NCBI GenBank assembly: GCA_030280995.1
Contig: JASXTE010000002.1
Coordinates: forward strand, 14,150,683 to 14,214,682
Source of the DNA: Hemileia vastatrix
Lineage: Eukaryota > Basidiomycota > Pucciniomycetes > Pucciniales > Zaghouaniaceae
Length of the DNA: 64,000 nucleotides
Direction of reading: 5' to 3'
Position numbers and translations under genes: made by a program. This document shows, piece after piece, positions 1-64,000 of this stretch. The notes under the pieces were generated by a model, which saw nothing but the letters and a program-made list of their open reading frames with translations, did not search any database and was not told the DNA's origin. Numbering within the stretch: position 1 is the stretch's first letter; each line of letters starts with the position of its first letter.

Positions 1-1
1 T

Positions 2-778
2 GAAACCGATGGTCAAACAGAAAGAGTTAACCAAATCCTCGAACAATATCTTCGAATGTATGTCAGTTACCAACAAGACGATTGGACCACATGGTTACCA
101 TTGGCCGAATTTGCTTATAATAACTCGACTCATTCTTCGACACGACAATCTCCCTTTGAAACCATTTATGGACAACATCCTCGATTCAACTCAATCCATG
201 TAGGAACTAATCATGCTGCAGAACATTATCTTCAAACTATATCACGACTCCAAGAAGAACTTAAAACAAATTTTGAATCAGCGATTCGAAGATACAAGGA
301 ACAGGCCGACAAACATCGACAATCTGCTCCTTCCTTTAAACCAGGCGACAAAGTATGGCTCGACGCACGAAACATTCAAAAAACACAACCATCAAAGAAA
401 CTGGCTGAAAAGCGCTTGGGACCGTTCGAAATCGACTCTGAAGTCTCTAAAACTGCATTTCAACTCAAGTTACCTCCTAAATGGCAGGCGATTCACCCTG
501 TTTTCCATGTATCTCTCCTGGAACTGGCTCGAGAAATATACCCGGGCAAGAACCAACCCCCTCCGGAACCAGTCGAAGTAGAAGATCATCTAGAGTGGGA
601 AGTAAGCCGTATCCTTGATTCAAGAATACGCAAGGGGAAACTTCAATACCTCGTGGAATGGGAAGGCTTCCTCAATGACTCAGACAAAACATCCTGGGAA
701 CCAGCCATCAATGTTTCTAATGCCCCTGAACTCCTAAAATCTTTTCATCTTAAATACCCTTTAAAACCAAAACCTTAA
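2..778 (+). CDS. Ty3/Gypsy pol C-terminus (integrase tail and chromodomain), 5' end outside window
   Basis: This is the last ~258 residues of a retrotransposon polyprotein, open from the window edge to TAA at 776-778. It opens with the integrase motif TDGQTERVNQ, whose Glu (codon 20-22) is the third residue of the D,D-35-E triad. NNSTHSSTRQSPFE is the usual integrase C-terminal signature, followed by a basic region with KPGDKVWLDARNI (GPY/F-like module). From about residue 195 comes a chromodomain, WEVSRILDS...LQYLVEWEGF...SWEP, typical of chromoviruses and thought to guide integration to modified histones. Codon use is less AT-rich than in the two other gypsy elements of this window, so this is a different and probably younger family. 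No stop codon or frameshift is visible in the part seen. The match to basidiomycete chromoviruses is from family knowledge. Confidence 0.93.
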   Translation, partial: ETDGQTERVNQILEQYLRMYVSYQQDDWTTWLPLAEFAYNNSTHSSTRQSPFETIYGQHPRFNSIHVGTNHAAEHYLQTISRLQEELKTNFESAIRRYKEQADKHRQSAPSFKPGDKVWLDARNIQKTQPSKKLAEKRLGPFEIDSEVSKTAFQLKLPPKWQAIHPVFHVSLLELAREIYPGKNQPPPEPVEVEDHLEWEVSRILDSRIRKGKLQYLVEWEGFLNDSDKTSWEPAINVSNAPELLKSFHLKYPLKPKP

Positions 779-1737
779 AATTTCTTTTATTTTAAATTTT
801 CTTTTTCTTTTTTTCTTTCTTTCTTTTTCTCATAAAAAAATCTAAAACACCTCTTAAATTTCTTAGCCTTGTTTCTTTTCTTTTTTTCTCTCTTCTTTTT
901 TCTTTCTTCTCCTTCTATAAAGTTTTCTCAAAAACCAACTAAAAGTAAAATCAAAATTAAAATTAAATAAAATAAAATAAAATAAATAGAATAAACATAA
1001 ATAATAAAATAAAAAAATAATAATAATAATAATAAAATAAAATAAAATAAATAGAATAAACATAAATAATAAAATAAACTAAAAAAACTCTTAAATCTCT
1101 CTAAATATTTTCTTTCTTTTCTTTTTCAATTCTCTAAATACATTCTTTTCTTAAAATTAAAATTCTCTTTAAAAATTTCTTTTCTAAAAATTTATTCTCT
1201 CTTTAAAAACTTTATTTCCTTCGAATCATCAAATCTTGTACGACACGACCATTTCCTCGAACTTAACTTCAACCTCTAAATCTCCCTATAATAATTCTTC
1301 GAAACAAATGATTCTTCTTTTCAAATTCTCTTAAATTCTAAATTCTGTTTTTTTTCTTTTCTTTCTTCTTCCTCTCTTTTCAACTAAAATTTCTTTTAAA
1401 AAAAAAAAAAAAAAATTCTTTCATTAAATCCTCAATTTAACAGACTCATCTCAATCACAAAACCATTTCTTTTTCTCTATCTTTTCTTACATAAAATTTT
1501 CCTTTTAAAAAAACATTAAAACTTCCTTCAATTAAACAACCTTTTTCTTTCTTTAAAATTCTTCTTTCAAAATTCTAAAAATTTTTCATTTTAAACTTCT
1601 TCTTTCTTTTTCTCTCTCTCCCAAATCTTATAAAATTAATAATATTCACCTACAATAAAAAAAAATATAAAATAAAATAAAATAAAATAAAACTAAAATA
1701 CAAATTTTTTTCTACTTCTTTACATCTCTTTTTCATT
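779..1737. other. AT-rich, pyrimidine/purine-biased 3' region of the gypsy element
   Basis: The stretch has long T/C runs on the plus strand, AATAAAA-type repeats (about 960-1080 and 1675-1695) and an A-tract near 1398-1415. Short open frames here are low-complexity artefacts. It separates the pol stop from the convergent antisense gene, so it probably holds both 3' untranslated regions. No gene is seen. Confidence 0.7.
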
Positions 1738-2688
1738 TCAAATCTTTTCTTTTAATTTCTCCTGAACCAATCTTTTCATTTTCTCCAAAACTACCCTTAT
1801 CTCCTTCCTGCATTTCTCAAATACCTCCTCCTCTCCTACCGGAACCACCTCTCCAATCTCCAAGAGCTCCTCTGCCACGTCGAAGGAAGCAGCGTCGATA
1901 ATGGTGTCGACTTCCCCACATAACTCTTCCGCAAACCTTACTTGTCGACCTTGACGAGGTTTCTTCGACCACACCTGGTCCAGGGTGTCTTCAGGTTCTT
2001 CAACTACTTCCATGGCCGGAGGGTTTGCCTCAGTTGGTATAACCGGCGCAGGCTCCCCAATTGGCTCTTCGAGGGTATTTGATGTCTAAACATATCTCAT
2101 CAGTAACTTCATCCTTAAAAAATAACAATTAAAACTTACCTCGTAGATGGGGTCAGGCTCTAAAAATAACCTTGGCGCCACTTTGACCTCTGCCTCTCTC
2201 TCCTCCTCGTTGTCTTCGATGACCACCCGTCGTTTCTTGGGTGCCCGCCCTGGAACCGGGACTTCATTTTCATCTTCCTCCACCAACTCGTCGACCTCTT
2301 CCTCGACACCTCGCTTCGAACTCGTGGCTTGGGTTACCCAGGTTGAGATCTCGTTATTTAATTCCTTATCATTTTTCCCCACCGATTGTTCATCTTCAAT
2401 CGAGACATCCCAAATGTCTTCAACCACCTCTTTGGTTTTAGGGATTACCCAAAACTTGGTCTTGGTAAATCGCTTTTCGATTTCTGCGTTCTTCGTCAAC
2501 GCATCGCACGCCACTCGTCGCCAACGGCAAAACTCGCATTTCTGGCGAGGGCCTCAAGTCGCCGTACTTTCGACACAGAAATACTCCATGCTTTCACAAG
2601 CCGTGCAAGTTTGTGAATACTGTCGCGTGATTATTCCCCCATCCGCTTTAGGGTGTGGAGGCGTAGGTGTGGGGGTGGGGCAGTTCAT
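1738..2688 (-). pseudogene. Antisense zinc-finger-like nuclear protein gene within the gypsy element (one intron, one nonsense codon)
   Basis: My model reads ATG at 2688-2686, exon 1 to 2140, intron 2139-2086 (54 nt, GTAAGT...TTTAG), and exon 2 from 2085 to the stop at 1738. Splicing keeps the frame (PIYE joined to TSNTLEEP). The N-terminus has paired cysteines (CTACESMEYFC, then KCEFCRWRRVAC), a Cx2C...C arrangement resembling the Cys-rich modules of fungal DNA-binding proteins. A basic APKKRR segment between acidic stretches looks like a nuclear signal, and the C-terminus is Glu-rich and helical. One in-frame TGA, near 2557, lies between the two cysteine groups and disables it unless read through. 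It sits antisense between pol and the 3' LTR. Function is unknown; the DNA/RNA-binding role is inferred from the cysteine spacing. Confidence 0.6.
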
Positions 2689-2798
2689 TATAAAAAAGAG
2701 AAATTAATAAGTGAGGAAAAAATTATTAGAAGAAAGGAAACTAGTGTGGGAAGATGGCTCAAGCTCAACGGAGTTTGCAATTCTTATACCCGGGCATC

Positions 2799-3573
2799 TG
2801 TCACGCGCCACGTGACACTCGAGGCAAAAGCAGCTCATTAAATCAATAATATCGAGTCCTAAATCTATACTCGAAGCGCAGAAAGCAATTCTCCATAGAA
2901 ACTGCGATTTTCCTTTGTGTACTTACTATTTAACTGCGCTAGCCTGAACTCTAAATCTAAATTAGTCAATCTCCCAATAGGGTGCCTTAGTCCTTTTCAA
3001 TAAGCGACGCACAGCGCTAGGTTCAACGAAATAGTACAGTAGTAGTTTTCATTAAAGTTTTGTTAATTAATTAAAAAGGGGTAAATTGAGCATGGACGGA
3101 TATTTAGCGAAGAGGGTCTAAGTGTATGTTAGTAATGGTCAATGGAATGGGAATAGTGCGATGGAAGGAAAGAGGTCAATGCAAGGAGGAACAAAGGATA
3201 TAAAAGGGGGTGGGTGTTTGGTTCGATATTCCTTAGAATTAAATTATAAAATTGTATTTACATTAATAGTGGTAAATCTTTAAAATTTAAAATCATTGTT
3301 ATTGTATCTTTCTTTTATTTTCACAATATTCATTTCTAAATCCTAAATCTTTGATTTTTGAGTTTCCAACCCTTCGTGAGATTTAAGAATTACTATTACC
3401 TTTGAAACTAGTCTATAATTCTTCTCAAACGAACCTCGAACCTGTAGCTCTTACTTCGAGCGACCTTCGAATAATTTCCTCAAATCATTCCTCTTTACTT
3501 CGAAGAAGTCTCTAAATCCCTCATCTCACTTTCAGGAACATCGTCGACCTTGTGCGTAGGTCGTCCGGTGACA
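2799..3573 (+). mobile_element. Probable 3' LTR of the first Ty3/Gypsy element
   Basis: The segment starts TGTCAC and ends GTGACA, a perfect 6-bp terminal inversion of the TG...CA type. It carries TATAAAAGGGG at about 3199 in the same orientation as pol. The partner LTR lies outside the window, so a target duplication cannot be tested. No clear polypurine tract abuts the proposed start, so the left boundary could be wrong; a purine-rich run at 2727-2743 might mark an earlier one. Confidence 0.5.
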
Positions 3574-3625
3574 CATAGGGGACCAACAAGTAAAATATTT
3601 GCTGATATTTAAAGTTTAAGGTAAT

Positions 3626-5114
3626 TGACAGCCTGTATATCACCAGAAGCGAGTAAAAAGTACTTATAAGCTAGTTTAAAAACATGAACTATACATGTAA
3701 ACAATAAATTAAAGTACACAAGTTGTATACATTAGTAAAAATTATGAAAAAATACAATATATGCCATTATAACACCTTATACCCATATATCCACCTTTTA
3801 TAAGTCTTTTGTACTTAATATTAGGTTTTAATATGTTAGGGTAGTCTTAAGAACCTTAAATATAAGGCTACATAATTTTTAAGTAGACTTAAAGCTGTTG
3901 TTTTCATTGTTTTATGTAAAAATAAATAAATGCGCTTTAAATCACTTAAAAGTTGAATATATGCACTATAAATTTAATAATATTAAAAATTTGCTTTGAA
4001 AGATCAATTTTTATTAATTAGAGCTATTGATGTGGCCACTCAAATGCATAAAAATAACACTTTTCAAATTTGATGTTTTTAATGCCAGAAATGGCTTCTG
4101 TGTACTGGCCACATACTGCCTGCATTTTTCATGTGTGAATAGCTTCATTTTAAGCAAATTTAGTTTTTTCAAACTATAATTACCCCACATTCTATGCCCA
4201 CTGTGGGGAAACACGCTAAAATAGGTGACAGGTGCTTATTTAGTGTCCTAGCTTAATTAAAAATGCATTGAACCTCTTTATATGCACTAATTTAATTAAT
4301 ATCCTCAAGCTTGGCACTTTAGTTCACTGCCAGACTTAAATTCTCAAAAATTAGTCAAGGATTTACCTGTGCAAGTGCCTTCCAAGAACTGCATGTAGTT
4401 ACCCAACATCTCATGCTCTTTTTTGGGGTTTTAAGTGGTTTCTCAGCCCATTTTGGTTATTTTTGAATGGGGATTTTATATTGTTTAATGTCATAATAAG
4501 CCCCATTATTTCTACTGCTAATACCCCTTAATATTGAGTAATAATTAGTCTTAATTTTTCCATTTTAGTCTTATATTTTAATGTATTACACACATATACT
4601 CTCTTTTTTGCTTATTCTTTATTTTTGATAGATTATCCCTATTACTGCAGGATTTTGGAGGGTGATATCATTCTAATTATGTTACTGGTCACTCTTTATG
4701 TTGATTGAAATGTCTATTAGTTTGAAGGAGGAGTCATCAACCATGTATAGAGTTGCTAAATCGAGGGGTTCATTGTGGAAGTTAGTGGGTATAAAAGGAG
4801 GGGGCTTTTGGTCTTGTTTTCCACATTATTTATTATTAAAATCAAACATATAACCAATATAATTACAATAAATATCAATAGAAATTATGAAGTCTTTGAA
4901 TAGTATCTGAATTATTAAATCTATTTTTCTACCAACTATAAGCTTGTAAGCCATATATAATTAGTGAGATTAAAATTACTGAGACCCTTATATTGAGTTA
5001 TATTTTAATACTTATTGGATTTGTACTACAGTATTCATATAGGACCATTAAAATCTTATAGAAAGCTGACAATTCAAACTAGTTCACATCTCTTTACTTG
5101 ATCTCAGCCTGACA
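3626..5114 (+). mobile_element. Gypsy LTR, same family as the solo LTR at 61737-63227
   Basis: This ~1.49-kb block aligns along its whole length with 61737-63227, including shared landmarks such as the text around 4080-4210 and 62180-62330. Its start is mutated (TGACAGCC for TGTCAGCC) and it ends AGCCTGACA. A TATA box, TATAAAAGGAGG, lies near 4790. The flanking pentamers GTAAT and GTCAT match 4/5, but leader-like repeats follow immediately, so it is more likely a 5' LTR with part of its leader than a clean solo LTR. Small open frames inside it are incidental. Confidence 0.8.
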
Positions 5115-5460
5115 GTCATGGTGGACCTAATGATTGACATTCTGCCAGATTAAGGTCATGGAGGACCCAATGATTGACATTTTTCCAGTTTAAGGTAATT
5201 GAGGACCCAAGATTTTATCAATTTTATATTCTCAAAATTTTCTTCTTGAATATTCAGTTTTAAGTCTTTATGGACTAATAGATCCCATAGATAGCCAAAA
5301 ATCTTTATAATTTCTCAGTTTAAAGTCTTGAAGGACTAACAGATCCAAATGCCTAAATACTAAACATTGTAAAATTTTTTGAAACTAGCCAGTTTAAATT
5401 CAAGGAAGACTAATGTGTGTCTTAATATATACTTGCATATTTTTTGAGCCTTGGTAAGCC
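5115..5460 (+). repeat. Degenerate tandem repeats of the retroelement leader
   Basis: About six imperfect units of 37-72 bp begin near 5107, 5144, 5184, 5255, 5316 and 5388. Each contains a CAGTTTAAGGTC-like core followed by GGAGGAC or GAAGGACTAA. A further isolated unit is at about 6071-6100. They lie directly downstream of the LTR, in the untranslated leader position. A comparable repeated leader exists in element 1 (28122-28480). Confidence 0.65.
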
Positions 5461-6420
5461 AAATCTTTGTTTCAAAATATAAGAAAAGAAAATGAAATAA
5501 TTAAAATAAAATAAAAGATAAGAAAAGGATAATTTAATTTTTATATAAGTTAAAAAACTTATAATATTAATTTTTATTTATTTTTTTATTTATTTTATTT
5601 TAATCATTTTAAATATAAAATAAAATTGTAAAGTAAAAGAAATTTGAAATATAAAATATATAATTATATATTTGAAAATTAAAATTTAATATATAGAGAT
5701 GCCCCCCAGCCATTTTATGAGCTGTACCCCTAACATCATACCCACATCCAAGGGCACCTTGATGTGGGATAAACAAGAAATAAATTGAAAATAATAATTT
5801 TTTTTTTTTGAAAAATTTAGAAAAACATAACAAACAAAAATATAAAATGATCACTGTGTGGGCACCCTCCAATTTTTAAAATAGATTAGAGACCACCAGT
5901 AGTCATCATTCCTGAAAAAATTAATTTAAAATAAATTTAAAATGAAAATAAAAAAAATCCTAACATAAAAAAAAATTCAAACTTAAAATTTTAAAAATAA
6001 AAAAAAAACTTAATAAAAAATCTTTGAATCTGGCTTTGAATAAGCATAATCAATTGACGTCATGTTGATCCAGTTTATAGTCTTAGAGGACTACCTATAT
6101 TAAAAAAAATCAAGGATTCAATTAGAAACAGGGAAAATATGGTAACAAACATTGTAGGGTAATTGTGTATATAGCAGCCATCCCATCAATCAACCCCAAA
6201 CTTACCAATATTTAATTTAGAAGGTTCACCTGTGAACACTTCTACCCAAAATAGTTACATTCCAACATATTCTTCTCCATAAAAAATATTGAAATCAAAT
6301 TTTAACAATTGTATTCTTAATAATGATGGTGATAGTCTATACTCTTTTGTGGAGTAATTCTTCTTAAATTGATAGTAGAATATTTTTTCCTCATTTTGGA
6401 GGAAATATTCATAAACAATG
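5461..6420. other. AT-rich non-coding stretch
   Basis: Poly-A and poly-T rich sequence with one leader-type repeat unit near 6071. A GC-richer island at 5698-5765 has no recognisable coding content. The duplicated phrase 'cctcattttggag' near 6391 and 6438 marks the degenerate 3' part of the following pol relic. No gene is seen. Confidence 0.6.
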
Positions 6421-9400
6421 ATGAGTAGTTTATCCTCATTTTGGAGTTAGACTTTGGCACACCTAGTGCCTCTAGGATGAACCTACTTTACCTTCTCAGA
6501 AGCTACCCTATTTTACAACAGAGCTCCATCCAAATCCTCTAATACATATGAACCACAAGATACTTGTTCTCTGACTCTGTATGGCCCATTTCACCTATCT
6601 GCAAACATTCTCCCCCACTGACTCTCCAAATTCCTACTATACATCAAAAACATATCTCTGGTTTTCAACTGTTTCCTTAATCTATGAGCTAACCTCTTAT
6701 CTCAATATCTAACTTACTGATTTCAAATATTCATTGTTTTTGAATATGCCATTCCTTGAGTTTCTTCTTTCTTCTCCTACTGAACCATTTTTTCACAGAG
6801 TAATTCTTCAGTAGTTTTGACTGTGTTCCAGTCTACTCCAAGATTTGACTCAGCCTCTAGATAAACTGATAAAGCTACTTTCTGGCTGAAAACTATTTTA
6901 TATGGTGAATATCCAGTTGTCCTTTTGGAAGTGATTCTGTTAGAAAATAAAATAATGGTAAATAGTGCCTTTACTCTTTGGAACTTGTTTGAAAACTTTT
7001 AACTAAAGCATCCTTTATAACTTGATGACCTCTTTCTACCATTCCTTCAGATTCAGGATAATATGGGGTTGATACCCTAACCTTTGATACAAATTTTGAT
7101 ATAGCCTTCCTAAACTCTGTCCCAAATTTAGGAACCCCATCTTCTGGTACCAGCTTCATCACTCCATACCTATACACCAAATTTTTCATCAAAAATTCTT
7201 AATTAATAAGAGGCCTTTCCTCTACCCATAAAAATAATTCATCTTTGGCTGCAATCAAATATTTATATCTCCCTTCTTTTATATGAAAGCATCCAAACTA
7301 ACCCTACCAACAAGAGTGTTTTCACTGTTTGAATGTCCAGGTTCCTTTGGCCTTAAATAACTTCTCCTTTGACATTATTTGCATGACTGAACCCATTCTT
7401 TAACAGTCAGCTTCATATCAGGCCATAAAAATCTATCAGCAATTTTTCTATAAGTTTTAAAAACTCCTCTATGCCCAAAATCTTCATGCAGTGATTTCAT
7501 AAGCAAATCTTGCCCTTTCTTTTTAATTATAACTACTTGAGGAATTGGATACATCCTCCTCATCAATCTCATTCCGGTAACTTAACTTTGATAGCCACTC
7601 ATTCATAATCATCACAATTATCTGGCCTTTCTAGAGTAAATAAAGATTTTACTAATTTAAAATATAAACCTGTCTGTCCCCAGACATCATATTAAAAATC
7701 CATTAATATAATATTGACAGGCACTTCCCTATCTCCTACATCACCAGTGCATGAATGAGCCAGTATTTTTAAACCTAGACTTTGTCTAATCATTGTTAAA
7801 AAATTTTAATTTTCCATCTTTGAACCTTCCCACCTTTTAACAACCAAATTTTCTTTTTTTTTCATCCTTTTCAGCATCAAAATTCTCATCTTTTCCCAAC
7901 CTCCTTTTTACCAAATTTTTACAAACTCCCAGCCTCTCTTTAAAAAAATTATCTATTAATCAAACATATGCACAATTCACCAACTTACTAATATCTCACA
8001 CCATATCTTAATTCTCGCCCATATACACCACATCTCCAACCTCTTTTTTACAAAATTTATCTACACCATCTTCAAACTTCCCAAGCACATGATTTACCAT
8101 ATTTCTATTATTTTCCAGTTCATCCACATGGTAGAGATCTTTTTCACTATCTACACATATTAAACCTGACAGTTTAACCTCATGAGGGAAGTAAGGAGAG
8201 TCTTCAGTACTTTTTTTTCTGGCCTTGATCACAGATATATCTTCATCAAATTTTTCTGAGTCAGAATCCTCTTCAGTAGGTGGTCTTCTTGGAAATTCAT
8301 CTGGAATAGTAAAATTCTTTCCAGGCTTATTAAATAAGTCAAAATTAAAATTTTGAATAAGAGCTATCCATCTGGTCATGGGTGCATTCAGTAAACTAAG
8401 TGAATTTATCATTTGAATTAAAGATTTTGCATCAACTTTCAATTTGAAGTGTTGTCCCCATAAAACATTTTAAAGCTTTTTTAAAAAAATTTCCACACCT
8501 CAAAGTTCAAATTAAGGTTGAAAATATCTTTATTTCACCTCAGTAAGAACCACAGACTAATACCTTACTGGTCTTATATATTTTTCTTTATCCATTTGGG
8601 ACACAACTGCCCAAGAAGAAATCTGACTAGAGTTCACTGAAAAATAAATTGGGCCTGCATCTATCCCATAATCTAACTTGTTCAGGATAATATCTTCTCC
8701 AACAATCTTCTTTAGTCTCTAAAATTCTTTTTCATACTCTTCATAACACTCCCAGTCAGCATCCTTCCTAGTCAATGGTCTCAAAGGAGCATCCAATGAA
8801 GAAAAGTCCTTAGTTAAAATTCTAATGTAGACGCATACACCTAAAAAGCCTCTGACTTTGGTAATGTTCTTGGGTATTTTCCAGGACTGAATTTTGTTTA
8901 CCGTCTTCTTTTACATAATAATACCCTCTCCACATACCATATGACCTAAGATTTCCAAAGCTGGCACACAAAAAGAAAATTTGGAGCCTGAAATAGCTTA
9001 ACAAGCCTCTTAAATCCAAAACTAAATGCTCTCTAAAACAACAGCAAGATCCCAGATAAATTTTCTAAATCCCTGGATCCTCCTTCAATGCTTCATTAAC
9101 ATAATCTGTTTAAGGTCCTTTTACTCCACCATCATCAATAAATATACCATCATATTGTGGAATCTTGTCTTGTAGAATGAAATCCATCTGAGCTTGATAA
9201 GCAGTAACTTAATTTGTTGCTACTTGAGGTATTCTTGTTAGTTGTAGCTGTCTAAGTGGCATATTCAAAGTTGTGAGAGGCCTAGAATCCAGATGCATCT
9301 ATCTTTCATCATATCCCCCCATTATATCTCCAAAAATATAACACAATCTCTGTGAAAACATCTCCACAAACTCCTCCACACTAGGTGGTATTCATGCATG

Positions 9401-10270
9401 TTTTATTGTAACTCTATTTAATTCCCTTAGATCATGAACTACCCTAAGCCTGACATTAGGTTTTTTAATACAGAACACTTAAATTTAATGAGTTGATGAT
9501 GAGTTTTTGTATAATACAGTTCAAATTCTCTCTCTAATGACTTCAATATAATCTTCTTTTAAAGCAGCCGTTATTGGAATAGGTTTCTGTTGACATGGTT
9601 CATGGAAAAAAACTGGAATCTTGTAGAGCTCCCCATAAGAATGATTTAACACACCACTCTCCTCTTCTACAAAGGAAATGGCCTTCTCCCTTTTTACCAT
9701 TAAATCCACCAAAAACCTTTTTACTTCATCTGAAAGTCAATCTTCAGGTAAAAAATTAAAACCTCCAATCTCTTAAAAGTAATACTTGAAGTTTCAGAAA
9801 ATTCTGGTGGGTTCTTGATTGAAGGACAGTCATATTAACTCTTAATAAAATTGGTCTTCTCAAGGGCAGATTTAATTTTACTTGAAGTGATTCATTGATT
9901 GGTCTGAATTTTTTTACCCTTTAATATTTTGCCACATCAATGTTCACTTTTTCTTGAGAAACTAGATTCATTATAAATTCATGGTTATATTATTTGTCAT
10001 AAAAATTATCTATATCTTTTGAACCAGAATCAGAAACAGAATAAGTTGAAATATAGTTTTTATTCTTAATATTTCATAACTACCCCTTTTTTCATTGTCT
10101 AATTTATTATCTAATTTTCCAAAACCTTTTATACCATTATTTTCCAACATAAAATCCTGATTAAATAAAGTTGGAAGTTTAACCTCTTTATGGAAGAAAG
10201 GAATAGAATCATCACAAATATTATTTTTTTTTGAATTTATTATACTAATATATTTTGTTGATTTCAATGT
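6420..10270 (-). pseudogene. Decayed Ty3/Gypsy pol, minus strand
   Basis: Fragments of one pol are strung along the minus strand in the correct order, broken by many stops and frameshifts. 9712-9521 holds the protease-RT linker and RT start (PVFFHEPCQQKPIPI). About 9020-8600 is RT. 8442-8008 is the RNase H/connection end with an Asp/Glu-rich insert. 7572-7375 is the integrase N-terminal zinc region (HEDFGHRGVFKTYRKI...W). 7192-6971 is the integrase core end (PYYPESEGMVERGHQVIK). 6960-6420 is the integrase tail (ESQWGRMFADR, then GPYRVREQV). 10267-10010 repeats an EVKL motif also found at 8150 and may be upstream pol sequence. Family and strand are clear; individual boundaries are approximate. 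It is a different lineage from the chromodomain elements here, and no LTR could be assigned to it. Confidence 0.85.
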
Positions 10271-10842
10271 GATAATTTGAGTTTATCCTCTTTCTGGAGG
10301 CCATATAAAATTCCACAAATAATGTAACCACAATTAACAAAATTCCATTTTTAATCTATATCCAACATAATAGGGGCTATCAATGTTCAGAAATCTGCAA
10401 TTAGGGATGAGGATATTTTTTTCCTGGGATCAGACATACTAATTGCAGAATTTTCTTATCCACTAGCCCTGGGGCTAGTGGATAAGGAATCCACAATAAT
10501 GCATTATCCCACCACTTATACCCCAATTTGTGTTCCTTATTCCCGATCCCAAACTCATCACATCCATGATTGATTTGTAAGCAAGTCACATGACATATAA
10601 TTGCAAATTCCATCCTTATTTATCTCATCACTCTATGATACTTAATTTTGGTGTCAAACACATAACATTTTGTCTCATCTTTATGTGTCTATTAACTCTA
10701 TGATACTTGATTTTTGTTGCAAACACCTAACATTTTTTTCTATCTACACACCCCATCTGCTCATTTGGTAGCAAATTCCCACTTACAAATCATCGCCTAA
10801 GCCTTCTCATGACAACCTTTAATACCCACAATAATATATCAC
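10270..10842. other. Intergenic sequence between pol relic and Harbinger relic
   Basis: Apart from the palindrome at 10455-10486, two related short segments ('ctctatgatacttaatttt' near 10630 and 'ctctatgatacttgatttt' near 10693) form a ~63-bp direct duplication. No coding potential is recognised. Confidence 0.55.
10455..10486. repeat. Perfect 15-bp-arm palindrome
   Basis: The arms CTTATCCACTAGCCC and GGGCTAGTGGATAAG are separated by two bases. It lies just upstream of the relic Harbinger/TET element and may be a subterminal hairpin of a mobile element. No partner copy is visible in the window. Confidence 0.8.
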
Positions 10843-10959
10843 CTCTCTACTAGGGAGAAACTTCACACAGCAATGAATGCTATCACTTTAGATTTAGCCT
10901 CTGACTCTGACTCTGACTCTGGGTTGGAAGAGACTTTAGCTTATATGTATTTTCAATGA
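10843..10959 (+). pseudogene. Harbinger transposase N-terminal fragment
   Basis: The frame reads LSTREKLHTAMNAITLDL followed by an Asp-Ser repeat (SDSDSDSD) and GLEE, then TGA. It aligns with LSNRDKLHKAMTFMALEL and the Asp-Ser run at the start of the transposase in copies A and B. Only about 38 residues remain before the sequence runs into the TET-associated region, on the same strand. In A and B the two genes are convergent, so this locus is rearranged. Confidence 0.6.
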
Positions 10960-11099
10960 TATTTATGAAGAAGAGGATCCTAGACCTGCACCAGCTCTCC
11001 CCTCCCTTGAATCACAAATTATTCTTTCCACCAGCATACACTCTGACATTATACTAACCACCAGCCAACATTTTTAAAAAAACACTTTTATTTTTTTTC

Positions 11100-13100
11100 A
11101 TACTCTCCAAATGTTTAACTTCTATGTTTTATTCACTTGGTTTGGTGTTTTTTTTTTTCTTCATATTCATTTTTATTTTAAATTTATGCTGAATGTCTCT
11201 TTTTTGGATGTCTCATTTGTTTGCGTTCACCAGCTAAACATGAAATCACGTATTTTCTGCAATTGCATAATTTTTCACTGTTCCTTTTTTCATTCATCCA
11301 TCATATCCTTTTCCTCTTCTCTTCCAACATCCCTCAAACAATTTGGGTTCATTTATTTTCTCATCTCATCTCTTTAGGTAAGTCATTTTATTCTTTTTTT
11401 ATGATTTTATGATTGCTAATTATAATTCTTTTTGGTTTTTTTCTGTTTTTATTTTTATTTTTTGTATCTAAATTTTTTTTGTAAGTGGTTATTTTTGATT
11501 TCATTATAAAACAAACCTTTTTTTTCTCTCCCTCTTTACTTTCTTTTTTAGCTCTATCATCCTACTCTTCATCCCTCCTTGGCATAATCATTATCCCCTA
11601 TTTCCTCTATTTCACTTTTTTTTGGCTCCATGTCATTAAAACACATACATTTCACATTTTTTATGCATTTCATTTACTCCATATTCAATTTCTCTCAAAC
11701 TCCAACATCAATCTTTCTCTCTCTATTTTTCCTATTTTTCAATCAAGGTAAGTTTCATCTCCTTTTTTCATTACTAAATGATATCTCATTTCTTCTATCA
11801 AAATTTCATACTTGGACATATGTATAACTCTTATCTGGATAAAATTGAACTTATTAAACTCCTCTTGTTCTCATCTACATTACCACTTTTCAAGTTTTTG
11901 TAAAATTTTAAAAATATGACTCTAAATTAGGGTTAGGTTTATTCAAATCTAGTGTCATTATAACTGAAGATCCTTCTGAACACTACCTCTCACTTTTACA
12001 AACATATTTGAATTTGGTTCAGTGGTCGCTGAGATATTGACTGTTAAATTGAGCCTTTTTTTCCCAATTTAAATTTTTTTATTTCATGTTTTTATGTAAC
12101 AAATTAGGTTTATATTTATTTGAATCACATATATTTTAACTGAAGATTCTCCTGAAGCCTATCTTTCATTTCCCATAAATGGATTTTAATTTGGTTTTTT
12201 GGTTGCAGAGTTATTGGTCTTTAAAGTTGAGTCTTTTTTTCCAAATATAACATATATTATTTTATGTTTTTATATTGCATAATTAGAGAATAAGGCTTCT
12301 GAAACTATTATCTGATTATTATCTAGTCTTATATCTCCATCTTGTTGGTATTTTCATCATCAATTTTCAAATTTTTGTGCAAGTTTGACAATCAGAGTCA
12401 AAATTAGGTTCAGGCTAATTCAAATATTATGTTCTTTTAGATAAAGATTCTTCTAAAGCCTATCTTTTATATCCCATAAATGGATTTGAACTCAGTTAAG
12501 CGGTTACTGAGATATTGAACTTTAAAGTTGAGCCTTTTCTCTAAATTTCATTTAAGTTATTTCATTTTAGACCAGGATTTGTTATAGGCTATTCTGTTGG
12601 TATGTCTGATAGTATATGTTTCATTCTTAAAATCATGTCACTCTTTTTATTTCCATAGGAATCTATTCTTTACTCAAAAAAAGGTTTTCAAGTTCATCAC
12701 CAAATGACCAAAGCTCAACCTGGCTTGAAATCTGGTCAGGAGTTCACACACTTTGTATATTAATTTCATTTCAGTCAAAAATAAATTCACCAAATAAACA
12801 AGGTAAAAAAAGGAGGTAAATTTAACAAATAAAAAAAATTATAAAAATCCTGTGAAGAATTTACTTACTTTGGCTTTTCTTTTCAAATAAATAGGGATCT
12901 GGTCAATAGGATTGATATGGTATGAGAAAAAGGTGAGGTAAAACAAAAAACATTAAATAGAATGAAAAAGTATGGGGTGTAATATAGGTTGTCAACTTTT
13001 ATTTTTATTTCACAAATTAACATTTTACAAGTCATATATGATACTCTACTTACCCAAATTAATGAGCTATCAGCCCTGTGTTATATAATAGTAATCATGA
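11100..13100 (+). pseudogene. Degenerate third copy of the TET-gene region of the Harbinger element
   Basis: This is homologous to 36290-38100 (copy A). The splice signals are conserved: GTAAG at about 11378, TTTTTTAG before 'ctctatcatcc' near 11552, and CAAG-GTAAG at about 11748. In place of one ~200-bp intronic unit it has three tandem ones (about 11950-12560). The recognisable protein remnant is HHQMTKAQPGLKSGQEFTHF near 12692-12755, matching the distal part of the TET domain, and it quickly meets stops. The N-terminal half of the domain, with the HxD iron ligands, is missing. It is a non-functional relic. Confidence 0.7.
11940..12560 (+). repeat. Three tandem ~200-bp units in the relic intron
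   Basis: Each unit contains GAAGATTCTYCTGAA, a 'CCCATAAATGGATTT'-like phrase, and 'tcagtggttgctgagat'-like and 'aaagttgagcc'-like phrases. Copy A has one such unit (about 37110-37230), copy B two (about 41725-41830 and 41885-42010) and this relic three. Confidence 0.7.
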
Positions 13101-13136
13101 GGAAATTTGTTTTTCTCATGAGGTTCATGTATACAT

Positions 13137-13185
13137 TCACCACAGGAAATCTGGGGGTGAACTGCTAGCAGTTCCCTCTATTTGA
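13137..13185 (+). repeat. Left terminal inverted repeat of a satellite-bearing element
   Basis: It begins TTCACCAC and continues with a GGGGGTGAA block and the palindrome AACTGCTAGCAGTT. The reverse complement of 31738-31777 matches it over roughly 40 bases at about 80% by eye (CATTCACCAC, GGAAATCT, GGGGTGAA, TGCTAG). Confidence 0.6.
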
Positions 13186-13399
13186 AACTATCAGGAATTT
13201 GTCAGGAAACTGTTGGGAAACCATCCTGAAACTGTCAGAAAGATGTTTTTAAATCTGATGAAAAAACATTGAAAAAATAAACTGTCACAGATTGAATCCA
13301 GAACAATCCCTCCTTGAGCAGAGCTTAAGAACCGCATTGAACATCAGTTAATCTCAGGTTTGGCAAAAGGTTGAACAACATCACTTAGCATACCTTAAT

Positions 13400-13830
13400 A
13401 TTCAAATATTAAACTTGAATATATGTTGCATGTATGATGTAGATGCATATGCATTTGAATTTGCATGGTGGATACTTATTGCATGCTAAAAATTGATGTG
13501 AAATGCCTATCCAAAGTGTATGCATAATGACCATGAAGAATAAATATGGATAAAAAATATGCATAGTGATTATTCATAAAAAATATGCATATTGAATATG
13601 CATAAAAATATGCATATTGGATATGCATTAAAAATATGTATATTGAATATGCAAAAAAAGGTGCATATATGTATATGAATAAAATATATTAATATGCATA
13701 TAAATCTGTATAATGAATATGCATATGCATATCCATAAATATGCATAATGATTGAAAAATGCAAAAAAATGATGCCTAACAAGTATATTTTATGCATAAA
13801 TAGAAATATGCAATATGAATTCATATTGCA
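13400..13830. repeat. TATGCAT-rich simple repeat region
   Basis: Roughly twenty occurrences of 'atatgcat' or 'gcatat' variants, often as GAATATGCATAAAAATATGC blocks. The short open frames here are by-products of the repeat. No gene is seen. Confidence 0.75.
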
Positions 13831-13899
13831 TACAGATAACACTGGCAAACCATTTTGACCAAAACTCATACTAAATTTTCAATCTGGACTAAAGGTGTG

Positions 13900-14100
13900 A
13901 GGGAAGGAAGAAAAACAGTCTGACGTTAGAAAAATGCTACATGCACTCATTTTGTAGCAGAGCAAATGAGAAGTGCTGAATTATGGTTGGTGCCCATAAT
14001 TTAGTATGATATCATAATTTTATTTAATTGTTTTCAATATTGAAAAGACTTTAGGTCGGTTGGTATGGATCTAGCTGTGCCAGGGTCTAATCTAATTATT
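13900..14100. repeat. Dispersed repeat, copy 1
   Basis: Phrases here ('tgcccataattta', 'gcactcattttg', 'ctagctgtgccag') recur in the same order at about 60145-60300. This indicates two diverged copies of a non-coding interspersed element of about 170 bp. Confidence 0.6.
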
Positions 14101-14399
14101 TTAAAAATTTCTTAATAATTAACGGGCTTTAATACAAAAACAGGTTGTATTTTTTGTGGGATATTGGATATGATAAGGTCTTTTGTAAAAAAAACATATA
14201 TTGTTTAAAAATATTCCTGAATCAGATGTGGGATAATCACTACAAAAAATTGTAGTACTGTGGGCAATAAAATATATGCACAAGCAGTAAAGAAAGGACC
14301 AAGTGAACCCTTTTTGTGCAGTGGGAATCATTAGAGTGGAATCATGGATGAAAAATATAATTCATTATTACCATTTTATTTAATCAAAAAATTTATAAT

Positions 14400-17300
14400 A
14401 TTAAAAAGAACTATTGATTAATTGGTATTTGACCTTTGTGCGTCACTCATATTTATCATTTGATTGATTTTTGTCACCATTATGTTATTAATATTATAAG
14501 TATAGCAAAAACTCGTGTGCCCAACACATACTGGGTGATGTTACACCTTTTATAATATTATTAAATAAAGGTAAAAAAATATGAAAATGATTTGTTTTAC
14601 AAAAAATAAATTGATATCCAAAAGCAATATGAGGGATAAAAAGGTAAAATTAAAGGGATCAAATATGAAATAAAAAATTAAAGTGAAATTCCTCCCATCA
14701 AGAGCAAGTAGACATGATGGGGTGAATGCCCACCAGTGGCACTAAACTTGGACTATAATTTCTTTTTTGTAAAAATAAAAAAAAATCCACTGGAGCTTTA
14801 CCAAAACTTCACGATGACAATTTTGCCATATCAAACAACTTCTAGTGCAATTATTGAAGAAAAATTCATTTTCATTGCAATAGAGAGAATTGATCACATC
14901 AGACTGCATGTGACCAAAAGTGTCCAGCACAAGTTCGGCCAAACATGTGCTGGACACATTTATGATGGAGAGTAGCTAGGGTAGAATTTTTCTTCAGTTA
15001 ATCTGGTATTTCTTATAAACATGTCCATTGGTACTTGACCTTTGTGCCTCACTCATATATATCATTTGATTAATTTATTGTCACCATTATATTATTAATA
15101 TTATAAGTATAGCAAAAACTCGTGTGCCCAAAGCATACCGGGTGATGTTACACCTTTTATAATATTATTAAATAAAGGTAAAAAAATATGAAAATGATTT
15201 GTTTTACAAAAAATAAATTGATATACAAAAGCAATATGAGGGATAAAAAGGTAAAATTAATCTCAAAGAGATCAATTATGAAAAACAAAATACTAGTAAA
15301 ATTCTTGCTCTCAAGAGCCAGTAGAAGTGTTGAAACAAATGGGAGCCATCAGGGCTAAATTGTAATAAGTGACCTTTTTTTTAAAGATAAAAAATTATAC
15401 ACCTGAGGTTGGGAAGAACAACAGGTGGATGATTCAGCTAAACAAAACTACTTGTAGTGAAGTTAAATAAAAAAATGTTTTTTTGTTGCCATATAAAGAA
15501 TTGATCCCATCTGACTGCATGTGACTAAAAGTGTCCAGCACAAGTTCTGCCAAACTTGTGCTGGACACTTTTATGATGGAGAGTAGCTTAGGTGGAAATT
15601 TTCTTCAGTTCCTTCATCTTGTATTTCTCATAAACATGTCTACTGGTATTTGATCAGTCTGTATCTTTCATATTTATCATCCGATTAATATTTTATCACC
15701 ATTATATTATTAATGTTATTAGTATAGCAAAAACTTGTGTGCCAAATGCATACCATGTGAAGTTATACCTTCAATAATTTTTTAAAATAGACGTAAATAA
15801 ATATGGAAAGGATTAGTTTTACAAAAATTAAATAGAAATTTAAAAGTAAAAAGAGGAATAAAAGAGTAAAATAAAAGTCAAAGAGTTCAAATATGAAAAA
15901 AATACTGGTAAAATTCCTGCTATCAAGAGCCAGTAGAGGTGTTAAAGCAAATGGGAGCCATCAGGGCTATATTGTAATAAGTGACCTTTTCTTTAGAGAT
16001 AAAAAATTATACACCTGATATTGGGTAGAACAGCAGGTGGATGATTCAGCTAAACCAAACTACTTCTAGTGAAATTTGATAAAAAAAATTTTTTGTTGCC
16101 ATACAGAGAATTGATCCCATCTGACTGCACATGACCAAAAGTGTCCAGCACAAGTTCGGCTGAACTTGTGCTGGACACTTTTATGATGGAGAGCAGCTGG
16201 GGTAGAATTTTTCTTCAGTTCATCTGGTATTTCTTACAAACATGTCTACTGGTATTTTATCTTTGTGCCTCACTCATACATATTGTTTGATTAATTTTTT
16301 GTCTTAATTATATTATTAATTATATAAGTATAGCAAAAAATTGTGTGCCGAATGCATACTGAGTGATGTTACACCTTTTATAATATTATTAAAAAAATGT
16401 ATAAAAATATTAAAATAATTTATTTTAAAAATTATTAATTGATATCCAAAAGCAATATGAGGAATAAAAAATTAAGTTAAAGGGATCAAATATGAAAAAC
16501 GAACTCCAAGTATTATTGCTAATATCAAAGGCCAGTAGAGATGTTGAAGTAAATGAGAGCCATAAGGGATAAATTGTACTAAATTGATTGTTTTTTAAAG
16601 ATAAAAAATTGTGTACCTGTGGTTTGGATGAACTCTAGGTGGATAATTCAGCTATATCAAACTAAATCTAGTGAAGTTTCTTATAAAATAATTTTTTTTC
16701 ATTGCCATAGAGAGAATTGATCCCATCTGACTGCACCTGACCAAAAGTGTCCAGCACAAGTTCGGCCGAACTTGTGCTGGACACTTTTATGATGGAGAGT
16801 AGCTAGGGTGCAGGTCTTCTTCAGTGAAACTGTTTTTTTTTAAAACATGTCAAATGGTATTTGATCTTTTTGTGTTATTCATATTTTATTATCTGATTAA
16901 TTTTTTGTAATTAGAATATTATTAATTATATTAGTATAGAAAATACTTGTGCACCAAATGCATGCCATGTTATATTACACCTTTTATAATATTATTAAAA
17001 AATGTTAAAAAAATATGAAAATGATTTCTTTTCCAAAATTATAAATTAATATCCAAATGTAACATCAGTGATAAAAAATTAAAGTAAAAGAGATCAAATA
17101 TGAAAAAGAAAAATTCAAGAAAAATTCCTGCCTTCAAGAGCCAGTAGAGGTGTTGAAACAAATGGGTGCCATCAGGTCTAAATTTGATAAAATTTAATTT
17201 TTTTTAAAGATAAAAAATTTTTCACCTGAGGTTTGGAAAAACTCACAGTGGATAATTCAGCCATACCAAACTACTTCTAATGTAATTATTTAGTTTTTTT

Positions 17301-20300
17301 AAAATTTAATTTCCACAGAGAGAATTGATCCCATCTGACTGCACCTGAACAAAAGTGTCCAGCACAAGTTTGGCCGAACTTGTGCTGGACACTTTTATGA
17401 TGGAGAGTAGCTAGGGTGGAAGTGTTTCTCAGTACATCAGTTTTTTGTTTTTCACATTTCTATTGGGATTTTAACTTTTTTTTATCATTCATATTTATCT
17501 TTTAATTAATTTTTTGTCACCATATATATTATTAATGTTTCTAGAATAGCAAAAACCTGCATGCCAAATGCAAAATTGGTGATGTTACAACTTTAATAAT
17601 ATTATTATATAATGTTAAAAAAATATGAATATGTTTAGTTTTTAAAAAAATAAATTGATATTTAAAATCAAAAAGAGTAATAGAAAAGTAAAATGAAAAT
17701 AGATGGGATCAAATACGAAATAAAAAATAAAAGTAAAATTTTTACTATCAAGAGCCAGAAGTGGTGTTGGGACAGTTGGGGACCCCTAGGTCAAGACTTG
17801 GTCTAAACTTACTTTTATGTATAGCTAACAAATTTTGACCTGAGGTTTGGACAGACTTCCAGGGGAAAATTTTACAATATTAAACATTCTTTACTTCAAT
17901 AATTGAGTGAAATATCATTTTTATTGCCATAGAGAGAATTTATCTCATATGACTTCATGCAACCAAAAGTGTCCAGCACAAGTTCAGCCGAACTTGTGCT
18001 GGACACTTTTATAATTGAGAGTAGGCATACAGCAACTCTTCTTAAACTCAAAAGGGATTTCTTATAAACATTTCCACTGGAATTTGATCTTTCTGTGTCA
18101 TTTAAATTTACCATTTGATTAATTTTTTGTCATCATTATATTATTAACGTTATTACTATAGTAATAACTTGTGTGAAAAATGCATACCAGGTGGTGTTCC
18201 ACCTTTAATCATATATTATTATATAAAGGTATAAGAGTATGAAAATTATTTATTTTAAAAATTAAAAATTGATATCCAAAGAAATATGAGCAATAAAAAA
18301 GTAAAATAAAAGGGATAAAATAAGAAAAAAAAATCTAAGGAAAATTCCCACTATCAATAACAAGTAGAGGTGTTAGATCAAATGTGCACCACCAGGGATA
18401 AACTTGCACTATATTTTCTTTTTTGTTAAACCAAAGAAAGTGTCCTGATGAGTTTTTAAAAATCATCAGGAGGACATTTTGGAAATATCAAACTACTTAT
18501 TGTGCAATGATTGAGCAAAATGTCATTTTCATTTCCATAGAGTAAATTTATCCCATCTGACTGCATGCAACCAAAAGTGTCCAGCACAAGTTCGGCCGAA
18601 ATTATGCTGGACACTTTTATGATGGTGAGTATCTAGGGTGCAGGTCTTCTTCAGTTCATCAGTTATTCCTTATAAACAAATCCACTTGTATATGATCTTT
18701 CTGTATCATTCATATTTATCATTTGATTCATTGTTTTTCACCATTATAATATTAATGTTATTAGTATTGAAAAAACTTGTAAGCCAAATGCATACTGGGA
18801 GATGCTACATCTTTCATAATCTTATTAAATAAAAGTAAAAAAAATATGAAAAGTATTAGTTTTACAATAAATAAATTGATATTTGAAAGCAAAAACAGGA
18901 ATAAAAAAGTAAAATAAAAGTGATTAAATATTAAATTAAACATTCAAATAAAATTTCTGCCATCAAAGATAATTTGTGTTTTCAGACCAAATTTGCACCA
19001 CCAGTTCTAGATTTGGAATATGTTTTATTTTTTTAAAAATTAATAAAAGTGTCCACCTGAGGTTTTCCAAAAAATCAGGAGGATAGTATAGCAGTATAAA
19101 GCTACTTCTTGTGCAATGATTGAGCAAAAATTTATTTTAACTTCCATTGAGTAAATTTATCCCATCTGACTGCATGCAACCAAAAGTGTCCAGCACAAGC
19201 TCAGCTGAAATTGTTCTGGACACTTTTATGATGGAGAGTAGCTAGGGTGCAAGTCTTCTTCAGTTAATCTTATATTCATTTTAACAATGTCTATGGGTAT
19301 TTGATCTTTCTGTGTCATCCATATTTATTATTTGATTATTTTTTAGTCACCATTATATTATTAATGTTTTTAGTATAGCAAAAACATGTGTAATGAATTT
19401 ACACTGGATGATTTTACAACTTTAATAATATAATATAATAAATGTAAAAAAATGTGAAAGTTATCAGTTTTACCAAAATAAAATTGATATTTAAAAGCTA
19501 AAGGATAAATAAAAGGGTAAGATTAAAATTAAAGAGATCAAACATGAAATAAAGATATTAAGTATAATTTCTGCTATCATGAGCCAGTAGAGGCTTCAGA
19601 AAAAATGGGCACCATCATAGATTAACATGGATCAAATTTACTTTTTACCAAAGGAAAAAATTGTCTACCTTAGGTTTGGACAAACTTCCAGGGGACAATT
19701 TGTCTATATAAAACTACTTTCAGTGCAATGATGGAGTGATAATTCAGTCTCATTTCCATAAAAAGAATTGATTGCGTCTGACGGCATGCAACCAAAAGTG
19801 TCCAGCACAAGTTTGGCCAAACTTGTGCTCGACACTTTTATCATGAAGAGTAGCCAGGGTGCAAGTCATTTTTAATCATCTGAAATTTCTTATAAACATT
19901 TCCACTGTTATTAAATCTTTGTGCCTCACTGATATTTATCAATTGATTAATTTTTTGTCACCATTATATTATTAATATTATCATTATAGCGAAAAATTGT
20001 GTGCCAAATGAATACTGGGTGATATTACACCTTTTATAATATTATTAAATAAAGGTAAAAAAATATGAAAATGATTTATTTTACAAAAAATAAACTTCTA
20101 TCCAAAAGCAATATGAGAGGAATAAAGTAAAATAAAAGAAATCAAAGATGAAAACTAAAATCCAAGTTAAATTCCTGCCATAAACAGAAAAAAGAGATGT
20201 TGAATCAAATTAGCACAATCAGGGCTAAGCTTGCACTAAATTTTCTTTTTTGTAAAAATAAAAAAAAAATCCACTTGAGCCTTACCAAAACTTCAGCATG

Positions 20301-21009
20301 AAAATTTTGCCATATCAAACTACTTCTAGTGTAATTTTATATCAAAAATTTATCTTCATTTCCATAGAGAGAATTGCTCCCATCTGACTGCACCTGACCA
20401 TAAGTGTCCAGCACAAGTTCGGCCAAACTTTTGCTGGACACTTTTATGATGGAGAGTAGCTAGGGTAGAATTTTACTTCAGTTCATCTAGTATTTCTTAC
20501 AAACATGTCTACTGGTATTTTATATTTTTTCCTCACTCATTAATATCATTTGATTAAATTTTGGTCGCCATTATATTATTAATTTTATAAGTATAGAAAA
20601 AACTCATGTGCCAAATGCATACCAGGTGATGTTATGCCATTTATAATATTATTAAATAAATGTATAAAAATATGAAAATAGTTTATTTTAAAAATTATTA
20701 ATAGATATCCAAAAGAAATATTAGGAATAAAAAATTAAGTTAAAAGGATCAAATATGAAAAAAGAAATCCAAGTAATATTCCTACTATCAAAGGCCAGTA
20801 GAGGTGTTGAAGTGAATGAGAGCCATCATGGATAGATTGTACTAAATTGACTTTTTTTCAAAGATAAAAAACTGTGCACCTGTGGTTTGGATGAAATCTA
20901 GGTAAAAAATTTGGCTATGTAAACTACTTCTAGTGAAGTTTTTTATCCAAAAAATTTTTTTCATTGCCATAGCGAGAATTGATCTCATATGACTGCAACT
21001 TACCAAAAG
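14400..21009 (+). repeat. Satellite array, left part (period ~605-614 bp)
   Basis: Tandem units are anchored by a palindrome whose starts are at 14916, 15527, 16137, 16743, 17351, 17965, 18573, 19182, 19794, 20400 and 21005, giving spacings of 605-614 bp. Other landmarks recur once per unit: 'cccatctgactgca' before the palindrome, 'atgatggagagtagc' after it, 'gtatagcaaaaac', and 'gccagtagaggtgtt'. Units differ by many point changes, so the array is old. It is interrupted in the eleventh palindrome by element 1 and resumes at 29736. No coding capacity is seen. Confidence 0.95.
16743..16788. repeat. 46-bp perfect palindrome of the satellite unit (best copy)
   Basis: Two 23-base arms meet at CGG|CCG, beginning AAAAGTGTCCAGCACAAG. 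This copy is perfect, while others carry one to a few mismatches. Extruded, it would form a cruciform or, as RNA, a long hairpin. It is the most conserved part of the ~608-bp repeat. Confidence 0.95.
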
Positions 21010-21811
21010 TGTCAAGGTACGCTTTTGGTCTAGAAGATTTGGTATGAAGTTTTACGAGAATTTTAAGGGTTAAAATGGATTCTCAACAATTTGGTACGTA
21101 TTTCTTAATCTAAGTGATTTAATTACTCAAATAAAAGAGGTATATTTTAAATATTGATATAATTTATAGATCAGAGTTATGTTATTGTAAATACTAATGT
21201 TATAGAATATAAGAATAAGTTTGATGTTTGTAATTGTAATAAAATAATGTAGTAAAGGAATGAATAAAAAACAACCAAAAGAGAGGCCTTATATAGACAA
21301 AGGAGGTACAAAGCATGGCAATCAAATTCTGAAAACAGTAGTATGAGAGAGAGAGAAGAAGAATATTCCAGAAGGAGTATTTTCAAATAATAAAGTTGTT
21401 CTAAAAAGAAGGCATCAAAAAGATGTATTTACAGAGAATGTCAGAAATATATCAATTTATTTAATATTTACTGTAGAAGTCAATTCTAAATAAGAAATTT
21501 GAATTTTTGTATATATTTAATATTATTTGAATATTAAAATCTTATTTTAATTTAAAATTTATTTTTTTTAATATAAATCTTTATTTCTTCCAACCTCTCA
21601 AATGAGCACGGTGTTAGAGAAAAAATATAAGGGACAATTTTTTATTTAAATTTAATTATTCATTTAATTTTATCATTCTGTAATTATTTAATTTATTATA
21701 AGTAATTTTAATGTAACTAATTTATAATTAAATAATTAAAATGATAAGGTGCGGCTTCATCCAGTAAATAATTAATTATTTCACTGGGTAAGTCTAGTAG
21801 CCTGGCTGACA
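21010..21811 (-). repeat. Element 1 3' LTR (802 bp)
   Basis: It pairs with 28935-29735 and has inverted ends TGTCA...TGACA. On the minus strand it has a TATATAAGG-type TATA box near 21288-21296. The adjoining internal sequence at 21812-21823 is purine-rich on the coding strand (AGAGTGAGGGAG), a polypurine tract identical to that of element 2. Confidence 0.93.
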
Positions 21812-21823
21812 CTCCCTCACTCT
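21812..21823 (-). promoter_or_regulatory. Polypurine tract of element 1
   Basis: AGAGTGAGGGAG on the minus strand directly abuts the 3' LTR. The same 12-mer abuts the 3' LTR of element 2 at 49559-49570, supporting its role as plus-strand primer. Confidence 0.85.
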
Positions 21824-21845
21824 AAAAAAAACAATAAAAAAAATG

Positions 21846-24800
21846 CTATGATTTTTTCTTTTTATACTTTTTTAGTAGAGTAGGAAGATTAGATATCTCC
21901 TTCCCAGGTATCCAAGAATCATATTCAGATGATTTATTCTTGAATCTCAATAAGTATTCTGTACCTTTTTCAGCAGTGACTATTCTGTCATTTAGAATTT
22001 TTTCAATTTCTGCTGTTTCAGTGATTTCATTCGGGGTTTTCTTTGGTCTACCCCTCCTTTTTGGAAATAAATCACTATTGGATGTGTAAGGTTTCAAAAG
22101 AGATATTGGAAAAACAGGATGTTTTCTGTCATATGGGGAACACAGAATAACTTCAACTGCATTTTCTCCAATCATTCTTCTGACAACAAATGGACCAACA
22201 AATGGATCTTTCAATTTTTTATTACCTTGTAAGTTGAAGTGGACTGTAGAAATTAACACTTCATCACCCTTTTTAAAAGTGTATTCTTTATGGGATTTGT
22301 CCCATCTTTTCTTCTCATATTCAAATGATTTTTCAATACATTTTTTAGCATGATTTCTACATGGTTGTTGCATTTGAAGAAAAGATTTTACACCAGGATG
22401 TATATCCAATTTAGGTATTTTGTTATTGAGAATTTGGGCAGGAGTATTGGGAACATATCCAAGCCAGAGCTCAAAAGGCTTTCTTTGAGTAACAGAGTGA
22501 ACAGTGCTATTATAAGCTAATTCTAACCCAGGAAGTAAGGTAACCCAATCATGAGTGAATCTGTCATTATCTTTATACTCAAGGCCAAAGGCACAATATC
22601 TTCTTATCATGCCCTCTAAAGTCTGAATCATTCTTTCATCTAAACCATCAGTCTGAGGGTGATAGGCAGTAGAAAGTTTCAGATCACAACCACAAACATC
22701 CATCAGAGACATCCAAAATTCAGAAGTAAATTTAGGGTCTCTGTCAGAGATTATGACTTTAGGAAAACCAGCAGTATTAAACATATGAGACCACCATAAG
22801 AAAGCTAATTCTTTAGTGGAAACATCCTTGCGGGTAGGGATAAATTTACACATTTTTGTGAATCTGTCCACAATAACCCAACAAGAGTTATAACTGTCTT
22901 TTCCAGCAATGGGTAATCCTGTTACAAAACCCATGTTTATTATCTGCCATGGTGCATCAGGAGGTTCAACATGTTGCATTAATCCAGCTCTCTTACCAGT
23001 CAATCTTTTTGATTTTTGGCAAGAATCACAAGATTCAACATATAATTTGGTGTCTTCAGACATATTAGCCCACCAAGCAGTGTTCTTAATTCTGATCATT
23101 GTTTTGTCAAGATCAAAATGTCCAGCTAATATGTAATCATGACAAATTTTCAAGATGATTTCTTTCATAGAAGGAGGAATAACAATGACATTACTCAACT
23201 TTCTTCTATTTTATAGATATCCTTCATCAATTGAAAATTTACCTTTTTCCAAAGCTTTTTGGTACTTTGGTGGAAGTGTTTTAATTAATGCTTGTATTGA
23301 AGCATTCTTTGGATCATTTAATATGGTGCATAACTTTTTCAAGTCAGTGTCCTTATCATATGATTCCAGAATAAGCTGTAATAGCTCTTTCTCCATATCA
23401 ACCACATATATCCCATGTATATGAAAAATTTTGTCCTCAGGTTCATACGCAGGATTAGAGTCATTATTTGGCAAAGGTAATCTAGATAACATATCCACAT
23501 TTGAGTGAACAATACCAGCCCTATGAATAATTTTCATTCTCCCTCTGTACTCTTGAACAGCCAGCTGCCATCTGAACATATGTCTGTTAGGTTTTTTCAA
23601 GTTTAAAAGGGATTTAACTGCACTGCAGTCAGTGACAAGTTCAAATTTCTGGTCATCTAGGTAATAATGAAGCTTTTCTAGAGCCCATACTACAGCTAAA
23701 CACTCTAATTGAGTAGCACCATATTTCAATTCACTATTTCTAAAGGTTCTTGAAATATAACAAATTACTACTTCTGAAACTTTATCATTTATCACTTGTT
23801 TTTGATGGAGGGCAGCACCAAGACCAATGAAACTGGCATCAGTGTACAAAAAAAATGGTTGATTAAAGTCAGGTAAAGCAAGAATTGGTGCTGACATCAA
23901 ACAGTGTTTCATAGTGTCAAAGGCTCTTTGTCTTTCACTATTCCAGACAAAAGCAACATCGTTTCTAGTTAATTGGGTAAGGGGTAAGGCTATGACTTGG
24001 TAATTTTTAATATACTGTCTATAGTATCCACACATTCCCAAAAAACTTTGGAGCTCTCTCACTGTTGTAGGAGCCTTCACCTGTTGTATGGCTGCCACTT
24101 TGTTCTGGTCAACACATATCTGTAAGCCTGAAACAACATGACCAAGAACTTTTAAAGAATGGAAACCAAATTTACATTTCTTCAAAGCAAGTGTCATATT
24201 TATTTCATCCATTTTCTGGAATACTTTACACAGGTGTTTAAGATGGTCCTCAAATGTTTTTGAGAATATAATGATATCATCAATATAAACCATCAGCCAT
24301 CCTTCAATTATCTCTTGATGGAATGTGCTATCCATTACTTTTTGGAAAACTGAAGGAGCATTTTTAGGGCAAAATGGCATCCTAATATACTTATAAATAC
24401 CCATATGAGTGGCAATCATCAGAAAGTTCTGAGAATTTTTCTCAAGAGGTACCTGGTGATATCCTTTATTACCATCCAAACAGCTGATATATTTAGCACC
24501 CTGTAAAGTAGCATGTATAGAGCTGATTCTAGGTAAAGGGTAGATATCATCAACAGTATAAGTGTTTAGTGCTCTATAATCACCACATAACGTGGCTTTA
24601 TCTTTCTCATAAGAAATTAGGACAGGTGAGATAACACAATATTTAGGTGTTTCAACTACCTTTTCAATAATATTCATTTTTAAAAGGGTAGAGATATTGT
24701 TTTCAATATCTTTTCTCTTTGTGGGAGAAGCAGGATAAGGCTTCTTCTTTAAACTAGGTGGTATATCAGTTAATGGGCAAGACAATGAAAGTTTCATTTC

Positions 24801-24962
24801 CTCTTTAACTAATCCCAGTTCATGTGACCCATGAGCAAAGGCCATAGGAAAATATTTTATCAAGTTAATGATGGAATCTTTATCCTCACCTGAAAGTTGT
24901 TCTCCAAAAGAAGCATTGTCAATTTCAGACATAAGGGCATGCATTTTTTTTGTAGATCTTCC
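21846..24962 (-). pseudogene. Element 1 pol: reverse transcriptase, RNase H, integrase, chromodomain
   Basis: One reading frame in phase with gag, but interrupted by TAA at 23211-23213 between RNase H and integrase. RT carries the intact YIDD box (about 24277-24292), though a conserved FGPKN is FCPKN. RNase H shows YTDAS (about 23845) and ECLAVVWALEKL. Integrase has the HHCC finger (HDYILAGH then CDSC), and DRDPKFTSEFW and HPQTDGLDER supply the second and third acidic residues. The first catalytic Asp is replaced by Gly (codon 22929-22931, MGFVTGLP), where element 2 keeps MDLVTGLP. The C-terminal ~60 residues form a chromodomain (EIEKILNDR...YLLRFKNKSSEYDSWIP) ending in a Lys-rich tail. The element can no longer integrate by itself. 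Confidence 0.93.
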
Positions 24963-27869
24963 TTAATATTGAACCAAAGAATTACATGTGTTCAACTCTG
25001 GTTTTAATAATTTTTTAGGGGAGGAAATCTTAAATTTTCTCTTCCCATTCATCCCCATTGTGAAACATTGGTTTGAAGGATCCAATTTTATGCCATACTT
25101 GGTTAAAATATCATTCCCTACAATAAACCAATTGCTCAAGTTATCATTTTTCATGACAACAAAATCACAAATAGCTCTTACAAAACCATGGTTATATTTA
25201 AAAAACACTGTGGCTTTGTATTTCCCAATGGGAGACAAAACAGAGTCATACCCTCTCCAATTTTCAGAAATGATAGGCATCAGTTTAGATTTATAGTCTT
25301 GATCTACTGAAGCAAGTGCTCTTTCAGATACTACACTTCCTCCAGCTCCAGAATCCAGAACAACTTCAATTCTGGTTCCATTGATCAAGACTAGTGCCTT
25401 AAGAGGGGCAATAATAATTGAGCTATCCTCAATGTTCTTTATGATCTCAGCATCTTCAAATGTAGATAAATCATTATTATCAATTTCAATAGTATTTAAA
25501 TAATGGATATCCTCTTGCAGCATCAAGATTTCTTGTTGAGATTCATATGAAATATTGCTGGCACAATCACTTGATGTATCATCCAGTACCACTGTGTCAT
25601 CAGCATGTTCCTCTGTTTGTTCTACAAGATTTATCTTCTTGTCACAAACATGGCCTTTCTGCCAAGGCTTGTTGCACTTGAAGCAAGTGTTTGTTGCATA
25701 CTTCTTTGGTGCAACAGGGGCAGAAGGTTTACCAACCTTTTCCAGAGGTTTCTGTTGGTAAGTGGAGGGTTTCTCCAAAGGGGTCCTAGGAATGAATCTT
25801 CTTGCATCATACTTATTGTTTAGAAGTATCTCATTGCAAGTATTAATGAAAGAAGAGGGTTCTTTGGAGAACTCAGTCCTAGCCACTATCAAGTCTCTCA
25901 GAGACATTGGTAATTTATATAGAATCCTCTCCTTCCATAAATCAAACTCCATATTTGGGTCCATTGCCCTTAAGATTTTTACAAGTTTCATTAAAAACTC
26001 AATAGGTTTATCAGTAGAAGAGCTATATCTAGTTTCCTCATACTGCCTTTGTTGAGCCATTCTGAACTTGGAGCCACCAAATTGTGCTTTAATTAATTTC
26101 TTCCAATCCTCCCATGAGTAGTCATTCCCATCCAGGAGAACAGATTCATACCACATCAGGGCAACATTAGTGAAAAAAGAAATTAACTTGGAAACAATTT
26201 CCTCATCTGGGAGTTTGTAAGAATTTTTTAAGTTATCAATTCTGCAAATAAATTGTTGCCAATCAGAGGAAGAATCACCATCAAATGTTGGGTACTGGTC
26301 AAGTTTTGGCCAATTCTTTTGATTTGAAGGAGTCTCCTTAGTACTAGCTTATTTCTGAGTAAGAAGCAGCTGTAATTTCTCTAATTGTGCTGAAATCTCA
26401 TTGTTTAATCCTTCTGTTGCAGATCCTGGTGCATCATCAGTTTTTGATGGAAACTCAGTGTTATCAACAGGTATTTCTGGAGCTATTTTTACTTTAGATG
26501 AACTAGCCACAGGTACTATTTGAGCATCCTGCACTATATGTTCCTTCACAGAAATGTCAGAATATTTTTGGTCATTTAACAATGAGTTCAATTTTTCTTC
26601 AATGGTTGTTAGTCTTGTTTTCATTATTGTAAGACTAGATAAACTCTCATTGATAGTTGCAAAAGATAATTGATTTTTATTTTGAAAAGATGACAAATGG
26701 TCATTCAATCTTTTCAGATTTATCTTATCTATCTCTACCTCCTGGCAACAGGCAGATACAGTATCTTTTAGTTTAGACAAATCATTTTTTATATTTTGCC
26801 ATAAAGCAACTTTCTTTTCATGGGTTGCTTTGTAATGAGACAATTCATCAGAGACTCTCTGTGATTCACTTCTTAATGCTTGATAACCCTGATCAGTTAA
26901 CAAACTATTATATCTCTGAGTCAATTGCATATTGTTCATTATATGATTTTGCTTGGCAATAATATCTCTCAAGTGCTCATCATTAATTCTTGCTACATCT
27001 GGAGTGTTTCTCAATAAGGAAACTGAGTAACTTTCCAGACACTCATAGAGCTCAGGGTCAAGAGTTTCATCAATCACAGCAATATCAGGATTAATCATTG
27101 AGGTAGCAATTAAAAGTAAAGGATTTGATACATGAGTGATTTGTCTACTACTCCCAGCCTCTATAGGTCTCAAAGTTTCATCCTCCCTTCCTGATTTACC
27201 TGAAGGAACAGAGTCAGCCACAAGAAAAGGCACTTGAGAATCAATAGAGGGACGTACCAGGGTTTTCTGGTTATCACCATATTGGTCTTTTTTCTTCTTT
27301 TGCCTCCTTGATAAGGGTGGGGAGGAGTGGGGTTGACCTGGTTGGGCCTTGATGGACCTGCCTGAGGTAACTGATGCTGGTTTTGAGCCAGGTAGTCCCA
27401 CTGAGTGTTTAGCCAGTCCCACTGCCACTTGGACACTTCCACCTTCTCTTGGGACTGGGGATCCAATTGGTGTTGATCCCTGGGAGGAAGAGATTTCTTC
27501 TTCTCTTGGAGAAAAGTATCTGTTCTTCTCACCTTTTCTTCCAAAGCATCTACCCTTACCTTTAGTCTCAAGCTTTCTGTCCTTAACTCTTTTATTTGAG
27601 TAGACAGATTCTTTACCTGCTGAGAAAATGGCATCTTTTTTATCCTGAAGCCTTTTGGAAGCTCTTCTGGTGGGTTTATCATAGGCTTCTGATCCTGAGT
27701 TTTGTCTACTAGGATTTCTAATTCTTCCATCTCTACATCCTGTTTGGGGCAAGGATTTATTAGTTTGAGAAATTCTTCTTGTTAAAGGAGAACTTACAGA
27801 AGTAGGCTCATCATAATCAATTAAGTCTAGTTCTTCTTCACGTGCAGCAGAACCACTTTGGTCAGTCAT
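24963..27869 (-). pseudogene. Element 1 gag and protease, with two in-frame stops
   Basis: ATG at 27869 opens a Gag frame that runs, in phase, to pol. It is cut by TAA at 26349-26351 and TAA at 24963-24965, where element 2 reads through in frame. The N-terminal ~220 residues are basic, Ser/Pro-rich and overlap a second frame (27258-27730). A helical/coiled-coil segment follows (about 27000-26560). Downstream of the first stop comes the capsid-like part (WYESVLLD...LIKAQFGGSKFR). It is followed by a CFKCNKPWQKGHVC zinc knuckle (about 25640-25690) and the aspartic protease motif LDSGAGGSV (about 25342-25358). The domain order is standard for Ty3/Gypsy. I infer that the stops are decay, because element 2 lacks them at these sites. 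Confidence 0.88.
27258..27730 (-). CDS. Second, +1-frame protein overlapping the 5' part of gag (element 1)
   Basis: An ATG at 27730, 139 nt downstream of the gag ATG, opens the +1 frame. It encodes a coiled-coil-like segment (QQVKNLSTQIKELRTESL), a Trp-rich stretch (VSKWQWDWLNTQWDYL) and a basic end (PHPYQGGKRRKK...KPW). The same frame in element 2 (43547-44052) gives QQVNNLSSHIKELKAESM, VEQWKWDYL and PHPYQGGRRKK. Over the coiled coil I count about 22 of 37 identical residues with mostly conservative changes, against about 14 of 32 in the gag frame. The frame can run on to 27170, but GTACGT at 27257 with TTCAG at 27200 would, if spliced, end it at Trp-stop exactly as in element 2. Function is unknown. 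Dual coding is inferred, not proven. Confidence 0.6.
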
Positions 27870-28121
27870 TTTAAGATTCTACTGAAATGAAGAAAAGAGA
27901 CAATAAGATTAATTAGTCTTTATTTTTGATTTTTTAAAAAAAAAAATAAATAAATAAAAAAATCTTTTTCAGGATAAAAATCAATTTAAATAAAATTAAT
28001 TTATTAATAGAAAAAAAATTTGAAACCAGGATTATAATATAATCAACTGTAGAAATAAATTAGAATTTTTATTAATAATTTTTAATTATTTATTTTAAGG
28101 ATTTAAATCAACTAATTTATT

Positions 28122-28480
28122 ACCAGGACTTATTGTCAACTGAAGTAATCAAATATGAAACTTTATTAATTCAACAAAATTTTATTAAACTGATAACTTA
28201 ACTACCAGGACTTAATGTCAACTGAAGTAATTAAATATAAATTTTTATTTTAAAATTTTATTAAGCTTGATCACTTAATTACCAGGACTTAATGTCAACT
28301 GAAATAATTAAATGTGAGTTTTATTAATTAAAATATTTATTGAATTACTAGGACTCAAAGTCAACTGAAGTAATTAAATATTAATTATATATTAATTTAA
28401 AAAAAATATTATTGTCAGGACAATTTGTCAACTGGAACAATTAAAATTTAAATTAATCAGGAAAAATGTCAACTGAAAAA
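28122..28480 (-). repeat. Leader repeats of element 1
   Basis: Six imperfect units start near 28122, 28204, 28281, 28347, 28414 and 28457, with a poorer one near 28024. The plus-strand core is ACCAGGACTTAATGTCAACT, i.e. CAGTTGACATTAAGTCCTGG in the sense direction. The units lie in the untranslated leader between 5' LTR and gag, spaced 43-82 bp apart. Confidence 0.85.
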
Positions 28481-28934
28481 TTATAATAATTAATGTTAAA
28501 ATACAATTATTTTATTACTTCTGGGACTAAGAACACTTATTGCTCTATTATGGTCAACCAGGAAAAATAAAAAAAATATAATAATAAAAATAAATTCCAA
28601 ATTACCAGACACCTCCCCCTGTAAAATGAGCAAATTAATGCCACTTACAGAGTGCTGATTAAAAGGAAATACGTAGCAAATGAAGAGTGAAGAGTAACCC
28701 ACAAATAGTAATATCAATAATTACCACGATATATACGACGTTTAGTCAGTATATGAACCTAAGTTTTGGAGCGCGGTTCGATTCCCATTTGCAGCAAAAA
28801 CTTTTGTCACGTGACGTATCATGTTCGTCGTTTTCTCGCCTCTCTCGTCCTTTACAGGTACTTGTACACTGATGGTCCCTTCAATTACGCCTCAGTTAAC
28901 GTTGCACCGTCGATATTTTGGAAAGGTTCCCGAT

Positions 28935-29735
28935 TGTCAAGCTACCCTTTTGGTCTAGAAAGTTTGGTATGAAGTTTTACAAGGATTTTAAGGGTTAAAA
29001 TGGATTCTCAACAATTTGGTACATATTTCTTAATCTAAGTGATTTAATTACTCAAATAAAAGAGGTATATTTTAAATATTGATATAATTTATAGATCAGA
29101 GTTATGTTATTGTAAATACTAATGTTATAGAATATAAGAATAAGTTTGATGTTTGTAATTGTAATAAAATAATGTAGTAAAGGAATGAATAAAAAACAAC
29201 CAAAAGAGAGGCCTTATATAGGCAAAGGAGGGACAAAGCACGGCAATCAAATTCTGAAAACAGTAGTATGAGAGAGAGAGAAAAAGAATATTCCAGAAGA
29301 AGTATTTTCAAATAATAAAGTTGTTCTAAAAAGAAGGCGTCAAAAAGATGTATTTACAGAGTATGTCAGAAATACATCAATTTATTTAATATTTACTGTA
29401 GAAGTCAATTCTAAATAAGAAATTTGAATTTTTGTATATATTTAATATTATTTGAATATTAAAATCTTATTTTAATTTAAAATTTATTTTTTTAATATAA
29501 ATCTTTAGTTCTTCCAACCTGTCAAATGAGCACGGTGTTAGAGAAAAAATATAAGGGACAATTTCATATTTAATTTTAATTATTCATTTAATTTTATCAT
29601 TCTGTAATTAGTTAGTTTATTATAAGTAATTTTAATGTAACTAATTTATAATTAAATAATTAAAATGATAAGGTGCGGCTTCATCCAGTAAATAATTAAT
29701 TATTTCACTGGGTAAGTCTAGTAGCCTGGCTGACA
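28935..29735 (-). repeat. Element 1 5' LTR (801 bp)
   Basis: It is the partner of 21010-21811, with a TATATAAGG box at 29212-29220 on the minus strand. The sequence immediately downstream (28934 leftward, ATCGGGAACC) does not begin with the usual TGG of a tRNA primer-binding site, so the primer is undetermined. Confidence 0.93.
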
Positions 29736-31190
29736 AAAAGTGTCCAGCACAAGTTTGGCTGAACTTGTGCTGGACACTTTTTTGATGGTGAGTATCTAGA
29801 GTGCAGCTCTTCTTCAGTGCAACTGGTATTTTTTTAAAACATATCCACTGGTATTTGATCTTTCTGTTTTATTAATATTTTATCATTTGATCAATTTTTT
29901 GTTACCAGTATATTATTATTTTTATTAGTATAGCAAAAAAACATGTGCCAAATGCTTACAGGGTGATGTTAAACCTTTAATAATTTTATTAAATACAGGT
30001 AAAAAATTATCAAAATGATTTGTTTTACATAAAATTAATTGATATCTAAAAGAAAAAAAAGGGATAAAAAGAAATAGGTTGAATAATAGGGATTTTATAT
30101 GAAATTCAAAATTCAAGCTAAATGCCTACTTTCAAGGCTCAGAAGAGGTGTTGGATAAAATGGGAATCATCAGGAATAAAATTTTACTTAATTTGATTTT
30201 TTGAAAAACTAAATGAAGTTTTTAACTGATATTTTTCCAATATTTAGTTGGACACTTTATCTATATCAAATTACTTCTAGTACCATGATTGACCAAATTA
30301 AATCCTCATTTCCATATGCAGAATTGATCCCATATGGCTGGACCAGACCAAAGGTGTCAACCACAAGTTTGAGAATTCTTCTGGTGGACACTTTTATGAT
30401 GGACAGTAGTAGGGTGTTAGTCTTCTTTAGTTAATCTAGTATTCCTCATAAACATTTCCAACTTATTTTTGGCCAAAAATCAGGTGGAAATTTTTTCCAT
30501 ATAAAATTACTTCTAATGCCATGATTGACTAAAAATTGATTCTCATTGCCATATAGAGAGTTGATCCCATATGACTGGATCTGGCAAAAGTGTCACCACA
30601 ATTTTTGATAAACTTAAGTTTGAAAATTTTATGATGGAAAGTAATTGCAAGTCTTCTTACTTTCATCAAGTAATCCTCATAAAAATTTCCACCTGTATTT
30701 TGGCCAAACTTCAGGTGGACACTTTGGCCATATTAAATTAATTCTAGTTCAATGTTGATAAAAAACTGATACTTATTGCCATATATAGATATTAAACCCA
30801 TCAGACTGTGCCTTTACAAAAGTGTCTACCAGAATTATGGCTAAACCTTAGTTGGACACTTTTATGATGCAGAGTAGCTAGGGCAAAAGTATTCTTCAGT
30901 TAGTTTGGTATTCATAATAAATTTATCCTCCTGAAGTTTAGCCTAACTTGAGGTGGAAAATTTCGGAAAGCACCAGTTAGTAACTATCCATCAAAAAAGT
31001 GTTCACCAAAATTTTGGCTAAACCTGTTGTGGACCCCTTTGATCAGCCACAGTCAGATGAGATCAACTCTTTAGATGGGAATGAGGATGATGTTTTGGTC
31101 AATTATGGAAATAGAAGTAGTGTGATGTGGCCAAATTACCCCCCTGAAGGTTAGACAAACCTCAGAAGGACACTTTTTAGCAGGGAGTAA
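29736..31190 (+). repeat. Satellite array, right part, decaying and folding back
   Basis: The interrupted palindrome resumes at 29736 after the target duplication. Further copies near 30349, 30590, 30815 and 31000 are truncated and more diverged, with spacing falling to about 200-240 bp. From about 31040 to 31190 the satellite appears in reverse orientation (its complement contains 'catctgactgtgg' and 'actacttctatttccat'). The array edge is therefore an inverted junction. Confidence 0.85.
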
Positions 31191-31737
31191 CTGAGAAAAA
31201 TCCATTTATCAGAAGGAAAATCTTTTATTGGATAGATTCCAAGGTTTCATACTTGTGTATTATGGTCAGTATTTATTTTTAAAGTGTCTGTCCAAGCAAT
31301 TTCATTGCCCATCATGACTCATTTTGTTTTAAATGTTTCAAACTGCGTGATACAGTATTAAGGTGTCACATAGTATAATTAAGTTCTATTAAGTGCCCTC
31401 CTATGATGCCTAAATTTATAATTTAATATCTTACATAATAATTTTTTTATATAAATTCATCAATATTTTATTTTATTATCAAATTTAATAGAGCAAGTAT
31501 CCTGAATTATTATATATGCATAAGCTTAGGTTAGATCAATTTGTGCTCAATTTGTGCTCATCAGAGGACCAAAATCAAGTTCTGGAGGATCAACTTGTGC
31601 ATAATTTGGAATCAGTTGATATTCTGTCTATAATCAATCTGAGAATAAATGTTAATCTAACTCTAATTTACTTATGTTTATAAAGTATTTATAAACCTGG
31701 CATATTTAAGGGACACTCTAAATTTCAAGAGAGGGGA
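31191..31737. other. Non-coding sequence right of the satellite
   Basis: AT-rich, with a short direct duplication 'caatttgtgctca' near 31540-31560. No gene is seen. Confidence 0.55.
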
Positions 31738-31777
31738 TTTCTAGCAATTCACCCCTAGATTTCCCGTGGTGAATGAG
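31738..31777 (-). repeat. Right terminal inverted repeat of the satellite-bearing element
   Basis: The reverse complement reads ATTCACCAC, GGAAATCT, GGGGTGAA, TTGCTAG, matching 13137-13185. Here the palindrome is partly eroded (TTGCTAGAAA). Confidence 0.6.
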
Positions 31778-32252
31778 CTAATTTTGCCATAATGAGCTAA
31801 TTTGGCCAGAGTGAGTTAATCTTTTCACCATAACCAAACTTTTCCACAATGACAGAATTTTTCCAGTACACTTCGCTTTTGCACTGGAAAATTACCGGAG
31901 CGAACCGGAGCGCACCGGAAAAAAAATGGCTACTCCATGAGCACACTGCATCCACCAAAAATACCAAGAGAGCCCTAGAAAATCCAGTAAAACCAATACC
32001 CAATCCATGAAGCTATCAAATAACAATAGGAATACCAACATATATCCATTCCAAAACACCATAAATCCTCCAAAAAATCACCATAAATTCCCCAAAAATC
32101 ACCATAAATCCACCCAAAAAAACTACAGATAACTCCCTTCAACCAAATCAACACCCGCTAACACCATGATTTTCTTCCAACCAAGGTCCAATCAAATTTT
32201 CACCTAAGTAGCCTACCCAGATTTGGAATGCCACAGCGTTGCACACTCGCTT
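31778..32252. other. Non-coding sequence with a short GC-rich triplication
   Basis: Three near-identical ACCGGAGCG-type units lie at about 31893-31918 and repeated 'ccataaatcc' phrases at 32050-32115. No coding capacity is recognised. Confidence 0.5.
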
Positions 32253-32540
32253 CCATATTTCATGCAGCTGACTTGAAATCAGCTGCATGAGATATGGGCA
32301 GCACATGCAATGCACGCTGCATGCAACACCCATTACTTGCAGCAGCTATGCGCGTTGCATGTGCTGCATGCAATGCATTGCACAGCCAGTTGTTTTCTGG
32401 CTGTGCAATGCACACAGAGAAACCAAAGTCCCTCCAAAGACTTTGGTTTCTAAAATGAAAGTGATTTTCCTCACCAGGTGCAATCTGGTGGGGAAGTGAG
32501 AGACGAGTTAGACCGAAGTTGTTTGAAAGCAACTTTGGTC
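32253..32540. repeat. Chain of six consecutive hairpins
   Basis: Stem-loops, listed as arm/arm and loop size. H1 is 32253-32271/32279-32297, 7 nt, 18 of 19 pairs. H2 is 32298-32313/32352-32367, enclosing a smaller nested hairpin. H3 is 32374-32389/32397-32412, 7 nt, perfect 16 bp. H4 is 32419-32430/32439-32450, 8 nt, perfect 12 bp. H5 is 32469-32477/32485-32493, 7 nt, one wobble. H6 is 32511-32521/32530-32540, 8 nt, one wobble. Either strand could fold this way. Small open frames across it are incidental to the symmetry. It may be a structured non-coding RNA, a hairpin small-RNA source or a fold-back element. Confidence 0.85.
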
Positions 32541-34831
32541 ATAAAAACATTAAAAATCATAAAAAAAATTGTGAAAGGTAGAAAAAAACCAATAAAAAAA
32601 ATTAAAATGTGAGTGTAAGAGAAAAAATAAGGGCTAGTGATACCAAAAACCCAAGCCAATTTCACTTGGCTTGGTTATTTAATAATAATTTTTGTAATAC
32701 ATTAAATTTAAAATTCAAACACCATAAAATATATGAAACTTTTTTATATGAATATCATAAATTTAATTTACCCCTTTCTCATAATTATATTTATAATTTT
32801 GTTTTTTAATTTTTGACATTTAAGTTAATTTTTTGGAAATCCAAAATTAAATTTTCAACTAAATTTTTTATTAAGGTAAAATAAATTATAAATTTGACAT
32901 TTTGTAGTTAAATAATGAAAAAAATTTAAATTTATTTAAAAAATATTTTTGTTAGAGGAATGCCAATATTTTAAGGCTAGAAATACTGTGCAAATTGTAA
33001 GTAAAAAAAATTATATTTTTTTTGTGAAGGGTTTTTACTATTTTGTAAATATTTTTCAAAAAAATTCATTAAACACTGAATTAAATTACTTTGTAACTCA
33101 ATTTTTTTGTAAAATAAATAAAATTGAAATAATAATATTGTTATATTTGATATAAAATTTGAAGTGTTGATATTAATGTCTCTTTAAATAAATTTGAAAA
33201 TCATTGAAAAAGACCATATTGATAAGTAATTCATTTTTGATATTCAATGGTTATATGTATATCTTATATATAATTCTTGAGTGTTATTTTTATATACACT
33301 CAATCAAATTTTTAATATATAATGCCATTTAATTGTTAATTATTTGTCAACTTTGTTATAACAACTTTGTATTTAATACCAGCCACTAGTATTTAGTTTT
33401 TAATTTAAAACTCAAATATAATATTACATTATCCCTATTCTGTCTGGATGTAATTAACAACAATAACAGACCATAAATGAGGGGGTAATTAATTACAATA
33501 AATAGTTGAATAATAACCTATAAGAAATGATAAGTTTATCAAAAAGAGTACATTAAAAAAATATACTTTTGAATTTTTTTTGATATAATTTGGGTAGTTA
33601 AATGAAAATTTAAATTATCAGACTTCAAAATGGAAAAAATCTAAAAGTGGTGATTATATAATAAGCCTCATATAAAAGAAAGGAAAAAAAATCTACTAAG
33701 TAACTAAATTATTAAATATTAAGGTATTATTAATATTATTGAAAAACTTCTTTTACAATTATAATGAAATCTAAATTTGAAATTAATGGTGGGATAATAG
33801 TAAGACTATGTTGAAACACTTTAATTTATACATACTTTCAGCTATGTTCAGAAAGAAAAATTGGTAAAATTTTATAATAACATCTAGTTTATAGTGATGC
33901 AATTTTATTTAGATCAAGAATAAATTTTTCTGAGGAAAAACTAATTAAATTGAGATATGGCCATCTCCTTTCAAGAGATAGAATAATATTAAAAATTTAA
34001 AAAAAATATAATAAGTATTCTTAATCACCATTTTTGAATAGTCTCTAGAAAAATTCATTATAATATATCATTCATTTATTACATCATATGGAGCTTCAAC
34101 TTGAGGTAGTGATGGAAAGCTTTGAACTTATGTTCTTAAAAACAAAAAATTTAAAAAATATATAGTTATACTAATGAAAAAGCCAAAAATAAAAATACCA
34201 TTATAAATTAATAAAATAAAACTACATAATTTTTATTCTGTTCTCATGATGCAAGGGTACTATTTATGAATTTCCACATGTTAAATATAAAACTGCTTTA
34301 AGGCTAGTTTACAGGTAGAACTATAAAGTTTCCTTAAATTATAAAGATAACTTATGCATTTTACTAATTATTTTTTTCTTGTTTTCTTTCCAAAGTTGTT
34401 AGAGTTGCTTAATTAATACTGCTATCTTGATTGAAAGATATATAATTTTTTTTTGATTACATGATTTATTGTTTCAAAAATTATATTATAAAGTTAAATA
34501 ATTTATTTCATTTTCTAAAGCTTCATTGTCAAAGACACTACTTTATCTTCTATTACTGAACAAATATATAAAATGTGATAGCAAAATTTTTAAAATTTTC
34601 TTTTTAAGAGGGTCAAACTATATTGTGAAAATTTTTATCTAGAAATTCTTGTACTCTAAAGCCAAATAATTTTCTCCCTTAAGTAAGCCTTTTCAAAAAG
34701 ATGAAAAAATAAACAAGAATATTAACTTATCTTATTTTTATTTTCTGTACTGAAATTTTTAGTTCAATCCCTTTTTTTATATGACATTAGTATAAAACCA
34801 TGATTAAATGCTACTATATAATTAATTTTAT

Positions 34832-34864
<33 letters not shown>

Positions 34865-35098
34865 GAAATATTTAGAAGGTCATCCTTTTTTATTTACTTG
34901 AATAAATGGCTCAATTATAATGCCCGACACTTATTAATGTTTCCCAAACTCAATAACAAATTTCTGATATAAAATATTAGCTTCTAATATAAGCAGTTTA
35001 TCTATAGCTGATATTCAACATGGGATTTTATTTTTAGATTCAGCTAAAATAAAACAAAAGGAGCAATTATGCATATGTGTATAAATGGTAACCATATG
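32541..35098. other. AT-rich non-coding DNA
   Basis: Very AT-rich with poly-A/T runs and a (TA)n microsatellite at about 34833-34866. No coding similarity, LTR or inverted repeat was recognised. Confidence 0.6.
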
Positions 35099-35818
35099 TG
35101 TCAGCCAGGCTATACCAGGAGCCCAGCAAATTATATGTTAATTTATTGGACCTGAAAGAGGGCGTAAGAATTGTATTTTATGTATATAAATTAATATTTT
35201 ATTACATAATAAAATTATATAAGTATCTTATTAATAATAAGTGTTATATTAATTTTATTGTTATATAAATTTTTATACATTTAAATTAAGCTTAATATAT
35301 TTTATATTATAAAAATAATGGCCCATTTTTATGTATTTAATAATTTTAAATTAATAATCAATTATTTACAAAACATATATTATAATTATATATGTAAAAT
35401 TGACTTATAATGTAATTAAGTTAATTAATTAATTTTATATATTAAATAAAACTTCATATATTATTAAGCAATAATATTGGGCACTTCTTTTGACCCTTAA
35501 TTGTGTCAGGAAAAAAATTATTAAATAAATTATAATACTTATTTAATAACATAGTATTAAAATCCCCATTTTAAATTACAAATAACACTAAATTAATTAT
35601 CTGTTTCATTTAAGCTAATTATTGAATTAATTACATAGTTAAAACAATTACTTAAAATTGCTATAAACTGAAATGAATCTATTCCATGAATTTGGGCGTG
35701 AAAATAATTTTATTTGTTTTACTTTAAACCTTTACATGTCACTATGATATCTGTTTTTGGATATTTTTACTCATTGTTCTCATGTTTCAGACTTACTTGG
35801 TTAATGATTATTTTAATT
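35099..35818 (+). repeat. Element 2 5' LTR, truncated (first ~720 of ~1287 bp)
   Basis: It matches 49571-50292 closely, then stops where transposon copy A begins. The matching 3' LTR continues for another ~565 bp, including its TATA box, and none of that is found on either side of the nested insertions. The promoter half of this LTR is therefore lost. Confidence 0.9.
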
Positions 35819-35934
35819 AGGGGGTGTCAGTTCTGGCAAATCCGCACTTAACTTAAGTGCGGATTTCAAACCAAATCAGCACTTACAAATCAGCACTTAA
35901 ATTTTGCAAAAAGGTCACTTATTTCAAAAAAGGG

Positions 35935-36200
35935 TGTCAGTTATGACCTCAAATCAGCACTTTTTTCCCGTTTTTTTTCACAACCACATTTTGGCCACAA
36001 AACATCCCTTCCTTTCTTACCCCATCCCTGTCACATGTGACACACTGACCTTCCTCGCTACCTACCCATCAATCCTCGGCACACACCCCTTCCTGACATT
36101 TTCAATATTTTGACCAGGCATGTTTACATTCTTTTTTACTTATTTCTTCTACTTCTTAATCTTTTTTCTATGGGTGTCAGTTCTGACCTCAAATCAGCAC
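35935..36200 (+). repeat. Repeated terminus-like motifs inside copy A
   Basis: GGGTGTCAGTTATGACCTC at 35935 and GGGTGTCAGTTCTGACCTC at 36172 resemble the outer terminus and are each followed by 'aaatcagcactttttt' and a 'ttggccaca' phrase. The left end has therefore been duplicated twice. Copy B has the mirror arrangement near 42930 and 43170. Confidence 0.75.
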
Positions 36201-36546
36201 TTTTTTGTGATTTTTTTTTTCAAAACCACATGTTGGCCACATCATCCCTTTCTTTCCCATACCATTATGTACTCTCCAAATTTCCTCTTTGTGTACTTCA
36301 TTCACTTGGGTTGGTATTTTGGTTTGTTGCATATTCATTTTTTTTGGAATTTACAGTGAAATTTTTTTTTTTGGATGGCTCATTGGTTTTCTTTCACCAG
36401 CTCAACATGAAATCGCATATTTTCTGAAATCACATATTTTGTCAGTGATTTTTTTTTTTCATTCATCCCTCATATCCTTTTCCTATTCTTCTCCAACATC
36501 CCTCAAACAATTTGGTTTCATTCATTTTGTCATCTCATCTCTCCAG

Positions 36547-36717
36547 GTAAGTCACTTTATTCTTTTTTTTTGATTTTTTGATTACTAATTATAATTTTTT
36601 TTGTTTTTTTCTGTTTATTTTATTTTTTTTATCTAAATTTTTTTTGTAAGTGGTTATTTTGGATTTCAATGGTATAATTAACCTTTTTTTTCTCTCCCTC
36701 TTTACTTTCTTTTTTAG
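36547..36717 (+). other. Predicted intron 1 in the TET-gene transcript (copy A)
   Basis: Donor CCAG|GTAAGT and acceptor TTTTTTAG|CTCC. Both boundaries are conserved in copy B and in the relic at 11.4-11.55 kb, which supports a spliced leader or upstream exons. The encoded content of the flanking exons is not recognisable. Confidence 0.5.
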
Positions 36718-36913
36718 CTCCATCACCCTACTCTTCATCCCTCCTTGGCATGGTCATTATCCCCCCTTTCTCTTATTTCACTTTTTTTTGGCTCCATTTC
36801 ATTGAAACACATACATTGCACATTCTTTATGCAGCTCACTTACTCCATATTCAATTTCCCCACAATTCCAACATCAATCTTTCTCACTCTATTTTTCCTA
36901 CTTTTCAATCAAG

Positions 36914-37316
36914 GTAAGTTTCATCTCCTTTTTTTCATGCCTATATGATATCTCATTCCTTTTATGAAAATTTCATACTTAAATATATGTATGACTCTTA
37001 TCTGGATAACAGTGAACTTATAAAACTCCTTTTGATCTCATCTTCATTACCACTTTTCAAGTTTTTGTAAAATTTTGAAAATCAGACTCGGAATTAGGGT
37101 TAGGTTTATTCAAATCTAATGTTCTTTTTACTGAAGATTCTCCTGAAGGCTACCTTTCATTTCCCACAAACAGATTTGAATTTGATTCAGTGGTTGCTGA
37201 GATTTTGACCTTTGAAGTTGAGCCTTTTTTCCAAATTTCACTTGTCTTATTTCACATTTTTATATTGCATATTTAGAGGATAAGGATTCCGAAACTCTTA
37301 TATGATTATTATCTAG
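36914..37316 (+). other. Predicted intron 2 in the TET-gene transcript (copy A)
   Basis: Donor CAAG|GTAAGT at 36914 is conserved in all three copies, with a possible acceptor ATCTAG at 37316. It contains the ~200-bp unit present once here, twice in copy B and three times in the relic. Confidence 0.4.
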
Positions 37317-37945
37317 GCATATATTTGTTGCTCAAGAATATCACTAAAGCTCAAAAAGATGAAGATTTTTGCTTATGGGACACTCTACCTTCCTTTAACT
37401 CTTTTCTTGCTCTTCGACTCAAAAAGCACTGTAATAAAGCATTTGAAAAAAATCATGAACTTGCAACCAAATTTGGAATACCAAATTGGTGTGACTCCGA
37501 ATGGGAAGATATCAGCCACGAATATCTTTTATTTTCTAATGTTATTATCACTCATTCTGGATTTCACAATAAAATTCACACTGATACCAAGGACACCAAT
37601 TTTCTTACTTTTGGTATATTCTCATATATCAAACCGATTACTGGCCAACCAATACCATCTCCAGCTAAAATCAAATGACATGGTTTATATTTTCCAGACC
37701 ACCGGTGCATCATTGATTTTGGTTTGGGAAATGGTATCATCAAAACTATTTGGAATTCTTCTAAGGATAATCATCAAAAGACCAAAGCTCCTCCTGGTTT
37801 GGAATCCTGTCAAGATTTAACACATTTTGGTTGCTCATTTCAAATCAGTCATAAGTTGATTCAAAGAATCAATAAGGTAATGAAAGAAGGTAAAGTTAAT
37901 CGATTTAAAAAAACTTTATTTAGATCCAAAAAGTATGGGGATTAG
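37317..37945 (+). pseudogene. TET/JBP-like 2-oxoglutarate/Fe(II) dioxygenase domain (copy A)
   Basis: This frame resembles the Tet-like 2OG-Fe(II) oxygenase family of rust and mushroom genomes. Successive signatures are KNITKAQKDEDFCLWDTLPS, FGIPNWC, THSGFHNKIHTDTKDTN, GIFSYIKPITGQPIP, HGLYFPDHRCIIDF, NGIIKTIWNSSKDNHQ and LTHFGCSFQIS. Iron ligands would be His (37577-37579) and Asp (37583-37585) of H-T-D plus the distal His (37772-37774). Family members oxidise 5-methylpyrimidines in DNA. One TGA (37676-37678) splits the domain just before HGLYFP and is shared with copy B. It stops at TAG 37943. The N-terminal exons are unresolved; I infer the domain begins near 37317. Family assignment is from memory of motifs, not a search. 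Confidence 0.8.
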
Positions 37946-38038
37946 AGTTGTCATCAAAAATTGTATATTTTTTCGTAAATTTTTAATAAATATTTTTTAT
38001 GTGTCAATTTCCTCAACTAAAGTAATGGGTCCACGACC

Positions 38039-38242
38039 TTGTGTTGTATAAATGGTAATCATGATAACATTTATTTGTTTCATGGGGTTCCTCTAGCCTA
38101 TACCTGTGGAAAGTCCCAAACTTTTGTTTCTAGATTTGATCTGCATTTTGGCTTAAGGGATTGTCATTACTTTAAACTAGGGAAATTGATATATATTAGA
38201 TATTTATTTAATAATTTACGTAATTATATTAAATTTAGATGA
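38039..38242 (+). other. Conserved short open frame downstream of the TET gene (copy A)
   Basis: A 67-residue open frame beginning MCCINGNHDNIYLFHG, almost identical in copy B (40671-40874). It may be a residual exon or merely conserved because the copies are recent duplicates. A decayed equivalent appears near 13070-13130. No family is recognised. Confidence 0.35.
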
Positions 38243-38469
38243 CTTCCACCACTTACTTCAATAAAATGCAGGGGGGGGTATTGCCAAATTTTCAAATCTG
38301 ACATGTGAAATTGATGACTTAGAAAAATTTTGGTGATATCCTCCCCTTGCTTCAATAAAATGCAGGGGAGAGTATTGCCAATTTTTTAAAACAGATATAG
38401 AATGTTTTTTGACTTGTAAATATTTTGGTGAAAATTTTTGACGAGAATGTGAAAGTAATTGTTTCCACC

Positions 38470-39081
38470 TTGAGCAGGTTTCTGGCTCAAAGGAATAGCA
38501 GTACCATCAACAAAACCAATACATCCTGGGAAGCCCTCTGCTTGCATAACCTGAAATGATTCAAGTCGCTCTTCTTTTGTTGGCCAGGTGAGAAGTTGAG
38601 ATTACAAGGAGTTGATGGCAGTGATACATTGTTTGGTATAAGTGTTAACTGAACCATACCCTAAATCAAAGACATTTTCTAAACGTTTCAAAGCGGCTCC
38701 ATTACCATTTGAACCCAAATGACATAGTGTGATGGCCAATTAAATTGAAGGATGTTGTTGTTCTTTTTGAGAATTATTGTGAAATATGGGATGATCCTGA
38801 ATAAGCTCAAGCAATTTAAGGATAAATTCCTGAGAAGTCCTGAACAGCTCTCTAAAACTGGGTGTAGATAGTTTAAGAAGTGTTTGGATGGTGTACTTGG
38901 GGGTATGAAGTACTTGAGGCTTTTTGGGAAGAAGGTAACGTTTCGTGGCCATTTTTGATAAAAAGACAAAATCTTCTTCTAGATCAGAATCAGAATCGCA
39001 ATCAGAGTCCAAGAGCAGTTCAAGAGCCATGAAAGTCATTGCTTTATGTAATTTATCATGATTTGAAAGTGAGGAAGGCAT
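38470..39081 (-). pseudogene. Truncated Harbinger transposase (copy A)
   Basis: ATG at 39081 opens the N-terminal region MPSSLSNHDKLHKAM with an Asp/Ser acidic run, then the helical region (IQLAITLCHLGSNGNGAALK, KQCITAINSL). The first catalytic motif follows: GFPGCIGFVDGTAIPLSQKP, Asp codon at 38506-38508. The protein is cut by TAA replacing Gln after HPSI (copy-A-specific) and by a TAA after INSL shared with copy B. Beyond AQGGK the similarity stops, so the second Asp and final Glu of the DDE catalytic core are gone. It cannot be an active transposase. Confidence 0.85.
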
Positions 39082-39389
39082 AACTCTTATATGATATGAT
39101 ATGAAGATGTAAGTGATGTACGATGTTTTTAGTTATGAAGTGTTATGCTGCGGAGTGCTGCGTATGAATGGGATGATGCTGACAAATCAGTGAAATGGGA
39201 CTTGATGGTGAAATCAGCACTTTTGGTTGAGAAAGTGCGGATTTGAGTGAAATAAGTGACTTATTTCATTTTGAAATCCACCAGTATTGGGGCTAGTGTG
39301 TTTTGGAAATCCGCACTTATTTAAGTGCGGATTTGGTCAAATTTAAGTGCGGATTTGTAAGTGCGGATTTGCCAGAACTGACACCCCCT

Positions 39390-39522
39390 ATTAACAAAAA
39401 AGTAATACACACAAATGTAATTAAAAATTTTTATTAAGAAATAATCAGTAATTAAAATGGGAACAACCAATAAAGGTCTATATAAGTCAACCAAAATAAT
39501 AAATACCAAAAATTAATATATT
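39390..39522. other. 133-bp spacer between inverted copies A and B
   Basis: AT-rich, flanked by ATT next to each terminus (CCCCCT-ATT ... ATT-AGGGGG). It matches neither the missing half of the element 2 LTR nor any other part of the window by eye. Its origin is unknown. Confidence 0.6.
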
Positions 39523-39830
39523 AGGGGGTGTCAGTTCTGGCAAATCCGCACTTACAAATCCGCACTTAAATTTGACCAAATCCGCACTTAAATAAGTGCG
39601 GATTTCCAAAACACACTAGCCCCAATACTGGTGGATTTCAAAATGAAATAAGTCACTTATTTCACTCAAATCCGCACTTTCTCAACCAAAAGTGCTGATT
39701 TCACCATCAAGTCCCATTTCACTGATTTGTCAGCATCATCCCATTCATACGCAGCACTCCGCAGCATAACACTTCATAACTAAAAACATCGTACATCACT
39801 TACATCTTCATATCATATCATATAAGAGTT

Positions 39831-40452
39831 ATGCCTTCCTCACTTTCAAATCGTGATAAATTACATAAAGCAATGACTTTCATGGCTCTTGAACTGCTCT
39901 TGGACTCTGATTGCGATTCTGATTCTGATCTAGAAGAAGATTTTGTCTTTTTATCAAAAATGGCCACGAAACGTTACCTTCTTCCCAGAAAGCCTCAAGT
40001 ACTTCATACCCCCAAGTACACCATCCAAACACTTCTTAAACTATCTACACCCAGTTTTAGAGAGCTGTTCAGGACTTCTCAGGAATGTTTCCTTAAATTG
40101 CTTGAGCTTATTCAGGATCATCCCATATTTCACAATAATTCTCAAAAAGAACAACAACATCCTTCAATTCAATTGGCCATCACACTATGTCATTTGGGTT
40201 CAAATGGTAATGGAGCCGCTTTGAAACGTTTAGAAAATGTCTTTGATTTAGGGTATGGTTCAGTTAACACTTATACCAAACAATGTATCACTGCCATCAA
40301 CTCCTTGTAATCTCAACTTCTCACCTGGCCAACAAAAGAAGAGCGACTTGAATCATCTCAGGTTATGCAAGCAGAGGGCTTCCCAGGATGTATTGGTTTT
40401 GTTGATGGTACTGCTATTCCTTTGAGCCAGAAACCTGCTCAAGGTGGAAAAA
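39831..40452 (+). pseudogene. Truncated Harbinger transposase (copy B)
   Basis: This is the better-preserved copy. It is open from ATG 39831 through KQCITAINSL to TAA at 40308-40310, then in the same frame through GFVDGTAIPLSQKP (Asp codon 40404-40406) to GGK near 40452. The shared TAA probably replaced a Gln codon (CAA). As in copy A, everything after the first catalytic motif is missing. Two direct repeats of about 50 bp (about 40526-40577 and 40626-40676) and a C-tract occupy the break. The acidic Asp-Ser N-terminus is also found in the relic at 10843. Confidence 0.85.
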
Positions 40453-40525
40453 ATTACTTTCACATTCTCGTCAAAAATTTTCACCAAAATATTTACAAGT
40501 CAAAAAAATTCTATATCTGTTTTAA

Positions 40526-40676
40526 AAAATTGGCAATACTTTCCCCTGCATTTTATTGAAGCAAGGGGTGGATATCACCAAAAATTTTCTAAGTCATCAA
40601 TTTTACATGTCAGATTTGAAAATTTGGCAATACCCCCCCCCCTGCATTTTATTGAAGTAATTGGTGGAAGTCATCT
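40526..40676 (+). repeat. Direct repeats at the transposase truncation point (copy B)
   Basis: Two units each contain TTGGCAATAC, a C-run, TGCATTTTATTGAAG and GGTGGA, about 100 bp apart. The mirror pair in copy A is at about 38240-38390. The C-run lengths differ (4 versus 9 or more), consistent with homopolymer slippage. Confidence 0.75.
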
Positions 40677-40967
40677 AAATTTAATATAATTACATAAATT
40701 ATTAAATAAATATCTAATATATACCAATTTCCCTAGTTTAAAGTAATGACAATCCCTTAAGCCAAAATGCAGATCAAATCTAGAAACAAAAGTTTGGGAC
40801 TTTCCACAGGTATAGGCTAGAGGAACCCCATGAAACAAATAAATATTATCATGATTACCATTTATACAACACAAGGTCGTGGGCCCATTACTTTAGTTGA
40901 GGAAATTGATACATAAAAAATATTTATTAAAAATTTACGAAAAAATATAAAATTTTCGATGACAACT

Positions 40968-41590
40968 CTAATCCCCATACTTTTTGGATCTAAATAAAGT
41001 TTTTTTAAATCGATTAACTTTACCTTCTTTCATTACCTTATTGATTCTTTGAATCAACTTATGACTGATTTGAAATGAGCAACCAAAATGTGTTAAATGT
41101 TGACAGGATTCCAAACCAGGAAGAGCTTTGGTTGTTTGATGATTATCCTTAGAAGAATTCCAAATAGTTTTGATGATACCATTTCCCAAACCAAAATCAA
41201 TGATGCACCGGTGGTCTGGAAAATATAAACCATGTCATTTGATTTTAGCTGGAGATGGTATTGGTTGGCCAGTAATCGGTTTGATATATGAGAATATACC
41301 AAAAGTAAGAAAATTGGTGTCCTAGGTATCAGTGTGAATTTTATTGTGAAATCCAGAATGAGTGATAATAACATTAGAAAATAAAAGATATTCGTGGCTG
41401 ATATCTTCCCATTCGGATTCACACCAATTTGGTATTCCAAATTTGGTTGCAAGTTCATGATTTTTTTCAAATGCTTTATTACAGTGCTTTTTGAGTCGAA
41501 GAGCAAGAAAAGAGTTAAAGGAAGGTAGAGTGTCCCATAAGCAAAAATCTTCATCTTTTTGAGCTTTAGTGATATTCTTGAGCAACGAAT
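40968..41590 (-). pseudogene. TET/JBP-like dioxygenase domain (copy B)
   Basis: Same domain as 37317-37945: KNITKAQKDEDF, HNKIHTDT, GIFSYIKPITGQ, HGLYFPDHRCIIDF, DNHQTTKALPG, THFGCSFQIS. It shares the TGA before HGLYFP with copy A. It also has a private TAG in place of Lys directly after the H-T-D-T iron-ligand motif (near 41321). It is therefore disabled twice. Sharing one nonsense codon in each of two genes shows that A and B descend from an already defective copy, or that one was duplicated from the other. Confidence 0.8.
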
Positions 41591-43287
41591 ATATGCCTAT
41601 ATAATTGAAATGCCTAGATAATAATCATATAAGAGTTTTGGAATCCTTATCCTCTAAATATGCAATATAAAAATGTGAAATAAGACAAGTGAAATTTGGA
41701 AAAAAGGCTCAACTTCAAAGGTCATAATCTCAGCAACCACTGAACCTAATTCAAACCTGTTTGTGGGAAATGAAAGATATGCTTTAGTAGAATCTTCAGT
41801 TAAGGGACATGTGATTTAAATAAACCTAACCCTAATTTGTTACATAAAAAAATGAAATAAAAATTTAAATTGGGAAAAAAAAGGCTCAACTTTAACAGTC
41901 AATATCTCAGCAACCACTGAATTAAATTCAAATCTGTTTGTGGGAAATGAAAGGTAGCCTTCAGGAGAATCTTCAGTAAAAAGAACATTAGATTTGAATA
42001 AAGCTAACCCTAATTACGAGTCTGATTTTCAAAACTTTACAAAAACTTGAAAAGTGGTAATGAAGATGAGATCAAAAGGAGGTTTATAAGTTCACTGTTA
42101 TCCAGATAAGAGTCATACATATATTTAAGTATGAAATTTTCATAAAAGGAATGAGATATCATATAGGCATGAAAAAAAGGAGATGAAACTTACCTTGATT
42201 GAAAAGTAGGAAAAATAGAGTGAGAAAGATTGATGTTGGAATTGTGGGGAAATTGAATATGGAGTAAGTGAGCTGCATAAAGAATGTGCAATGTATGTGT
42301 TTCAATGAAATGGAGCCAAAAAAAAGTGAAATAAGAGAAAGGGGGGATAATGACCATGCCAAGGAGGGATGAAGAGTAGGGTGATGGAGCTAAAAAAGAA
42401 AGTAAAGAGGGAGAGAAAAAAAAGGTTAATTATACCATTGAAATCCAAAATAACCACTTACAAAAAAAATTTAGATAAAAAAAATAAAATAAACAGAAAA
42501 AAACAAAAAAAATTATAATTAGTAATCAAAAAATCAAAAAAAAAGAATAAAGTGACTTACCTGGAGAGATGAGATGACAAAATGAATGAAACCAAATTGT
42601 TTGAGGGATGTTGGAGGAGAATAGGAAAAGGATATGAGGGATGAATGAAAAAAAAAATCACTGACAAAATATGCGATTTCAGAAAATATGCGATTTCATG
42701 TTGAGCTGGTGAAAGAAAACCAATGAGCCATCCAAAAAAAAAAATTCACCGTAAATTCCAAAAAAAATGAATATGCAACAAACCAAAATACCAACCCAAG
42801 TGAATGAAGTACACAAAGAGGACATTTGGAGAGTAAAAAATGGTATGAGAAAGAAAGGGATGATGTGGTCAACATGTGGTTTTGAAAAAAAAATCACGAA
42901 AAAAGTGCTGATTTGAGGTCAGAACTGACACCCATAGAAAAAAGATTAAGAAGTAGAAGAAATAAGTAAAAAAAGAATGTAAACATGCCTGGTCAAAATA
43001 TTGAAAATGTCAGGAAGGGGTGTGTGCCGAGGATTGATGGGTAGGTAGCAAGGAAGGTCAGTGTGTCACATGTGACAGGGATGGGGTAAGAAAGGAAGGG
43101 ATGTTTTGTGGCCAAAATGTGGTTGTGAAAAAAAACGGGAAAAAAGTGCTGATTTGAGGTCATAACTGACACCCTTTTTTGAAATAAGTGACTTTTTTGC
43201 AAAATTTAAGTGCTGATTTGTAAGTGCTGATTTGGTTTGAAATCCGCACTTAAGTTAAGTGCGGATTTGCCAGAACTGACACCCCCT

Positions 43288-43431
43288 AATTAATTGATTT
43301 TTGATAAAAATTAAAAAAAAAAAATTTTGTTAAAATTCAATAAATTTTATTTTGAAATAACAATTTAAATCATTAATTTTTTTTTTGATTCTATTTTAAC
43401 AGTTTAATTGTCCAATAGTTTGGCTAGCAGC
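43288..43431 (+). other. Remnant leader of element 2
   Basis: About 140 bp of AT-rich sequence between copy B and the gag ATG. The leader repeats seen in element 1 are absent, consistent with loss of the upstream leader together with the 3' half of the 5' LTR. Confidence 0.65.
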
Positions 43432-46400
43432 ATGGATAACTTACATGTGGATGAGATTGAAGTGGATAATGACACTGAATCTGTAGGTTCTTCTAAATTA
43501 ACTTACAAAAATGATTCAGCTGACAAAAAACCTTCAGGACGTGGAAATGGCAAGAGAAGTAGAAAACCCCCCTCACCAAACACCTCTGAAAGAAGTAAAA
43601 CCTCTAATAAATCAGGACAATCAACTCAAAGGTATAAAAATAAAAAAGATACCTCTAACCCAACAAGTAAACAATCTTTCCAGTCACATCAAAGAACTGA
43701 AAGCAGAAAGCATGAAGTTCAAGGCAAGGGTAGACACACTCTGGCAGCAGATGCAAGAATTGTTAAATCCCAAACAGGCTCAAACTCCTCATTTCCCAGC
43801 CTCTCAGCCTCAGCCTCAACCTCAGCCCAATCAGGTACCCAGCTCCTTCATGCAAAATCAAAGCACTCTGCAAGTGGAACAGTGGAAATGGGACTACTTG
43901 ATGAGCCATTACCAGCAGAATGCTCAGCAACTAGCTCAACACCCTGGCCCATCCAGGACAAAAACCTACCATCCATCTCCTCAGCCCCATCCTTATCAGG
44001 GAGGCAGAAGAAAGAAGGCACAGGGGAAGTTTCCTCCCTTACCATGGTAAGTAATTTTTTTGATAAACATGTTGGCATGTATAATAACAAAGCTTCCTCA
44101 GGTAATCTTCTGGATTCTGGTGAAAGAACAGTTAAACCTTTAAAAAGACAACTTCATTTAATGAGTAGCCCCAATGATGTAATTAGAAACTTATCATTTG
44201 ATGAACCTTTACATTTGACTTCTACTTCTTTAATTAATCCTTCTCTTGCAATTAAGAATGATTCTGTTTCCCCTGAAGTTTAAACCTTAATTGAGAAAAC
44301 TTCTGAAGAAATATTGAAAGATACCCTTGATTTTAATGTTGGGAAAGACAAACATTTGAGAGATGTGTTAATCTATGAGAGTGATAGATTAAATAATTTG
44401 CACTTGCATTGTAAAGTAAGTTCTTCTGTACAGGATACAGCTTATTTTAAAATCAAAGAACCCTTGAATATTGTTCTTAGCCAGCAAAAACAAATAAGGA
44501 GTGACCATAGAGCTTTCTCAGATAAAAATATCAATCTACATAAACCTTGAGTGAATTGAAACCCCTTATTGACAAAAATTATTCATTAAAAAGTGAAATA
44601 AAAGCTCTAAAAAATGAGTTTAAAAAGCTAAAAAATGATTTCCATGCACTAAATGCCAAACACACAGTTTCTGAGGACAGAAATGTTTTGTCTCTTGAAA
44701 AAGTAAATGACTAGATGTCTGAAATTCCAAGGATAAGAAACTATGTGTCTGACCTGCAGGAAAAATTTCCAACCTTAACCATCAATAATTATGGTATAAA
44801 TGTAAGTGCTGCCCATAAGCTGCATAAAAATAAAGAAAAAGAACCTGAGCAGAGTTCCTCCTTTCTTCCTCATATTTCAGCCATTAAACAAACTGACAAT
44901 GAGTCTGTAAAATCTTTTTCTACTAGCAAAAAATCTTGTGATGGTCATGTACCAGCTGTTTCTGTAAATAATGAAATTTCTGAACACCTGGCTAAACTTC
45001 AGGAATTATTAATGATGAATAGTTCAAACCAAAAAATGGACCATTCCAGTAGTCAGAAAAATTTGCCTAAATTGGACCAATATCCTACCTTTGATGGTGA
45101 CTCTTCTTCTGATTGGCAACACTTTATCCAAAGAATTGATAATTTAAAGAGATCTTATAAACTACCTGATGAGGAAATTGTTTCTAAGCTAATCTCTTTA
45201 TTTTCTAATGTAGCCTTGATGTGGTATGAATCTGTCCTTTTAGATAACTATCATTATACATGGAATGATTTGAAATCCTTGATTTAGAATCAGTTTGGTG
45301 GCTCAAAATTCATGTTAGCTCAGCAAAGACTGTATGAGAATACTAGATATGTATCCTCCTCTGTTGAAAAACCCATTGTTTTTCTTATGAAAGTAACAAA
45401 AATCCTGAGAGCAATTGATCCAAAGATGGATTATGATATTTGGAGAGATAAAATCTTGTATAAATTACCAAATTCTCTTAGAGATTTAATTTTAGCTAGA
45501 ACTGAGCATGTAAGGGAAAATTCTTCTTTCATTAATATCTGTAATGAGGTGCTACTCAACCAGAAATATGAACCAAAGAATTACCTTGGTAAATCTTATC
45601 ATGATCAAAATAAACCCTCTACAAAGCCCCCAGAAAAATCTGGTAAACCCTCTGCACCAGTTGCACCTAAAAAATATGCAACAAATACTTGTTATAAATG
45701 TAACAAACCAGGGAAAAAGGTTCATGTTTGTGACAAGAAAATTCTTCTTGTTGAACAAAATGAAGACACTGATGAAGCTGAAATTGATGTCAATAATTCT
45801 TCTAGTGACTGTGAAAGTAATATCTCCTATGGAAATGACTCTGTTAAAGATGTTTTGATGTTAGAACAGGATGTCCATTATTTAGATAATATATCTGAAG
45901 AATCTGTATTGGATTTATCTTCAGTGGAAAATGCTGAAATAATTAAAGATATTACTAACAATTCTATAGCCATATCCCCTTTGAAAGCACCTGTTATCAT
46001 TAATGGTAAAAATGTTGATGTAGCTCTTGACTCTGGTGCTGGAGGAAGTGTAGTTTCTGAAAAAGCTTTAGCTTCAGTAGATAAGGATTATTTGAGTAAA
46101 TTATTACCTATAACTTCTGAAAAATGGAGAGAGTATGGTTCTACCTTAATTCCTATTGGCAAATACAAAACCTCTGTATTCTTCAAATATAATGGTGGTT
46201 TTGTCAGAGCTATTAGTGAATTTGTTGTCATGAAAAATGATAATTTAAGCAATTGGTTTATTATGGGTAATGATATTTTAACCATTTTTGGTGTGAAATT
46301 GGACGCAGCAAACAATTGATTTACCTTAGGATTGAATGGCAAAAGGAAATTCAAAATTTCCTCCTCTAGAAAACCTTCTGGGCATCTGTTAAAGTCTTGT

Positions 46401-49400
46401 AACTCACTGATGCAGTGTAAAGGCAGACCAACAATTGAAATGGATGATTTATTAACTGAAATAAATACTGCTTCTTTTGGTGATCAGTTAACTAGTGAAC
46501 AAAAGGATTCTATAATTGCCTCAATTACCTCTTTCCCTATGGCTTTTGCTCATGGTTCTCATGTCTTAGGAAGTGTTCAGGAAGAAATGAAAATTACCTT
46601 ATCCTGTAACTTGAGTGATATTCCTCCTAGTCTTAAGAAAAATCCATATCCTGCTTCTCCAACAAAAAGAAAGGATATTGAAGATAATATTGCCACATTA
46701 TTAAAAATGAATATCATTGAGAAAGTGGATGTCACCCTTAAATTTTGTGTCATCTCCCCGGTTTTAATTTCTTATGAAAAAGATAAGGATAGATTATGTG
46801 GAGATTACAGAGCATTAAACACTTATACTGTTGATGATATTTATCCTTTACCCAGAATTAATTCAATACATGCTACCTTGCAAGGTGCAAAATTTATTAG
46901 TTGTCTGGATGGAAATAAAGGGTATCATCAAGTTCCTGTTGAGAAAAATTCTCAAAATTATTTGCTTATTGCTACTCATATGGGAATATATAAGTATGTC
47001 AGGATGCCATTTGGACCTAAGAATGCCCCTTCAGTTTTTCAAAAAGTCATGGATAACACTTTCCATCAGGAAATAATTGAGGGATGGCTCATGGTGTATA
47101 TTGATGATATCATAGTTTTTTCAAAAACTTTTGATGAACATATGGTTCATTTAAATAGTTTTTTCCAAAAAATGGATGAAATCAATATGACCTTGTCCTT
47201 GAAAAAGTGTAAATTTGGTTATCAATCTTTGAAAGTCCTTGGCCATGTTGTGTCAGGCCTACAAATTTGTTTAGACCACAACAAAGTTGCTGCTATTCAA
47301 AATGTAAAGGCACCAACTTCTGTAAGAGAAATCCAAAGTTTTTTGGGTATGTGTGACTATTATAAACAATATATTAAAAATTATCAAGTCATAGCCTTGC
47401 CTCTTACCAAACTAACTAGGAAAGATGTTGCATTCATCTGGAATATTGACTGTCAAAAAACTTTTGATGCATTAAAATGTTGCCTAATGACAGCCCCTAT
47501 CTTAGCTCTTCCACATTTTAACAAACCATTTGTCCTGTATACAGATGCTAGCTTTGTATGTCTGGGTGCTGTCCCTCACCAGAAACAAATTATTAATGAT
47601 AAATCCTCAGAGGTTGTAATTTGTTATATTTCAAGAACCTTGAGAAATAGTGAATTGAAATATGGTGCCACTCAATTAGAGTGCTTAGCAGTTGTTTGGG
47701 CTCTTGAGAAGCTTCATTACTATCTAGATGACCAAAAGTTTGAATTGGTAACTGACTTTAGTGCTGTGAAGTCCCTCTTAAACCTGAAAACACCTAATAG
47801 ACATATGTTCAGGTGGCAACTTGTTGTTCAAGAATAAAAAAGACGGATGACAAGTATCCATAGGGCTGGAAATTTTCACTCCAATGTTGATATGCTTTCC
47901 AGATTGCCTTTGCCAAATAATAACTCAAATCCTGCTTATTTACCTGAAGATGATACTGTTCATATCTATGGTATATTTATAGTTGATATGGAAGAAGAGT
48001 TATTGCAATTAATACTGGATTCATATGATAAGGATTCTGATTTAAATAAATTGGTTACTATCTTAAATGATCCTAAGAATGCTTCAATTCAAGCATTGAT
48101 AAAAACTCTTCCTGCAAAGTATCAAAATGCTTTGAGTAAAGGAAAGTTTTCTATTGAAGATGGTTATATATATTATAGAAGAAAGCTTACTAATGTAATT
48201 GTAATTCCTCCCTCTATGAAAGAAACTATCCTCAAACTTTGTCATGATGACATATTATCTGTTCATTTTGATCTTGAAAAAACATTGATTAGAATCAAAA
48301 ACACTGCATGGTGGGCTAATATGTCTCAAGACACAAAATTATATGTTGAATCTTGTGATTCCTGCCAAAAATCTAAAAGGTTAACAGGCAAAAGAGCAGG
48401 ATAATTACAACATATTGAAGCACCTAATGCTCCTTGGCAAATAATTAAGATGGATTTAGTCACTGGTCTTCCTGTTGCAGGTAAAGACAGCTTTAACTCT
48501 TGTTGGGTAATAGTAGATAGATTCACAAAAATGTGAAATTTTATTCCTACCCACAAAGATGTATCCACAAAAGAATTAGCTTTCTTATGGTGGTCTTCCA
48601 TGTTTGATATTATTGGTTTTCCAAAAGCCATTATCTCTGATAGGGATCCAAAATTTACTTCTGAGTTTTGGACCTCTTTGATGGATATTTGTGGCTGTGA
48701 GTTAAAATTTTCTACAGCTCACCATCCTCAGACTGATGGTCTATCTGAGAGAATTATTCAAACTCTGGAAGATATGATTAGAAGGTATTGTTCCTTTGGT
48801 TTAGAATATAAAGACAATGACAGATCTACTCATGACTGGGTCACTCTATTGCCTGGTCTTGAATTTGTATATAATAGCACTGTTCATTCTGTCACTGAGA
48901 AAAAGCCTTTTGAGCTTTGGTTAGGTTATGTCCCAAATACTCCCGCTCAGATTCTCAATAATAAATTACCTAAGTTGGAACTACACCCTGGTGTAAAGTC
49001 TTTTATTCAAATGCAACAGCTATGTAGGAAACATGCTCATAGCTGTATTGAAAAAGCATTAGAATATGAAAAGAAAAGATGGGATAAATCCCATAAGGAA
49101 TACACATTTAACAAGGATGATGAAGTGTTGATTTCTACTTTCCATTTCAATTTACAAGGTAAAAACAAATTAAAAGATCCTTTTGTAGGACCATTTGTTG
49201 TTAAAAGAATGGTTGGAGATAATTCAGTAGAAGTTGTATTGTATTCTCCATATGATAGGAAACATCCTGTTTTTCCCATTTCTTTAATTAAGCCTTATAC
49301 TTCCAACAGTGACTTATTTCCCAAAAGAAGGGGAAGACCTAAGAAAAACACTCAGGAAGTAACAGATACTGCAGAAATTGATAAAATTCTCAATGATAGA

Positions 49401-49538
49401 ATTATCACTTCTGAAAGAGGTACTGATTATTTATTGAGATATAAAAACAAATCATCTGAGCATGATGCATGGATACCTGGAAAGGAGATTTCAAATCTTC
49501 CTTCTTCGTTAAAAAAATACAAAAAGAAAAAATCTTAG
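43432..49538 (+). pseudogene. Element 2 gag-pol (many stops, one frameshift)
   Basis: ATG at 43432 (MDNLHVDEIEVDN) starts Gag. The aligned polyprotein is interrupted by stops at 44281, 44548, 44712, 45285, 46317, 47835, 48402 and 48533, and shifts frame near 44550. Domains in order are: basic Ser/Pro N-terminus overlapped by a +1-frame protein; capsid-like region (FDGDSSSDWQHF...MWYESVLLD); CYKCNKPGKKVHVC knuckle near 45690; LDSGAGGSV protease (46026-46052); RT with FGPKN and YIDD (47097-47108); RNase H YTDAS; and integrase HHCC, MDLVTGLP, SDRDPKFTSEFW and HPQTDGLSER. All three integrase acidic residues are retained. A chromodomain (EIDKILNDR...YLLRYKNKSSEHDAWIP) ends in KKYKKKKS. It is a relative of element 1, more decayed by stops but with an intact integrase triad. 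Confidence 0.93.
43547..44052 (+). CDS. Second, +1-frame protein overlapping gag (element 2)
   Basis: It is open from ATG 43511 or, by alignment with element 1, ATG 43547 (MAREVENPPH) to TAA at 44050-44052. It contains GIKIKKIPLTQQVNNLSS and HIKELKAESMKFKARVDTL, a Gln/Pro-rich middle, VEQWKWDYLMSHYQQ and a basic end PHPYQGGRRKK...LPW. The same relative frame and order occur in element 1. The last codons overlap a donor-like CATG|GTAAGT (44047) with CTTCCTCAG at 44101. Splicing would still place TAA directly after the Trp. The gag frame around it is full of decay while this frame has stayed open, which is suggestive. Function is unknown; the coiled coil suggests a multimerising partner. Confidence 0.6.
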
Positions 49539-49558
49539 CATTTTTTTGTTGTTTTTTT

Positions 49559-49570
49559 AGAGTGAGGGAG
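49559..49570 (+). promoter_or_regulatory. Polypurine tract of element 2
   Basis: AGAGTGAGGGAG directly precedes the 3' LTR, identical to element 1. Confidence 0.85.
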
Positions 49571-50857
49571 TGTCAGCCAGGCTATACCAAGAGCCCAGAA
49601 AATTATATTTTAATTTATTGGACCTGAAAGAGGGCGTAAGAATTGTATTTTATGTATATAAATTAATATTTTATTACATAATAAAATTATATAAGTATCT
49701 TATTAATAATAAGTGTTATATTAATTTTATTGTTATATAAATTTTTATACATTTAAATTAAGCTTAATATATCTTATATTCCACAAAAAATGGCCCATTT
49801 TTATGTATTTAATAATTATAAATTAATAATCAATTAATTACAAAACATATATTATAATTATATATTTAAAATTGACTTATAATGTAATTAAGTAAATTAA
49901 TTAATTTTATATATTAAATAAAACTTCATATATTATTAAGCAATAATATTGGGTGCTTCTTTTGACCATTAATTGTGCCAGGAAAAAAATTATTAAATAA
50001 ATTATAATGCTTATTTAACAACATAGTATTAAAATCCCCATTTTAAATTACAAATAACACTAAATTAATTATCTGTTTCATTTAAACTAATTATTGAATT
50101 AATTACATAGTTAAAACAATTACTTAAAATTGCTTTAAACTGAATTGAATCTATTCATGAGTTTTGGCGTGACAATAATTTTATTTGTTTTACTTAAAAC
50201 CTTTACATGTCACTATAATATCTGTTTTTGGTTATTTTTACTCATTGTTCTCATGTTTCAGATTTACTTGGTTAATGATTATTTTAATTAAGTGTTTTGG
50301 GATGTTATTGTGGGAAAAGGATTAATTACTCACGGGTTTTAGTCAATTGTGTCATATTTTTCTCTTGATAGTCATGTTTCATCTTCTATTATTTTATCTC
50401 TTGTTTTAGCTATTTCTAATTTGTATTTATTGATTGGTGGCGCTTCAGGGGTCCCTTGGTCTATAAAAGGGCCTTGGATAATCCCCTTTTAAGCATCACT
50501 TACTATACAACCAAAATTTGAACATATTGCTAATATAATACGTTTTATTATTATTTTTATTAGTATTAAAATTCTAATTTAAATTTTATATAACTATTTA
50601 CAGGTTGCTTTAAGTCTGATAGTAATTATAGTGTTTTCCGCACAGAAATAATAATCTTTACTTAAAATAAATATTGTCATTTAATAGTCCTCAATATTGT
50701 CAGCCCTCAAGTAAATTGTCGTTGCCTCTCTTTAAATAAATTTAATCATTTTATTATTCCACTACTTTTACTTTTTATAAACCTTTTCTTTCCTATTCCC
50801 CTTTCCTCTTCTTCTTCTTTTTCCTTTTCTTTCCTTCTTCTAGACAACCGACCGACA
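49571..50857 (+). repeat. Element 2 3' LTR (1287 bp)
   Basis: TGTCAGCC...CGACA, followed by the target duplication ATATG. It holds a TATA box (CTATAAAAGG, 50461-50470) about 400 bp before its end. A pyrimidine-rich tail (50790-50840) closes it. Confidence 0.93.
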
Positions 50858-50862
50858 ATATG

Positions 50863-53800
50863 TTACTTAGAGGATTGTGAAACTCACTCATCAGAATGGT
50901 TTAAGTATTAAAGTAAATTGAGGTCATTGTTTTCTTGTATTTGAAACTAATTAGGAAATCATTCTAAAAATATATTTTAATGTGTATCATGCTTAAAAAG
51001 TTGGAAATATGATTTTTTAAAATTGTGAGTTTCTCATATGAGATACCAAGCTTTAGTTTACATTGTTTCAAGTAGAATAGAATTTTAGTATTAGAAATTG
51101 AAAGCAATGTACCATTATCTTATTTTAATTGTGTTCTACTTATAGAATGATTACATAACATTGAACATTATTTAAATCAAAAAGGTTTAAAAGATATTTA
51201 GAATTTTACAAAATTTCAACATTTATTAATCTTTGATTTGAAAACCAACTATGATGTACACTCACTAGAAATAAGCAATCCCAATTTTAACATAATTTAT
51301 CAATCCAAAAATAATGAGTCAATTAACATGAAAATATATATTATTTCAAAACCAAATCTCTAGATTTAAAATATGATGTTTTAATGTAAAATTGATACAA
51401 AACTTTAATGCAATGAACTCTCTTAAAAAATTCAAAAATATAATATCAAAACAAGTGATTTCTGAAAAAAAAACTACAAAATATTGTAGATAAAGCATAA
51501 AAATAAGTCATATTTTTTAAAAAAATGATCTTAAAATATTTATTTTTGTTAAAAAAATCAAAAACATTGTTAAGATTGTTTGTTATAATAATGTTAAAAT
51601 CCACTAAACATTATCTAAAGGTGGAAAAATATGTCAAAAATATGTTGAATTTTGTTAGCCAAAAATCAACAATTTTGTATCATTTCCTGTTGTGCTATGA
51701 CTTTATTCCACCCTTTTATCTGACTGTTCCAGTATTACTTTGCTATGATCACTAGTTTTGAAGTTAAAATTTACAAATGCTCATTATATTTGATAATATG
51801 AAAAATAACTCAAACTTTTATAACTACAAAATAAGATTTTGAAACTCCTTCTTTCAATAAATGATTGAAAAAATTTTCAGTTTATTTGAGTAATGATTTT
51901 AAGAATAACAAAAAACTTGAAATTCACAAGGACTTATTTCCAGGGACTATAATTATTTACTTGTGTAATGCATGAGCTACTTATAAATGATGTAAAGCAT
52001 CAGAAAAGTAAGTTGTAGTTATAAATCTACAGATTGTACCGTCTCTGGTATATATATCTTCAATAAATCTTTTAAACTTATCTTAATCTACATACCACAC
52101 AATAGAAAATCATTATATTAAAAAACAAAAAAATTCTATGATAATATCATAAATAATAATAACCATGGATTGATATTCCATAAAAATGGCTAATAGAATT
52201 TTAAGAGAACCTAAATCAGTATTCTTTCATCAAAATATATCCTTTTTGTCTTTGTAATTTATTCCAAACAAATTTTTTGAAAGTTGATTCTATATATCTA
52301 ATGCCAAACCCACTATTAAGTTCCCTCTTAGGCTTTTTAAGCAATTATATATATATATATATATTATTTATCAAAAATTGAAATAAAAAATAATAAAATA
52401 ATTTTTTTACCCTTAATTATTTAAATATAGAGTATTTTCAGAATGCATTGTGGTTACTTGTGAAGGTTAGAAGATTTGACGTTGGATTTATGAGTTTTTG
52501 AAGGGCAAATATTGTAAAATTCTTTCATAAATATTATTCATAGTTTCAAATGTTGAAATCTACATACTAATGGGATTTAAAGTTATATTGAGATTTAAAA
52601 TCTATTTTCTACTCAAGTAAAATATAATAAAATGATGATATCAAAATTGAAATAAAGTTTAAACTTTTGATATGCTCTATCTTTAATTTTATTGATAGTG
52701 CATCAAAAATATAATAATATTTTTTTCTTACATCACTTTTTCTATAAAAGATTGTTTTATCGTTTTATGCATTAAAGATTGCTTATATTAAATTAACATC
52801 TATGTCAACTGTTTATGACTATTAATCTATATAATAAACTTTTTTAGAAGAAAAAATAACATTAGTATATACTGACTTTGAAATTATTTAATTTAAAATA
52901 GTTTACAGGTTGATAATGAAGGGTGATTTCATTTTTGAATATGAATTATAAAAGTCTTATTTTGCCAATTTTAATTCTTTTTGAGCTCAAATGTATCCAC
53001 TACGACTTATGTAAGAATAATAAGTATTTTTATTGAAATTTACATTAGAAATTATGCCTATTATTCAAAATCAAACTTTCTCTAATGGTGTTTTTCAATC
53101 ATTATTTCTATTCATATCAATAAAAAACATTTCAATTTGCTGATGTTTTAGTTTTTGGTATACCGAAGGTTTATATCTCAGGTGTACTGTTCACAAAATT
53201 ATTAAAAATATAATTTTTGAAATACATGATAAACTTGAAAGTGAGGGGGCATTAAATTTTTAAAAATAAATTCTAAATTCAGGATGGATAGTATTTTTTC
53301 TATTTTCACAAATGAACAATTTTTTGTTTCAATAAATCCAGAAAAAAAAATTTGTTGTAAGCATACTATATTAGATTTATTTTGATTTTACCTACTATAT
53401 TTTCAAGATTTGTGTTTAATATTTCCAGTGAAAGTTAATGTTAATGTAAATTTTGAGTAAGCTTGAAGAAATTTAATCAATAGGCATATTGGATATGTAA
53501 AATAATATTTTGCTCCAATCTTGAATAAACCCAGGCTAAAAAATATCTTGAATAAGGTTTTTGTGGGTCAATTTGGATTTAAGTCAGATTAAATGAGGTT
53601 TAATAAAGGACAGATAAAAGGCTAACTTCATTACTAGTGACTTTTATCTCTATATAGTTATTAAATATGTATCATTCTGGAATCAAGCTTCAATAAAGTT
53701 GACTTCAAACAGAGATAACTTCTAGCAGCACAACACCATATTTACAAAGGTGTACAATACCTCAAATATTTCTCATAATATAGCAAGGCAAGGAATCTAC

Positions 53801-54130
53801 AGAACTCACATTTGAAACGAGGATTTATATTTTGAATTTGAAATTGAGAAATGGAATATTATTTTCCAATTTAAATATATATTAGTAATTTTACCAAAAG
53901 TTTTCAGTAATCAGATTGAATTTTGATGGTATTTTATTGTAGATTAATCATGTTGAGGTGCCATTTATTCAAAATTACTGGTTTCGGTTCTGATATTCCA
54001 TGTGAAATTCATTACAAATCTTTTTGAAAGTGAATAGTTGACATATTGGATATGCAAAAGCATATGTTAGATCAAAGTGAGCTCAAAGGGAGTTCAACTC
54101 ATGATCAAATTAGGATTTTGCAAGATCAAA
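50863..54130. other. AT-rich non-coding DNA
   Basis: About 3.3 kb without recognised genes. It contains a (TA)n tract near 52346-52364 and scattered homopolymers. The only open frame of note (51525-51755) is AT-driven and not recognisable. Confidence 0.6.
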
Positions 54131-54393
54131 TCACTACGCAATATAGGGGGTGGACTTGCTAGCAAGTCCCCAACCTGAACTCAGGCACAACTCAGATGGA
54201 ACTCAGACTGAACTCATACTGAACTCATATTGAACTCTACTTGAAGACCCACCTAAAACTGTTCTGCTGAGTGGTGTTTATCCCTGATTGTATGGTTCCT
54301 TTGTCAATAGCTCAATGTGTGTTCAATCTGTGGTGAACTTGAGTCCAAGGTTGCGGACTTGCTAACAAGTCCGCCCCCCATATTGCGTGGTGA
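54131..54393. mobile_element. 263-bp MITE with ~46-bp terminal inverted repeats
   Basis: The left end TCACTACGCAATATAGGGGG and the complement of the right end TCACCACGCAATATGGGGGG are followed by the palindromes GGACTTGCTAGCAAGTCC and GGACTTGCTAACAAGTCC. The interior has repeated 'gaactcatactgaactca' phrases. No coding capacity and no clear target duplication. The element starting at 63882 is the same family. Confidence 0.85.
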
Positions 54394-54533
54394 ATGGTGA
54401 TCAATGTAGGTTTATCTTCAGCTCGATTTGTGACAAATCTCTGACTAAATGTAAGGCCAAAAAATTTCCTCCATGGTGATGATGTGTGCATAATTCAGGC
54501 ATAGATTTGTGGCTCAACGGAGTTTAAGCAAGG

Positions 54534-54560
54534 GTTATTGCTAGCAATACCCCGCCAAAT
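54534..54560 (-). repeat. Isolated element end with CTAG palindrome
   Basis: GGTTATTGCTAGCAATACC followed by CCGCC. Read on the minus strand it resembles the termini of the MITEs at 54131 and 63882 (TCATCACAG, GGCGGGG, palindrome). No second end is found nearby. Confidence 0.5.
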
Positions 54561-54978
54561 TTTCTGTGATGATTTTCATTTTTTTCATTTTCATCCATTT
54601 TTTTCATTTTTTTTTATTTTTTTTTTTTTACATTTTTCACAAAAAATATTTTTTTATTTTTTTATTTTTTCATTTTCATTTTCATTTTTTACAATTTTTT
54701 TTACATTTTTTACATTTACATTTTATTTTTGTTTTATTTTCATTGATTTTAATTTTAATTTTTAATTTTTCTTTCATAATTTTTTATATTCATTCATCTT
54801 CACTTTTTTCATTTTTTTTTTCAGGTTTTAATTTTTAATTGTTTTCTTTTCTTTTCTTTTCTTTTTTCTTTCTTTCTTTTTTTTTTACATTTTTTAATTT
54901 TTAATTGTTTTCTTTCCTTTTCTTTTCTTTTTTTTTGAAAAAAAAAAAACTTTCCCATGGTTGCAAAATATGTTTGTT

Positions 54979-55013
<35 letters not shown>

Positions 55014-55035
55014 ATTTAGTTTTCTTACTTTTTTT
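54561..55035. repeat. T-rich low-complexity tract
   Basis: Long TTTTCATTTT-type and TTTTCTTTTC-type arrays, ending in an almost pure T run of about 30 at 54980-55010. The open frames across it encode only Phe/His/Ile runs and are rejected as genes. Confidence 0.85.
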
Positions 55036-55219
55036 TTTCTTTTCTGACCTGATTTATATCTTTCCCTACCATATCCCTTAACTTGTGCATTGATATCACC
55101 ATCTCAGGGATATCTTTCTTGGTGAAAAGTGTATATTGGAAAACATCACAGGAGCCTTTTTTAATGTGAGCCTTGTGATATGATCATTTTATGAATTTTG
55201 ATAACATTTTATAAGAACA

Positions 55220-55980
55220 TTGACTGCAGCCGAAAAGAATTGTTGTGTCCTCCTATTCTCTCCATATTTGCCCAACAACTTCATCGCCCTCAACTTTCCT
55301 AATGGTCCATGTGGTGACTTTGTCTTGTTCCAATAAATGCGATAGTTGGTTGTGATCTTAAAACATCTACGGAGTTATCCTGGCTGCGGTCTCATGTTGA
55401 GATGCCGGTTACTCTGAGTGTTGTTGCTTCACATGAAGGTGTTTTAGAAAACGTTGTAAGTGTTAGTCTGCTTAAGAGATCCAAGCCCAATTCCAATTAA
55501 TTTTGGTGGTGATTTTGAGCTTTCTGCATTCGGTTACAAAGCGGGATAAATTATTATAGTTTCACCCTTCTATTCAATGACCTATTTATTAACTTTTAAG
55601 AAAAATTCCAGAAATGAGTTGGATCTTATTTGTTATTTTTCATTATCTCTTCCCATTTGCGAAAACAATTAAACAATGCGTGTCTAACGTTACTACATAC
55701 AATATTGGAACACTCCTCGTGAAGCAACTATATTTCACCTTGAAAAATGATCTGGGTTGGTTTATCTTGTCTTTCAAAAATACAATAATAATCAAAACAG
55801 TATCTTATATATATATATATCATATCCATAGAAAAAATAACCTTTTCCACATTGCGTTTATGGCGATCTCACAATGCAAATGTTGAACAACTCTGGCTGC
55901 CTCTTTTTATGGGCCGCTCAGAAACACTTAGTATACTTAACATGATTCAGGATACGCCCATTACTCATGTGAACTATGTT
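55220..55980 (+). other. Gene-like but unresolved segment
   Basis: Base composition rises and several codon-like stretches appear. One, near 55351-55454, reads SWLRSHVEMPVTLSVVASH and runs into GTAAGT. Another, near 55851-55981, reads TLRLWRSHNANVEQLWLPLF and SETLSILNMIQD and ends in TGA. The style recalls fungal F-box/leucine-rich proteins, but no continuous frame or splice model could be built. It may be a multi-exon gene or its remnant. Confidence 0.3.
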
Positions 55981-56576
55981 TGATGATTGAATAGAGAATA
56001 TGTACTTGTCAAAATGAAATCATGCAAATGTGGAAGTATTTCAGTACGTTTTTGTCAAGATTATTGAAACTCTATCAATTTGATGAATTTTGAGTTCTAT
56101 GTTGATGTAAGAGAAGAAAAATTCAGCCATAAAAGATTTTAAGTAATAACATTTAATCTCAATTGATATAAAAATCATAATGATGTGAAAGGATGAGAAA
56201 TAAAGTACTTGGCATAACAAACACGACGTACATTTTTATTGATACATATAAATAAGTAGATTATAAGGGAAATCAAGTGTCAGGATGAAAGAAAATTGGT
56301 GAAATAGATTTGTGCATTGATCCAGAATTATTTCTTCATTTGTTTTATTATCGAATGTTTCGCGCAGCTTAATTTTGTAGCGTTTTTTGGTTTTTAATGC
56401 AGAGGCCTGGTTAGGATTAAGATTTAGCTGGAAGATGGAAACATGACAGAACGAGTGAGGATGTTTTAAATAAGACAGTGAAAGGGTAAAGAATTAAGAG
56501 AAGCTAGATGTGGGTTACGTTGGGACTAAGTGAATGAAGAGATGGCACTCTGAGGGTGCAGGTAATTGAGGATTGT

Positions 56577-57249
56577 TTACTCTTCCTCCACCCAGGCTTC
56601 AGCTAGAGGACCTATTCCAGGGATTAAATGCCGCTCTAAAGTTTTGGCATCAACATAGGCTTGATATCTGCAAGTCATGAACAACAAGTCAGAGTGATAT
56701 GAGATAAGAGGAAGAATTTGGTAGCCAACCCTAACCAGCCATAAAGAGCGATATCTGCGAGAAAAAAGATAGTTTGGAGAAAATGACTTGAGAAAAAAAT
56801 AAAGTGCAAGAAGAGAAGAGGAAGGGCGAGTAGGAGTGATTGATAGGCATGTATTCTTGCAAAGTCGTTGCGAGTCTCAAACATGAGAATCAAGATGGCG
56901 CCAAGTGGAGTAGCATACGCCAATGGAGCGAGAACATCAACAGGTATTCTAGAGCCTCAAAAACAAAGTTGAGAATATGATAATTTCCATGAAAAAACGA
57001 AAGACACATAAAGAGATAGGAAGGTACAAAAAAAACGGACGAAAGACGGGTCTCGTAAGCGTCATGAGCAGGAGTGAGGACAGAGTGAGAAAAGCGATAA
57101 GAAGCAGAAGATTCAGGAGGCAAGTCGGTGGCGTGTTGGTAAGAAACCGGATCCGGGACGCTGTGCGAAGGTTGGGCTTGAGAGTTGGAAAGCCAGGGAG
57201 ACTGGATGCGGGATTCGTCTGGTGGAGGGGCGTATGGGGCAAAGTTCAT
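56577..57249 (-). CDS. DUF4870/UPF0132-like multi-pass membrane protein, three exons
   Basis: ATG at 57249 begins a Pro/Ser-rich N-terminus (MNFAPYAPPPDESRIQSPWL) of ~68 residues ending near 57045. Exon 2 (about 56945-56730) encodes LAYATPLGAILILMFETRND, FARIHAYQSLLLALPLLFLH and FLADIALYGWLG, i.e. three hydrophobic segments with the ETR-D-(A/V)R-HAYQS signature of the family. Intron 56729-56668 (62 nt, GTTGGC...TTGCAG) joins Gly to YQAYVDAKTLERHLIPGIGP and AEAWVEEE, stop TAA 56579-56577. The exon 1/2 junction is unresolved. A junction giving AYETRSRIPVDVLAPLAY is attractive but needs a non-consensus donor. The family is uncharacterised, with ion-channel or Tic20-like roles proposed. Codon use here differs from the surrounding repeats, as for a host gene. 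Confidence 0.72.
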
Positions 57250-57629
57250 GGTTGTCAAAGATGGAACGCTTACCTTGCACAGAAATAACAGCGGAGCTAC
57301 ACAAAGCAGTTGAACAACAGCTTGACAGCACCTATGACATGGAGATGGAAACTCAGCTGCTCATGCACAAATCTTTGGTCTTATTTTTAACGGCAATGGC
57401 AACATGCACTCTCACATTCCACACTTTCTTCTCATATATGTTAGGTAGCATTAAAGGAATTGTATTTAAAAGTAAAAATGAATGCAAAAATAATAGCGCC
57501 AAAAATGTAGACTTCACGGATATATCCTCCAGAATAACATAAGTATCAATAAAAGAAAGACAATCATCGATGTTTCATAAAAAGCCATACAACGAAAATC
57601 TGCAGGACGCAAGATAGGGAAACACAACA
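57250..57629. other. Intergenic/5' region of the DUF4870-like gene
   Basis: On the minus strand a donor-like CAAG|GTAAGC (about 57275) lies upstream of the ATG, so a 5' leader exon or an alternative first exon is possible. The overlapping plus-strand open frame at 57222-57542 has no recognisable content. Confidence 0.4.
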
Positions 57630-58131
57630 TTAATTAGACTCGGCCTTGGACCTCTTGAGCAAACCACGACCCAAAAGTCCGCCCAAAAGGCCTGGAGGAG
57701 GACCACCACCGGGTTGACCGCCATAGCCGTCGAGACCGGGTGGACCAAAGCCACCGCCGATACCGGGTTGACCACCATAACCGCCTTGTCCCCCTCCGTA
57801 TGACGGGTAGCCACCTTGGTCAGGGCCAAGACCAGAGCAAACATTACAGGCTGGTGGGGGGGGTTGGGAACAGGCATCACATTTGTCTGGGCAAGCTGAT
57901 TGGCCGCATGGGTTAGGTGGGAATTGAACGGGCGGTGGGCAGGTTGGGCATGGTTCGGGACTACAAGAAAAATGAGCGATTCCCCTGTTTATGGAAGTAC
58001 TTTAACAGCTTACGATGATAGAGCAAAGCCAGAGAAAGCTGTAGGGAAAATTTTCAGTTTACACTCAATGTTGAAGTAATATTGGAGTACTAACCTAATA
58101 ATGTGACAGCGATAAAGTTAGAAGCCAACAT
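57630..58131 (-). CDS. Small secreted Cys/Gly/Pro-rich protein, three exons including a 25-nt micro-exon
   Basis: Exon 1 is 58131-58095, intron 58094-58039 (GTTAGT...CTACAG), exon 2 58038-58014, intron 58013-57961 (GTAAGC...TTGTAG), and exon 3 57960-57630. Total is 393 nt, 130 residues plus stop. Both junctions preserve frame and build a classical signal peptide, MLASNFIAVTLLAFSGFALS, before SPEPCPTC. The mature part has eight cysteines in short CxxC-like spacings (PEPCPTC, NPCGQSACPDKCDAC, ACNVC). It then has a Gly/Tyr/Pro-rich repeat (GGQGGYGGQPGIGGGFG) and a basic tail GLLKRSKAESN. It may be a cell-wall or extracellular protein, or an effector candidate. No family is recognised. A TATAAATA box lies ~145 bp upstream. 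Confidence 0.75.
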
Positions 58132-58273
58132 TTTTCTTAATGAGTGACTTTTAAAGGTTTATGAAAAAAAAAGAGTGAAATAAAAAGTGTTCAGACTATA
58201 TTATATTATATTAGTAATTATAGAGGAGGAAAAAATATGTGGCTGATGATGGAAATGACGGTGTTCACCCCAT

Positions 58274-58281
58274 TATTTATA
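58274..58281 (-). promoter_or_regulatory. TATA box of the small secreted protein gene
   Basis: TATAAATA on the minus strand, ~145 bp before the ATG at 58131. The position is compatible with a basal promoter and short 5' leader. Confidence 0.5.
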
Positions 58282-59248
58282 CTGCTGATCTTTAGATGTC
58301 CTGATGCACTACTGCCATAGCCCAGGACAAGAACTGGCAATGTGCTGCTCGTTCATTTTCCGACTAACTTCACCCGTCAAACATTTTGAGTAATACTAAG
58401 ATTATTTGCAACTCAACATTCCATAGTTGCTCCCTCTTCCCATGAGCAGTATAGACCAGTATGAAGCAGGTTTCTCACCACACAGATTATTCGTAGGATA
58501 CTTTTTTACCTGGGTGAGATGTTAACTGTCATATCAAAACAAACACATATTGTATAAAAATGTGTATTTATTAGCACTCAATGTGACACGAGTAAGAACA
58601 ATGTTAATGTGAGTATAAAAAATTAAAAATGGATTGCCAAGGAGTCAGAGATGATCACGAAGTACTTATGTACGTTAATCAATGTACATGTAGATATTCG
58701 TAATAAGACGAGCAATAATAGATTATAATTCATAAAACATCGAAGTTGAATCTCTGCCGAAAACTAAAGGAATCTTTGTATACCTATTTACGAGCTTAAG
58801 TAGGTAGTGATTTCGACTTGAGTAACTAGATGAGTCCTTCAACTAATATCAAGTATTAATATAAAATCAAACTACAATAATCCTAATACGAGAACGTGAG
58901 AAAAGAATAAATTTAATAGGGGGTATCATAGTACGAAATTAGAAATTATTTAAAAGGCATTTCACAACACAAAAAGAAAGCCACAAACTTGACATTAATT
59001 CTCCGTAAAAAGGTGTTTTTGGGGCACAATATGGCATATTTTAAAGAATAATTATGGTTGATTTGGTGGGAAAAAGAGGTATTTTGAAATGGAAGATTTC
59101 TAACTTTGATACCCCCTAATATGTTAAAATATTGCTAAGGATAGTCCCTTTATACCGACTTGTCATGCCAATATTAGTCGTAAAGGTTGAGCCTATTGTT
59201 ATTATACAGAGCAATACATCTTGTTGTGGTTAATCTTACTTTACAATA
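58282..59248. other. Intergenic DNA
   Basis: A possible insertion bounded by 'gggggtatca' (58919) and 'tgataccccctaat' (59117) gives short inverted ends around ~200 bp, which may be a small MITE. Otherwise nothing is recognised. Confidence 0.5.
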
Positions 59249-59250
59249 TA

Positions 59251-59536
59251 CAGTTAAACATGTAAACATTGAGACAAAAATAAAAAATTCCAAAAGTTTA
59301 TTGGCAGGCCAAAAGTTGAGCTGCGGTATTTTTTCGTCATCTACCGTTCATTTTGCGTCAATCGCGTCGACTTCTCTGTTATTTCGCCGCTCCTCATCAT
59401 CTAAGTTGAAAGTGAAGTCAACCTAACTGTTATCAAATGAACCGATTCTGTCTAAAAATACTGCAGCTCAACTTTTGGGCTGTCAATAAATTTTCAAAAA
59501 AATTCATTTTTGTCTCATTGTTCGCTTGTTTGACTG
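59251..59536. mobile_element. Tc1/mariner-like MITE, 286 bp, TA target duplication
   Basis: Terminal inverted repeats of ~90 bp begin CAGTTAAACATG at the left and CAGTCAAACAAG at the right (complement). They share TGAGACAAAAAT, AAAAGTTGAGCTGC and GTATTTTT. TA dinucleotides flank both ends (59249-59250, 59537-59538). The ~95-bp centre is GC-richer and non-coding. The CAGT start and TA duplication are typical of Tc1/mariner/pogo elements. Confidence 0.85.
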
Positions 59537-59543
59537 TATATGT

Positions 59544-59758
59544 CACCCGAAGAAAAACATGGGCACCTGATAGCAGGTGCCAATCCCTATCTTTGATTTA
59601 ACTCAATTTCAGCTCAGCTGTAATTCTTCTGGAAAGACTGCGCAGTGAACAATGAGAGCACACTAACTCGCGCAATATCAAATCAAATTTACTCTTAAAT
59701 CAAAACTGAATATAGGGATAGGCACCTGCTAGCAGGTGCCACTTGATTTTTGGCGGTG
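59544..59758. mobile_element. 215-bp MITE with palindromic ends
   Basis: The left end CACCCGAAGAAAAAC and the complement of the right end CACCGCCAAAAATC are followed by palindromes GGCACCTGATAGCAGGTGCC and GGCACCTGCTAGCAGGTGCC and then ATCCCTAT. The flanks TATATGT/TATATAG suggest a short duplication but are not exact. It directly abuts the mariner-like MITE. Confidence 0.75.
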
Positions 59759-61366
59759 TATATAGCTTCATATATGGAAGACTCTATGTAAAAAATTAAT
59801 ATCCTCATTAGTTTACTTATTTATTGTCCATCTCATTTTTATTCTCTGCATAGACTTCTGAGGAAAAAATATATAAGAGATATGTATATTTTATCATGTC
59901 TATGTGCCCCAGATTCAATGTGCCAAATCGTGTTGAATAATCATTTGTTGTATTTGATTTGTGTATTTGGGGTTGAATGCAAAATGAGATTGCCAACTGG
60001 GATGCAAAAAAGTTGGCATGCAATATGAAATGAATATTGCAGATGAAAACAGTGGCAAGCAAAATTTGCAATTCCACTCATGGATTTTCATTCTTGACTA
60101 GTGGTATGGGGGTTGGTAGCATGGGTCAAGCAACCACTAAAAAAATTTGTGCACTCATTTTTGAGCAGAGAGTATCATGAGTGCAGAATTATGGAAGGTG
60201 CCCATAATTTATTATTATTCCTAAATTTTATTGAATAATTTTCATTATTGCAAATGACTTTTGGTTCATTAGTATTTGAGCTAGCTGTGCCAGAGCCTTT
60301 CTCAACATTGATTTTACTCTTTAAAGTTATTGAATATTTTCCATTATGAGGATTTGATTCTGGTGCAAGTTAATGTTGGCTCTATATTATGACCATTAAA
60401 AAACAGAATTACCTGATTAAAATTAATTACAGTCAGGAAAAAATGAAGTGATGGTATCTGTTCACTTTCATTATAAGTGAAGGTTGGTTTAATTGTCATA
60501 TTGACCTTATGACTGAAACTTGTGGTTCACAAATTTTCAAGTCACTCACTCTTTGAATAATATTAAGAGTTGACAATAGGCATGGATAGTGCTCCAAAGT
60601 GAAAGTTGGCTTAGGGGATCTTGTTATCACTTAAAATACTTTACATTTTTTTAATCATGTAATGATCAGTTAACCAATGGTGTGAACACCAGTAAAAAAT
60701 ATGTGTTGTGATTTAGCATCATATTTAAATTTGATGGATGGATATTTGAACAACTCAGTAGCTCATGACATCTAGTAAAATATGTCAAAAACTATTGATG
60801 GTGCAGATTATTTTTCTTTCACAAGTTGATAGTGGGGAAATGATGACCCAATGTTTTGGAGATGAACATGCTGGTATTATCAAGTCTTGGGGGTCAGAGA
60901 TAGCATTTTTGGGTAATTTGTATAATAAATTATATTTACAAAAGTCTGTGCATTCAAAGTAATGCCCTATGATGGATATATTTATATGTGATCCATCAGC
61001 AAAAGGTATAAATAATGCAGATTTCAAGTTAACTCTGACAACCATTTTTGATGGAACACAAAAACTTATATAAAAAAGCCCTAGACATCTGGTGCAAATT
61101 TTTCCCCTAGGTATTTATATTTATCAAAATAGTTATTGCTAGAAATATTATGAGTCAAATCATTTCTCACAACATCAAATATTGTGTGGACAGGTTAACA
61201 AGATACTTGATTAATGCTTCAATTCTAGAATATTGTCTTCCAGAAAGTACTTGGCTGATGGTCAGAAGCATGTTTGTGCAGGTGAGTGACATAAAGCATA
61301 AACAAGGCTGTAACAGGTGTGATTTATACATTAGTTGGTTTTTGAACATTTGAAAATCATGGTTAT
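59759..61366. other. Intergenic DNA with a dispersed repeat
   Basis: 60145-60300 repeats the element at 13900-14100. The stretch at 60765-61350 has moderately long open frames on both strands (for example SGEMMTQCFGDEHAGIIKSW near 60830), but none is recognised and stops are frequent. No confident gene. Confidence 0.5.
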
Positions 61367-63672
61367 TGTCAGCCAGGCTACTAGACTTACCTGGTAAAAT
61401 AATTATTTTACTGAAGTGAAGCCACACCTTTTTTTAAAATATTTATTAATAATTAATTATTTAACATTTACTTATATATTACTTACAACTAACTAAGCTA
61501 ATTATATTAAGTAGTGTAAATAATTAATTTAAGTAAGTGTCCCATACATTTTTACTCCCTAACACCGCGCTCAATAATGCAATTGATTGGGAATAAAAAT
61601 TAATAATAAAATTATAATAAAAAACCTTAAAATTATTATATTACTTCATTGAGAGATCTGGAATTCCATGAAATCAATATAATTAACTTAAATGTGTTGT
61701 AATTAATTGTGACAGTCCAAGGGAACTGTCAGCCTGTATATCTCCAGGACTGAGTAAAAAGTAACTATAAGTTATGTTAAACACATGAACTATACATGGG
61801 AATAATAAATGAGAGTACACAAATAGTATACATAAGTAAAATTATGATAATACACAAAAAATGCCATTATAACACCTTATATACACGCATATATCCACCT
61901 TTTATAGGTCTTATGTACTTAATATTAAGTTGGAATATGTTAGGGTAATCTTAAGAACCTTAAGTATAAGGCTACATAATTTTTAAGTACACTTAAAGCT
62001 GTTATATTCATTGTTTTATGCAAAAAACAAGAAATGCCCTTTATTTCACTTAAAAGTTGACTATATGCGCTATAAAATTGAGAATATCAAAATTGCGCTT
62101 TGACAGATCAATTTGTCTCATTTAGAACTATTGATTTGGCTATTTAAATGCATAAAAATAACACTTTTCAAATTTGGTGTTTTTTATGCCAGAAATGGCT
62201 TCTGTGTACTGGCCACATACTGCCTGCTTTTTTCCCGTGTGAATAGCTTCATTTTTAGCAAAGTTAGCTTTTTCACACTATATTTACCCCACATTCTACG
62301 GCCACTGTGGGGAAACACACTAAAATAGGCGACAGGCTCTTATTTAGTGTCCTAGCTTAATTAATAATGCATTGACCTTGTTTATATGCACTAATTTCAT
62401 TAATAACCTCACTCTTGGCACTTTATTTCATCACCACACTTAAATTTGCCTAATTTTAGTCAAGGATTTACCCGTGCAAGTGCCTGCCAAGAACTGCATG
62501 TAGTTACCCCACATCTCACGCTCTTTTTTAAGTTTTTGGGTGGTTTCTCAGTCAATTTTGGTTATTTTTGAATGGGAATTTCACGTAGTATAATGTCAGG
62601 ATTAGCCCCATTATTTCTACAGTAAATCCCCCTTATTATTAAGCTATTATTAACCTTAAAATGTCTCCTTTAGTCTTTAATATTATTGTTTAATACGCAT
62701 ATACTCTCTTTTTGTCTTTTTCATTAATTTTGATGGATTTCCCTTATTATTACAGGATTTTGGCGGTTGTTACTCTTCTAATTATGTCATGGGTTACTGG
62801 GAATGTTGATGGGCATGTCTATTAGTTGTTTAGAGGCGTCATTAACTGTGTATTGGGTGGTACATCAAGGGAATCATTGGGGAACTCAGTGTGTATAAAA
62901 GGAGGAGGTTTTTGGGTTGTGTTTCTTCATTCTTTATCATTACAATTTAACCAATATAACCAAATAAATTACAATACATATCAATTAGTACTTTTATAAG
63001 ACTTTTGAATAGTATCTGAATTATAAAATCTATTTTTCTACCAACTACAAAGATTGTAAGCCATATATAAAATTAGTGAAAATTATATTACTGAGACCTT
63101 TATATTTGATTACATTTTACAACTTAGTGGATTAGTACTACAGTATTCATACAGGACCATTTAAATCTTCTAGACAACTGACTATTCAAGCTAGTTTCAC
63201 GTCCTTGTACTTGATCTTAGCCTGACAGGAACTCATACTTTATTACCAATGAAAATGATGCCCTTGTTGACATACCACTTAATATATTTTTCTTATGTCA
63301 TATATATACTCCTTCTTAGTCAGCTTCTTTCTCACATTCTTACAGTAGATGGTGTAAATTCCGTGTCTTTATTTCCCTTATGTTTGCCTATAAAAAGGCC
63401 CTCACTTTTGTGCTTTTCAAAAAATTCCTGACTTATTTACTTTATTATAACTACATACAAAGATCTAGTTAGTATTGTTTTAGTATTTACATTAAAACCA
63501 TAATTCTAAACATTTGAACATAATAGTAATCTATATCTTTACCTCTTCTTATTTGAGTAAAAAATCTTTAAAAGTTAAGTAAATACGTACCAAGTTTGAA
63601 TCCTCTGAAACCCAGTGTTGCCGCCCTTGGACCTCCTTGAAAAATCTTCTAGACTTGAAGGACCACCTGACA
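61367..63672 (+). mobile_element. Solo LTR of the element 1 family, split by another solo LTR
   Basis: It starts TGTCAGCCAGGCTACTAG, like the element 1 LTR on its coding strand, and ends TTCTAGACTTG...CCTGACA. It is flanked by the perfect 5-bp duplication GTTAT (61362-61366 and 63673-63677). The uninterrupted length would be about 805-810 bp, matching 801-802 bp of element 1. A TATA-like CCTATAAAAAGGCCC is near 63389. It is more diverged than element 1, so older. Confidence 0.9.
61737..63227 (+). mobile_element. Nested solo LTR (1491 bp), same family as 3626-5114
   Basis: TGTCAGCCTG...AGCCTGACA flanked by GGAAC on both sides (61732-61736 and 63228-63232). A TATA box TATAAAAGGAGG is near 62894. 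It contains no internal sequence, so it arose by LTR-LTR recombination. It sits inside the older solo LTR. Confidence 0.95.
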
Positions 63673-63677
63673 GTTAT

Positions 63678-63881
63678 TAAATTTTTTGTTCCACCTATAT
63701 TTGTGCTAAAGTATGTATTGGTTAATAAACAAATCTGTTACATGGTAAAAACTATTCAAAATACAAATTTGAAGAATGTTGAAGCATGATTATTTTACAA
63801 CACCTAAGATTTTCCTAAATCATTTCATGTTAATGACCTAAGTGAAGAAAATTCAGATATCACACTTTCCACACATGTATC
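63678..63881. other. Short AT-rich spacer
   Basis: No recognisable feature. Confidence 0.5.
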
Positions 63882-64000
63882 ACCACGCAATATGGGGGGC
63901 GGACTTGCTAGCAAGTCCGCAACCTTGAACCCTAATTCATATCTTTTTGAGCACACATTGAGGAAGTGATGAAACCATCATGAAGAAGTATTGAATTTAC
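63882..64000 (+). mobile_element. Left end of a MITE of the 54131 family, cut by window edge
   Basis: TCACCACGCAATATGGGGGG followed by CGGACTTGCTAGCAAGTCCG, nearly identical to the right end of the 54131-54393 MITE in reverse complement. It continues past the window, so its length is unknown. Confidence 0.8.

What the first reader, a model, noticed from the sequence alone, without database searches (positions are those of the whole stretch)
35819..43287. A PIF/Harbinger-type transposon that carries a TET/JBP-like DNA dioxygenase gene
Seen: one pair of inverted termini encloses a transposase fragment with the Harbinger motif GFVDGTAIPLSQKP. Tail-to-tail with it is a domain with HxD...H and the THFGCSFQIS signature of rust Tet-like 2OG-Fe(II) oxygenases. 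The arrangement occurs in two copies, and a rearranged third locus (10843-13100) again has both genes adjacent. Known: fungal TET/JBP genes have been linked to KDZ-type transposons. Inference: an independent association with Harbinger elements could let an element oxidise methylcytosine on its own DNA and escape silencing.
Basis: partly seen in the sequence, partly recalled or inferred. Interest (0 to 1): 0.87.

Follow-up and report, generated by a model that had tools for sequence, protein, structure and literature searches.

The report
Broken rust PHISTA-like transposons with TET
Two decayed copies of a jumping gene, apparently from a rust fungus, each carry the remains of a TET-like DNA-modifying enzyme; the pairing is real, but elements of this kind were described in rust fungi in 2025.

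Summary
Two inverted copies (35820-39388 and 39524-43286; 48 differences in 3566 aligned columns) have perfect 32-nt terminal repeats, TA at all 4 outer ends and 12 subterminal AAATC[C/A]GCACTT motifs each. Each encloses a Tet-like dioxygenase remnant (PF20515, best E 4.3e-17) tail to tail with a Harbinger-like transposase remnant. Both copies share an in-frame stop in each gene, and no DDE catalytic core was recognised. The third locus is an older, rearranged relic of the same family.

Kojima 2025 (PMC12730594) describes fifteen TET-carrying Harbinger families with TA target duplications from six rust species (PHISTA) and proposes the same escape from silencing. Clade placement cannot be tested here.

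The window cannot show that TET acts on its own element: both copies carry lesions older than their divergence, and CpG sites in them change faster than other C/G sites. Copies elsewhere in the genome could not be examined: the genome search did not complete 14 times. Verdict: known kind, degraded members, low interest.

The parts
35820..39388 (+). PHISTA-like TET+ element, copy 1 (3569 bp): left end, TET remnant on +, transposase remnant on -, right end
39524..43286 (-). Copy 2 (3763 bp), inverted relative to copy 1; 48 differences in 3566 aligned columns plus 200 gap columns; repeat unit 41667-41837 / 41844-42015 present twice where copy 1 has it once
35819..35850 (+). Left TIR of copy 1, 32 nt, counting the A of the flanking TA
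39358..39389 (-). Right TIR of copy 1, 100% complementary to the left one
35838..36202 (+). Six subterminal AAATC[C/A]GCACTT motifs (both orientations), left end of copy 1
39211..39370 (-). Six subterminal motifs (both orientations), right end of copy 1
35932..36223 (+). Two TIR-like internal repeats, 35932-35983 and 36172-36223 (87% alike), oriented like the left TIR
37277..37675 (+). TET-like remnant of copy 1, first piece with HTD (PF20515 profile 51-159)
37679..37945 (+). TET-like remnant of copy 1, second piece with distal H and THFGCSFQIS (profile 177-208); an in-frame stop lies between the pieces
38386..39132 (-). Transposase remnant of copy 1 (open pieces 38740-39132 and 38386-38601); shares one stop with copy 2 and has one more of its own
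39780..40556 (+). Transposase remnant of copy 2 (open pieces 39780-40307 and 40311-40556)
40968..41624 (-). TET-like remnant of copy 2 (pieces 41322-41624 and 40968-41234); has one stop more than copy 1
10843..12976 (+). Third, older relic: transposase N-terminus 10843-10947, TET upstream region 11094-12568, two tandem TET C-terminal fragments 12695-12838 and 12845-12976, all on +
35098..50290 (+). Host context: Gypsy-like LTR retrotransposon (superfamily recalled) whose 5' LTR remnant 35098-35819 ends at copy 1; matching part of the 3' LTR 49570-50290 (96.12%)

Best explanation
These are two non-autonomous, decayed copies, plus one older relic, of a PHISTA-like PIF/Harbinger DNA transposon with TA target sites that carried a TET/JBP dioxygenase gene convergent with its transposase. 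Their common parent already had a stop in each gene and probably lacked the transposase catalytic core; its ends could have been moved by a transposase supplied from elsewhere. In intact relatives the TET enzyme most likely oxidises 5-methylcytosine on transposon DNA and so weakens silencing. Shown here: TIRs, TA flanks, subterminal motifs, both gene remnants, shared stops. Inferred: mobilisation in trans, the enzyme's chemistry, the anti-silencing role.
For: PF20515 matches in both copies. 32-nt TIRs and TA at 4 of 4 ends. 24 of 24 motif matches lie in the element ends. Transposase homology to P0001 and P0002. The same stop in each gene in both copies. Four open frames from the interval between the genes gave no Pfam match at E up to 10. 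PHISTA with TA TSDs and TET described in rusts (PMC12730594: section 3.1 in full; discussion part 1 of 2).
Against: No DDE profile hits the transposase pieces; the Harbinger label rests on a recalled motif, short unannotated relatives and the TIR/TA structure. P0002 itself ends where the match ends (aligned to residue 131 of 132), so loss of the core is inferred from the missing profile match, not from a breakpoint. In a register shifted by one base, copy 1 is flanked by ATT/ATT and copy 2 by ATT/AAT, so the 2-bp duplication is not the only reading for copy 1. Neither right flank continues the LTR that copy 1 interrupts. PHISTA elements encode a third protein; none was recognised. The host was not identified.
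Confidence: 0.85

Rival explanations
1. The TET gene is a nested passenger: a separate TET-bearing element inserted into a Harbinger element.
For: Two extra TIR-like repeats lie between the outer left TIR and the TET gene.
Against: Both point the same way and no inverted partner was found beyond TET: the 8 matches of the TIR core (up to 2 mismatches) are the 4 outer ends and these two repeats in each copy. The third relic again holds both genes within about 2.1 kb. Kojima found no termini of their own around TET genes (PMC12730594).
Confidence: 0.08
2. About how the pair arose, not excluding the best explanation: one copy is an inverted duplicate of the other (or an assembly artefact), not a second transposition.
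For: Opposite orientation 135 bp apart, 98.65% identity, the same stops.
Against: Similarity stops at the TIRs (35813-43293), TA at each of 4 ends and unlike flanks beyond it.
Confidence: 0.3
3. Also about origin: the locus is a recombinant of several insertions of one family within the LTR retrotransposon, with loss of the rest of the 5' LTR and leader.
For: The LTR remnant ends at copy 1 and its continuation (after 50290) is not recognisable beside either right flank.
Against: A simple deletion would do the same; weak AT-rich matches leave uninformative.
Confidence: 0.35

Closest known systems
PHISTA, TET+ PIF/Harbinger transposons of rusts (Kojima 2025, PMC12730594)
   Same: TIR element with TA target sites, Harbinger-type transposase and a TET/JBP gene in rust fungi; A. 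psidii is listed among the hosts of the fifteen TET+ families.
   Different: The window copies are 3.6-3.8 kb, have stops in both genes, no recognised DDE core and no recognised third protein. The name is given there to the lineage from Puccinia. Table S1 and Figure 1 were not held, so identity with a named family is untested.
Dileera (KDZ) TET+ transposons of rusts
   Same: A DNA transposon carrying a TET/JBP gene.
   Different: Its representative Zisupton-1_PGr makes 8-bp TSDs and belongs to KDZ; here the flanks are TA and the motif is Harbinger-like.
ESTA, TA-TSD TET+ elements of the CMCT clade
   Same: TA target sites and a TET gene in rusts.
   Different: ESTA transposases resemble RAG1; the GFVDGTAIPL stretch here is Harbinger-like by recalled motif, not by profile.

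Membership tests
PHISTA | TA dinucleotide target sites | tested here: met
   4 of 4 outer ends abut TA; weak for any one copy, and the register was chosen afterwards
PHISTA | TIR-bounded element | tested here: met
   32-nt perfect TIRs
PHISTA | TET/JBP gene between the TIRs | tested here: met
   PF20515 in both copies
PHISTA | Harbinger-type DDE transposase in the PHISTA clade | tested here: inconclusive
   N-terminal part and first D region only; no DDE profile; 51-54% identity to P0002/P0001; no tree possible
PHISTA | A third encoded protein without Myb/SANT | tested here: inconclusive
   None recognised; four frames upstream of TET in copy 1 gave no Pfam match at E up to 1
PHISTA | Termini matching published families | not testable with these tools
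   Figure 1 and Table S1 not held; supplement look-ups capped at 0
Canonical PIF/Harbinger | 3-bp TSD, TWA (TWA recalled; 3 bp) | tested here: not met
   Flanks of GGGGG..CCCCC are TTA/TAT (copy 1) and TTA/TAA (copy 2); one base further out they read ATT/ATT and ATT/AAT, a 3-mer match in copy 1 only and not TWA
TET/JBP (PF20515) | Tet-like 2OG-Fe(II) oxygenase profile with HxD...H | tested here: met
   E 4.3e-17; HTD and distal H inside the matched stretches; profile positions 1-45 not found
TET/JBP (PF20515) | Oxidises 5mC | not testable with these tools
   No activity data; frames interrupted in both copies

The most novel reading that the evidence does not exclude
A disabled, TET-carrying derivative kept its full array of subterminal motifs and spread after both genes were broken. 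TET+ PHISTA families would then work as helper systems in trans: enzymes from intact copies protect and move defective relatives that share the AAATCCGCACTT motif.
Probability: 0.15. Interest if true: 0.45.

Novelty: already known. Interest (0 to 1): 0.2.

Why it matters
It confirms from raw sequence that TET genes ride inside Harbinger-like transposons in what appears to be a rust. It also shows a practical caution: these copies are broken in both genes, so counts of TET-like genes in such genomes may overstate the number of working enzymes.

Tried and rejected
Protein searches with two TET pieces found nothing; the transposase N-terminal piece found 3 of 71 candidates, all on contigs of 0.9-1.1 kb. 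PDB sequence search with a TET piece: 28 matches at E up to 10, best 0.029 (a ferritin), taken as chance. Pfam on four frames upstream of TET: none. Pfam on four frames between the genes: none. Rfam: 0 matches. An empty site was sought in the 3' LTR: the left junction fits, the right does not.

CpG content as a sign of protection was considered and rejected. Observed/expected CpG is 0.31 and 0.33 in the copies; 0.05 and 0.15 in two retrotransposon stretches and 0.09 in the third relic, but 0.31 in the adjoining LTR remnant, 0.19 in the tandem array, 0.50 and 0.47 in two other stretches and 0.29 for the window. Age is not controlled and the copies are broken. Transitions at CpG against other C/G positions: 8 of 76 against 18 of 1156 (the copies), 0 of 4 against 12 of 142 and 4 of 14 against 9 of 184 (two LTR pairs), 5 of 14 against 85 of 406 (third relic against copy 2).

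Structure prediction was not run.

Full report
What is there. The span holds two elements, not one. Copy 1 is 35820-39388; copy 2 is 39524-43286, inverted, 135 bp away. They differ at 48 of 3566 aligned columns (98.65% identity), with 200 gap columns, mainly one repeat unit that copy 2 has twice. Copy 1's TIRs are 32 nt and fully complementary; the 40-nt ends of copy 2 read the same as those of copy 1. All 4 outer ends abut TA. The motif AAATC[C/A]GCACTT occurs 24 times in the window, all in these ends, six per end. It is probably a transposase-binding array (inference). In 2000 position pairs 3500 bp apart the longest inverted match was 15 nt or less in 1999; the exception is copy 1 against copy 2.

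The dioxygenase. Two adjoining pieces in each copy match PF20515: E 4.3e-17 and 6.1e-6 in copy 1 (the latter 0.2 bits under the cutoff), 5.2e-14 and 8.3e-8 in copy 2. HTD and the distal H lie inside the matches. Profile positions 1-45 of 211 were not found. An AG that could be a splice acceptor precedes the first piece (by eye), but four upstream frames gave no match. The same in-frame stop separates the pieces in both copies; copy 2 has a further one.

The transposase. It is convergent with TET. No DDE profile hits it; one piece has a sub-cutoff SepSecS match. The N-terminal piece is 54% identical over 149 aa to P0001, the second 51% over 47 aa to P0002, through GFVDGT. That this is the first catalytic region of Harbinger transposases is recalled. 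P0002 ends where the match ends, so it cannot show where the window copy breaks off; but four frames from the interval between the genes match no Pfam family at E up to 10, and no second D or E region was recognised. One stop is shared by both copies and copy 1 has another. I infer that neither copy makes a working transposase.

Third locus. tblastn finds the transposase N-terminus at 10843-10947 and two tandem TET C-terminal fragments, 12695-12838 and 12845-12976, all on +. Between them lies the region upstream of TET, about 85% identical to the main copies in its longest stretch. The HxD half was not found. This is a relic of the same family with changed arrangement, not an independent association.

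Setting. The pair lies in a Gypsy-like LTR retrotransposon (superfamily recalled): reverse transcriptase and RNase H profiles at 46320-47834, and an LTR remnant 35098-35819 that ends at copy 1 and is 96.12% identical to 49570-50290. The rest of that LTR is not recognisable beside either right flank. The window is 31% GC with a CpG ratio of 0.29, which resembles what is reported for Austropuccinia psidii, whose transposons are AT-rich, CpG-depleted and mostly Gypsy (PMC8063080, passages seen). The host was not identified.

Mechanism. Best reading: a defective derivative of a TET-carrying PHISTA-like transposon, with intact ends, moved in trans or was duplicated after both genes broke; the shared stops predate the split of the copies. 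In living relatives the enzyme probably oxidises 5mC on transposon DNA; nothing here tests that. Between the copies 8 of 76 CpG positions against 18 of 1156 other C/G positions show transitions, so CpG decay goes on in them; the numbers are small, and the two LTR pairs give 4 of 14 against 9 of 184 and 0 of 4 against 12 of 142.

Comparison with print. Kojima 2025 (PMC12730594; sections 3.1 and 3.4 in full, part 1 of 2 of the discussion, figure legends, passages elsewhere) reports fifteen TET+ Harbinger families with TA TSDs from six rust species, designates the Puccinia lineage PHISTA, and proposes escape from silencing. Five paper searches were answered; this paper headed three of them. Here TA flanks, TIRs and TET are met; the canonical 3-bp TWA duplication is not met; clade placement and third protein are inconclusive.

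Limits. The paper's family tables were not held.

Noticed in passing
14420-21016: Tandem array with a period of about 610 bp, units roughly 73-82% alike; related sequence again at 29730-30963.
   Followed up: no
21010-29735: A second Gypsy-like retrotransposon on the minus strand, LTRs 21010-21811 and 28935-29735 (97.25% over 801 columns), long open gag-pol-like frames.
   Followed up: partly
3618-5115 and 61719-63228: Dispersed direct repeat of 1.5 kb, 83% identical, not identified.
   Followed up: no
36270-37277 and 11094-12568: The region upstream of TET is more alike between copy 1 and the old relic (85.5% over 1003 bp) than the TET coding stretches (75% and 66% DNA identity), and holds repeat units of about 170-240 bp that vary in number.
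   Followed up: partly
38231-38398: Two copies of a 74-nt repeat (81% alike) between the convergent genes, next to the end of the transposase remnant; possibly a scar of the lost core.
   Followed up: no
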